Notes under the pieces: generated by a model
The model's input: only the letters and a program-made list of their open reading frames with translations
What the model was told of the DNA's origin: nothing
The model's database searches: none
Assembly (NCBI GenBank): GCA_946699065.1
Contig: CAMPDV010000358.1
Coordinates: 186,001-250,000 of the forward strand
Direction of reading: 5' to 3'
Length of the DNA: 64,000 bases
Source of the DNA: Loxodes magnus
Lineage: Eukaryota; Ciliophora; Karyorelictea; Loxodida; Loxodidae
Translations under genes and position numbers: made by a program
Shown here: piece after piece, positions 1 to 64,000 of the stretch
Layout of the letters: every line of letters starts with the position of its first letter
Position numbering within the stretch: the stretch's first letter is position 1

Positions 1-476
1 ATTATATTTGACATTACTGCTTTAAAAATTGTTCAGTTAATCTAATGAATCCAGCTGCTTCCTATTGTAATTTTTCAGTTGAAGCTTATTCTCAGTCATA
101 TTAATACTACAGCTCAATCCAAATGTTTTATTTTGTCTGTTTATTTTATTATGATTTCATTATTTAAATATAGACAAAGATACTGAAAAAGCTAGATATG
201 AGATTAATTTTTATTAATATAAATGCTTTTAAGGATATTTAAATTGATTTATCATTAACATTTCTCAGATCAGCTAGCTCTTGATTATATAAGTGTTTTC
301 TTTCTTATTTAAAGGAAATTTAATTTGAAACTAAATATTAATTAATTAGTCTTGAAGTAGTTATAGTTAATTATATTAAATATAAAGCTAAGATTATGAG
401 TCTTAACTATTATCATACATATTAATTACTTTAATTAAATCTTTTACTTATAATTGTTCACTATCTTTTGATTCAC
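1..476. other. AT-rich spacer, no gene seen
   Basis: No convincing coding frame or structured element was seen. The stretch lies downstream of the peroxidase-like gene that is read leftwards into it, so it should contain that gene's 3' UTR. Confidence 0.4.
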
Positions 477-1289
477 TCAATTACATCCAAGTTCAGATAA
501 CTTCTTGTGAACTTTCACATAATCTCTAAAAAATTGATCCTGATTTTCAGCATATTTTATTACTCACATCCTAAATTCATTTGTTGATAATAAGGCCATA
601 TCACTTGTTGTTTTCTTACAAGTTATTTCTTTTCCTTCTAGTAATTCTACGAAATATAAGTTATCAAATTTTAAAGGTTTTTTAGTATAGTTCTCATCTA
701 TATTTTATGTGTTTATGAAAGCCCTAGCAATTTAATTTCCTCCAAACAAGGCTACTATTTCTTAATCTTCAAATCCTATTTTGTGAAATATATCTCTTAT
801 GTGCTGAACTCCTTTATTTGCATCCAGGACAAATCTACCTGAAAGAGGACCAAATTTTTACATAATTCGATCATCTTTAGAATAGTCAAGTATGTAAAAT
901 CTTTCGTTAAAATAATCGCTTCTGCTAAAGTCTTTTCGACCAAATCTGAACAATTAACTCATTTCTGGTCCTTATGTATACTCAACTGCTGCAAAACCTC
1001 CTAATTATATAAGATCAGCAAGACCAACTTAAGGAATTTCTTTTCTTATCATTAGGACTTTTTCCAAAATCTATGCTAAGCCATTATTAGCACTATGTTC
1101 AATTTCAAAAATAATTCTCGCATTGGGACCTCCCGATTTAGTTTTTTAGTCATAAGAGCAAGCATCATGAAACGCTAAGCGAAGCACAAGAGCAGGAACT
1201 TACTCTTCCTAAAAGATATTGTAAAAGAGTTATTTTGCAGCATGAAATTAAGATGGATTTTCAAAAAGAGTAGAAAACATTCTCTTCAT
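477..1289 (-). CDS. Heme peroxidase (ascorbate/cytochrome c peroxidase family), proximal His replaced
   Basis: With TAA/TAG read as Gln and TGA as Trp the frame gives 270 aa, close to the usual size of class I ascorbate peroxidases, which reduce H2O2. The distal active-site motif LRLAFHDA is present (Arg37, Phe40, His41; Phe is where APX and CcP have Trp). DLIQLGGFAAVEYTQGP and the GRKD segment also fit the family. The heme-ligand region reads ALFGGNQIAR where the family has ALSGGHTLGR, so the proximal heme His is Asn185. This implies loss or change of peroxidase activity, which is inference. The start is the ATG preceded by an A-run; the end is a TGA after ELGCN, close to where APX proteins normally end. 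An internal TGA encodes the Trp of RMWVIKYA. No targeting peptide or neighbouring partner gene is evident. Confidence 0.85.
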
Positions 1290-1624
1290 TTTTTAAATAT
1301 ATCATTAATATAAAACTTATAATCTCTACTCTATACAAATATTTTTACAAGTATTAGAACTAAATTAGGCTATATTAAGTCTATAAATTATGTCTATATA
1401 CAATTCAATTCTTTTCTATAAAACTAGGTATTAATTTTACTTAATCACTAAATAGTTCTTTTATGTATCAACGTTTTTTCCTTTTAATTTGTTTATTTAT
1501 CTTATGCTTTATTTTAAAGTATATAAAGTTAATAGTACAAAATGCAATAATAAGCAATTTATTCTAGGTGTAATAAGTTAAGGATATTTACTCTATTCAT
1601 TAATTTTAAACTTAAAGAGCTTTT
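1290..1624. other. AT-rich upstream region of the peroxidase-like gene
   Basis: This AT-rich spacer contains the promoter and 5' UTR side of the leftward peroxidase-like gene. No motif could be named. Confidence 0.35.
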
Positions 1625-1910
1625 GGACTGCAACTTCTTGCAGTTTAACGACCCCAATACTCCCTTCATGGGATAACGGGGATATCCTGTTGCTTTCGAA
1701 AAGCAGCTGCCAGGGAGCTCCATCGCTATGGGCAGCCAGGCTTCAAGACCCTACCAGGAGTGGATAATCAAAAGGAAGGCGTTCCCTTGCAAAGGTTGAC
1801 TTTGACTAGGGACTTTCTCAGCGACAGGAAAGGAACTTGTTCCTAGCCATAAAACCAGAAAGTATGATTCAGAAGGTCAATCTCAGCTCCCACCATCTTT
1901 TTGATTATGG
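1625..1910. ncRNA. GC-rich structured island, candidate non-coding RNA of unknown class
   Basis: About 285 bp near 50% GC sit abruptly inside very AT-rich DNA, the usual signature of a structured RNA gene in AT-rich genomes. It holds a perfect hairpin CTGCAA-CTTC-TTGCAG at 1628-1643 and a second one, AGGAAC-TT-GTTCCT. A long-range match also exists: ATAATCAAAA near 1764 is complementary to TTTTTGATTAT near 1900. No tRNA, 5S, SRP or spliceosomal RNA signature could be assigned. The reverse strand carries GAGAAAGTCCC, reminiscent of the P4 strand of RNase P/MRP RNA, but a matching 3' partner was not found. The transcribed strand is unknown. Confidence 0.5.
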
Positions 1911-3511
1911 ATATTTACTCTATATGTTTGCTTATTTATTATGTTTAAAATTGCTCTGTAGTTAGTCATTTTTCCTTTTACTCTTAGAATTTAAACTTAA
2001 AATAGAAGCTTTTACAAAGCAATTATAGACTAAAGTTTTAACATCTCACTAATAAAGAAAATAGGTTACTTAGAGTCTTAAAAGTAAAATATATAGAATA
2101 ATAAATATTTATCAATATTATAAGAGTGAACTTTAATGATAATTAATTAGGCTAAATGTAATATTCTAGTAAAAGATAGGATAGGAAGCTTATTTGGATT
2201 GTCATAAATATGAATGTTTATTCCTTCTGTATGGTTTTTCTATAAATATATAGAATATTTAATTTAAAGTAATGAAGAGATATTACCTATAGGAAATAAC
2301 TACATTTACTACATAATTACTTATTTTATTGGAATCACTCCATCCTGTCTTAAAACTAACTTTAATATCTCGTCCTATCTGAACTAAGTCAAGATAAAAA
2401 TCATTTTCAAACCATTCTAGCTATTCTTTTGTTAGCGAACCCTTAATATGTGATATTATCATACCATTATATTAAAAAAGAAAAATACAGTTTTTATAGA
2501 ATCAATACCTTACCTAAGAAATACTCTTCTACTATCATTTACTACTAATTCCAATACCAATATATTTAATTCAGCTCCATTCTATTATTCTGAATTTTCT
2601 TTTATTAACTCCTTCATAAAAATCCAAAAGATTTAAATGATTATTATAATTTCATCTTATAGTAATACATTTCATTTTAAGGATATATAAATTATAGTAA
2701 ATCTATTTAGTAATTAATAGAACGTTGGAACAAAATTTCAGTTTATCTAATTATACTTCCAATCCTTAGAGAGATCAATTGTTGGATCCAAGAATTTTAA
2801 GGGACTATATCTGTTAATTATCCGACTTTGGTAGGGGATTGAATTCTATTATCATAAAATATGCATTCAATACACATAGTGGTTCCTATTCGTAAAAAAA
2901 TTAGCAAAAAATTCTCTTTATGCATGTCAAGATGTCTTTCAGAGAATGCAACACGGATGGTGCTTATCTGTCCTCATACTCTCAAAGTTACTAATAAATT
3001 ATTAATTCTCTTTCAGTTTGATAATTAAATATTCTCAGTTTAAGTTATAATCCCTAATGATCTTATAACTTATACTTAGTAAGTGTATTTAATATATTAC
3101 CTAATGATTGCTCTAATAGATTAAATATTATCTCAATATAGTGAAATAGAACCTTATAGATTACATATTAAGAGAAGCTTTTAATAAGCATTACTCAAAT
3201 ATAACCTATTTAATAGTTAAAAATAATGCATTATATCAGAATATTATGTCTTATAAGAGCAATTATAGATTTAAAGATTTTTGAAAGTTGAGAGTATAAA
3301 GGTTAACTAACTGGTTAATTATATTTAGCCTGTATAATTATTTTATTATATGTATGTATACAAATTTTGAATGAGTATATGGCTTTAATTTTGAAATTAC
3401 ATATTAGGTATGAGCCACCAATTTAAATTCTTAATTCTTCTACATATATAAATCCACTAGATAAGTAAAATCATTCTTAAAATATAATTAAGTTAGTATA
3501 AAAAAAAAAAA
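1911..3511. other. AT-rich spacer before the retrotransposon
   Basis: This is mostly noncoding-looking AT-rich DNA. A moderately GC-richer patch at about 2760-2990 contains the palindrome TTGGATCCAA and may be a second small structured element, but no class could be assigned. A run of thirteen A residues directly precedes the retrotransposon ATG. Confidence 0.35.
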
Positions 3512-6500
3512 ATGGACGAAATATAGAATTCACTAGTTTTTAATAGTGACTCTTCTTTAATTAATTTCAAAGAAGCTGCAAATTCATAGGAAAAGCATAG
3601 GCAGGTGCATTAAAATCTCCAAACGAAAGATTTGGAGTAACTACAAATTAAATAAGTAAACCTAATAATGAATTTATTAAGACAACTACTTAAAAATTGT
3701 AGTCAAAAACCGGAAAACAAATTCATACGCGTCCCATTAAAACTACTTAGGAACTCTCTTCAACGTGGATATTAATTGTAGCGTATTATGAAAGTGAAAT
3801 CAACCTATAAATAGATGAACAGATTAACCGCCTAAAATAATACCGCGAAAGATACGAAACGATTACCTAAGAAATCTTTCCAAAAATAAGATATTATCTT
3901 AGATAGTTAGAATTCAAAAGATATACCTTCAAATCCTAATTAAAATTCAAATAAAGATATCCTTTTATGATAGTCAAAAATAACATAAACTTAAGATTCA
4001 TTTTTGAATAATACTAATTAACAATTCTATTAAATTTCAAATAACGAAATTAATCAGAAATAAAATAATACTACTAATCCTGATAATTCAAATAATCATT
4101 ATTTACCTGATCTTCAGAGCAAACAAGCTTAAAATTAAACTGCTGATTTAAGAAATGTAATATAAAATCAAATAATTAATTAGTCTAATGAGAATTTATT
4201 TACCTTAGAAATAAAAGAACTTAAACATAATATATAAAGACTTATAGATAAGAACCAATAATTAAATGAAATGTTAATTAATATAAAAGCAAAATATGAA
4301 CGAGATATTGAAACATTGATAAGTAACTAAGAAATATCTAAAATATATTATAAAACTTATATAAATAAAATTTATTAGAAATATAAACAATTATAGAACA
4401 ATTTTTAGTCAATCAAATCTGATATATAGCAATATCACAAAAAAATGCTATCAAAATAACTAGTTCATAAAATTACTTAAACAAACTTCTCCACTTATTA
4501 CAGTAACTAAATAGTTTAAACAGATGAAATAATTAGTATATTTCAAGAAATTTAGATATAATAGAAAAACTATGAGAATTAAGTCAATTCAAAATATGAA
4601 ATATAATCTAATTAAGAGATTCAAATTGAAGCCAATGCTAATTAAAGCTTTACTTAAGCTTAAATGATAGGAGCAAATAATTCACTATGCCAAAACTTTA
4701 ATAAAATTAAAAATTTTACTTAAATTGAAATAGATAACTTTCTAAATAAAACTTAGCAAGGATATCAATAGACTATATTAGAATAGAACTAATATTTACT
4801 TCAACAAATTACCTAATAAAAAATAATAAACGAAATTTAACTCCAAGAGTTATATTCTTAATATTAAAAATTATAAAACTAAAATAAGTAATTTATAGAT
4901 TAAGAATAGAAAGCTTAAATGGAAATTTTAACTTTTAAAATCGAATTAGATAAGTAAAGATAATAAAAATATGAAATAAATATAGCTTTTCAAAATTAAA
5001 TTCTATTAAAAAATAAGGAAATTCAAATGTATAAAGAATTATTTTAGAATTAAATTTAACATACAAAAGAATTCAGTAATTAATAGTAATTTTAGAAGAA
5101 GTAATTTGCAGATGCATAAACTTAAACATTATATGGAAATATTTAAACAAAGGATAGTATTATCTAAACAGATAATATAAATAAATAATAAACAGCTTTT
5201 TTGTGTCAAAAATTTACTCAAACAAATATAATCAAGCAAGACAAGTTAATGTAAACTTAAAATAATTAATAGGAAGCATAAACTAATACTATTATAACAT
5301 AACATAATAACTAATACTGTCAAATAAAATTGCCAGATGAAGATTTTGTTTTACTATAGCATTAATATCACTAACTCAACTTAAAATTCATTTAAAGTAC
5401 CCAAAATATGTAGACACTTGAGATAAAAATAGAAGAGTTTTAAAAACTTAATTAAAATTTGAAAAAAGATATATTTAATTATTCTACTAAAAGATGAAAA
5501 AAAGATTAATAAAACTAAACAGATTCGATCGATGCTATTTATCAGAATTAAACCTTATCTTCCAATATTAATCTTAATATTCTTAAAAGGAAACATGAAG
5601 AAGAAGATAAAACAATTCCGCCAGCAAAACGTATGAGTAAACATAATAATAAAAAAGAGTGCGATTAAATAATATGTTATTTCAATCTGACTAGTCTATA
5701 ACTTTAAAAGTTTATTAAATCCGAAACTTGAAGACGTCCATAGTACGAAATGCACAATATATAAGGTAGATATGTCACAGTTACTTAAGATTTAGAATAA
5801 GGTACATGTGATAGTGTGAAAAGTAAAATTGATATAGATAGAAAGCTACTTAAAAAATATACGACGTAAGTAATATATATTTTGATACAATATTTTCATT
5901 AACATCCTGAGTATGGAAAAAGATTAGTACATATTTAGATTAACCAATAAGGATAGAAAAGCATTTGCATTTACGAAAGTGGTCTATCTGCAGGCTCGGA
6001 AAAAATTAGAAAGGACTAATAAATTTAAAAAATAAAGATGGGACATATAAATATTAATGGAATAGCGAGCAAGTGCTTGAATATTGAAGAATTTATCAGA
6101 GATAACAGTATAGATATTTTATCAATAAACGAAACCTGATAAAAAGATGACTTTCCTCCAATATTGATAAATGGATTTAAAACATATTTTAAGAACTCAG
6201 GAAAAGGAGGAGGTGTATGCTTAATTGTAGGAGAAGAATTTAATAGTACAGAAATACATATATAAGTTGAAAAAGAAATAAATAGATTCATAACAATTAA
6301 ACTGGATAATATTTTAATCACGTCTTGTTACATGCCTGATAATGGAAAAAGTTAAGATGTTAAAGATTTAGCTTATGAACAACTAAATACATTGCTGAAT
6401 TTATATAATGATAATCCACATATACTAATGGGAGATTTCAATGCTCTTTTATAAGGCTTCGGTGATAATCCTGAAAATGCTTATGATAATAACATTAGAC

Positions 6501-9427
6501 TATAAGAATTCTTACTATAAAACGATCTTGAGATAGTGAATGATAGCAACATTAATACATGTATTCACAAAGGAACAGGAAAAACGTATTGTAATGATTA
6601 TATCATTATAAACAACCATTTGAACGTTAATTAGTTTGCAAATTTCACTGCTCATAATAATAGTTTATTTTCTGATCATATTCCAATCACTGTCGACTTT
6701 ATCAATAATTCTATAGTATATTGGGAAAAGATAACTCAGAGAAAATATAAAATAAATAGGTTATAAGATGCAATAGATAGATAAAAATATTAAGAATCTT
6801 TCCTACAAACTTATCTAGAATTCTTTTAAATAGATTAAGATAATCTTGAAGATTAATATGAATGCATCAAAAGTAATATTTAAGACAATGCTGATCAAAC
6901 ATTAGGTTCGTTTATTCCAGATTCAAATTATAACAAACTTCCTCGAGCTCTCACAAAGAAATATATAGAGGCAAAAAGAACTAACTCAGAATATAAGGAA
7001 GCTCACGTAAGATTTGGAAGAATAAACTAGCAAGTAACTAATCTTCATGAGGAAGCAAAACGACTTTGGAAAGACTTCAAGTATAATCTATGAAAATTTA
7101 AAAAAAATAAAGCAAAAAAGAAATTTCTACTTCTTAATGGAAATTCTAGGGAAATTTTTTCACAGGCTAAGAAAATTCTAAATCCTTTGAAGAGAAATAC
7201 TATGAACTTTAATTAAGAAATCAAAAATAAATTCATTGAATCATGGGAAAATTGTGTTTTTAACAAGCATTATAATCTAACTCAAGAATAAATAAATCTT
7301 AGTAATTAAAAAATAGATAAAATATACGATAATATTTAAGAAATTAAAGATTATCCACTCTCGTATTTGTAAGGATTTGATCTTTTTACCATAAAAGAAA
7401 TATAAGAAATTATAAAAGAAATTCCGAATGGAAAAGCAGCTGGTCCAGATGGAATAAAAGGCGAACTTCTGAAATATGGTGGATAATATTTATTAATAAT
7501 TCTTCATTCTTTTCTGAATAATATGCTAAGACTTGGAAGAATCCCTTAGGAATTAAATATATCGGTGATAATTCCAATATTTAAAAAAGGAAATAAAGAT
7601 GATTGGAAAAACTGACGACCTATTTCTCTTATTAATACTATTCTAAAACTATATGATAAAGCTTTAACAAAAAGACTATACAATCTGATTTATTAGAGAA
7701 ATTTGATTCACCCTTCATAAATGGGATTTATGAAAAACAGATAAACAACTTAATAAATTTGAATAATATAACAAATAATTGATAACTATCGGAAATGTGC
7801 TAAAGGTAAGACTAAATTGATAGCAACACTGATAGACGTTGAAAAAATGTTTGACTCAATAGAAAGAAGACTCTTGTTTGATTAACTTAAGAGAGTTAAA
7901 CTACCACTTGGAATAATAATAGCTTTAGAATCGTTTTATAAAAACCTAAATTCTTCATTTATCATAGATGGTAAGAGCACCAGAACTTTATAGTTCAACA
8001 ATGGAGTTATGTAAGGAAGTTCTCATGGACCAGTTTTAGCATTATTGTATTATGACATAGTAATTAGATATCTGGAAAGTAAAAGTAACTAATTGGGATT
8101 TAAATGCCAGGATTCAAGTATTAGCTTCGCTTGTAGAGGATGGGCAGATGATCTTATTCTTCTTTCCAAATCTGCAAAGTAGATGTAGAATTTAATAAAT
8201 GAAGCAAATAAAGTTTTTGCATGAACACATTTAAAGATTAATGTTACCAAATCTGAATGCATCTAATTTCTAAAGAAGAATCAGAAATAATAAATTTTAA
8301 ATTTATGATTAGGAAATTAGCCAATTGCTTAAAAAGAACAAGTAACATATTTAGGAGTTATTCTACATTAGAAGAAGAACTTAAATCCCCATTGCAAAGA
8401 AACTGCATTCAAGTATATAGCTGCAATGAAGAAAGCTGTTTTTTAACTGATGAGATATAAGAATGTAACTCCTTGACATTTTAAAACTTTATGTAGACTT
8501 TTTACATTACCTAAAGCAGAATATGGAGGAGACTTAGTACCATGAAGTATTCAAAAAGGAGTAACTGGAGTTCTGAACAGAATAGAATCAAGCATGAGAT
8601 TAATTTCAAGAAAAGCTTTTTAAGTAGCAACTTCAACATTTAATGAATCATGTTATATAGACCTGAATTGATTACCCTTTAAGCACATTATGGCTATAAA
8701 ATTCTTCAGATTCTACTATAAAATTAAATAAGAAAGTACTGATTTTCCAAGATCAACAATAGGCTCTCTTTTCATTAATATATGGAAAAAAGGATTTCAA
8801 TACTACGATTAAGTGTAGCAATTATCAGACCTTTATAATATCGATCTGCAGAATTAATAGAATAATACCAATCTTAAAACTTTTACTAAACATGTAAGAG
8901 AAAAAATACAACAATATTTCTACAAAGTAGCTACTAAAAAATTTATGAGGATGAAAACAGCTAGAGTATATACTGAATAATTTGGTAATCTTTAACAATT
9001 TCCACAAATTACTTATACTAAATTAAACAAATAGTATAGACGAGAAATTATCAGTATATATAAACTTAGAACCTAAACTTATAATTTCCGTAAGGATCTT
9101 TAAGATCGACATTACCCCATTGATAATCCCTATTGTATGTGTGGAGAGTATGAAACTTTCGAGCATATTTTTAAATGTGTGTACTATTCTAATATAATGA
9201 ATTGATTATCGGAAAATATCGGAAATTATGACTTAAGGCGCCTTATACTATACGATCAAGAATATCTAAACTCATTTTCAAGGTCTAAATTGGAGTATTT
9301 AGACTTATAGATCAAAATATTTCATAAGAAGCTAATGACAAGGAGACTTGAGATTCTAGAAATGGAGAAAGCAAAAAAGGAAGAAGCTAAAGATGAATAG
9401 AAAGAAGAACTAATTAAAGAAAAATGA
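3512..9427 (+). CDS. LINE ORF1-endonuclease-reverse transcriptase polyprotein
   Basis: One frame stays open for about 1,971 aa. Residues 1-842 are Asn/Gln/Lys-rich and coiled-coil-like (ORF1 region). From the Met at 843 an EEP endonuclease follows: ININ, INETW (Glu874), GDFNA (Asp975), SDH (Asp1055, His1056). The reverse transcriptase has AAGPDGI, DVEKMFDS (Asp1442), QGSSHGPVLA and the catalytic box as GWADD (Asp1546-Asp1547; Trp where YADD/FADD is usual). A C-x-C-x7-H-x3-C knuckle starts near 1875. ORF1 and ORF2 are normally separate; here no TGA or frame break divides them, so either a fusion protein is made or translation restarts at 6038. The end is uncertain: TGATGA at 9425-9430 is taken as stop, but the frame could continue as Trp-Trp to a TGA at 9881. 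Confidence 0.85.
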
Positions 9428-9471
9428 TGAGATGTAAACAAGATTAAAAAACTATTTAAAAACATTTACTA

Positions 9472-9513
9472 ACGTCTATAATTGAAAGAAGCAATTCTTG
9501 CAATTAAAGACGT
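9472..9513 (+). other. Long hairpin just downstream of the LINE ORF
   Basis: ACGTCTATAATTG at 9472-9484 pairs with CAATTAAAGACGT at 9501-9513, 13 bp with one mismatch. Inside it AAGAA pairs with TTCTT, leaving a loop of about four bases. It begins 42 bp after the candidate TGATGA stop. Stem-loops in LINE 3' UTRs are known to be recognised by the element's own reverse transcriptase; that role here is inference. Confidence 0.55.
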
Positions 9514-10930
9514 CAAAAAACTCTTTTAGTTTAAATTTAATTTAATATAATTAAGTTAGTTTAAGTTACTTGAAGAAGAAAAAGATTCTAAATTGGTAGG
9601 TGAAACAGCTTAAAAGCTGGATTCCTAAAAGCGAAGGTTTTAATATTCTTAATAGCTTATGGTTTCATTTTCCCTTGTGTAATAAGTTCGGTATATTACA
9701 CTCAGATATATAGGTATAAATCAATTTTTAATACACAGAATTAAGTAATTTTGCTACTGTGCATTAATTTATTTCATTATAAGATTGAGTATGATTTTAC
9801 AATAATATAATAAGAATCTCCATTCTTATTATACTGTCAATTTACTAATTTTATTTCTTAAGCATAAGAGTTATAATAGATGAAGGTATTAGAGATATTG
9901 TTCATAAGAAGTAGAATAAATACACTATTATTCTATTTATTCTCTTCAATATTAATACACTACATAAGTAGAACTATTAAGTATTGAGATATTATAAACT
10001 GGTCCTTAAATTAAGCGAAAGCATTATATCTAGTAAACCTAGTTATTCTTTTAATCAACAAAACTGAAACTTAATTTATTTTAATACTAAGACTTTAATA
10101 CCCATTTTCTTTAAGCTCCTAGCACGTAGAATGTTATTGATTCTAGTTTTCTATTAAACTTAAAGGTTTTATTTGTTTAATAAGCTTTAAATCACTTAGC
10201 ATCTCATTATTTACCTTCAATCTATCGAAAAGGTTTTTTAATTTATCAAGTATATATAAAAAGCAGCTAGAGAATGTTTTCATTTCTATATGCATTTTAC
10301 GTTACTTAAAGAAAAAAAACTAGTTTAAGGATATATGAAGTAAATCCTAATATACTCAGGTCTGACTTACTTCACAATAAAAATAAAAGGAAAATAGTAA
10401 CTGATAGTAGTTATAATAAAGGAAAAGTCTTGATCTTTTTTATAAGAGATAAGTATTTAAAACACTAAATAATATAGAAGAATAAAAATAGCACTAAGCT
10501 ATTTACCTATTCTAGAAGAAATTGATTCTTGTTAAGTAGAACTCAAACCAAGCAGGATAGAATTATTCTAATTATTTCTTTAATGAGTATCATTGTCTAC
10601 TCGTATTTGCTTTTTATTATAATTGAAAGCTTTTAGATGTAATCAAAATATTAAGACAAATTTAATAATAGCCTTCTCATTTCTAAGTTAATTTATATTA
10701 AATAGATCTAAGAAGTGAAGAAGCTAGCTTTAGGGTTATTTATAGTTAATTTATCTTTGAGTACAAAGTTAATTAACTAAGCTAAAGATTCTTGGATATG
10801 ATCGCTAACAATCTTATAAAGCACTTTCTTTATTCTTACTTCTTTATCTCTTATCTGAAAAAGCTGATTTGAAGCATTACACCTGACAGAGTTTTCTTTT
10901 TCGCTATTTAATTTAATTTATTGTTTAAAA
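9514..10930. other. AT-rich spacer between the LINE and the zinc-finger gene
   Basis: No strong gene was seen. A short Met-initiated frame from 9880 is composed almost wholly of AT-type codons and is not called. The last part holds the promoter side of the zinc-finger gene. Confidence 0.35.
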
Positions 10931-13282
10931 ATGTCAGTATAAAGAGAGTGTTTGTCAGCTTTAATTTTCACTAACCTAGATTGAGCTTTAAAAGAGTTTG
11001 GAATTAACAAGGAGAAAGCCAACCAACTTGTTTGCGATTTTTAAACTCTTTAAAGTATGGACTTTGTTAACTAAGTTAAAAAGAAAGTAATTAGACTTAA
11101 AGACTCCATGTCTATAACCTAAATATCGGAAAAAGTAGGGCTCCCTTTTAACGTTGTAAAATAGATACTTAATGAAACCTAAAAGGATAACCAAAAGGCT
11201 CAAAAGTAAAAAAGTAATCAAAATCAAGCATCTAAATAAGAATTTCCTTTACATTCTATCAAAGTAGAATAAATAGCTGAGCAGACTTAAATCTTTAGTT
11301 AAGCAAAGTAGCATTCAAAAACAGATAAGGAAGAGTAAGATTAGAAAAGAAAGGAAGAAATTTTTCAATAACTATTCGAAAATTTTCTCAAGATAGAAGA
11401 AAACGAAAAAAGCACAAAGAAAAGACAAAGAAAGGAAAAAAGAAAAAAAATAATTATTATACCTGAGTAAGTAAACCTTTGTAAAATTACAAACCTAGAG
11501 TAATAAAACTAAACAGCAGATACTCAAAAAGTAAGCCCTGATAGTCTTACTTTAACCTAAGAAATTAATAAAGAGAATAAAAATCAAAGGAAGAATACCA
11601 AGAAAAAATAAATTAGAAATGAGAGGATTAAAAATATCTAAATAGAGGGGAAAGAAATTGTTCGATTGACTAAAAGTGGAGTAGTCGTATAAGGACCAGA
11701 CTAAAATGAGCAGTTTATGTGCTTGTACTGTGATCAAAGTTGCAAAGACGAAGTAATTCTCTCGAAGCATTTCATTGATAAGCATCCAAAAGCAAAACAG
11801 ATACATCTCTTCTGTCCTTAATGCTAAAATCTAGGTTTTGAAAATATTTCTTCTTATAATTCTCATTTAGAATCGCATTAAAAGAAGGGAGATACTATTA
11901 GGTACAATTTGAAGCAGATAAAGTAATTATAGCTTATTCAGAGTAAGAAAATAACTTTGTAGTTCATTGAATTAGATTAGTGAGTAGAAAAAATTGACTT
12001 TTATGCCAACCTTAAAGGCAAATAGAGAACAGAAAAATTTTTCGGAAGAGATATGAATCAAGAGTATTCTAGTGATGAATCTATACTTTTAATAGAGACT
12101 CAAAAATACTAATGCACAGAATGTGAGAAAAGCTTTGGTGAAGAGGATGAGTTTGCTTTGCATCAAAAGAAACATGAAAAGAAAAATAAAAATTACAAGC
12201 TTAAAACTAACAAAAGCTTTCAAGAGCTAGAAAGAGAAAATACTACCTTAAGGTATGGAACTATTATATACAACTCGGATAATATTGCATTATATAAATG
12301 CAAAGAATGTGAAGGAATATTCAAATCAAACTCTAAGATACAAAAGCATTTTGAAAAGAAGCATCCTAATGCCCAGTTTAATATCGTAAAATGCTCAGTA
12401 TGCGATAGTTAATTTGTAAAGAGATGGCACTTACTTAAGCATTTAAAAAGACATAAGAGTGTAGAGGAAAACAATTAAGAAGTTAAATGTTAAGAGGAAG
12501 AAAAGCAATAAAAATTAGCTAGTGACATTGTAGAGAAACCACAAGTTCAGCAGCAAATAGAAATATAAGAAAATACTAAATAAGACAAAAATAATTAAGA
12601 AAAGATTGAATAAGTAAAAAATGTTCAAGAAAAGAAAGAATAAGAAGGATAAAAGAGTAAATCGCAAATTATTGAAATAATAGAGATCGAGGAAGAAAAC
12701 GATAAGCAGTAAGGAAATAGCAAATAAGAAAAAGACAGTGAAGACTTAAATTAGGACGAGAAGAAGATAAAAAATCTGGTTCCAGAGCAAGTTAAAAGCA
12801 TAAATTTAGAGATCAAAAAAGAGTAGTTGGAAAATAATTCCTTACGATAAAATCATTCATTTGAAATCATGTAAGTTAAGTAGTAAGAAGGCTTTAAAAA
12901 GTATAGAAAAGTTATTGATTTGACTAGAGCATAGGCTAATGCGTCTAACTAAGCATTTTAAGTGAACTAAGCAAACTTTTAGCCGTTAAATAATAGACAG
13001 CTTATTCCAGTGTAGAATAATAGATAGATGATGTAGCCAAATTTAGTGAATCAGTATCAATAAAGTTAGTACGACGCAAGGTATTAGCAGCAAAACATGT
13101 ACTATTCCTATTATATGCCAAACTATCAATAACGAATTACTTTTCACTTTATAAGTTTAATGTTTCGATTAAAATTAAAAGGTTTAAAATTCCTTAATAA
13201 GAAATCCTTTAACACTTAGCTTATTATCCATTTAGGCATAAAAATCGTTAAAGTCATTCACGAAATTAAAAAACTTCTATGA
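10931..13282 (+). CDS. C2H2 zinc-finger protein with five fingers (intact family member)
   Basis: The frame gives about 783 aa. Five C2H2-type fingers are visible: from Cys264 (CLYC...H), Cys295 (CPQC), Cys395 (CTEC), Cys457 (CKEC) and Cys488 (CSVC), each followed by paired His. The N-terminal 240 residues are basic and Gln/Lys-rich; the region after the fingers is a long Glu/Lys/Gln-rich, coiled-coil-like tail ending in a Tyr/Gln-rich stretch. This is probably a nucleic-acid-binding nuclear protein, but its target is unknown. The same family occurs twice more here, at 55748 (+) and 62050-64000 (-), both degraded. Trp18 is encoded by TGA and the copy at 55748 has TGG at the same position, direct support for TGA as Trp. 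The exact C-terminus after the NYQQ segment is uncertain. Confidence 0.85.
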
Positions 13283-13717
13283 TTACTAGCCGCTTACAAT
13301 TATAACTACCCCCTTTCAGCTAATAGAAAAATTCTAAGTAGCACTAATTAGTTAAAGAATCCTTTCTTTACTCCTAAATTTTCTATCTTTATATGAATCT
13401 TTTTAGCTAAGTGCTTTATTCACTTACTATAACATTACGATTAGCATTTTAAGCTACTACTTCTTTATACTCATTTCAATCCATATAGCTTGGTAATTAT
13501 CAATTTTATTAGATATTATCTGATTTAGGACTAATATACTTAAATCTTCTACTAAAGCAATTTTAAACATAAAGCCTTAAATAAAGTTAAAATCTATAGG
13601 AGTATAAAAGAAGTTTAATTAGTAAGTTATTACAAGAATAAGTATTATTGGAGAAGCCTTATATGCTGTAAAAGAATTAATAATCTTAAGTATTCATACT
13701 GCTTAATTAACCCTTCT

Positions 13718-14653
13718 ATGTAATTAATTAGATAAAATCCTTTGATTTTATATGAATTAAGGGATCTTTATATTATAAATGAAAATAGCCTATTATCAGT
13801 ATTTGGAGAAGGCTTGAAATATGATAAAATTAATTAGTTTAAATGTCTTAAAGAGCTCCTCATGAGTTTAAATAGTAGCAATATCACTTTTGAAGCTTAG
13901 ATAAATAGAGTAATCATATCAACTACTATTTCTCTACCAATGATAATTAAAGTCTAACTTAGATTTCTCTTTGAACTTCAAAAGTAAAAGTTAGTTTCTT
14001 ATTTCGCTTTATATAATCAAATGCTAATAATGTTAAATCATTATAAGAGCATAGCCTACATTATACTTATTTGGACTAATATGTTATTTATCTCAATCAC
14101 TAAATATAACTACATAGCAATCTAAATATCTAAAAATAAGCTTTAATAACTATAATTTCTATAACTTCAAGGTTTTACTTAGGACTTTCAAATTTTTTTT
14201 ATTTATAGCAGATAAATAACTAGCTAAATGTATATCAGTTATCTCATAAGAAAATGAGTAAGTGAGTTAGGCAAATTACACATCTATTAGTTAAAATAAG
14301 GTTTGAAAACAAGATATAAATTTGGATAAAAGAGCCTTATATCTAATAACTTAATAGCTTACAGATCTCAGAAACTTATTAAGAGATACTAAAGGAATTC
14401 AATAAATTTGGATTTAATATAATAAGATTATTTACACTTCAAACATAATTAAGAGATTTTAGTACTTAGAAGTGCATTTTTCTTTTAGGGGAAAAGGTTT
14501 AAATCTATAAAAGATGAGAAAATGAAGAGTTTTTAAGTAATGAATAGATTTCTTGAAATGCTAGAGTATAAAAAAGCTTTACTGAAAGCTTGATCCTATA
14601 AAATATGGAAATAGTTTGTGCTTATATATTTAAGACATTTTAATAACTTGTGA
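13718..14653 (+). CDS. Possible hypothetical protein
   Basis: An open frame of about 311 codons ends in TGA, with plausible Trp-encoding TGA codons (RKWVSEL, KAWSYK). Composition is less biased than a random AT-rich translation (for example SVFGEGLKYDK and KSIKDEKMK), but no domain is recognised. The upstream frame stays open, so the start is arbitrary. Confidence 0.3.
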
Positions 14654-15838
14654 ACTCAATTATCTTAGATTTATCAAGTATCTCTAAAACTAAAATGACA
14701 AATAGTAAATATAACCCTTAATGTGACTATTTTAAGTTAAATAAAGTTATTATTAATTTTGTTTAAATCCTTAGAAAATTTAGACTACAAAGTATTAATT
14801 TAGTTATAAGTGAATCCCTTTGCTTAGTTAAATAATTTCTGCCAATAATCTAGAATTATTAATTGTATATGTATTATTATATAATTTATGCAAGTGAATG
14901 AAATCATTTGCTGTTTTGAAATTAATATTTAATGTATAATAATTAGCTATAAAAGAAAATACAAGCTATTGTTTAAGAAATCGCTCAATCTTTTTCGTTT
15001 TACCAACTTTTTGATGAGGATATAAGATCTTCGTTGAATGCCTTCAATTTTAAAAGCAATAAAATATTAAACTGATTTAGTTACATTAATTTAAATTATA
15101 GTGACTAAGCTTTATGATGTTTGATTTATTCCATTTTATTTGAATAATTTACAAAGAAAGTAAAGTTTTAGCACTAGATTTATTTAATTTCCTAGTAAGT
15201 ATATTTGTTGAATTTATATCTTTATACCTTTTCACTTAATAATTATTAAAATGCATACATATCTATTTAGATAGCTTTTTATTTTCGTCTATCTTTTGGA
15301 ATTATTCCCTAGATTCATGTTAGCTTTAATATGCTTTTATTAGATAGTTCCTATTATATTAAATACAGTTGCTACTTGCTAAAAAGCATTCTACCATCAA
15401 GTTATCAAACTGTGCTCATCTTTTTTAAGCATTTTTCTTTTTTATTAATCTTTCTATCAAACAGATACATTATTTCCATTTAGCAATATTTTAGAATGAT
15501 ATTGGTTAATTGATGAAATAACTAAACTAAAGCTAAATATAGTCCAAACTTCTAAAATAGAAACTAGATAATCTAAGGAAATTAATTAGTTTGGAATGAT
15601 AAAAAAGCGAGGAAATTATTATAAACAGATGGTAGAACAAAGAAGAGTAAATAATGTGACTTATTTTAATTTAAAAGATAAGAGTCATAACTTAATGCTT
15701 TACTAATGAATCAAGAATGAGCATAACAGATTATAAAATAGTGCAAGGAGGATAAGCATAAAGCATATATTGTTTGAATAGTGACTAAGCTTTTAAAAAC
15801 TACTACTCAGTTATAATTAAAACGTATTAGGTTAAGTG
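14654..15838. other. AT-rich spacer
   Basis: Nothing convincing was seen on either strand. Confidence 0.35.
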
Positions 15839-16549
15839 ATGGTGCTACATTAATAGTGCTTTATATCTATCTTTATATTCTCCTTTTTATTGTTATATTG
15901 CATATTTGATTCTAAAATTCCAGTCATTTTATTTAAAGTATAAACTGCAAGCAAATCATATAGTATCTGCTAAATTTTAGGATTTTAAGTCGGATAATAA
16001 TAAACTTAAAATCTAAGCCTTTGGAATTTTCTCAAATTGAAATTTGAGTTAGATGCTATTAAGAGAGCAAGAGGCTCATTTTATCAACACCTTTGGATTT
16101 CACATTAGGAGAAGATAGAGGAAGTTTCTATTTCGGAATAAGTAGATTATTATAAAAAACTATAAAAATTCCAAAAAAAAAGCATAAATAATCTTAATCT
16201 AAATAAACTTAAGAATAAGCTTTAATGCTTAGATAATTAAGCAAGAATCTAACTTACCAATACTTAAATAAAGAGATACTTTAAATGTTTTATTCAGTTT
16301 AGTGTATTTTAAGTTAATAATCATTTAATATTAACTTAATAGAGAGGTATTATGATTATAAACAAAAAAGAAAGCTTATCATGTTTATTTAAGCAACTTT
16401 TAAGTGAAAATTAACTTAAGTAAGCATGCTTTTATAGCTAAAGAAAATAGAAGGTTAATGCAAATATTATAACTTTCAATGATATTTGCTTTAATAATCT
16501 TGCTTAGTCTATAATTGTTTGGGTACATATATATTTCTGCTTTAATTGA
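15839..16549 (+). CDS. Possible small secreted or membrane-anchored protein
   Basis: A 236-codon frame starts at an ATG, has a hydrophobic N-terminal segment (FISIFIFSFLLLYCIF, residues about 8-23) that could be a signal peptide, and contains one coding-like stretch (ELDAIKRARGSF, EKIEEVSISEQVDYYKK). The rest resembles translated AT-rich DNA. No homology is recognised. Confidence 0.25.
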
Positions 16550-18473
16550 AGAAAATTTAATATATTGCAAGATAATTTCATTTTTAAGTTTTATTTCTTT
16601 ACTTTAACTAGCGAATTTTCTTTCAAGCTTTTAATAAAATTAAATTTTCAATCTCAATAAGCATATCTTATCTAATATTTCTAAACTCATGACCTTAAAA
16701 GATTGCATCAAATACATATAAAGTCTAATTCATGACTATTAATCCTAAAGCTATTTTTATTTAATTTATAGCTAATTTGCAATACTGCTAATTGTACTTT
16801 TATAGGTTATTTTTATTAATTATGTATCTCTTTATTGTTTAACTAAAAGTTTAAATTATTTATTTACAACTGATTAGTCTCTCACTCAACATATCATCCA
16901 TATTATATAGAGGAATATTATTAAACTAAAGTTCTTCTAAAGAAGAGTATTATTTTAATTATCTATTTTCAAATTTAATGCAAATTCTTTTAATTATTGG
17001 TATTACTATTCATATCCTTTTTCTTCTTATATATATTCACTCAATTAAACATATTGATTACATTTAATGAAGGATATGATTGTATTATAATGGCATAGTA
17101 TCACTTTAACTACTTTTAGTATTTTTCCTACTTTAATTTTCTTATTTCACATCTTTCTAAGTTATCCTACTCCTTATATATTCCAATCTTTATACTTACC
17201 TTCATTAGTCTATTTATTAATACTCTTAAGGAAATTTCTGTATAAATGAACTTATATTTATTAACTGAACTATATTGATTCTTTATATTACCTCTTAGTT
17301 TAAATTTAAAGCCTCTTAGACTTTTTAGTACTTTTAATACATCTATAAACTAGCGAAAAAGAAAGGTTTCTTTTTACAAGTATATATAAATATGATAGAA
17401 AGAATAGTTCACTGTATTTTTAGATTACTCAGCTAAGTTACAATTAAAAACTAAAGTTAGCATTTGATTTAATTCTCTACTTCATTAAGTATCAACATTA
17501 GAATTAGAATTTCTCTTTATTAGCATGCTGAGCTCTTTAGTAAATCAGCTGCAGATATATGCAAAGCAATTATAAACATATTTGGCTATTAAACCCAAAG
17601 AAATATCTTAAGGAAAGCAATTAGAGAGTTATTTGATTTGCTTTTCTTAATGTAAAATAACTAAGATACTTATATTAAAGTCTATATACTTCAATAAGCT
17701 AAACTAAATCATATTTTTAGCTTATCTAATCAATCTATTTTTAGTTCCCCTAGCAGTAGAAATATTTCTAAATTTATACTTAGGGGATAAAACTTATTAT
17801 ATCATTAGCTAGCAAAATTAAATATACTTAAAAGTCAAAAAGCAATAAAGATATAACGAAGATGCTATTTAATGAGATTCCATTTAAATAGCTTTTTATA
17901 TAGTTTCTTAATTATCTAGTATATATAAATAAATAGATATTAACTATATAGCAAGTTAATATAAGCAAGTATACAAAGGTTAGTTTATAATATAAACTAC
18001 AAGATACTAAAGCTTATAAAGATAGATAGTCACTTACTAAAATCTTCATCTTATTGCTATAAAGCTAATCTCTTATATATGCCTATGGTAAATAGAATAA
18101 ATATGATTCATATCTTATGAAATTTAAGCTTATTAAATTATTCAGCTGTCTAAACCCACCTGCCCCAAATTTAAATCTTAGAGGAAAAGAGTATTAAGAG
18201 AATAAATAAAATGAAAATAACTTAAAAATGAAAAAAGCATGCTAATAAGATAGTTATAGATTTCATTAATAGTAGGCTAATCATCAAAGAGAGTGATTAA
18301 TTACAATAGGCATGCAAAATAGCTTTAGAGGGATTAAAAGAGAGTTAAAATGCAGAAAATAAATACATTCTTATAAATTATCTGAACATCAGTTTTTTCT
18401 CTATCTTGATACTCTCAAAATAACGTAAAGAGAAACTTAAAAGCTCTATTAAGAAATCGCTTATTATTTATTA
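16550..18473. other. AT-rich spacer
   Basis: This is about 1.9 kb of AT-rich sequence with no frame, repeat or structured element that I can support. Confidence 0.35.
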
Positions 18474-19415
18474 ATGTGTACCCTTAAAATTAGGCTAAAA
18501 GAATAAAAGTAAAATGACTTAAGGAAACTGAATGATGTATCTTAGAAGCATTATATTTTCAATTAAAATTAAGGGTAAGAAAGGAATTATTTTAATAACT
18601 TGATTTATATCTCTTAATAAAAGCATAAGATACAATTATAAAAGAAGATTAATAGTACTGATAGAAAAGGTATTCTTAACAAGAAGAAATACATCACTTA
18701 TAAATGCGCTTAGTTATTCTTTAAGCTAGATGACTTAAAGATTTCAAAATACTTATTTAAAGAATCTTCAATTATTTCTAGAAGCAGGTTTTAAGATTAT
18801 TAATTGATTTTGAGTCCGTAGCTAAAATTTTTCTGATAATAGTTCAATAGACAGAAGCAGCAAAATGAATAATATGCTTGATTATATTTTAATAATTGAA
18901 TAGGAAGCTTTTAAGCAGATTAGTTTTGGTAAAAGGCAAATAGAACACTATAAGTAAAAGAGATTGACATAAAATTTGATTTTATAGAAATAATGCTTGC
19001 TAGATTTAAAGAGATGCTTATATAGATTGAATGCTAGTAAGAAATTTTAAAAGTCAGTGGAAGATGAAAGAGATATTGAGTCATTAACTTATTTCTAAGC
19101 AACGAATTTATACAAATCCCTATTATAGAGTTAACATTAAAGAATTGGTTACAGCTATAACTTAATTATTAAGGCAGAGTTAAGAAACAAAATCTAAATG
19201 ATATTAGTTAACGTTTTATAATTTAAGGTTTTGATCTTCATTTATCAACTTGCAAATTAGAGGCAAATTAGCTAAGAAAAACAAAAGCAGAGTGATGAAG
19301 ATTATTAGGTACTTATTGCTAAATAAAGACTATCTCTTGATTTCTTAATCTTAGTTTTGCTCTTATTCTGAAAAGCTACTTGCTATGGATCTTCTTATTT
19401 TAATTCTTTTATTGA
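18474..19415 (+). CDS. Possible hypothetical protein
   Basis: An ATG-started frame of about 313 codons has a fairly protein-like composition, with charged and Trp-containing stretches such as CAQLFFKLDDLK, YAWLYFNNWIGSF and VSGRWKRYW. Several Trp are encoded by TGA, including a tandem TGATGA at 19293 read as Trp-Trp; if that is the stop, the protein ends at about 273 aa. No domain is recognised. It is followed within 50 bp by a GC-rich island. Confidence 0.35.
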
Positions 19416-19460
19416 ACGTCTTCATCGCTTTAGACTGTAAAATTCTTTATTCACTTTCTC

Positions 19461-19650
19461 TATCTGGAGGAGTCCCCACGACTAAAGACGAGTTAGAATC
19501 TTTCCTCGGATTAGACGTCATATCGTCCATATTCTAGATATAATTCTAAGTCTAAACCCTTCGTTGCTGGATTCTCTGCACAATAGGTAGATCACTCTAC
19601 GAATTGGTAGTTAGCGAAGATTAGCCAACGATCACTTTTCACGTAATCTG
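19461..19650. ncRNA. GC-rich structured island, candidate non-coding RNA
   Basis: A patch of raised GC lies in AT-rich DNA with several complementary segments: TTAGAAT near 19493 with ATTCTAA near 19542, and a small hairpin GTAG-ATCACT-CTAC near 19588. No coding frame explains it and no RNA class is recognised. The strand is unknown. Confidence 0.4.
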
Positions 19651-20210
19651 ATCTTTATTGAGTACTAGCTTCTAGTCTTTAATCCTTTAAACATATTACA
19701 TATGTGACTCCATATTATTAATAATTGATATTTAATTTAGCTATATACAGGCTTTGAGCCTTTATAGCTTTCAATTTTATATAAATAGATAATCTAACGC
19801 TTTTAAAACTTAACCTCACTTAAATTTCTTTTTATATATTTTAGACTCTTTAGTATTCTAGTAAATATATAGTGTTGGCAAAGAGAAAGAAATATGAAAA
19901 TTATGGACTTGACTGGAAGAAAATTAAACTTGCTTTGGCAAAAGGTAATTAAGGTTTATATACCTGGGAAGAAATAAATTAAAAAGGATAGATTGATTCA
20001 AAAGATAAAGCTAAATATCTGCCTTATAAAGCAAGTAAGCTAAGATGTTTCTTCATCTTGATAAATCTTAATAAATTTAGTTAGATGCTCAAAACGAATA
20101 ACTATTTAATTTAAAGCAAAACAATTAATAATTATTAAAGAGTTGGTTGAATAATACTTTTGCCTTTATCATCAAACTAAAATTATTTTTTATTTAGTGA
20201 GCTCATAAAA

Positions 20211-21284
20211 ATGAGAGAGGGACATGGATGGGTTTATGCTAGATCTATAGTAAGCTCTTGCTCTATTTTGAGCAGTATTTTTATAATGTTTATGTATGTA
20301 AGATTCAAAAAATTAAGATCCTTTCCTTTTAAGCTTGTTTTTTGGCTTAGTTTTTGTGACTTCTGATTTTCCTTTTAGATGTTTTTATATTATTTCCATT
20401 CTACTGATCATGAGTGGTTGTGTAATATTCAAGCATATATGAATTAGTATTTTCAACTATGTTCTGTCCTTTGAACTACTGTAATTGCTTATACTTAGTA
20501 TAAGTCTGCTGTTATGTCTCAGCTCAATATTTAGAAAAGTTATTATTAGTATATGATTTTTGCTTTTGGCGTCTCTGGTATAATATGAAGCATTCCACTT
20601 TATTGGAAAATGTATGGAGTAACAGTAGAAGACGAATATTGCTGACTTAAATTCGATTATAATGACAAGCATGATAATCATCGCTTTCATATACTGAGCT
20701 TTATTGTTTGGTACTCTCCTTTGATTGTTTCAATTATATTGAACACTTATTTTTATTATCGAGTAAATAAAGTACTTAGCAGCTGCCTTAACAGAGTTTA
20801 GCATGCTGAGAAATTTAAATATGTTAAGTATCTTTGAATGTATCCAATTGTGCAGGCCGCCTGCTGATTTAGCATGCTTCTGTGAAGAGTTATTTAGATA
20901 TGCGGTATACATACCTGAGATAGAACTGGGTATTCTTTAGGTCTGGTCATAGCATATTCTCAAGGCTCTTTTAATGCTATAGTGTATGGGTATAACAAGA
21001 GCGTAAGAAGAATAATTTGCTGCAAAGATTAAAACCATAATAGATCAGAGTAATTGCTGAACATTTCAGATGAAACTTAAACAATGAGTATAACGAGTCT
21101 TTATCTCGAAGAACAAAATTAATGTGAAGAAAATTTTGGTGTCAAGGACAGTGTCGAATTATTTGGATAAAAAGGAATATTAGATAATACAAACTCTACT
21201 TCTAGCTTTTAATTTTTAGCTATCATTTTGCTTAATAACTATAATTCTATTTACATTTAACATACAATGTCTAAGCATTTCTGA
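20211..21284 (+). CDS. Seven-transmembrane GPCR, cAMP-receptor-like (Dicty_CAR/class E type)
   Basis: The 357-aa frame has seven hydrophobic segments. Family hallmarks include WLCNIQAYMNQYFQLCSVLW (TM3 start with its Cys), a second-loop Cys (EDEYCW), WYSPLIVSIILN, YPIVQAACWFSMLLWR (TM6) and QGSFNAIVYGYNKSVRR (TM7 exit). In Dictyostelium such receptors bind extracellular cAMP; the ligand here is unknown. Many Trp are TGA-coded at positions where the family has aromatic residues. A cytosolic Ser/Thr- and acid-rich tail of about 75 aa follows TM7. The start is the ATG after an A-run. A protein-like segment in the same frame at about 19875-20050 (including GLDWKKIKLALAKG) may be another exon or a small upstream gene. 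The final 25 codons look AT-driven, so the true stop could be earlier or follow an intron. Confidence 0.8.
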
Positions 21285-22861
21285 ATGAGGGCTTATATGC
21301 TAAACCAATATTAAACCTTAAAAGCATAATTTTAAAATGCTTTTATCTGCTCTTTGAAAGCAAATAATCTCGAAATTTCATTAAAGATTACTAAATTTCA
21401 CATCTGTGAACCTTATAAAGATTATCTATTTGTATGAGCGTCTCTTACTTACTAAATTAATAGAGAAAGCTTAAAATTGTGAAACGGCTACAGCTATTTC
21501 TTAATTAATAATCTCCGAATTATAAAGTATCATTACCAATCCATTTTTTATATATAAGCTTCCTATTAAATATCAAATAGGCATTTCATTCATTTTACTC
21601 TCAATTATAAGTGAAAAAATTTAATAGTATAATAAATAAAAGAATCTTGGTTTATACCTAGTTGCAGCTTATGAATGAAATATCTTAAATACTGGGATTT
21701 ATTAAGAATAAAAGGAAGAATAACCAGCTTAGGCTAGTTTTCATTATATGGATTACAGCTCTTAGTTCTATTTAAAGAATAAACAAGCAAATACAATACA
21801 CTAAGTATAAAAATCAGCTACGTATTGCTCCCTTTAAATCATTAATAATGAATATCAAACTAAACCATAGCAACCGCTATTTTTCATGCTTATTATAATA
21901 ATAGATGTGATATATAATATTATTTATATAAGCAATTAAGTTGACTACTAGCTAGGTATTTAGTATAAGAGATATAAGGATTTTAATTGAAGAATATCTC
22001 TATATTTTAAGCATGATATTCATATATGCTTAGTCTTTTAGCCAAGATAAAAAGAAAGTTAAAAGTAAAGGATGAAGTAATTTCTATAACTAAGTCAATA
22101 GAGATTTTTCCTAGCTTTTCCTTATTTATCAATTTACTCCACTTAGAAGTTAATTTAAGATAATAATCCTAATTTTATCTAAAGAAGCGCTCTACTTATT
22201 TACAAAACTGCTTACCATTACAAGCTCTATAAATCTTAATTAAATAAAATCTATATAAAGATAAGCATTCTAATACTAAATCCCTCGCTAGATTAGTAGA
22301 ATAAAATAGTTAAGTAAATCTTACTACTAAAGATAAATCTCTTAGCATATCTGGGTAGTTAATTTAAACTAGAATGTAGCTACAAGCTAAAGATTGGTTT
22401 ATATAAAGAAGAAAGAATATAAAAGGTTATCATTATAGGTAGACATATCTGATAAGGATTAATATAACATTTAGTCCTATTTACAATACACTGAAGTATT
22501 AGATTTAAAATGATCAAGATATTAGTTATTTTTATTAAGCTGGAAAAGAGAATTTATATATGAATGATTATCTCAATTCACATCAGTGTAAGATAAATTA
22601 CCGACTTATTAATAATAGGGTCAAGACTGATAAAATTATAACTATCTTTCATATTTCCTTGGAAGATTCTAAGTTAATTGTAAGAGTATTCAAAACTTAG
22701 GAGTTGAGAATTATAAGAAGGAAGAAAGGTTTTAGGAAGAAAAAGTAGTAGAGGAATAAATGGGAAGATTAAATAAGAAAAAGATGCATTATAATAAAGA
22801 AAATTGTATGTAAAGACTTTTAACTAGCTTCATTATAGGGATATTTTAATTAAGATTAAAG
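21285..22861. other. AT-rich spacer upstream of the methyltransferase gene
   Basis: This is mostly noncoding in appearance. From about 22690 a Glu/Lys-rich stretch is open in the same frame as the downstream gene and may be its true N-terminus (Met at 22760). A possible 21-nt intron (GTAAGAGTATTC...TTAG) lies near 22680. Confidence 0.35.
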
Positions 22862-23911
22862 ATGTAGAAAAAATTATTAATTGTTGCCTTTATTATTTTT
22901 ACCTCTCTCTACATAGTATTCGATATAAAGCAAGTGTATGGCTCAAGTTAGCTTGATTAAGTCTTTTGATTTATTTAAAGTGATAAGAAGAGTGAATAAA
23001 GAATCAACGAAAAGTAAAGAATAGAAGGAAGTGTATCTATGAAGTTTAAGGATATGTAAAGGTTATAGGGGATATAATAAACTAGTAAGAATTAGAATTA
23101 GGCAACAGTTAATATTAGCACTTAAGATGATGAAAAGACAATCTAGCAGTAGAATATTAGTAAAACAATTACTTTTCGGACAAGTTAGTTTTTCTACATG
23201 GGATAAGGTTACAAAATAAGTTGCAGTTTTGATCTAGATAGTCACTGTTATATAAGACTTTAAAAAAATAGATAAGAACTCAGTGAAGCTCATTTAGTTA
23301 ATATATATAATCTAGTGTTGCAATTGGGAAATTATTCAATTGATATTGGAGCTAATATAGGAATTCATTGCATTAGAATGGCAGCTATATTGAGAAATAG
23401 AAGTTATTAAATTCAAAAGCATGTACATTGTATTGAAGCAGCAGAAATTACATTTGATATATTAAGAAGAAATATAAAGTAGAATAACTTAACAGAAACT
23501 GTACAAATTTATTAAAAAGCATTGTGACATAACTAGACAATCCTCACTTTTCAACAAAACAGACAAGCTGGTAAGTCAAAATTAGTTTCATCGATTTAAA
23601 TTTCCGAGCAAAATGACTAGAATGCAGTTTACACGGTAAAATTAGATGATTTAATTTCAGAACTTGACACTGTTAATTTTATAAAGGTAGATGTCGAAGG
23701 AGCAGACTGTAACGTAATTCTTGGAGCAAGAAAGATAATTGAAAGAAATAAAGATAAATTGGTCATAGTTTTTGAGTTTAGTAGGCTTCTAAGATCTTAT
23801 TGATCTGCATGTTAAGAAATGACTTCAATGATCTATAGTATGAATCTAATGACTTTTTAATTCTAATGTGGCTTTAAAATACACAGAAAAACCTTCAGAA
23901 TCAAGCCATGA
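22862..23911 (+). CDS. Membrane-anchored FkbM-type SAM methyltransferase
   Basis: The protein begins with a hydrophobic signal-anchor (KLLIVAFIIFTSLYIVF), then a linker, then a Methyltransf_21/FkbM-like domain. Visible hallmarks are the SAM-binding motif DIGANIGIHCIRMA, the acidic motif (CIEAAEITFDILRRNIKQN), LDDLI, and the family motif FIKVDVEGADCNVILGA. This fits a type II membrane O-methyltransferase in the endomembrane system; the substrate is unknown. The 3' end is ambiguous: a TGATGA at 23909 is taken as the stop after GFKIHRKTFRIKP, but the frame continues plausibly as Trp-Trp through QICDLQQIAMPS for at least another 50 residues. An in-frame Met at 22760 would add a 34-residue cytosolic tail. 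Confidence 0.75.
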
Positions 23912-25551
23912 TGAGAGTTCAGTTAAATATGCGATTTATAACAAATTGCAATGCCAAGCTATATTTCAAAAAAATCTACTAGATAAGATATTTTAATAGC
24001 CTCTCAAGAAGCTCTTTCTTTCTATGGATTAAAAGCTAACCTAACAAGTAAATAAGTTGTTTAATATAATTTTGTATCTAACTACCTTTTGTATATTTTA
24101 AGCTTATTTCTACTATTTAACAATAATACTTCCTTAGCTAAAATGAAGTTTATTGCTCTTTATTTTAGCATTAAAATTAAATTTATAGCTTATTTAAGCT
24201 AATAACGAAAAGCTATTAGTCTATTCAATAATTAAGAAGTTTGGTCTTTAGAGAGTTATTTAATGTCTAGCTTTAAATTATTGCTTAAGCATGAAAATAT
24301 AATTTACTTATTTAGTTCAAAATTCAGTCATATCGATAATCATCCTGATTTACTATCTCAAGTAATAAACCCTTTCTTTTATTATCCTCCTTGATTGAAT
24401 CACAAACCTTTAGAATTTCATATTTGCTTAGCTTGCTTTTAATCACAAAAGGTGAAATATAATAATGAACTAAATAAAATGAAAATAATGATCGAAGCAG
24501 TTGAATGCTGCATATCTATATGCAATTATAAAAATCAAATTTAAAAGCTTGTTCCTTTAGATTAAAAGAGTGCTAAAGCAATTACTCATAAAAGAGAATA
24601 AAATTAGTTTAAATTGAATCTATAACTAAAAGATTGCTGGTTCAATTACTTTTTGTGGTTGAATAGCAGGTATTAGTCAATAATTTAATTTAAATTGGTT
24701 CAATTTCCCGCTTAATAGTATTTAAATATGCGCTTAGTCTTAATTCAGAAAAAGATCTTTGTGACATAATTGGAAAAATAACAAATATATAAACTCACCA
24801 TTTCCATAGTTTTTTAAGCTAATTCCCTTGCTTCTCTCAACTAAGTCTTAAATCTTCTCTACTATAAGAAGTAGCAAAATATTCTAAAAGCTTAGTTATC
24901 CTTTAGCATATGTTTAGTAGTTTTAGATTAAGCAAACAATGTAAATATCTTCTCAGATATTTTCAGACTTTAATTTAAAATAGAATTAACTAGTTATATT
25001 TAATTTAGAAGATAAAAGAAGAAACAGAAATATAAAAGTACTACAGTCAAATAAGGTAACTATGCTTATTATATTGCCAGCTTTAGTTGAAAGTAAGACT
25101 TTACTAGCTCTATCTGTTACTTTATAGAAACTAATTATAGGTAAGTTATGAAATTCTAGACAGTAGTAAGAAGTAGACTCTAAAGAATCTAAATACTTCT
25201 ATCAAAATCCTTCATCAGTATATAAATTAAAAAAATTAATAAAATTTGCTTCAATCTAATAAAATGAAAACTGTCTTACGACATTTCCATGAAAAAGCCA
25301 TTATATTAAATAAAAAAAATTAGGGGTAAAATTTGATTTATAAGGAAGTTAAAAGATTGGATTAAATCTATTGAATATAATAGATATATCTTTTAAATTA
25401 TGCTAAATCTAACATGACTTAAACAAAAGAAATGAAAATCTATTAATGGAAAAACTTTCTACTATATATTTAATTGTTTGGATAGATAATTATAATGGTT
25501 ATGATAAAATTTTATTTAATTTAATTACTTAATTACCTTATAATATATAAA
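23912..25551. other. AT-rich spacer
   Basis: The first approximately 150 bp may still be coding for the methyltransferase. The remainder shows no frame with convincing composition and no structured element. Confidence 0.35.
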
Positions 25552-28089
25552 ATGAAAAAAGTTTATTAAATGAACTAGAAAAAAAGTAGGAGATATTAAG
25601 ATTTAGTAGTAGACTGGAGAATGCAGATGGTAAATGGAGAAGAGTTTTAGAGATAAACTTAATTGGGAGAAAGTAATATTAAACAATTGGTAGAAAACTA
25701 TATTAACTGTTAGGAATCATAGCAGATGCTTAATGAAGCTCAGTTATAAATATCGGACAATGAAGTATCTATATGTCTTAAGGAACGATATATTTAGTCT
25801 ATTAACAAAGCTCTTGATTTACGAAGTAATAAGCAAGTTTTTGCAAAGATAACGTACTTTGAGGATGATGAAGAAATTTAGAATTATTATATAGAAGCTG
25901 CTTTAAAGAGGTAATTAGGAAAAAATGATTACTGAGATAACAAAATTTTTACAAGGGAAGTAAAAGCTTGAGTATGTGCTAATCAAAAATTATATATTCT
26001 AGCGCAGATATTAAAATTTAAGTGCTAAAATTCAAAAGTTAATAGTTTGGAAGCTATTTTACATCAGAAGAATAGTAATTTTACCCAAGATTAGCTGTGG
26101 AATCTGGTCTCTTAAATTCTAAAGAGTTTACAATAAATTAAATAAAAAAATTTCTTAATCCCAGTTTTAACCCTCGACACTATCTATGTAGATGACCAGT
26201 TCTAACTCGTATCTCTAGATATATTTCAACATAAACTTAGCCTACGGAAAGCTTTAACTAGAATAGAATACTAAATCTTTTATTAGAAGTTAGGGAATTA
26301 GAAGTTCTTATATGAAGATTAAAGGAACAAATACAATTCATGAGACCAAGATAAGATAGAATTTTACTGTCTTTACTCTTTGGTTATCATTATTATCAGC
26401 CTATTATTCAATAATGATCAAGAACTAAACTAGCTTGCTCATTAGCAATCTTCTAACTTTAACTTTGATAGTATTTTAACGAAATTCTAATGCTTCAGTT
26501 AATTTTAGCTTTTTAGATAATTATTCTAGAATCTATAGGAAAAATAATTCATAGCTAAGAAATGGAATTTAGATTACTTTTGTAAACAGTTTCAGAAAAT
26601 ATCCAATGAAGAATCCTTCTATTCCATTAGTAACATCGGGAATCAAAGTAAAGACTATCAATCTACACTTACTTAAAAGAAAGTAGCTTCAAAACGTTAA
26701 ATCAAATCAGAATTATCAAACTCTTAGAAGACTAAAATTTATAATCTTTTTAAGAAACGCCCAGAAGACTCTGAAATACTGCAGCAAAATAGTTAAAAAA
26801 TATAAGATATAAAAACTCAAGCTCCTCTTATTGTTAAAGATTAGAAATACTATAACTAGATAACAAATGATATAATAGAAAATAACTATAAGGATTAAGT
26901 TCATTACTAGAAATTTTAATTCAGTAAAGAGCACAAAGTACTTCTAAAAGGAATAGCTGCTTATTTTTCCTCAATGCCAGAAGACAGATAACCTAATGCT
27001 ACTTTTTACCTTTAATTTTTACAATAAATCAGTAAAGAGTTTCAATTCACCCAGATTAATATATGTAGCTACTTCCTTCTTTTATAAAGAATAGGATGAA
27101 TAGATTTTAAAAATGGATATTAGAATTCTCTATCTGTGTATGCTTTAATGGTAAAGCAACTTTTTAGTCAAGAAGATTTAGAAAAATACCAAATATACCT
27201 AGAAATTAAGTCTTAAGGAGGATGAACTTTTGACTTTAACCACTTTGCACATTTTGCAGCGTAAAATCCTGATATAAGTGAGATATATCCACACTAGATA
27301 AACAATGCCTATTAATTTCTAACGTAGTAAGCTAAACTATTTCAATCCCACTAAACTTCAAAGAAAAAAGTTGAAAATAATATCTACTTAGTTAAGTAAA
27401 TTAAGAAACAAAAGAGAAAGGCAAAAGATGGGAGTATTTAGAATTTGAAAACATATCCTAGTAGTAAAGATTTTGTTGTATAACTAATTTAAGAGAATGA
27501 TCTTATGCTAATTTTAAGAGAAGTCAATAGGGATAGATAAGTAGCCTTTATTATTAACTAAGGGTAAAATAATTAAAGAGTTTAGCTAGAAGAGATCTAC
27601 CAAGTCAAAAAAAAATTAACAAGTGCGATAATTAATAAAAAACTAGAAAATTATCTTAACAAAATTGTAGCTTTATTTAAAGGAGGAATTTTGCCAGTTT
27701 CAAAGCAGAAAGAGTTGCAAATATACGAAAATAATTAATAAAATGAGAACAATGATGTTAATGAAGAAAGCAACAATTAGAATGGCATGGAGTAGATCGT
27801 TCTTTCTATTACACAATCTTTTATGGAAGAGCTTTTTCAGTGAGTATATAAACTGTAATTTAACATATCAAAAGTCATTTCAGCGGTAAATAGTTTATCT
27901 TACCATACACTATTTTAACTAGCTCATCATAATCTTGTTATTTAAAACAGTTATCTAGATACTGATTCTGAAGGAAGTTAAGAAGATATAAAGAAATTGA
28001 ATGAAGAAGAGTTATAGAACTTCATTGATGTGAATAATTAATATTTTGATAGTTCGCAAAGCTCTTTCATGACTTAGACAAGACAATGA
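25552..28089 (+). CDS. Large protein with N-terminal pseudokinase-like domain
   Basis: About 845 aa. Residues about 60-260 follow the order of a protein kinase fold: VFAKI with the beta-3 Lys99, a helix-C-like Glu near 115, a hinge-like LYILAQIL, then SLEAIL and a helix E/catalytic-loop region (LWNLVSQILKSLQQIKQKNF, then LTLDTIYVDD). The HRD catalytic motif and the DFG metal-binding motif are missing (VLT and SLD stand there), so it should be catalytically dead; the kinase assignment is inference from motif order. The C-terminal 500 residues are helical-looking and unrecognised (for example SSMPEDRQPNATFYLQFLQ, GGWTFDFNHFAHFAA). The stop is taken at the TGA after SSFMTQTRQ; the next in-frame TGA is 28201. 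The start is the first Met after an AT-only leader. Confidence 0.6.
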
Positions 28090-29198
28090 TCTAACTTAAT
28101 TAAAAAACTAAATTAATATGTTTATACTAATTAAGTCTAAAATTTATTTTATTTTCAAACTCAGAAATTTAATTTATGTGTCTAAATTATTTTAAAGAAT
28201 TGAATAAAGATGCTACATCTTCAAGATGATTCTTTTATATTTCATCTTTAAAATTGAGGTTCTTAGACTTTTTATTTAATAGTGAATATTAGTCGTTAAT
28301 TCCTAAATTAATTTCTAAATTTTTTATTTTAGAAAGCTTTACCTTTCTGAGATTTCTAGTTTAAAATCTTTTTAGCTTTATTTAGTATAGTTCCTTGTTT
28401 ACTTTTCAAAATGACCTCCTTTTTATGCCTTATTTTATTATTTTTTTCTATGGCTGAAAATCAAGTCAAATTACTGTCCAGTTGGATTGATTCAATCTTT
28501 TTACTTTGTTAGATAGTTCTTGAATTTTTCTTCTCCTTTCTAATTTTAATGTCTTGATGATTAAAAGAGCTTTAAAATCTCCATTAGTTTGGTAGCATCA
28601 TTTAGTATCATGAAGAAAGAAATAAATCTACTATAAATGAACTCTCATCCATCTCGTAAGCTATCATCTGATGTTAATTTTTACCCTCATTTTGATATAC
28701 AAATCTATTTAATTATTCAGCAGTTTATTAAAGAGTATAACAAAGCATTCTGAATTATATAAGTAGATAGGTGAATAGCTTATAATATCTATAAAACACA
28801 GGATAATATAAAGCTAGTGGAATTATAATATTGGCAAGCTATATTTAATCTCCTTCTGTAAAAATATATCCAAAAATACTTTGTTTATCTAATTCCTTCA
28901 ATTCTAGTTAAACACATCCTAGGGTATAAAACAACAATATATTTCTTCAGAAGTTGGTGTTCTCTCTTAGCCGTTAAAATTAGTCTCTTAGCTTCTAATT
29001 CCTTGGATATTTCTAAGACTGGAAATAAAATAAATTTTAAACTCTCTGAATTGAATTAAAAGTGTATGAGTAAGCAGCCTCTTAGTTATTATTAAGAAAA
29101 TAACTCCTAAAGGTGGTTTATATTAAAATGGTCTTTAATTAATTAAAGGTTTTAATTTAAAGGAGTATAAATCTAATTTCAGATAAAGAAATTAAAGT
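28090..29198. other. AT-rich spacer
   Basis: No gene was recognised. Pyrimidine-rich stretches occur at 28240-28560. The last part is the upstream region of the coiled-coil gene. Confidence 0.35.
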
Positions 29199-31255
29199 AT
29201 GTCTTAAAATATAAAGCATTCCTAAGTAATTCCTAAATAACAAGTAGAGCAAGAAAACATTATGAGCACTAATGAAGACTTATTTGAGTGAACAAATGGT
29301 ATATAGAAAAACCTTTAGACATTAAATTTACCCATGCAAATGCCTAAATAATATCAGACTGCTTAAAAATAAAAGATGCCTAAAGCATTTTTATAATAGG
29401 ATACTTCTCAATTATAATAAGAACGACAAGCTGTAAATTATAATTAGACAGATTATTACTAAGGCAGTTAGTAAGAAGAGTAATAACCATTATAAGCTAA
29501 TTTATTGAAGTAATAGGAAAAAAAAACTAAAAAGTAAAATATTGAGTAGAGGTTAAAGGAATTGAAGATAAAAGAAGAGCAAAATGGAAAAATTTGCAAA
29601 ATGCTAAATGTGTAGCGTATTGAAAAAAAGCATAGCAAATCTAAAAGCAAGGATATTGATTTCGATATTTTCGAAGATACTGAGAGCAATATAACTACAT
29701 TAACCTCAAACTTTAACAAGGAAGATTAATTTGGTAAGACGTAAATCATAAGAAATTCATCTTAAAATAGCTTTTATAAAATTCAAGAGCTCCTTAGCTA
29801 ATCTAACAATTCTTCTTTAGATAAAAATTCATAAAAAGAAGATTAGATACTTTATCCCTTGTAAACTCAATACTTAAAAAAACTTGAGCATCTACGTAAA
29901 AAGAAAGTAAGGAATGATTAGTAACCTTTAACTGACTTTGAAGCAGATTTGAGCACTGAGAAACAATACTAAGAATACCAAGTTGCATAAAATGAAGAAA
30001 AGTCAGCATAAAAGGAGAAGACATATGAAGAATATAAGTATTAAAGAACTCAAGGATTAAAATAAAATTGCAATGATAATTCCATTTCATAAAGTAATTT
30101 TTAAACCTAGAAACAGAAAAGAGTTGAAGCATAAAGTCCGAATAATGCAGGAGAAAGACTTTACCAATATTCTTAAGCTAGAGAAGCTAGAAAAAATGTT
30201 ATAAGGGAAATAATCTAGAATACTTAAGATCCTGACTGCACTTTTAAGCCTAATATCAATAAATACAGCAAAGCTCTTTCAAATAGAAGTTATCTTTAAT
30301 CCCCAACGTCCAATTCATAGAAGGAGTCAAAAAATGCAGCAGAACCTCTTATTACATTCCAACCAGTAATTGATAAAAAGAGTAAACAACTAGCAGAAAA
30401 GAAAGGAAAAGCACTTGATAGGTTGCTTTCACCTAAATCAGAAAAGAAGCCAAAGCAATTTCCTGAAGAAACTCATAAGCCAAATATAAATAAACTATCA
30501 AATTAAATTGCTTAAAGAGATAAGAATGTTTTTGATAGCTTATATTAAAAGGGAAAAATACATCAAAAGAAACTAGAACAAAAGAAATAAAATCTGGAAA
30601 AGACTTAGATGGAATAAGAAGCAAAGGACTTTACTTTTAAGCCTTAAATAAACTCAAAAAAGCAAAAGTAGTAAGACACCTAAGAGAAACCTATCTATGA
30701 GAGACTTATTTCTTGAGATAAATCAAAGAAGGAAAAAATAAAGCAAAAAACTGAAGAGTCTGCTAATAAAGATAAAAACTAATGTACCTTTCAACCTAAA
30801 TTATCAAATAAGCATTAAACTAAAGTTGATTTTTAGGCCACTTCTTAGTAAAATTGGATTTAAAATGAAAATCCAAAATATTCAACCACATATAAAGCCA
30901 TTTAGTAGCCATTAAATTATCTACGTAGTAGAGATGTATCACCTAGTTCTACTAGACAATAGCAAAATCAAAATAAGGTATCATCGTAATAAATTGTTGA
31001 AAAGTAAGAATAAGGTAGAAAAATAAGAAATATGAAATTTAATTCAGCTGAGCTAAGAATTTATGATACTAATTAAAAAACGTCAATTAAGTAAGGATAT
31101 TCTAAATCACCTTCAGCCAAAAATCTTAATATCCTCAGCCCAAAACAAGTAAATTTTTATATCATTAGGAGTACTAAAAGAAGAATATTCTTGAATTTGA
31201 AAGCACTATTTAGTTACTACATAAGGAGTTGCATCAAATGACGTTTGATGACTGA
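29199..31255 (+). CDS. Ciliate coiled-coil protein with TFxPxI repeats (cilia/cytoskeleton type)
   Basis: Two exons (29199-31148, 31169-31255) give 678 aa. The protein is Lys/Glu/Gln-rich and largely coiled-coil. It carries repeated motifs of the form TFxPxI (DCTFKPNIN near residue 347, LITFQPVID, DFTFKPQIN, QCTFQPKLS), which recur in large protist proteins associated with cilia or cytoskeleton; that localisation is family-level inference. The 20-nt intron GTAAATTTTTATATCATTAG was inferred because skipping it restores a good helical C-terminus (LLHKELHQMTFDD) ending at TGA, whereas reading through gives hydrophobic nonsense. One Trp (LISWDKS) is TGA-coded. Confidence 0.75.
31149..31168 (+). 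other. 20-nt GT-AG intron
   Basis: The sequence GTAAATTTTTATATCATTAG starts with GTAA and ends with TTAG. Its removal restores the frame to the TGA at 31253. Both flanking exon lengths are multiples of three. Confidence 0.65.
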
Positions 31256-31832
31256 GACATTTGTTAATTTTAATTAAATTTTAAGCATTAAATTCTACTA
31301 TTTTGACTATAAAAAAGGATTTTCATAGAATCCTTTGAAATAAAGCTAACTAAGATTAAATTTCTAAGTGACTAGTAAAACTTAAATTAAGTTTTAGAAT
31401 TAAGGTATTTATAGGTTAATTAAAGGTAAAGCTCTTGAAATTAAATTAGTAACTATTATATCTATAATTAGTTTAAATTTAGATATAAGAATAATAGTAT
31501 CTATAATGCTTATACTAATACATTTATAAATTAATTAATTTTGACTATTTCTATAAAGGAGCTGTTTTTATCTACTATTACTTTTTAGTTCTCTCTATAA
31601 ATTTAATAATTCAGAGCTATTGCTTTTATATATAGCAAAACTGTCATTATTTAAATTTAAAACTTAAATTCTAAAGGCAATCATCTCTATCAATTTCCAA
31701 GACATTTTAAAAAAAAATTTAATTGGAAATTGAAAAATAAAATCCAAAGCAATGCCCTTTATATATTTTACCTTAATGACTAAAGAGGATTTTTTCTAAA
31801 GTATTTTAAATAACAAAAGTATAAGTAAAGAA
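31256..31832. other. AT-rich spacer
   Basis: Noncoding spacer of about 580 bp; nothing recognised. Confidence 0.4.
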
Positions 31833-32143
31833 ATGACAGACAAGCAGTATAAGAAGTATAAAGAATTATATAAATAAAAGAAATTTAAGAAAAAAGATAA
31901 GAGTAAGTTATAAGCCTTTAATCTAATTTAGAACAGCTATCTAATAATAAAATTCGTCTATTCAAAACTAAATTTAATTTCTAAAGATTGAGACTAAAAG
32001 GAGGGAAAAGTGAATAGTGTAAATAGCTTGTTTTACTTAAAAAAGATTATAGATTTCATAATTAAGCAAATTAAATGTAATAAAACTGGATTGTTTAAAT
32101 GAAGATATTAAATAGAAATGTAGTGAGGTAGAAGGTATTGTGA
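31833..32143 (+). CDS. Possible small basic protein (93 aa), one intron
   Basis: Exons 31833-31902 and 31932-32143 are joined across a 29-nt GT-AG intron (GTAAGTTATAAG...AATTTAG). They give a Lys-rich 93-aa frame starting MTDKQYKKYKELYKQKK and ending at a TGA. Exon lengths total 94 codons exactly. No family is recognised. It ends only 15 bp before the next gene on the same strand. Confidence 0.45.
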
Positions 32144-32158
32144 TTTAGTATTATAATA

Positions 32159-33931
32159 ATGTATTTATAAATTCCTTGGAATAAATAATAATTTGTATAA
32201 TCTAACGTCTCTTAATAAAGATAAAGTCAAAATTCTATCTTTGCATGCTAGAGTAAAATATATCAATTAAACTAAGAAAATTAGCAAGTAGAATTAGAAA
32301 TTATTTCAATTAAGAATTTGAATGTTAAAAGATCTAAGTGTCAAACTTGGTTCGTGGGAGTTTATCCTAGTTTTTAAACTTAAATAGGTTATCTGAATTC
32401 TTAATTTATTTAGTTTAAAATCTAAAAATGCTAGATTTGGGAGATATAGCACAATGAAAGATTAAACTTGTTAGATTGTATACAAATAGAGTATTTTATT
32501 ATATAGAATGGAAAGAATATCTATGCAAAGTAACTTAAAATTAAAACTCCAAAAAGCACTTAAGATAGAAAAATATGCAAATGTAATAAGATGCCTTGGT
32601 AATAAAGTTCTGATAAAGGTACTTAATGTAAAATAAGCGCTAATTCTAACGAGTTTAAATACCAAGGTAAATTCCCAGTTTTCTAAGGAAAAATTTCTTA
32701 AACTGAAATGGAAAATTATTTGGAAGGTGCTTCAATAATTTGCAGACCTTTCTGAATATATTCTGAAAAAATGATCAGAAGGTGAGAGATTGCTAGAGTG
32801 ACATCAATTTCGATAGTAATTAGTCTGCTAGTAATAAGCATTGCATTCAAAGTTGCTTGATTAATTATTATATCTGCAACTTTTATTTTACTATGACTTT
32901 TGCTAGATAAATGATTACTTTTATTCTTTAATCAACAGATAGACTAGATTAAAGATTTAGATCTTAATGCTAAGGTTGAATTAGCTTACTATTGCCAGAA
33001 AACAACTTAAAAATATTTAACTCATAAAAATATAAAAATGAGACCAGGAGCAGCTACTGCATGAGTAGAATTTATAAACTTAAGCAATTAAAAAACTTAC
33101 CAAGATGATGAAAAAAATAGCGGATTAACTTAATACGAAGAATACATGAGACATCATATGATAAATAACAACTGTGATCCACAATCAGAAGACAGCTTAA
33201 ATTCTGGCAATTTTTCCATCTTAATAGAAGGATAAAATGAAATAGAAATCTCCTTATTAAATAGCATTAGATGAGTCTATAAGAATAATTTAAATTAACA
33301 TTTCTAATTTATTTCCATTTTTCATCCAAACATTATAACTAAAGCTTTCATAATTAGATAAAGTAAGTACTTTAAAACTCAAATACATATCTAAGTAAGA
33401 TCAAATAGAATAACTGAGGTTAATTAAATAGAATTTAGTATATGTAAGTTAATTAACTACCTATTAAGAAATTAAAAATTAGACTAAAAGTATAAAAATT
33501 ATAAGTAGTTGCTCTTAAATGGTCTTATATAAAATTGTGTTCTTTTTTAATCCTAAAATTAGGAAAGCAACTGCAGAAATGTATTAAATACTAAAACTAA
33601 TTTCAAAACTATTTTGTTAAAAATTAAGCTAGAAAAGACTTTTTAATATTTCTAAAATAATTTATTTTAAAAGACTCGCAAGAATATAAAAGTTAAACTG
33701 TATTGCTTAAAGAGGTAATTAGATAAAGATAAACTGAGGACTGGGTTAATTTAATTTTAATTTAAGCGAGGATTTTAGAATCTAATAACAGACTTACAAT
33801 TAGTTATTTAAAGTTACGAGGATATATCTATTTTTTTAAGTTAATAGCTAGTTAAATTTATCATATATATTAATGAAATAAAGATCAGAATCTGTCTAAG
33901 AATCCCATCGATCTTTGTAATTTTTAATTGA
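32159..33931 (+). CDS. Membrane protein with C2-like N-terminus
   Basis: The frame gives about 590 aa. Near residues 35-60 the segment VELEIISIKNLNVKRSK followed by QTWFVGVYPSF resembles the first strands of a C2 domain. A hydrophobic hairpin near residues 215-265 (ISIVISLLVISIAFKVAWLI and ATFILLWLLL) gives two or three membrane spans, preceded by a basic WEIAR-type juxtamembrane stretch. This order (C2 then a short membrane hairpin) recalls multiple-C2 transmembrane proteins, but the match is weak. At least six Trp are TGA-coded within the membrane region. The C-terminal 150 residues look AT-driven, so the true end may be earlier. The start ATG lies 15 bp after the preceding small gene. Confidence 0.55.
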
Positions 33932-35032
33932 AGAAAGGAAAAATTAAGACTAGAGCATCTTATTTAAAAAAGTTTAAAAAGGAATCTACTAAAATGCTGA
34001 AAATTAAAAAAATTTATTCTAAATCCAAATAAACAGAATTCAAAGTTATTGCTACTCTAATAAATCACCATAAATAGAAAGCATTGAATTAAAATCAAAT
34101 TTTTCCTTCAAGTTTAAAATAAATTTAGAATGGTATAATTAGTTAAAACTAAAAAGATTGCTAGCTTAACTTTTTAGATTAAATGCTTTATCTTCTTCTT
34201 TTTAGAAAACGGACTATCTTTCTCCTTTTATAATTAAAATGATTTCATATAAAATTATCTCTATCGAATTTAGTTTAAGATATATAATAAGTGAAACTAA
34301 TAATGGATCATTATGATGTTCATATTCTCAAATCAGCATTTTAATAAATAAAGATTATATATAAAAATTTTCAATTTTCTTTAATTTCTCTTTGCTTAGA
34401 TGTCTCTATCTTACTAAATAACTAATAACTATGAAAATAATAGAGAATACCCATAAATAATAAAAGAAGCTTAACTTATTAATTAGGATTAGTTTTAACG
34501 GATAATTGATTTCTCTATTCTTATTATTGTTATTTAATTAAATGATGGCTACTACTTGATAATAGGAAGATTTAAATCTAAGTTTAGAAATCATAGTTAG
34601 CTGATTATTTTCTAATTACTTTCTCATAAGATTATCTAATTAGATCTAGTATCTTCCAAGGGAAGACTGGATTTTATAGAATTAATATTCTTAGAATAAC
34701 GAAAATTCGACAATTACTGCTTAAAGCAATCTAATATATTTTAGCTTTAACAACAGTTCCAAAAATACAAACTCAAACACGTTAAATTTAATTTAGTCTT
34801 AAACTTATGAATAAATATAAAAATGATTTGCCTTAATAAGTTAAAAAGATAGTAGTTTTAGTAGAAAAATTAAATTTATCCTACTAGCAAATTAAATAGC
34901 TAGTCTTTTTTCTGTTTTCGTTACTTTAGTTAGAGGAAGATTAAATTTTTTATTTAAGAATTAATAATTTATGATGTTATTAGGTTTCCTTATTATTCTT
35001 GATTATTTGCAGTAGCTCTAGGTGAAATGTTG
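33932..35032. other. AT-rich spacer between convergent genes
   Basis: No gene was seen. It separates the rightward C2-like gene from the leftward glutamine synthetase gene and should contain both 3' UTRs. The glutamine synthetase frame remains open into it if no intron is assumed. Confidence 0.4.
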
Positions 35033-36279
35033 TCACTTGAACTTGATTCAAAAATTGCCAAGGAATTTACCTTTGATATTGATCCTAGAGTACTTTGCTC
35101 CATTATTTAGTAGTAGCTTTTGCTATTTAAAATATTCTCTGTCCACTATCTACAGATATTTGTGTAATAACTCTAAGCCTCATTAAATAGCTTGTTATCA
35201 AGGCATATTGTATCAACTAAGCAAGAACAAACTACATAGGGATCCATATTTGCTGCTGGTCTTCTATCTTCGAAATACCCCTTTTAATTTTTGAATGTTT
35301 CTACTGGAATTCTTACACTTGTGTTTCTACTTCCTATTCCATAAGAAAAATCCAAATAGTGAGCTGTTTCATGTTTTCCAGTTAGCCTTTATTCATTAGA
35401 AATTCCATAAACGTTGATATGCTTCTCATGTTCAACTTCTAACTTTTCAATAGCGCTTAAAATGGAAGCATAGCCTCCTTCTTTTCTCATTTCTTTTGTG
35501 GAAAAATTAGTATGTCCTCCTGCTCCATTTCAGTCTCCTGTCACTGGTTTAGGGTGATAAGATATTAAATAGCCTTGTTCCATAGCTACCCGCGCTAATA
35601 AATATCTAGCCATTCATAAATGATCTGCAGCTTCTATACCCTCACAAATACCTATTTAAAATTCTCATTATCCAGGCATAACTTCTGCATTTGTTCCGCA
35701 TATTTTAACACCAGCATATAAGCAGGCCTTAAAGTGATTCTCCATTATTTTTCTTCCAAAACAATTTTTAGCCTCGATTGAGCAATAATATAGCCCTTGA
35801 GGTTCTGGTGGGAATAAGTTTCTAAAACCAATAGGCCAGCCTTGAGGAGTCATTATAGTATATTCTTATTCTAATCCAAACCAAGGTTTAAACTTCTAGG
35901 CTTAATTCATAATTTGTTAGCATCCTCTTCTAGTATTCCAGGTAGTCGGAGTTCTATCATAATTTAAAGTTTCGCACAGAACTATTTTATTTGGATCTCC
36001 TCTAAATGGATCCTTGAAAATAGCAATAGGATGTAAGATATAATCTGAATCTTTTTTATCACTCTTCTACTTTTTGCCACTCCTAAACTTATCATTAATA
36101 CATGCTTCTCAATCTCCCACATCTTCTAGCTTCTCAATAGGTTTGAAGAAAACGCGAGTTTTAGATCTTATTTCAATATGCGACTTTCCAATCCAGACAT
36201 ACTCCACAATAACCGCTTTTTATTAAGGCAAATTTCTGTAATTTAATTTTTTGGACACTTTAGCCAAACTGGGAAACAT
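35033..36279 (-). CDS. glnA: Glutamine synthetase, eukaryotic type II (GSII)
   Basis: The enzyme makes glutamine from glutamate, ammonia and ATP, normally in the cytosol. The reading shows all the main GS signatures: WFGLEQEYT (metal-binding Glu), [28 protein letters not shown] (ATP-binding), [19 protein letters not shown] and [14 protein letters not shown]. Several Trp in these motifs are TGA-coded, including the one in PGQWEF. The protein is about 405 aa, roughly 50 longer at the C-terminus than typical eukaryotic GS. The 3' end is inferred: without an intron the frame meets no TGA for several hundred bases. A 29-nt GT-AG intron at 35042-35070 (or a 35-nt variant) brings in a TGA at 35033. 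Exon 1 is 36279-35071. Confidence 0.9.
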
Positions 36280-37525
36280 TTTTATCTACTGAACTTAGAT
36301 TTTATAATTTCAATTTCTCAAATCTGATTTAAAATTAAACTATACATTTAATTATTGAAATACCAGCTAAATCCTATTTACAAAATAATTTCCTTTTACT
36401 GATAAATCAGGCTATTAAGTAGAATTAACTTTCTACATACTTTTGCAAATATATCCAGCTTCTAAATCAAAGAGCGAGACTAATTAAGAATAAGAGAATA
36501 AATCTCTAAACAGGTACTTAATAAATAATGCCTATACTAAAGAAATAAAACTAATAGTGTAATCTATTGCATTAGCATTAAGTTTAGACTGGTTCTTAGT
36601 CTAGTAATTGCTTAATGTGTATCAAACTGAAGAGAATTAATAAGCAGTGTATAAGTATATTAAGCAGATAGGCTAATTAAAAATAAACTTAATTAAATGG
36701 TTAGGATTACTTAATCTTGATCTATTTTTCTTAATAAGGATAAAATCTAGGGGTTTTAATAAATGTCATTAATGCTTAAATTATAAAGACTAAGGATAAA
36801 TAACAAAGGTATTATACTAGTATATAGTTATTATTTAAAGAGACTAAGTATAAATTAGGGATTATATAGTTAAACTTGCTCTATGTAGCTAGCTTTTACA
36901 ATTTACTCATTTATAGCTTTATAATACTAAAAATTAAAGACATAATTATAAGAGAATTTATCCTTTCGTTATCTCTTTTGCTTTAGTCCTTACAAATAAG
37001 TTTGGAAAAAACTAATTTATGTAAGTTCTTAAAAGATAAGCCGATTTAAATATCTACTATACTAGTTTCTTAGATGCTTTTTAAAAGCACAGAAAGGGAA
37101 ATGCTATAATCTAAAAATAATAATGTGAAGTAGCTTAACTATAAATATTAGAGGTATATTAAAATAGTAATAATAGCTTCATAATATACTAGCATCTTTG
37201 CTAAAATTTAAATAGATAAGCAAGTAATTTATAAGAGTAATAGCATGTAGGTAAATTAAATTCATTAGTTATAGTTATAATCATAAATTTATTAGAATTA
37301 GTATATTAGTGAATTTAGATAAATTTGTAATAAACTGAAAAGAATAATAATAGATAGTAAAGATGTTAAAGCAAATTTTCTAAAGAGAAGCTATTTTTAT
37401 TTAATCTAATGTGAAGTTTCTCATAATTAATTAATAAAGCAAGAGTATTTGAACTAGTATTGTATAGAAGAATAAAATATGAAATTCTAAGTTTACTAAA
37501 TGCATTCTATATAAGTTTTTAGTAA
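36280..37525. other. AT-rich spacer
   Basis: This includes the upstream region of the leftward glutamine synthetase gene. No other feature is supported. Confidence 0.35.
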
Positions 37526-38083
37526 ATGTAAAAAATAGATATTTCATTTTTTTGTAAATTGAAGTTCAGAAGGAAATATAATCAAGAAATTAAATAAAGA
37601 TTTGAAGAATTCTGGAGAAAATGCTGATTTATAAACTAATTAAAGGGGGATGAGAATCATCCAGATAAATATTAATTTCTCTTATATTCTATTTTTAAGT
37701 TTTACAAATAGAATATTATTTTTGATCAAGAAACTTGAAACCATAAGAATCATGAGTTATTTTTCACTCTTTATGCCAACATTAGAGATACTATTATTAC
37801 AGAATTTAGATAAATTTGGGGAGTTCTATAATTAAAAAAGTTAAAGGGATATACTTATCAACTCATATTTATATTATATATTATATATTTCCTGTATTTG
37901 AAAGACAGATAATCTAATGCTATTTCATTTTCAATTTAAATTTATAAATTTTTCTTTAAGTTTGAATGTATGCTTTAAACTTAATTTGTGGATAAGTTTT
38001 TATAATTTAGTAAGATAATTTATCTATAAGTGAAAGCTAAATTTATGAATTCAAATATTTTCGTAATTTTTCATAAGTTTTGA
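37526..38083 (+). CDS. Possible hypothetical protein (fragment-like)
   Basis: A frame from ATG to TGA (185 codons) contains a highly protein-like segment at residues about 10-100: charged and Trp-rich, such as QEIKQRFEEFWRKCWFI, LKGDENHPDKYQFLLYSIF and TEFRQIWGVLQ, with two TGA-coded Trp. The C-terminal half decays into AT-type composition. At 37900 a short DNA stretch (GACAGATAATCTAATGCT) nearly matches one in the pseudokinase-like gene at about 26990, perhaps by chance. No domain is recognised. Confidence 0.4.
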
Positions 38084-39378
38084 AGGCTTTTTTGAGTCGC
38101 ATTAGTAAGTTTGTTGGTTATAGTAGTGTCATGATATAATAGAAGAAAATGAAGTGAATTATCAAATAGACATGAAGGTAACAAAGGAATTTGATTAGAT
38201 ATGAAGATTAAACTTATTGATTTATATTAGCTATAAATAAAGCTTGTGAATAAGCTTGCTTGCTTATAAATATTATTTCATACCTTATGGAATCATAAGT
38301 CTTTGCTCACTAAAAGGTTATATTGATCTTCGTGCTTCTTAGATTATATAAATCTCTAATCGCAAAGCTTTAAAGGGTATGATTCTAGCAAAAAATACAA
38401 ATTAATAGTTTTTCTTTCCTACTTATTACTTAGAAAACCAGCATCTAGTTTTCTTTAGAAGCTAGCATTAATAAGAACTAAACTAAGCAATTCTGTCATT
38501 TTAGTATAATAATAAAATGAAAGTTAAATATTATATATAATCATATCCTTTTTATTATTCTTTAGATATTTCACCTCTTTAAATTTAAATGATAATCAAT
38601 TTGCTTAAAATGCTTTGAATCTTTCCAAATAGCTACTTAGATAAACTTGTCAAAATAAAGTAAACTTTGAATAAAGCTTAATAAAATAATTGAAGTTTAG
38701 TAATTTAAGAATTAATACATTTCTAAATTTCGATTCTATGCAATTAGGTATTTTATATATGCTTCATATTGATTTTATTGGAATATTTTCCTAGATATTA
38801 AGAATTTTAATTACAGTCTGTTTATTTTTATTTTTTATCTAATTAGCATTTCTATAAGATTCCAATTTCTTAGTGTTTTGGATTTATCTAGTACTAATAG
38901 ATAGTATTAATGAAAAAATATTTTAATTTCATATTCCTTTTAGATAACTTTAGGATATATTAACCGGTTTTTAATTAATAAAACTAAAGTTTCTTTCTCA
39001 AATGATTGCATTACTCTTAGATAATTATTTATACTCCAAATCTAAGTAAAACGCTTTAATTTCCTTCTTTCCAATTTATAAATTTAATTTCAGTATATTA
39101 GCATTTTAAATATACCTAAGAAATCATCCTCGTTATTTCTATAAAAGTACCTGAAGAATACATAAAGAGGCTAATTATATTTAATACTAGGTATCAAAGC
39201 TTTAAGATACTACATTTGGATATTAATTATTTAACCTAGCTTTTCTTTAAATCATAATCATAGTATAATGGACTTAAAACCCTTTTGTCTTCAAAATTGA
39301 CTAAGTTTATGAATCAATACCTTAATAAAATTTAAATTCATTAATTAAAGCTTATTTTACCTTAAGAGCTAAGAAAAG
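38084..39378. other. AT-rich spacer
   Basis: Nothing supportable was seen. Confidence 0.35.
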
Positions 39379-40116
39379 ATGAATAGCACTTCTTATATTA
39401 TAGTAAGATTATTTAAGATTTATGTGTAAGCAGCTCTTAGCTATAATGCGATATCAGCTAATCAGTTAGTTGAAGGAATTTTATAGAAGTATATATAAAA
39501 AAGATTTAAAAGCTTTGACTATGTAAGTTTATTTAAGATAGTTGTGAAAACTCCAGATTCAAGCATTTAGCTAAATTAAGAAACTTTAGCAGCGTTATAT
39601 GCAAATAAGCAATTATATAAGGAACATATTTAAAGAGTTAATTAGTAATTAATTAATAGTCTGGAAGAGTTATTATATATATTAGTCGTTTATTAGGATC
39701 AAATAAATAACTTTAACATTTAGTTAATACCTTTGAAATATTCAGAGATTAATAGATAATTGGATAGCTTTAGGAAATAATTAAAAGCTTTAGATGTAAT
39801 TTCCTTTATATTTAAATAATTAAGAAATAGCTATTTTTATCAGATATCCCTCATTGATACTTTTAATTAAATCTGGGTTAGCATTCTTTAATACCATTCG
39901 ATATCTCCGTCCTTTGATATTACTAATTGTGCTGTATATCTAGCATTAAATAATTTGAATATTAATATTTAATATCCTTATATTAAGGCTATAGCAGAGT
40001 TTTAAAGCTTTAATATATAAAAGCTTCGCTATTAAACTAATTTAGATAGTTTAAATGTTAATACTCACAAAGATTTAATATAAATAGGTAAATCATCTTT
40101 GTAAGGACAGTTATGA
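39379..40116 (+). CDS. Possible hypothetical protein (245 aa)
   Basis: A 246-codon frame from ATG to TGA without any internal TGA has reasonable amino-acid variety: SANQLVEGILQKYIQKR, VVKTPDSSIQLNQETLAALY and NSLEELLYILVVYQDQ, predicted mostly helical. No motif is recognised. Frame openness alone is weak support under this code. Confidence 0.4.
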
Positions 40117-40851
40117 TTCATAGCTTTATAGTAAACGTTACAATTTTAAATAAATTAGTAAGTCACAATACTGAGATTTTGACTACATATCTCAATAAGA
40201 TAAATCAAATGGTAGTCACTTCTTTACTATACTATTTTAATAATTTAGTAATCATATGTCTTATGCTAGTTATCTACTCAAATATATCAAAATTTTATAA
40301 AGACTTGCTGAAAAAATTGAAAAAGCAGACATAAATTGAAGGATTATTATTATGTTTTTTTAATTTAATTAAGAAAGGATAAGAAAGATATGCTATAAAT
40401 TAAAAAAAGAGATAAAGACTAAAGAAGAGAAAAAATAAAATATTCAAAGTTTTAAAGAAGCTGGCTATATAAAACACTTAAATGCCCTTTATTCTAATGA
40501 TGATTAAACAAACCTATTTAATTGAAACCTGTTTATTTATTGTATTATTCAAGTTTAAGATGTTTTATAGATTTAAGAAGAAATAAGTTTAAGTTAGAAA
40601 CGAATTGAATTAATATCTTTTGATATTCGTTATACGTTACTTTGTATAATGTTTTTTATTTAAAGAAAGGAAAGATTTAAAATTTTACAATCTGGTAATT
40701 AATTAAATAGGGTAAAGTTAAATTTATATTAGACTGTATTAACAATTTATTATTATAGCTGATATTTTATATTTAGTTTAAAACGATAAGTAACGAGTTA
40801 AATAATTGAAGGTTTATAAGATGAGAACACAGACCATATTATAATAATAAC
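40117..40851. other. AT-rich spacer upstream of the SLC44-like gene
   Basis: No gene is supported. It contains the promoter side of the transporter-like gene. Confidence 0.35.
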
Positions 40852-42742
40852 ATGAGCACAAAGTACTAGGAACTTAAGTTCGAAGGCAAAACCATTTTGC
40901 CTAAATTCCGCAGCTGCAGTGATTTTATTTGTTTTGCAATTTTTGCTGTTTCTTTTGTTGGATTCTTATTCTTTACAGTGTATGGCTACATAAATGCAAA
41001 CATCGATGAAGTTTTCCATTCTTTGGATTCAGATGGGTTTTATTGTGGAGTAGATGAAAGATAAGATTATCCGTATATGTATAGGCCAACACCATAAGGA
41101 GAGGGAGAGTATTATTAAATCTGCGTAAAGGAATGCCCTTAAGAATGGTAATCAAACGTTTCTTGCTATACAAATTCCTATATTCCTGATTGCAATTTTT
41201 ATGAACTGACTAAAGGAGAATCATTCTATAATAGAACATTATAAAGAGAAAACTTTACTTCTGACTTACCTTTTACATATCCAAGTTAAAAAGATTGAAA
41301 ACATTAGAACTGTGTAGAAAATCCACTCAAAGCAGAAGAATAAATATATTTTCCAGATAAAAAATCGACTTCTGGAAATGCTTTTGAGGATGTTGTTGCT
41401 GAATTTGAATAATCATGAGATGTAGTAATGATTGTCTTAATGGTTGCTTTAGGACTCTCATTATTTTTTTTGGTTTCAATAAAAATATGTGGTGGGTGCT
41501 TCGTTTGAACAGTCATTTTTGCCATTGGATGTTTCCTTATATTATCGGGAGGATTTTTAATTTATCAAGCTACACAAGACAACAGTTAAGAAGCATAGGC
41601 ATAATGTTTAGCTTTGGGAATAATTTTCCTTATTGCTTTCGTTGTTTATAGCATAGTAATAGCATTCCAAATGCTTGAAATAAAGAGAAGCTTGTGCGTT
41701 TTAGATTCAATTTCAACATTTATCTTTCAAACGCCATTTACTCTCATATCAACACCACTAGCTTTATTTTGAATAGTAGTATTTACTTTTATTTGGCTTT
41801 TTACTGTTGTGTTACTACATTCTTAGGGAGCTATAGTAAAAGATGAAAACAATCCAATTTCATTTAAACATGACGAAATAGCTAAAACAGAAATAGTAGC
41901 AGTAACAATAATTTATGCCTGGATCCTTTTATTTATTTTAGAATCAATTGAGTTTATCATAGCGAGTTGTTGTGTACAGTGGTACTATACAGAAGAAAAG
42001 GATCAAATTAAAAGCTTCTAGCTATATTTATAGTCATGCAGATGGTATATTAGATAAATGGGTACAGTTGCTTTTGGCTCTGCTTTTCATTAAATATTCA
42101 GATTCTTTTAATGCTTTAATAGAAGCATGTGCTGTACACAGAAGAAAGAAGAAGAGGAAAAAAAAATCTCAAGTAGCTGCTTTTTAAACTACTGCGATAA
42201 AGGGGCTTATATTTAAGCAGGAATATTCAGTACTTCTTATTGTTAGGCAGGATAAGACTCCTTAAACTTAATTAACTAAAGCACTGGAGAATTCTTTACT
42301 GTTTAAGGGCTAGGGCAAATACTTGAATTTATTGGAAAGCTTTTTGTAGTTACAGTAAGTCTTTCAGTTGGAATTTACTTCATATCGGACCTATCAGAAT
42401 TTTCAGAAAATGTAGAATATCCAGCTGTTCTTATTATTGTAAGTCTTTAATACTTAGATATTCTTTGTTATGGCTTTAGTGATTTCGTCTTCTTTCTTCA
42501 ATTTGTTAGGCACTGGAGCTGATACTATGATGTAGTGCTATATAATAGATTACTTAGAAAGCTAGAATAAGTAATAATTAAATGAATGGACACCTTCAAA
42601 CTTACATGATTTCATGATAAATGCTAATAACATACGAGCAGTTGAAGAAGAAGAAAAAACAAAGAGAAGCAAATCCAAATATCAAAGCATAGAAGATAAG
42701 ACAGATAAACTAGTTGAGAAGTAGCCTCTATTGAAGAAATGA
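40852..42742 (+). CDS. Choline transporter-like protein (CTL/SLC44 family)
   Basis: Two exons (40852-42438, 42458-42742) encode 623 aa, a normal CTL length. The layout fits the family: one N-terminal membrane span (residues about 25-47), a Cys-rich extracellular loop (FYCGVDE, CVKECP), then about nine more spans. The diagnostic region is clear: MGTVAFGSAFHQIFRFFQCF, a Cys cluster, DKGAYIQAGIFSTSYCQAG, and after the intron SSSFFNLLGTGADTMMQCY. CTL proteins are plasma-membrane or organellar and linked to choline or ethanolamine uptake; the substrate here is inferred. The charged cytosolic tail ends in a Leu-Leu-Lys-Lys stretch before TGA. Skipping the 19-nt intron is required to join the last conserved blocks. 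Several membrane Trp are TGA-coded. Confidence 0.9.
42439..42457 (+). other. 19-nt GT-AG intron in the SLC44-like gene
   Basis: The sequence GTAAGTCTTTAATACTTAG interrupts a conserved membrane span. Removing it fuses VLII to IFFVMALVISSSFFNLL, which matches the family, and keeps both exons whole codons (529 and 95). Confidence 0.8.
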
Positions 42743-44688
42743 AATGTTTATTTAACATGTTTTAATTTAAGTCTTAATTTTAAATAGATTTACATAGTCT
42801 TGGTATATATAAAGCAAACCCATATGTTTAAGTTAATTAATAAAACTACCTTATCTATTTACATTCAAATCAACTATATGCAAAAGGATTATAAGAGGTA
42901 TATTTATAAAATTATTTGATTAAATGGATTAAGAGAGGCATATTAAAATATAAACTAATTCATTTCTAAGTTCTTTGTTACTTCATACATGCTAAAGTTA
43001 TAAAGCTGAAGTAATTATATCTTTACAGCCAAAAGAATAATTTATGATTCCTAGCTTTACTATCTATAGGAATATACTAATATACTTATAATCTTTAATG
43101 ATTAAGACTCTGCTTATCTATTTATAATTAGCATCGTTTATAAAATTATTAGATTAGTATATAATTAATAATACTAAGTGTATTTCTTATGAAAGAGCAT
43201 ATTATTTGTATTATTTGTTTATACTTAAATTCCTTTACTTTTATGCTTAAGATAGATATAATTATCTTTTAATTTTAGTTTTTAGTTATGTTGCTTATAC
43301 TTACTAGAATAAACCAATTTTTAAGTTGAGATGTTGGAATGTTAATTTAAGGGAAAAAGTTAAGTTTTAGAATGGATTTTATTCATCCAAGCTGATAATT
43401 ACTTACAATGTTCCTATATTAAAGCTTAAAACAATTTGCATAATATCTGCCATTTAATTCTTTTTGCACTAAACTTCATTAAAGCTATAAAAGTTTCTCC
43501 TATCTATCCATTGTCTTACAAGAGAAACTATTTCAGACATTAAAATGTTTAATTTTTTCTAAAGGAAGAAAAATAAAACCTATATCTCCATATTAAGGAA
43601 TTAATTACATTGTTAAGGCTTAAATAGCAACATATCTGACATATATTTAAAATATTCCAGACTAATTCTTAGTTAAGTCAATTGTATGAAATTATAATCA
43701 TAAGTAGTCTAGTTTATTAAAGTGCTTTTAAAAGCTTGGAACTATAAATATAATAAATCACTTCAAAAAGAAAAGATACAAATCCTTGCTTTTATTTTAA
43801 TTAAAGAATCTAAGATTTTAAGAGTACTAGAAAATCTGGCAAGGTATCGATAATAGTTGCTAAACCTTAAAAATAAGAAATAGAGTTAATCTTTTGAAAA
43901 TTATTTCTTAATTATTACTCTTGCTTGTTAAGAATAAAAGTAGCAGAAGGCTAATATCAGCACTAAATATATTTACCTTTATTTGATATATATCTATTTA
44001 AAAATAAGTATAAAAATCAAAAATTTAGATTATATAAGTATATTTAGTATTCAATTAGGATTATTCAGCTATTCTTAATACTAAAAGGATAAAGTATCTA
44101 AAAATTAATTAATTAAAGTATTGGGAATTTATTTTTACAAAGAATCGGATTTTTTTCACTCCCAAATTGCTTAATATACCAATAAAAATAAAGAGAAGCA
44201 CTTAAAAGATAAAATAATCTTAAGCTACATAGTGAATAAATCCAAAATTTTAGGTTTTATGATAAACACCTTTAAAATAAAAATAATCAAAAGACATTGA
44301 ATAAGCAGGAAAATAAATTTGATTAAAGAAATAAAGGTTCTAATTACCTGTTTAATTAGTAGCTTATAGCAAATTATAACTCTATGCAATTATAATGAAA
44401 TAAAGAAAAATAGAAATGCTAATTTATTTTAAATTGAAACCATAATTTTATTTCTTACTTTTAAGTCTTTATACTTTTAATTTAGACTCAATTTAGATAT
44501 TGGTATAAATTAATTTAGCATCAACCTTTTTTTTAATTATACTACAAAATAATCAGCTATTTCAATGTATTTTTTCAAAATAAGTTGAAGTAAATAATCA
44601 AAGTGTGATTGTATTAATATTTCATCAAGAAAAAGTTTTGATTATATAAGTAATTTATAATAACCTTGCTCTACGACTTCTAGAAAAA
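42743..44688. other. AT-rich spacer
   Basis: About 1.9 kb between convergent transcription units; no gene or structured element is supported. Confidence 0.35.
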
Positions 44689-45339
44689 TCAAATTTTTTA
44701 AATCTTGTTCACTACTTAAGAATATGAAACATATAAATCCTTACTATAATTAAATTATCTTTAAATAAAAATTTAAGTTAAAATGAAATTTATTTAATAC
44801 CTTTATGTCTTTTTAGAATTTTTAGCTTTCTTTAGCTATTTAATTTTCACTTTAATAATTAGACAAAACTCATCATTTTATTAAATTTATTTCATTTATT
44901 TCTTTCTTAATAAAAATATACTTAGGTTATTTTCTTGAATATTGGTCCATTGTAAGTGTAATTTATTATAAATAGCTAATGATATTTTTTTGCTAAAAAT
45001 TAAAAAATTAGTATTTTTTTAATTTGATAGTTCTTCATTCTCTTGAACTTCTATCTTTAGCTTTTAAGCTCCATGAAGAATTTGATTTTCTCCTTTATCT
45101 AATCATTCTTAAATGTCGCTTTTTTATTCTTCTATTCTGAAATTACTTATTTAGCCCTCTTTTGAATTAGATTGAAAGTTTCTATAAATAGAATACTTTC
45201 TAAATTCAGTTATAGAAAGATAAAAGTTTAACTATATTGATTTCCCTCTTTTTAAAAGAGATAATTGTATTTAGTTGGCTAAGGATTTTAAATTAAGTTA
45301 GGTAAAATTAGTTATAAATGAAAAGCTTTTGATAGACAT
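44689..45339 (-). CDS. Possible small protein (216 aa)
   Basis: A leftward frame from ATG to TGA includes a clearly protein-like acidic stretch (SNSKEGQISNFRIEEQKSD, EWLDKGENQILHGAQKL, KIEVQENEEL) with a TGA-coded Trp. The ends are less convincing. No family is recognised; it could be a remnant of a larger gene. Confidence 0.35.
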
Positions 45340-47962
45340 AAGAGAAATAAGGCATTCTAAGCATTATTAAAAGTAAATCAGATTATTATCGATTTTTACT
45401 TGAAAGCATGATAAACTAGCGAATTAAATTGTGTATGCAAGTAAAGCAAAAGAAACTTAGTAAGTTATTATTTTAAATTAACCACTAAATCTTTCAGATT
45501 TACAACTTTATTAATAATCTGAATAATTGTCTAGAACAATTAAGGGATAATTTTAAAAATGAGAGCCTGCTATTTAAATTTTAATCCAATATCTTATTTC
45601 ATAGCCATTAAGTATGTAAGAAATTTAATAGTGAAAATAGAGAGTTAAAGTATAAAAGCAATGATAGTTAAATAATTCTTTCCTTTGGTATATAATTAAA
45701 TCCTTACAATTAACGGAAGATTAAATCATTATTATAATGAGTGAATCCGATTATATGCTAAAAAGTAAAAAATAAACAAATAATAATTAATTAACTTTTC
45801 TTTAAAACTTGATAAAGTGATTATTTTATAAAACTTAATAATAATCTACAATCGAATCAGATGTAGATACACCAAAGATAGATAGATTCCTTTTTAAAAT
45901 ATAGGAGAAACTAAATAAGTTTTCAAATCATAACCAAAAAAGTGGTTGATTTTTTAAATATTTATGTACAATTTAATTTAAGAATGGCTAAAATAACTTC
46001 ATACAGAACCATTTTATAACTTTAAAAAATTAAATCTTCCTTTTAATTTAAGATGGATATTAATAATTTAGATAAAATGTAGCAAAATTATATTAACTAT
46101 AAATTCCAAAAACTTAAAAAAAGTAAAGGAAGGTTTGGGAAGTAATTAAATCAAAACGAAAATAGAAAAACAAAATTTAAAAATTACTAAAGGTAAGTTC
46201 AAAAGAAAAAGCAACGAAATTTAAGATTTGATTTAATCATAAAAGCGAAATGAATATTTGACAGAAAAAGTTTATCTGATACAAGAGATAAAATCAAAAA
46301 TGTATTTAAAAAGCTAGGTGTAAACTAAAAATTAAATTATAATTATTAACTTATTTTTTAGTAATTTTCATTCAAGATATGGTTGCATTTTAATCTCAAG
46401 TATAAAGTTTATAAATTTCTATTTTAGTATTTATCAGGCTTTTAATGATAAATGCTCTTTTATTAAAATTACATTGCTTATCTTTGCTTCCAATATAGAT
46501 TTTAATCTTAGGGTTATTAATCTTTAATCTATTGAGATGTATTAAAATCTAAACAATTTCAATTAGAATTTATTATCTATAAGGTTACTTTGAGGTATTT
46601 CATTTTGCTTAAAAACTTAATTCAGTCTCTGAAATTAATAGTTGCTAGAAAATTAAAAAAGCAAGTGAAAGAATGAAATTTATTCTTTAAAAAAATGTCG
46701 AAGCTAGAATTATCTTACAGCTCAGATGAAATATGAGAGATTAAAAATTGAAGCAATGCAAGATTATAAGAAGATTGAGAAATTAAATATTATATTTAGG
46801 AATTTATATGTTATAACCACTCAAAATGCTTTGCTTGCTCTTTAATTTTTCTTAAACCATATTTTAGATTTAAGTAATAATACTTGGGTAAAATATAAAT
46901 TCCAAAGATAAATTAGATGAAGAAAGTAAGTTCAATTTATTTTGAAACTTGAATACTTAGACTTCTCTATTTCCTTTTTCTTTTTCTTTACCTTTACCTT
47001 TATTTTTATGTGGTAAGTATTTTATCTAAAAATATAATTTTATAAGAAAAAACTAAGTCTTGAAATATACACTACTATTCTAGAGAGAACTAGCGAAGTA
47101 GGATGATAAAGTTGTGTTCAATTTAAAGTTAAATAAATTTAAAAAGAACTCTTATTACTTTTTGGATTCTTGATTTAATCTCTCTTGATTCTATGCCACA
47201 TTTTTTATTAATTTTTACCAAAAGAAATATGAATCTTTAGTTTAAAATTTTTGAGATATAGGTTTTTGAAGCATTCTCATGTACATTCATTTATTATTAT
47301 AACAATTTTATTAAATCTTAAGTTAGATTCTCCTTGCTTATTTTATATTATTCCATTATTATTATCTTTGAGGACTTAAATTTATCTTCATTTATATAAG
47401 GCCACTATTTGCTCTGATGTAATCTGCTTGCTTATTTTCTATCTAAATTTATTAGTATGATGGAATTATTTTCTCTCAAACTCCAGTTCTTTTCATAAAG
47501 ATTTAAAAAGAGTTAAAAAGCAAGAATAATGATTTCTTAAGATAAAGCTTCAATGCTATAGCACTTGCTCTTACTAAATTTCTTATATTAAGAATTATAA
47601 TTTGTTTAGCTCTCTTCTTTTACCTTTATCACTTAATTTATTCTCACAAAATAAAATAAATTTATTTTTCTCCTCTTTTATCTCTGTCTAATTTTACATT
47701 TTATGAGCTTTACCTTAAGTTTTATCAATAAGTTAATATTTAAGTAAGATAATAATTGGATGCTATTCCTTCTATTTATTAGCAATATATTAATTCTCTC
47801 CTAAGTCTTTTTATCTTTTTTAGTGCTTAATAGTTAAAGATTTAATTAATTTATATTTCTTCCTGGGATTTATTTTGCTGTTAAATTGTTGGTTATATCC
47901 CATCATATAGCCCTTGCAAAAATCCATAAATATATACTAAATGTATTTTATTTTCTAAATGA
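45340..47962. other. AT-rich spacer with a pyrimidine tract
   Basis: No gene is supported. A polypyrimidine tract with short CCTTTA repeats lies at about 46962-47008. Confidence 0.35.
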
Positions 47963-48403
47963 ATGCAACTTGAGAATTATGAAATAAGTATAAATAAAGG
48001 CAATATTTTTGTAGCTTTATAATTAAAGGCAGATCTGAAGCTAATTTCTAAGCTTGGATTAAGTTCAGGAAAAAAATAAGTTTTAATACATATCACGAGC
48101 TCTAAAATCGTTCTACTTGGATTTAAATAATAAAAGAAGGTAGACATTAATAAATTATGCATCTTGCTTAATGAAAATCAGTTTAATAATCCCTAAATAT
48201 TTTTATAACTCTAATATCTTTCATTAATCTCTTTCACTTTTACACAAATTATCTATAATTTTCTATTCCAAATATAACTTAAAAAACTATATGGAAGTAT
48301 ATTTCCATTACTCTATAATTAGAGAATGTTCATGATCAAATCAAAAAATATTTTAAAGCGTAAAGATGTAAAATAGAGATTCAAGATTAGATATCTTTAA
48401 TGA
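47963..48403 (+). CDS. Possible small protein (146 aa)
   Basis: The 147-codon frame from ATG to TGA begins with a protein-like half (MQLENYEISINKGNIFVAL, LKLISKLGLSSGKKQVLI, KKVDINKLCILLNENQ). The second half is hydrophobic and AT-driven. It lies about 130 bp upstream of the receptor/ubiquitin-protease gene on the same strand. No domain is recognised. Confidence 0.35.
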
Positions 48404-48534
48404 AGGAAATTAATGATAAATAGGATCTAAATAGACATTTTTATTATCTTGTAAATTACTCCATTTTATTTAAATTAATACCATTTTTTATATTTAAATC
48501 CATTTAAATTCGCTGATTATCCAACTTATTATAA

Positions 48535-51500
48535 ATGAAAATCGTTCAGAAGCTTCTACTTCTAGCCTTGGTTCCTTTATTCTTAGGTAATGAAGTATTA
48601 ATTTTGAAGTCTGAGTTTTCTTTAAAAATTGATGAAAACGATTTGGAAAGTTATATTAAGGATAGCATAAATGTAACTACAATTACTCTGACAGATTAAT
48701 TTGAAGTAGAGTAGCAAGTAAAGCAATGAGTAAGAAATTCAACAAAGTCTAAATTTGTCTATGATATCACTAACTAATAATTTCTAAACTTACTCATTGG
48801 AAAAATCTGTCAAGAACTTGGAATTATTCATTTTTATATCAACTAAGAGGATTTTGACATCTCTTTTATTAATTCTTCTTTCAATCTAGTCCCTTCATCC
48901 TAAAATCAAAAAGATGCAACTAAGGAATTATTAAAAAATTTTGAATGATCTCAAATTAGCCTAATTCAAGATGATTCTGATAGCTTAGTAATGGAAACTT
49001 TAATGGATAAAAAGTTGGGTATAAAGCTAAGAGAAATTACTTCTAGTAGAAAAAGTTAAAAAGAGAATTGGAATGATATTAAAGGTACATTTAAAACAGA
49101 GGCAGCAAAAGTTTTTGTTGTAGAGCATGAAAAAGATTTACTACCTCTATAAATATTTCAAGAAGACGCAGATGTACTAGACTATTAATTGGTTTTAACT
49201 ACAAAAAGTAGAAAAATACACTAGTAGCTAAGCAGATCATTCCTCTAAAGCTATTAATATCTAGATGGACTAGTATTTATAAGTCCATAAAAAGATTCTA
49301 ATTATTTCAAATTTTCTTAGCAATTATTTGAATTGTGCGCGTAAGATCAGACTTCATAGTCTGATAAGTTAAATTGCATATATGACTAGGTTTATCAATA
49401 AAAATTTTGATTATACAATATATAAGATTAAGCTGTCAAAGAATTAGGCAGCATCAGTAAAAATAGTACTTAAAACATAGAAGTTTTTAGCAGCATTTCA
49501 ATGTTTATGGGAGAAAAGGCGAGAGATCAAATAAATAAGTTAGATAGTAATAATAAGATTTTAATTTCTTATATGGATTAAAAAAATAACTCTGACAATT
49601 CAAATAGTGAATGAATTACTACTATTATACAGGGAGCAGAACTAGCATTTTAGTATATAAATTAGAACAAAATAAATGGAAGCGATTAAACAGTTCCTCT
49701 GTTAAATTATAAAATAGAAAATTCGGGTTATTCAGTAGGTACTTCTTCTAATTATACATAGTAATAAGAAGAATATCTATGAAGAAACTAAAGTTAAGTT
49801 GTTGCATCTCTAACACCATATACCTCAGGTGTAACTAGAGATTGATTAAAAATTAAGAGCATATATAAAGATAGCAAACCTAATATTGGAGCAGTTATTA
49901 CACTTGCAGAATTTTCGGATAAAGGAAAATACAAAAACTTAGTAAGAGTAACAGCTTCAGATAATATAGCAGTCTAAGCAATATTTTTAGCTATAAGAGC
50001 CTTTAATTGAAAAAAAATAAAAATCTTAAGAGATGAATCTAAATGGTCTGAAGGCTTATATAATTTTACGCTAGAATAAGCTCACAAATATGATATTGAA
50101 ATTACAAATATAAACGAAGATCATTAATTTGTAAGTATCATCTCTAATCATATTAAAGAAGGATAAGATAGCAAATGAAAGCCAGCAGCATATAAATTTT
50201 ATAAAAGTAATGCTGCTGTTGGTATTTGTGCATGTTACGCAGATGATGCTTTTGAAATATTTTCATATTTATAAGACTTGGGAGTTTAAGCTGGAGAAAT
50301 TAATTGAATAGCAAACGAATGAATATAAACAAGTAAAGTAAGACCATTATATAATGAATCAAAACTAAAAAAGGCCAATAAAGTTATAAGAGGAACTATT
50401 CAACTCAATTTTTAAAGTCTTTCAGGTGAATTCGGATAAGTTATAAAGGAAAACTTAATACAAACATATGGATAGTATAATTGAATGGCTAATTTCAATT
50501 TTGATGCTACATTTTTAGCTGCTAATGCAATATAAAATTTAAACGAGCAAGGACTAAGTTTTAAAGATCCTGATTTATTGATGAATACAATAAGAAATAC
50601 TTCTTTTATAGGTGCTACAGGATTTGTTTAAATAGATAAATTGGGAAATGATAGATTAATGAAAAATTTTGATGTCTTTAATATTTAGTATAATAAAACT
50701 ACTTAATAATGAGAAGATGTTTAAATAGGCTTATTTTGTATGGCCTGCTCAGAAATTATGAATTTAGAAGAAAAACAAATTTTAATGTGGGGAAATGGAG
50801 TTTCCAAAGACTAGAATGACTGAACGGAAAGCCCACCAGACACCTTTCAATAAAAAAATTGCAAATATAGAGATCAATAAATAGAATATTTATAAAGTGG
50901 AAAGAGATTTAGAAATCAGCATCTCTCTTACATTTATGGAGTTATTCTCATTTAAATAGCTTTAATGTCTTTATTTCTAGGCTATTTCCATTGAAGAAAC
51001 TATAAATTTTAACTTCTTAAAGATTAGTATAATTAAACTATGCAGAAGCTTGAAAATAAATAACAATTAAAAAATAAAGAAAGTAATGATTAGGAGGATA
51101 TAGATGAAGGAGAGTAAAAAGAGAATGATTGAAGAGAGTAAGCTAAGATTGAATACAATGCAACAGATGCCATAAAAATTTTATGCATAATAATAGAATA
51201 ATTTTAATTCTTGGCTCTTGGGGTTGATTTAAGTTCATATCACTAAAAAATAGAAGACTTTTTTAATATCTTCCTCTTTGATGTTGAAAAGATGTTCCAT
51301 ATAGGAAATTAGACGTATTTAGTGTTTTGAATACTTTCATAAATTCTAGCTATTATATGGATACTTTCGTCAATAATAGTATTATTTGGATTTTAAGTAG
51401 AAAAAAATAAAATAAAGTATATTGTAAAAATAGGGTTTTGGATTGTTCCAATAATGTAGCATGTTTTCTTCATTCCAATAGTTTGAATATTGTACGACAT

Positions 51501-53642
51501 TTACTTTTGTGATCATATAATTTATTTTAATCAAAACTAAAATAGGTACAACTTTCAATCTTTTATGAAACATGATTGCTAGAATAAGTGTTGGGAAGGA
51601 GGGCATTTGGCTTTAGTTTTCTTAAGTTCAGTAACTTTATTGATATACGTTCCTTTAGTTTGCTATTTAAGATCTCTGTTTGAAAATACTCAGAAAGTGC
51701 ACATACAACAAAAAGCTTCATTTTTATATACAAAGACCTTTATAATGCTACTATTTGTAGTCCTAAATAAAACTTTGGGCTCAGTTGTTCCTTAACTATA
51801 TGGAGCTATTTACCTTTTAATAACTTTTTTCTTTTTACTTGGAGTTTGGTACATGAATAACGCTTACAATTTTGAATTGGCTGATGCTCTTCAGGTTTTA
51901 TCTCTTCTGCTAATTTTATGAGTTTGCATTTTTGCTTGAATTTTAGGATTTTGGGACCGAAACCAACATTATTTCATATGATTGCCAATACTAGGGGTAT
52001 GTTCTTTCTTAATACTGTTTTTTTGGACTTTTTTTATAGTTAAAGGAGAAAATAAAAAAAAATATATTAACTACTTGAAGACTCTAAAGACATAAACAGA
52101 AAAGTAATTCCGAAGTTATTTTGTAAAAACAATAGATGAATCAGATAAAAAAGAAAGAGATAAAAACAAAAGACTACAGTAAAAGAGATTAAAAAAGTCA
52201 AATAAAATAAAATCTTAAAGAAAAAATGGTAAAGGCAAAGAGGAGAAAGTTGAAAATTAGGAGATTTAATTCAACATTACTCTATAAAAAAGTAAATGAA
52301 AATAAGAGTAAGATGGTGTTCAAAATTAAAAGGTATAAGGAGTAATTGATTACAATTCTTGCTCTTCAACTGAAAAAAGTAACTTTAATAAAAAAACAAA
52401 AGTTTAAGAATATTGTGAACTGCGGGAGTGCTTTTCATGCAATAAATTAGTAAATACTATTGTTATATAATGTAATCATTTCATGTGTCATCCACTTGTG
52501 TAAGAGTAATCAAATTTATTTGAGATAAGATGCTTATAGAAGAAAAAATAAAGTGAAGGTTAGATAATATGCTTTAAGTGCTATTAAAAAAAATTATCGT
52601 AAACTAAATTAATAGCCTATGCAAATTTATTTAAGAGCTAATCAAAATAGGCTGATTTCACAGAAATAAAAGAAAAAGGAATTATGGGATTTTCAAATGA
52701 ATCAAAGAAACATTGTATTGTAAATGCTACTCTATAATGCTTATTTTCAATTCCAAATTTGGTTGAAAACCTTCAATCAGCAAATTTTTCATTAAGTATA
52801 AGAAAGTAAGAAAATAACATTCACTTCATAAGTAACTTAAAGCAAATATAGTAAGAAATGAATGAATATTGGCAAGATGGATTTCTGAATATTGAAGGAT
52901 TTCATGACTAAGTAGATAATTTATAATTGATTCCTTAAAACAAAGATTGCTGTGAATTTATAAAATAGTTCTTTAAACAATTGATTAATGAAGAGATTCT
53001 TATGTATGATTATATGATAAATGGAGAAATGTCCGCTGAAAAACATTGGAAACTTTGGTAATAAAAGAACTCAAGTTTAATCCATAAACTTTTTGGTGGA
53101 TAATTTCAATTACACCTAAAATGTATAAGCTGCTAGCAAAACACAATTGCTTATCATGCCTTTATGGATATTAATCTTAAAGTAACTGGCAATAGCCTCA
53201 AAGAATGCCTCAAGCAATTTTTAGAAGATTGGAAAGATTCTTAAGCACCTTGCAAATTATGCCATTAATATATGATAAAGAAGTAAAAAATATTTCATGC
53301 TCCAAAAGTTCTTCTTATCAGTTTTGAAAGAGCCATTTAAAACCTCTAAAGAACTAGCAAAGTAGAATAACTTGTTGTATTAGAGTTAGAGCTGTAGATA
53401 GAATAGTAAATATTTTATATAGAAATCTAAATGTTGCTAAAATTTATGAACTATGTGGAGTAATCATTCACAAAGGAAACCTTTAAGAGGGTCACTATGT
53501 ATGCTATGCAAAAAGAAATGAATTGTGGTACTTTTTTGACGACAACAAGTTTAGATAGTAAGTTTTAAAATTTAGAGCAAATATAGAAGAATTTAAAACT
53601 TCTCAAGCTTATATACTCTTTTATAAGGAGAAAACTATTTGA
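48535..53642 (+). CDS. ANF-receptor-like multispan receptor fused to a ubiquitin-specific protease
   Basis: Exons 48535-53405 and 53423-53642 encode 1,696 aa. In order: signal peptide (1-18); a large ectodomain like the ANF/type 1 periplasmic-binding fold (for example AFNWKKIKILRDESKWSEG near 492, with many N-glycosylation sites); a membrane span at about 800-820; a charged coiled coil; six to eight spans between about 928 and 1170; a basic linker; a zinc-binding segment (CFSC at 1299-1302, CNHFMCH at 1313-1319, CFKC at 1346-1349); and a USP catalytic domain. The USP has the Cys box HCIVNATLQCL (Cys1394), zinc pairs CISC and CKLC, and the His box GHYVCYA (His1648) with FFDDN. It would be a receptor whose cytosolic tail removes ubiquitin. 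A TGA at 52297 in the linker could instead be a stop, but the downstream part then lacks a Met before its zinc motif. Confidence 0.75.
53406..53422 (+). other. 17-nt GT-AG intron in the USP domain
   Basis: The sequence GTAAATATTTTATATAG must be removed to bring the conserved USP His box (GHYVCYA) into the same frame as the Cys box. Total exon length is then an exact multiple of three, ending at TGA 53640. Confidence 0.8.
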
Positions 53643-55747
53643 ACATAAAACTTTTTACAATATTCAAGCAATTTAAATTATATAAAATACTTTTATTTTA
53701 AATTTAATCTTCTTAATATTCAAACTAAAAAGGATTAATTACTATGTAAATTCATTTAATATCAAGGGCCATTTAATAAATCTAAATGCATCATAATATT
53801 AAGAAATTAGTGTTAAATAGATAAAGCATTCTAACTATAAGTATATTGGTTGTTTATTAAAGATATTACTTCTAATACATAAAGAAATATATACTTCTTT
53901 AGTAATTGAATTAGCAAGATACATTTAATAATTTTCATTAATAAAAGAGCTAAAGTTAAATATAGTTGGTAATTATTGCTCATTGCTAGCATTTGTTAAT
54001 TATAATTGTTTTACATCTATTAATTTTAAATTTTTTTTAATATACAACTCAATGAGAATGAAGTATGAAAGGGATGAAAAAATCCATAATAAGCCTAAAA
54101 TGAATAAGATCTACAGTTAATTTATAGAATATATTTATTATCTCTTTCAATTTATTAAGTTTTTTCCTGCGTAGCTTCAAATTTTTAAAGTTCAGTTAGT
54201 AGGCATGTAAGTATGTTGACGCGATTTTTGTCTGTTTTATAGAAAATTAAATTAGGAAGAATAATTTAAGCATAAATTTTAACCAATATATTTTATTACT
54301 AAACAACTTAATTTAAGTTCGAATAATACTAAAGTCTATAGCACTTCCAAATTATACCATTTAATGGTTAAATTTGGTTATAATTTAATTACTAAAATCT
54401 AAGAATATTTAATCTCTTCTATAAGAAGTTTTTACCTTCTTAGTTTAACTTTTACACATAAAATCTTGCAAATTTTATTTGATTAAGCTTTATTAAAGTT
54501 TTTTAATAGTTATAAAGCAAGTTTTATGATATATGTGATATAATTAGAATAAATGACTATTATATTGTTATTTAGAGTAAATAAAGCTATAAGCATTTTA
54601 TAATGCTAAAATAATTTAAGTAGTATCATAATAAAATAAGCGATTATTATGCTTTTTATTCTTCTAATCTTCCAGAACCCTCATATGTAATGTATTTTCC
54701 TAACATGATAACTATAACCTGTTACTTATTTCTCAAATCACTTTTATACAAATAATGAATTTACTAAAGCATAATAAAAATACTTATAAAGCATTATTAT
54801 AGTTAGTTCATCCTTAATTGATTGAAAAGTTAGCATTTAGGTAATTATTAGTATATATTTTTATTTAAGAAGGTATTTTCTATAAACATATAATGATAAT
54901 ATATAAAACTAAGCAATGCTTTATTATAAGTATAATAGATATATATAATCTAAAATACATAAGAACATTAATTGATTATGTATATTTAATAATATAATAA
55001 TTAAAATAATATAAGTAGATATTAAATAGTAGTAGCATACAAATATACTTTATATTTATAATAAATATATTCATAATTACTAAAAGCTACTAAAAGTTAT
55101 TCTTTTAATCTTTTAAAATTATAATAGCCTTATATCATTTATGCTAGGCTTTTATTTAATTATTATAGATTATTTTTTATATTAATGAAAAGTTAAATAT
55201 TCTAAATATAAGTTTTATTTTTAACAGCATCTAAAATAATTCAATGCCTATAAAATTATTTTTAGACCATATTGAGATATAAGTTGAATTATATTATGGA
55301 TATTAGATTAAATAGTAAAATAAAGCATAATAGCTATATAATAAATAGTGTATTTTAGATAAAACAGACAATACTTTTTAGTCTTAGAGAAACTAAATAA
55401 TTTATTAAATATTTTTTCAAAGCTTTGATGCTCTAATCTAAAATTACTATTATAGTTCTTAAATATTTGATTGATAGACTGAACTTAAAATCTGATTTTA
55501 TACTTGCTTGATTAAAGTAATTTTATTTATTTATTCCAAATTAAAATAAGCTGCTGCTAATAAATTGAAGATCTAAAATAATCTTATCAAACTATTTGGA
55601 CTTTCAATTTACTCACAAGTCAAAACAGTATGATATAAGATAAAGTTATAACATTTAATTAGTTGCTTTAAATAAAAGAAGAAATAGCTTAGTTATAAGA
55701 AATTTAAATCTAATTTATCTTAAATTTTATTTAAATAATTATTGAAA
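53643..55747. other. AT-rich spacer
   Basis: About 2.1 kb of extremely AT-rich DNA with no coding-like frame. Confidence 0.45.
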
Positions 55748-57960
55748 ATGTCAGTGACAAAGGATTATTTATCAGCTTTAGTAATTACCAACTTAGATTG
55801 GGTGCTAAATGAGTTTGATATTACTAGAGAGGAAGTAAAATTGCTTGTTAGCGACTTAAAATACTTCAAAATCGGGATTTTATTGTTGAAATTAAAGGAA
55901 AATTAAAGCTTTAAGACTAGTAATCTAGGTATTAAATATCTGAAAAAATAGGGTTTCCTCTTAGTATATTCAACTAAGTAATTTCTGAATCAAGATCACT
56001 TAAGTAAGAAGGGGTATAAAATAGTTAATAAAAAGATAGCAAAATGTTGGAACTTTGAAATAATAATTCTATACAATCAAATGATTAAAATCCTAATTAT
56101 TAAATATATCAAACTATAAGCGAAAAACAAAAAGAAACTTAAAAAATATAGGAAGATATTCTTTAGTGCTACAAAGAGTTTTTAAAAGTAGAAGAAAAAT
56201 AAGAAAGTACTTATAGTTATAAAAAAAGACCAAGAAAAGAAATCTAAAAGAAAAAAATAATCTTACCAGATTAAATAAAGCTTAATGATATTTCTAAATA
56301 AAATACTCAAAACTAATAAATAAACATTTAAAGTATAAACTAAACTTAAATACAGAAAGTGATTTATATTCTGAGATTTAAAGTTTCGAATAAAATTAAA
56401 TAGAAGACTAAGAAAACTTATAGAGCTAATGTTAATTATAAAATAAAGAAATAATTCGCTTAACTAAAAGTGGAGTCATTTTTAGAGAGCCTGAAGATAA
56501 ATAATTATTTGCATGCCTATACTGTGATCAAATCTATAATGAAGGAATCGTTCTCTCAATGCATTTCATAGATAAAATGCCTAAGAAAAATTAATTGATC
56601 TTTTCTGTCCCTTATGTTAGAATCTCACTTTTGAAAATAATTCTTTATACAAATCTCATTTAGAACATCACTAAAAGCAAGGAGAAATTATAAAATACAC
56701 TTTATAGCAAATAAAAACATTTTAATTCTCTTAAGCAAAAAAATTACTTAACTAGCCCAAAAAGAAAATAGCTTTGGCAAAGTAGAAAAATAAGAAAACC
56801 TTGAAGGAAAACAAAAAACAGAAAAAATACTCAAAGGTAAAATTGAAAATATTTCAAGTGATGAGTCTATTCTTCTAATATAAACACAAAAACACTAGTG
56901 TGCTGAATGTAAGAAAATTTTTCCAAAAGAAGAATAATTTATTTAACATCAAAAAAGGCACGAAAAGAAAAATTTAAATTACAAGCTTAAAACTAGCAAA
57001 ACATATAAGAGTTAGAAAGAGAAAATACAACATTAAAACACGGTATAATTATTTACAACAAGGATGATAGTACTTCATATAAATGTAAAGAATGTGAAAG
57101 TATATTCAAAGCAAATTTAAAGTTATAAAAACATTTTTAAAAGAACCATCTGCACGCTTAACTATGGACTATAAATTGCTCAATATTTTAAGGCTAATTT
57201 ATCGAGAGAAAATATTTACTTAAACATTTAACTGGGCATTCATTTAAAGAATAGAAGAAGTTAGAAATAATAGACTAATAAGAAGAAAGTTTAGCCAGTA
57301 AAAAAAGTAAGAAAGAAAATGATGTTTAACAAGAACTTAATTAACTAAAGGATGAAATAAAAATTGATATCAAAGTCAAAATAAGTAGAATTTAAGAAAT
57401 AATAAAATCAAAAGTAAAAGAAGAAATTATCAAAAATAATATAAAAGTAAATAAAAGAAGAAAAATATAAAAACAGGAAACAAGTTAACAATAACTAGGA
57501 TAAAAATAGTGAAGATTTAAAATAGGATGAGTAAAAATAGAAAATAATGCTCAAAAGGAAGTTCAAAAAGATTAAGTATTAGAAAAATTTACTAAAATTG
57601 AAGCAAAAGAATTAACTTCAAGATAAAATTATTAAAATAAGCCACAAGAAACATAATAATAAGAAATAGGATTCTAGAAGTTTAGGAAAACAGTTGATTA
57701 AACTAAAACAGATAAGAATAAACCAAAATAATTTAACTACACAAAATAGATGAGTTTTGAAAATTTAAATAATAATTTTTATTTTCCAACTTAGAATAAT
57801 AGATAAATAATTTAATCAAGCTTATAACCAAGTTTTCATCCAAGTTTGTATCCAAATTTAGTGAATCAATATCAATAGAATTAATATAATGAAAGACTTT
57901 AGTATCAAAGTATGCATTACTCTTATTACATGTCTCAATACAACTAAACAAAAATTTAAT
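55748..57960 (+). pseudogene. Degraded copy of the C2H2 zinc-finger gene
   Basis: This region aligns with the intact gene at 10931 from the start (MSVTKDYLSAL versus MSVQRECLSAL) through IRLTKSGV and CLYCDQ, the five fingers, and the Tyr-rich tail (NLVNQYQQ, HYSYYM). It needs at least four frame changes: near 55872, between about 56280 and 56350, near 56600 and near 57005. Zinc ligands are also lost: the first finger has Met for a His, and the fifth finger has Phe for its second Cys. Codons have drifted towards A/T. It still preserves TGG where the intact copy has TGA for Trp18. Some small shifts could be tiny introns, but lost ligands point to decay. Confidence 0.75.
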
Positions 57961-58404
57961 TTTAATTGATAAATTTTAAATTAATAGAAATAAATAATTT
58001 ATAGCTTCTTAATAAAGATCGTATATTACTATAAATTATGTGGTATCATTTTCTACAGTATCTTTTGCTCGTAGTAGATAAATAAAAAATAATATTAGGA
58101 AACATAGAAACTAATTTATTCACAGCATTTTATAAAATTACTTTCATAAGACGACAGAGAACTTTAGTTTATTATACTTTAAATATTAAAGAACTTTACT
58201 TTATCACTAAAACTTATCTTATTTATAATAAATAAAATGTAAATAAATTTCTAAAATAGTAGCTGACTAGGTTTGTTAGTAATAAATATATACCAAATTT
58301 CTGAAAAGATAATTAAGTTAGCTATTACTAAAATTTATACCTTTTGTTTATTTTATTATATATAATAAGGAATATTATATATATTTTTTAAAACCGCCAT
58401 AGTT

Positions 58405-58690
58405 GTTCGAAGGTGAACAACAAGGTCATCTTCATCAGAGGTTGGGGAAGTTAAGTACCCATAATCGACTTTATGTCTTCCTCTGCTTTGGCTTGGCCTC
58501 GAGACATAAGATTCTTAGACCTTCGACACTGACTTATTATAATTTTTAATACTGGAACGAAAAAGAAATATAATTGCGAGCTTCATCAGAGGTGGGGAAT
58601 TTAAGTACCCATAATTGACACATGTCGTCCTCTGCTTTGGTGATGCAATGAGACACAATCCTGCCATGTCCTTGGACATCCAACAAGTAT
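58405..58690. repeat. Structured direct-repeat element (two related units)
   Basis: A GC-richer block contains two copies of a unit of about 60 bp (58430-58491 and 58581-58640). Each runs from CTTCATCAGAGG through TTAAGTACCCATAAT to CCTCTGCTTTGG, so each is also an internal hairpin (CAGAGG with CCTCTG). The first copy is enclosed by GTTCGAAGGT at 58405 pairing with ACCTTCGAC at 58519. The second is followed by a small TGTCC-TT-GGACA hairpin. Conserved sequence with conserved stems suggests a structured RNA pair or a nonautonomous mobile element; neither could be named. Confidence 0.6.
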
Positions 58691-58715
58691 TAAAGATACA
58701 AGTATTCTGAAATTA

Positions 58716-58830
58716 TATCAGTATTGAACATTTTTATCAGTACTGAATAATTATACCAATATTGAACAAGGTTTATCAGTATCTAATAATTTTATCAGTA
58801 AGAAACATTCTTGTCAGTATGAAACATTTT
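58716..58830. repeat. 19-bp minisatellite, six degenerate units
   Basis: Units start at 58716, 58735, 58754, 58774, 58793 and 58812 with a consensus near TATCAGTATTGAACATTTT. The period is 19 bp with one 20-bp unit. It directly follows the structured direct repeats. Confidence 0.75.
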
Positions 58831-58835
58831 TTTAA

Positions 58836-58870
58836 AGAGCTGCGCACCAACGAGAGTGCTACGCGCTCTA
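58836..58870. other. GC-rich hairpin
   Basis: AGAGC-t-GCG at 58836 is complementary to CGCGCTCT ending at 58869, giving a GC-rich stem next to the minisatellite. It stands out in AT-rich DNA and may belong to the same element as the preceding repeats. Confidence 0.45.
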
Positions 58871-61800
58871 TAATCAAATTTATTTATTTATTTATAAGAT
58901 TATTTTTGTTTAATTATTGTTATATTTATTTAAATTAATACTTGTATAATACTGATTATTCTCAAATATTAAATTGTTATCTACTATCTATCTTAATAGT
59001 TCTCTGTTAATTTATTAAACATTAGTATTTGAAAACTATATTAGCTTAATATATTAAAGATATTACGTTTCTATAATCTTGCATACGTTTAGAGTTTATT
59101 AAATTTTATAGATCCTTTTATAATTAATAATTGATGTGAAGACAATAAAAATAGAAGGTTTTAAAATTAAAAGTATCCCAAAAAGATTTAAAAGAAAAAA
59201 ATGTATTTTTAGTAGATATATATGGAAGGATAGAACTCTAAGTTAAATCTAATTTTAATAATAATTAAAGTATATTTCAAATTAAAATCCCTATATGAAT
59301 TTTTGGAATTTAGATTATTACATATATACATCATAAAAAAACTAGTTGATTCTAAATGTGTAAAAGAGAAAATAATTTAAATTAGATATACAAATGATGG
59401 GAAATAGAAAAAATAGATAATTAAGTATATAAATAAAATTGTATAAAGAAACATTTATTTTTAATTTAATCAAATATTTTTATTATTTAAGTGCTAGTTA
59501 AGTTTAATTACTCTTTTGAATAGAAAGATTTAGAGTGATAATATTTAAAAATATAGTAAATCAAATATAAACGAATAATCAAATAAACTAAATAGCTTAT
59601 TTATATAGCAACTTGCTATTTTATATAGCTTATTAAGATAAATTGTTAGAATTTAAAATAGTTCAGTAGAGAGTCTATGCTTATTAAGAAAAATGTAAGT
59701 AAGGCAATTTTACGCATTAAAACCATAAATCAGGTTTATTAAATTTTAGTAAAAATCTAAAAGTGTCTATTAAAAGAGCAAGCTTTGTCTTCAATAAAGA
59801 AACATATTTCAACAAAAATAATAAAATAATTATATTAAATCTAGATAACTAAAGGAAATCAATTTATTCTAGCAAATTGATAAATATACTAAAGGAAAAT
59901 AATTAAAATATGTAGCTTATTTCTATCTTAGTTTTATACAAGGAATTATCATTTAAGCATATTCTATGAGAATAAAATAAAATAAGTTAGAAAGATTTAA
60001 AATTAATAATTTCTTTAAAAATAAAAATTCCTTCGTAGATATAAAATAGCCTTCAATTTATCAATCTAAATAAAATATATAATTAACCAAAAAGTTATTA
60101 ATCGATACCAATTCAGAAGAAAATAGTAAATAGTAGATATAAAGCTAGATAAATAAAAATAATATAAAAATAAATGAAAGAAATAATTAAAATTAAGAAT
60201 TAATTAAATAATTAGAAAGAAAATAGATATTCTTCTAATTATTTAATTAATTATCATAAGTCTAGGGTAAATTTAATTTTTAAGCAATCTTTTAAAATAT
60301 GCTAATTTTCATCTTCTTAAATAAAAATATTTAGCAATAGAAACTTTAATATAGAGAAAAGTAATTTTGCTAACAAATAAAAATTTATTGTTACTAAATT
60401 ATTTGATTACTTACTAAATGCTAAACAATTTTTAGTTTTTTAAGTTTTTAACTTGCTTTAAACTAATAAATTTTAAGCAAGATAAATAAAAAGCATATAG
60501 GATAGATAATCATAAGGTAATATTATAAAATATCTAAGATGATTATTAAATTTAGCAATAATTTATATATATTTAATATTATCTTTTCTTAAAATGACTT
60601 TCTTAGTTCTAACAAATCAGGTAAATATCTAAGTTATTAATAAGAAAATCATTTAATGAAAAATAGTAAAATTCAAAACATTTTATATTTATAAGGTATA
60701 ATCGAATAATAACTTATTGGAGTATTTTCATACAGAAAGTAGAATATCAAAGTTTAACTGAAAATCTGTAATAAAAGTGAAACAAATAAAATGCTTTAAT
60801 TTTTTAAATAGATAATAGTCTATGTAAAATAAATCATAAAAAAGGGAATATCTTACTAAATAAATTAGATATTTTCATCTGTAACTTGAAAATTGTTTAA
60901 ATGTCTTTCTTAGAACTGAAATCCATCTAGGGATATTATTAATATTTAAATTAAACAAAATTTAAATAGATTAAGAATATATAGCTAAAATTAGTTGATT
61001 TTTAAAACTCTTTCAAATAAACTTTATATGAAATCTAACTAAAAATGTAAATAAATTTGATTATTATTAAAGTTATAAACTTGTTAGATAATAAGAGTTA
61101 TTTACTTAATAAAACTAAAATTATAGAGTAAGATTAATAGTTATAAATCTTAGAAAATAGCTTGCATTAAAAGTATGTCTTTATTATCAAATCATAGAAG
61201 TTTAATAACCTATTTCAAATTTAATTAATTCAGAGTCTGCAAAGTATGAATAAACTTTTTTAATGAAAAAACCTTTATTGGTTATTAAGTTTTTCTATTA
61301 CAATTTTGAAATTTTTATATCTAAGTTTTGAAATTAATTTAACGAAATGATAGCTATCAAATTATTTATTTTAAAATCCTATCTTAAATTATTTATTTTA
61401 TAGCTTATATTTAAAAATTCCACATGATAGTTTATTATATATCATCTAATTTCTTTATTTATTTAGCACCTAAAATTTAATTTAGTATATTGAATAAATT
61501 TTATTCCAAATTTACAATTCTATAAAATTTTTTCTATCTAAATAACTTATAAAATTCCTAAGTTTGTCAAATTTATCAAGACAAACAGCACTTATGTTTC
61601 TTTACATTCAAAAAATTAGGATTTATTTAATATAATCATTTAATTTAATTATAGTGGTAATTTATTAATGTAATTGAATAGAAAGTTTATCCTTCAATTT
61701 ATAAGCTTTTTATCTTTAATTTATCTCACTAACTAAAGATTTATCTTTTAAGAATTTTTAGATTCTTTTAACTCAATTGATGTAATAAAAGCATTATTTA

Positions 61801-62049
61801 AAATTGTAAGTATTTACATTTTATAATTAGGCAAATTGTATTTATAAAGCATGGAGTGATTTTTTATCTCCAAATTTCATAAAAATTATTATTCTATAGC
61901 TAGTTTGAAATTCTCTATTTTTAGTTTGTTTCGCTTTTCTTTAATTATACTTCTCTAAATTACTACAAGCTATTATTTTTAATAATTTTAAGGATTAATA
62001 GTCCCGATTTGCTAGCATTAATACGTTAAATGAATTACAGGGACTTTTT
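58871..62049. other. Long AT-rich spacer
   Basis: Just over 3 kb of nearly pure AT DNA; no coding-like frame, repeat or GC-rich patch was found. The right end probably contains the 3' side of the leftward zinc-finger copy. Confidence 0.45.
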
Positions 62050-64000
62050 TAAAGTGTTTATCTATAACTTTTTCTTCGAGGTCTATTTCCACTTTTTTTA
62101 AGAGTTTCTATCTTTTAATTTAACTACTTTTCGATGATCGATTTCTTCACTTACTTTTTGATATTTTTAGAGTTTATCTTCTATGTTATTTTCATCTTAA
62201 TTCAAATCTTCTTTATCTCTTATTTATTTTTATGATTTTCATTCATATTTGTTTGCTTATCAACTTTAACTACTAGTAAAGTTATATTAGTTCTCTAATT
62301 ATTTTAATCTTTGTTTTAAATAATTAGTCTTTTTATAATTTGCAATCAACTAATTTTAATTAGAAAAATCTGATAAATTTCATACCTTGCATGCATAAAT
62401 TTTCAAAGTTTAAGTTGGAGTTCTCTCCTTCTTTAAATCATCTTAACTATATTTTGATAAATGTTCCATCAGATGTCTTTTCTTTATAAAATAATATTCA
62501 TAATGAGAAAATTTTATAATGCTAACTAGAGAATAAATAGCTTTTGCTAAAAACTTTTTTATGAAATTTTCTCCTACTTTAAATGTTCATTTTTTTTATT
62601 TAATTTCAGCTCTTATTTTTAGATTTTATCAAGATTAATATTATTATGATAAATAATTGGTTATTGCTCTTTTAGTTTATGATCTTAATCTCTTGCAATT
62701 AATTTATAATTTTAATTATTTTTTATGAACTTCTAATTAATGTGATTTAATTTTTAAAATTGCTAAAGATTTAATAACATTCCAAGAATTAATATCTGAA
62801 CTATTAAAACTAAATAGCGGAATTTTTTTTGGAGCATTCTTTTTCATCCATTTAAAATTACCTTTATATTAAATGTTTCCCTTTCAAAAATAAAAAATGC
62901 TCAACTTAGATTTCCTTACTTTCTAATTAAATGCACTAAATTTGTTTACTTTTTGTTTTATCTATAACTCTAGCCTTAAATGTTTTGAGTTGAAATTCTA
63001 AAATTTAATTAAGATTGTATGTTATTATTTTTTGTTTTCTTTTATGAATATCCAAATGCTATATATATAATTAATTATTTTAATAGAATCTATGCTTGCA
63101 TGAAGAACAATATAATTTAATAAAATTTTTTTCTTGATGAATTTTAAAAAAATGACTTGTGAGATTCTTTTCATTTTCAATTTTTTTTCCACAATAGAGG
63201 CATGCATATTCCATTCATTGCTTTTTAGTTTAAATTTCTATTCCAGTTCTAATTAATCTTATAATTTGTATTTTTAAAGTTTTAAGATCCTTTCATTTGG
63301 TTTATCTTTAGTATCTTTGTTTGATTATCTAAGTTTTATAAAATTTTAATTTGGCTCTATTTATTTTTGGATATCTTTGCAAGAGTATCACTGTAGCTCA
63401 TTTTTTTATTAATTATTTTCTATTATGCTTAGGTATATTTTAAGTTTTTAAGCTTTATGACTCTTATTATAAATCTGGTAGTTAAATTATTTTCTTTTGT
63501 TTCTCTTCATTTTAAATAATTTTCATTATTAAGTTTTATATATTTAAGATATTTTACTGATCTATGGACTTGGATTATTTATTGAATATTTCGTTTTTAG
63601 TCTATTAATAGTTAGTTTTTCTTTTATAAAATATTTGCCCTTCTATTTTTATATAAACTGTTTTTCTTAACTTTTTATCATATCTTCCTCTAAATTTTTC
63701 TAACTTTAAAAATTTCTAATTATTTCTCTTGCATTTCAATTTTTTGATTTCATTTTCAATATTTTTTTATTAAGTTTTTTCTTTTTACCATCTTAGTCTT
63801 TATTTTTACATTTATCTTCAGCTTTATTTTACTTTATCATTTCGATTATTCCCCTTTTTTATTTTAAGTTTTCATTTAAGCTCTCTTTAGTATAATATTC
63901 ATTTTCTATTGATCCTTAGTTATTTTATTAAAGCTTTACTAAATCCATTATCTCTACTTTATATGTTTTATTAATTTCATTCATTTATAGATTTTTTATT
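62050..64000 (-). pseudogene. Third copy of the C2H2 zinc-finger family, diverged and cut by the window edge
   Basis: Read leftwards, the sequence matches the gene at 10931: a basic segment KQKKIIQLPDLQQES, then IIRLIRTGIEIQ, finger one (ACLYCGKKIENEKNLTSHF), finger two (LYCSSCKHRFYQ) and YNLNQIL. The later fingers are eroded. The fifth corresponds to FSHYEYYFIKKRHLMEHL, with both Cys lost, and the intervening part needs frame changes. A charged coiled-coil tail follows (DENNIEDKLQKYQKVSEEI). The N-terminus lies at or beyond the right edge, and the stop was not located, so the left limit is approximate. Confidence 0.6.

Follow-up and report, generated by a model that had tools for sequence, protein, structure and literature searches.

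A Loxodes magnus gene family in which a flytrap-bearing membrane receptor is joined to a ubiquitin-specific protease domain, possibly active in one clade

Receptors that carry an enzyme in the same chain are known with kinases, cyclases and lipid kinases as the enzymatic part. Among the ubiquitin-specific proteases (USPs), USP30 and USP19 are membrane-anchored, like the domain described here, yet to our knowledge through a single anchor and without a ligand-binding ectodomain, and we know of no receptor part in USP53 or USP54. In the GPCR-bigrams a single chain holds a receptor followed by a cytosolic catalytic domain at its C-terminus; the types described include PIPK, INPP, AC, PDE, DEP and TKL, together with an aspartic protease at the N-terminus, and the main text makes no mention of ubiquitin (PMC6033456). 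A literature search, with most subscription journals and preprints outside its range, found no description of a receptor-deubiquitinase fusion.

The window analysed here is a 64,000-nt stretch of the Loxodes magnus assembly GCA_946699065.1 (contig CAMPDV010000358.1, positions 186,001–250,000 of the forward strand), which was translated with the karyorelict code 27. It holds a gene running from an ATG at 48535 to a TGA at 53640–53642, with 21 sense TGA codons. An initial annotation had proposed a single gene with a single 17-nt intron, and its frame, coordinates and residue numbers all proved correct. The features are as follows (L001 is the window copy; other L numbers are related copies in the same genome):

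48535..53642, + strand: whole gene, 2 exons, 1,696 aa (code 27; paralogues)
48535..48591, + strand: hydrophobic leader or signal peptide, aa 1–19 (hydropathy; leaders also in L003–L011)
48592..49569, + strand: diverged Venus-flytrap-like module 1, aa 20–345 (ANF_receptor, 3.5e-06)
49570..50739, + strand: Venus-flytrap module 2, aa 346–735 (ANF_receptor, 2.4e-29; mGluR1 ectodomain, 1.9e-05)
50923..50997, + strand: first membrane span, aa 797–821 (hydropathy)
51163..52053, + strand: polytopic core of ~8 further spans, aa 877–1173 (conserved C..DC...CW loop)
52054..52428, + strand: Lys-rich cytosolic linker, aa 1174–1298 (no indel vs. L003)
52297..52299, + strand: TGA codon of residue 1255, apparently read as Trp (paralogue codons at the site)
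52429..52581, + strand: RING-like Cys/His segment, aa 1299–1349 (family pattern CxxC..CNHFMCHPL..C..CxxCY)
52681..53639, + strand: USP catalytic domain, aa 1383–1696, spanning the intron (UCH, 2.9e-34)
52714..52716, + strand: codon TGT of predicted catalytic Cys1394 (aligned with the active-site Cys of USP8/USP15)
53406..53422, + strand: GT..AG intron of 17 nt (position common to 7 of 9 paralogue models)
53493..53495, + strand: codon CAC of predicted catalytic His1648 (alignment)
53538..53540, + strand: codon GAC of Asp1663, predicted third triad residue (alignment)
53640..53642, + strand: stop TGA (GC 0.14 over the following 100 nt)

The paralogue models with a GT..AG intron (17 or 16 nt) at the matching position are L003–L008 and L011; in L009 the acceptor reads AA, and the L010 translation there is identical to that of L009. 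The L008 model stops ~12 residues early at a contig end.

When exon 1 was searched against Pfam, ANF_receptor was matched at 5.1e-34, and the predicted ANF-receptor-like ectodomain behind a signal peptide was borne out by matches in both modules, that of module 1 scoring 26.7 bits and thus narrowly exceeding the curated cut-off of 25.4. The protein resembles mGluR1, a class C GPCR, in its Venus-flytrap module, with a common stretch around SDK..YK..RV..SD, but differs from class C GPCRs in having a tandem pair of flytraps, no 7tm_3 domain and a C-terminal enzyme domain. Between flytrap and membrane (aa 736–869) no Cys-rich Pfam domain was found, and GABA-B receptors also lack this domain.

The anticipated polytopic membrane region was recovered by hydropathy as ~9 predicted spans, an odd number, with a predicted cytosolic insert behind span 1. 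The C side is rich in Lys/Arg and the Cys-containing loop falls on the predicted outer face, a pattern that agrees with a cytosolic zinc segment and USP. The membrane core has 123 matches within the same genome, while the membrane part found no counterpart in Pfam or among solved structures (profile search of the PDB, 0 matches up to E 10), and with a limit of E 1 none of nine family members matched 7tm_3 or any other GPCR family. AlphaFold models from single sequences of the window reached pLDDT values of only 36 and 53, too low to be of use. As judged from its sequence, this part cannot be recognised as a 7TM, and its identification as a class C GPCR was rejected.

The cytosolic Cys/His segment, likewise present as annotated, conserves CxxC, CxH, C and CxxC across the family. 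Of the eight zinc ligands that a C3HC4 RING finger arranges as a cross-brace, the sixth is here replaced by a Leu. The zf-RING_5 profile matched four of six family members (best 2.9e-4), the window copy not being among them, and a longer stretch matched in two of five (best 0.044); resemblance to RNF168 reached only E 0.18. No Pfam match to zf-UBP was obtained for the segment, although phmmer aligned the Ubp8-type chains 3m99 and 3mhh, which we take to be yeast Ubp8, over query positions 6–396. The segment thus appears better described as RING-like than as a ZnF-UBP.

The spliced C-terminal part matches UCH over profile positions 7–254 of 254, and its nearest solved chains in the PDB are USP8, USP15, USP2 and USP36 (E 9e-19 to 9e-14). 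It shares with these C19 enzymes the UCH fold, the Cys-His-Asp triad and two fingers CxxC, but it forms the C-terminus of a receptor, has an extra residue before the Cys, and belongs to a family whose other subfamilies have lost that Cys. The annotated USP fold with Cys1394 and His1648 is in place, and Asp1663 completes the triad. However, the usual G-N-T before the Cys is missing, and Asn1388 lies at –6 from the Cys (a one-residue insertion vs. USP15), the canonical oxyanion Asn being five before the Cys. Because of this non-canonical loop, activity of the window copy is plausible rather than given. USP53 and USP54 resemble the window USP in their elongated Cys loop with an upstream Asn, although the loop sequence itself is unlike that of the window copy; they had been annotated as inactive, conserved residues before the His being missing, and were shown to be active on K63 chains (PMC12037411), so that an elongated loop does not exclude activity.

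The same architecture, in one frame each, occurs in 10 other places on seven other contigs of the genome. Of 20 places with a close match to the zinc segment plus USP, 19 were inspected: 18 have an adjoining receptor match, and in the other the neighbour is a decayed remnant of the end of the core. Three subfamilies can be distinguished, and only the window clade (L001, L003 and L004) keeps the Cys: the position of Cys1394 is a Ser in all seven models of L005–L011 and in L012, L014 and L017 of the third subfamily, while L005, L006 and L008 have lost the His as well. In this family, then, the USP is not as a rule a protease, and the annotated protease may hold for the window clade, where the triad is intact, but not for the other two. 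Since the Ser codons of the two Cys-less subfamilies (TCC and AGC) are each one step from TGC and two from each other, the Cys was probably lost twice independently; trees built for the membrane core and for the USP leave the third subfamily poorly placed (support 0.30 in the membrane-core tree).

Pairwise dN/dS was 0.22–0.54 for the flytraps, the membrane part and the USP across six trusted pairs, indicative of purifying selection. This range leaves out L001/L004 (kept for the USP only) and L003/L004, because two one-base indels put ~100 codons out of frame and so make flytrap 2 look spuriously hypervariable when L003 and L004 are compared. For the USP the ratio was 0.30 (L001/L003) and 0.28 (L001/L004), and 0.25–0.49 in the Ser clade, where the L007/L009 value is affected by the AA acceptor: the L009/L010 model was spliced with an incorrect 19-nt intron, which makes its aa ~1595–1620 unreliable. 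The linker (0.82) and the zinc segment (1.04) look almost unconstrained between L001 and L003, on few changes.

The TGA at 52297 had raised the doubt that the receptor stops there and is followed by a separate USP gene. UGA is the sole stop in code 27, the nearest preceding TGA is at residue 1149, and the 25 codons before 52297 are free of TGA, as at true stops (the 25 codons before 53640–53642 contain neither TAA nor TGA); moreover, the USP half uses five TGG and no TGA, vs. nine TGG and 20 TGA in the part preceding codon 1255 (Fisher p 0.007). Nevertheless, TAA (Gln) stands at the site in L003 and L004, the closest paralogue included, and L005–L011 have other sense codons. TAA also occurs at –4 and –10 codons, though it is depleted over ~20 codons before true Loxodes stops, GC is 0.24–0.27 past 52297 vs. 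0.14–0.18 past 53642, the first downstream in-frame Met (residue 1317) falls inside the Cys/His segment, and the linker is free of indels. As far as DNA can settle it, the codon is thus read as Trp: paralogues, base composition, the surrounding codons and the indel pattern all speak against a stop, and two separate proteins appear very improbable. The fusion is in any case independent of this codon, because eight of the 10 other copies have no TGA anywhere in the linker. An assembly chimera, or a dying copy without function, is equally hard to credit: degraded copies do exist (L041, L042 and L043, one of them on the window's own contig), but the junction recurs at all the other places noted above and the gene is under purifying selection. 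Those in-frame recurrences, the dN/dS values and the indel pattern (three indels between L001 and L003 in the open frame, all multiples of three, vs. 18 in the preceding 1.5 kb, only three of them multiples of three, not counting one more that is an alignment end) place the gene beyond chance, and the fusion is conserved across the family.

What the fused protein does is less certain. That it is a class C GPCR-USP fusion, a GPCR-bigram that has kept G-protein coupling in its membrane part, would agree with the mGluR1-like ectodomain and with a cytosolic C-terminal enzyme domain as in the GPCR-bigrams (PMC6033456), but while the catalytic-type domain of such a chain is present, the membrane part is not 7TM-like: the ~9 spans, the insert behind the first and the lack of matches in the GPCR and PDB searches make this quite unlikely. 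A good deal more credible, though still tentative, is a receptor with a pseudo-deubiquitinase throughout, in which the window USP, too, would only bind ubiquitin as an adaptor (a sorting signal, decoy or dimer partner). The recurrent Cys-to-Ser changes, the threefold loss of the His, the altered Cys loop of the window clade and the continued purifying selection on the Ser-clade fold all speak for it. Against it, Cys, His and Asp are all kept in L001, L003 and L004 at 11–12% USP divergence, the sequence ..KKHC.. is present in the degraded relatives L041 and L043 too, and calls of inactivity from sequence have been wrong before, as for USP53/54 (PMC12037411). The best reading is a receptor-deubiquitinase family with one possibly active clade and pseudo-deubiquitinases in the others; to the joint explanation of a polytopic receptor with a ligand-gated USP in the window clade and non-catalytic Ser paralogues we assign a probability of roughly one half.

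In this receptor-deubiquitinase, a leader, two extracellular flytraps (the second mGluR-like), ~9 spans, a cytosolic RING-like zinc segment and the USP would follow one another. A small ligand in flytrap 2 may alter the packing of receptor protomers, which in turn could make the USP on the cytosolic side more or less accessible or alter its geometry; the USP might then remove ubiquitin from the receptor or from the complex it belongs to, thereby setting the residence time of the receptor at the membrane. We infer from this layout that an extracellular ligand would control deubiquitination. The fold of the Ser paralogues may bind ubiquitin without cleaving it, as a non-catalytic partner or decoy. 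A bolder and rather doubtful extension is a new receptor-enzyme class in which an extracellular small ligand gates membrane-side ubiquitin editing directly, with a RING-like segment of ligase type and a deubiquitinase in one chain and Cys-less partners that would relate to it as pseudokinase receptors do to receptor kinases.

Even with an ambiguous sole stop codon, DNA by itself allows a case for the fusion to be made, by way of paralogues that lack that codon. The family further forms a natural series, from an intact triad through Ser for Cys and loss of the His to receptor-only relatives, and catalysis vs. ubiquitin binding alone is therefore directly testable. If true, a deubiquitinase-bearing receptor would mean that turnover of the receptor or its cargo is directly ligand-controlled, without adaptor proteins.

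Re-deriving the gene model reproduced exactly the coordinates and residue numbers of the initial annotation (48535–53642), with a product of 1,696 residues that includes 21 TGA codons read as sense:

48535, plus strand, start ATG of the gene model
53406–53422, plus strand, 17-nt intron gtaaatattttatatag of the gene model
53640–53642, plus strand, stop TGA of the gene model

Both the intron and the code of this gene (TAA/TAG as Gln, TGA as Trp or stop) agree with Loxodes magnus, for which the accessible part of the report on the macronuclear assembly gives an intron mode of 17 bp and the same codon meanings (PMC11441545). Exon 1 by itself matched the Pfam families ANF_receptor (5.1e-34) and UCH (4.4e-14), and the spliced C-terminal part covered the full UCH model (2.9e-34), confirming a C-terminal ubiquitin-specific protease (USP) domain. 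Since residues 20–345 and 346–735 each matched ANF_receptor separately (3.5e-06 and 2.4e-29, respectively), the ANF-receptor-like ectodomain is likewise confirmed and consists of two Venus-flytrap modules, the first one diverged. Flytrap 2 could be aligned to the mGluR1 ectodomain (1.9e-05), and the closest solved USPs were USP8, USP15, USP2, and USP36. Five further coding-like stretches of the window were scanned, none of them obviously linked to the receptor; 25600–28095 had no clear Pfam match, and the other four gave the following:

456–1769, minus strand, haem peroxidase (Pfam match)
10931–12976, plus strand, C2H2 zinc finger (Pfam match)
34972–36468, minus strand, glutamine synthetase (Pfam match)
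40849–42741, plus strand, choline transporter (Pfam match)

The main doubt concerned the in-frame TGA at 52297 (residue 1255), located in the linker before the Cys/His segment. In the Loxodes magnus genome (705.7 Mb, 7,843 contigs), the exon-1 protein found at least 42 matches, and the ectodomain-to-USP order was present in a single frame at at least 11 loci including that of the window (L001–L011; contigs C358, C1510, C297, C1450, C611 (three), C653, C44 (two), and C685), among which L002, L004, and L010 look like alleles of the window copy (L001), L003, and L009, respectively. The codon aligned to 52297 is TGA in L002, TAA in L003, L004, and L011, AAT in L005, L006, and L008, AGA in L007, and AAG in L009 and L010. 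Over the stretch aligned to window residues 1177–1378, TGA occurs once in the window copy, twice in L011, and nowhere in L003–L010, so that eight of the ten other copies require no decision on how TGA is read in the linker. Moreover, GC content over the next 100 nt is 0.24 after 52297 vs. 0.14 after the final stop (53642), and TAA occurs 4 and 10 codons before 52297 but is absent from the last 25 codons of the gene, a region in which TGA and TAA are reported to be depleted in Loxodes for ca. 20 codons ahead of stops (PMC11441545). The TGA half of this rule is non-discriminating, since the 25 codons before either site lack TGA. Finally, the window copy and L003 differ by three indels in the gene (3, 18, and 3 nt), with zero across 51119–53859, and by 18 indels (three of them multiples of three) plus an end gap in the 1.5 kb upstream. 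Paralogue codons, GC content, TAA context, and indels thus bear out the proposed single frame through 52297, and the receptor–USP fusion can be considered established at the DNA level.

Trp codons of the window copy are unevenly used around codon 1255 (20 TGA and 9 TGG before vs. 0 and 5 after; Fisher p 0.007), with the same leaning in the other seven copies counted and no comparable difference for the Gln codons of the window copy.

The Cys/His and USP stretch yielded 37 matches in its own genome (from 46 scored candidates), 25 of which represent 20 places. Among the matches listed, a receptor match directly adjoined in 18 of these; at C1450:46091 (L043) only a degraded piece of the end of the membrane core (i.e., the polytopic part) lies beside the USP, and C297:164496 was classed by its likeness to L043. 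The remaining 12 matches are distant USPs (22–31% identity) with no receptor match within 100 kb among the matches listed. Receptor-only relatives with flytraps and membrane core (28–32% identity) occur on C82, C1, C19, C60, and other contigs, and the 0.4–0.6 kb behind the core of L018, L019, and L020 encode a polar tail instead of a USP. Many USP matches cluster on C1431, C365, C1234, C3033, C4067, and other contigs, in open frames of ca. 330–350 aa, and the USP family is apparently expanded in this genome. Degraded receptor–USP copies with several frame changes were seen at C358:97500–104500 (L041, on the window's own contig, ca. 80–90 kb upstream of the window), C62:61000–64500 (L042), and C1450:45000–47500 (L043).

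Family-averaged hydropathy of seven copies placed span 1 at residues 797–815 and eight further peaks within 879–1168, in line with the polytopic region initially annotated. The C side of the spans (residues 1173–1290) carries 33 Lys/Arg vs. 14 acidic residues, and a loop with three Cys falls on the predicted outer side. Given the leader, the outside ectodomain, and nine spans, the C-terminus is predicted to lie in the cytosol. Nine aligned members of the membrane core share C..DC...CW and further invariant positions; searched against Pfam they belonged to no family (one of the nine gave a non-significant MASE4 match at 0.23), and no PDB chain matched up to E 10. The core forms a large family in this genome that Pfam does not recognise (at least 123 matches, fused copies included), next to at least 116 ANF_receptor matches, and may represent a novel membrane domain of protist receptors.

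The fusion was found in three subfamilies:

Subfamily A: window copy, L002, L003, L004
Subfamily B: L005–L011
Subfamily C: L012, L014, L015, L017 (ca. 38–39% identical to the window copy)

The window copy encodes the triad Cys1394 (TGT), His1648 (CAC), and Asp1663 (GAC). The annotation of intact Cys and His boxes holds for this copy, L003, and L004, which retain the catalytic Cys, but does not extend to the other subfamilies, where Cys is replaced by Ser in all seven subfamily B models (TCC) and in L012, L014, and L017 (AGC). Because a single step separates TGC from either TCC or AGC, which themselves lie two steps apart, we infer an ancestral Cys that was lost twice. At the position of the catalytic His, L005 and L006 encode Asn and L008 encodes Lys. 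A frame change at the identical place within the USP of L012, L014, and L017 suggests that the subfamily C USP may be decaying. In subfamilies A and B, USP dN/dS values (L001/L003 0.30, L005/L006 0.28, L007/L008 0.39, L005/L007 0.49, L007/L011 0.25) show purifying selection. By contrast, dN/dS for L001/L003 was 0.82 in the linker (29 changes) and 1.04 in the Cys/His segment (22 changes), the latter being 0.22–0.56 in other pairs.

In L009 (L010), the acceptor of the conserved small intron (near locus base 6250, reading orientation) is AA rather than AG, so a truncated USP may be made. Within L005/L006 and L007/L008, most 30-codon stretches of flytrap 1 are 97–100% identical in DNA vs. ca. 70–90% for flytrap 2, as if segments were swapped among tandem copies while their ligand-binding module diversified; flytrap 2 dN/dS (0.43–0.47) gives no sign of positive selection.

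Compared with USP15, the window USP is one residue longer from Asn1388 to Cys1394, and the usual G-N-T is missing. An elongated loop at the Cys is described, in the accessible text, for USP53 and USP54, which were annotated as inactive yet act on K63 chains, and lose this activity when the loop is swapped to the common sequence (PMC12037411). The third triad residue can also differ among USPs (PMC10867860, accessible part). It is thus plausible that USPs of the window clade are active, whereas this is very unlikely for those of subfamily B. The Cys/His segment (CxxC, CNHFMCHPL, C, CxxCY in six members) appears RING-like with a displaced sixth ligand: zf-RING_5 matched four of the six (best 2.9e-4; window copy not among them), and the nearest PDB chain, the RNF168 RING, was not significant (E 0.18).

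The single frame, domain order, conservation, and triad can be read from the DNA itself. In the proposed mechanism, a ligand would bind flytrap 2, its signal would pass through the membrane core, and receptor-associated ubiquitin would be affected. Given the membrane tether of the enzyme, the simplest output would be self-deubiquitination that sets receptor lifetime; signalling with other proteins as targets would be just as possible. Class C receptors work as dimers and, by analogy, Cys and Ser protomers could pair.

Receptors and enzymes are also joined in GPCR-bigrams (7TM receptors with kinases, phosphatases, cyclases, or a protease; PMC6033456) and choanoflagellate GPCR-kinases (PMC12716839), as far as the accessible parts of both sources describe. 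A word search of the main text of a ciliate GPCR survey (PMC9960496) returned neither ubiquitin nor Loxodes, and no receptor–deubiquitinase fusion was found in the literature searched. The receptor–deubiquitinase of Loxodes magnus would thus constitute a variant among receptor-enzymes.
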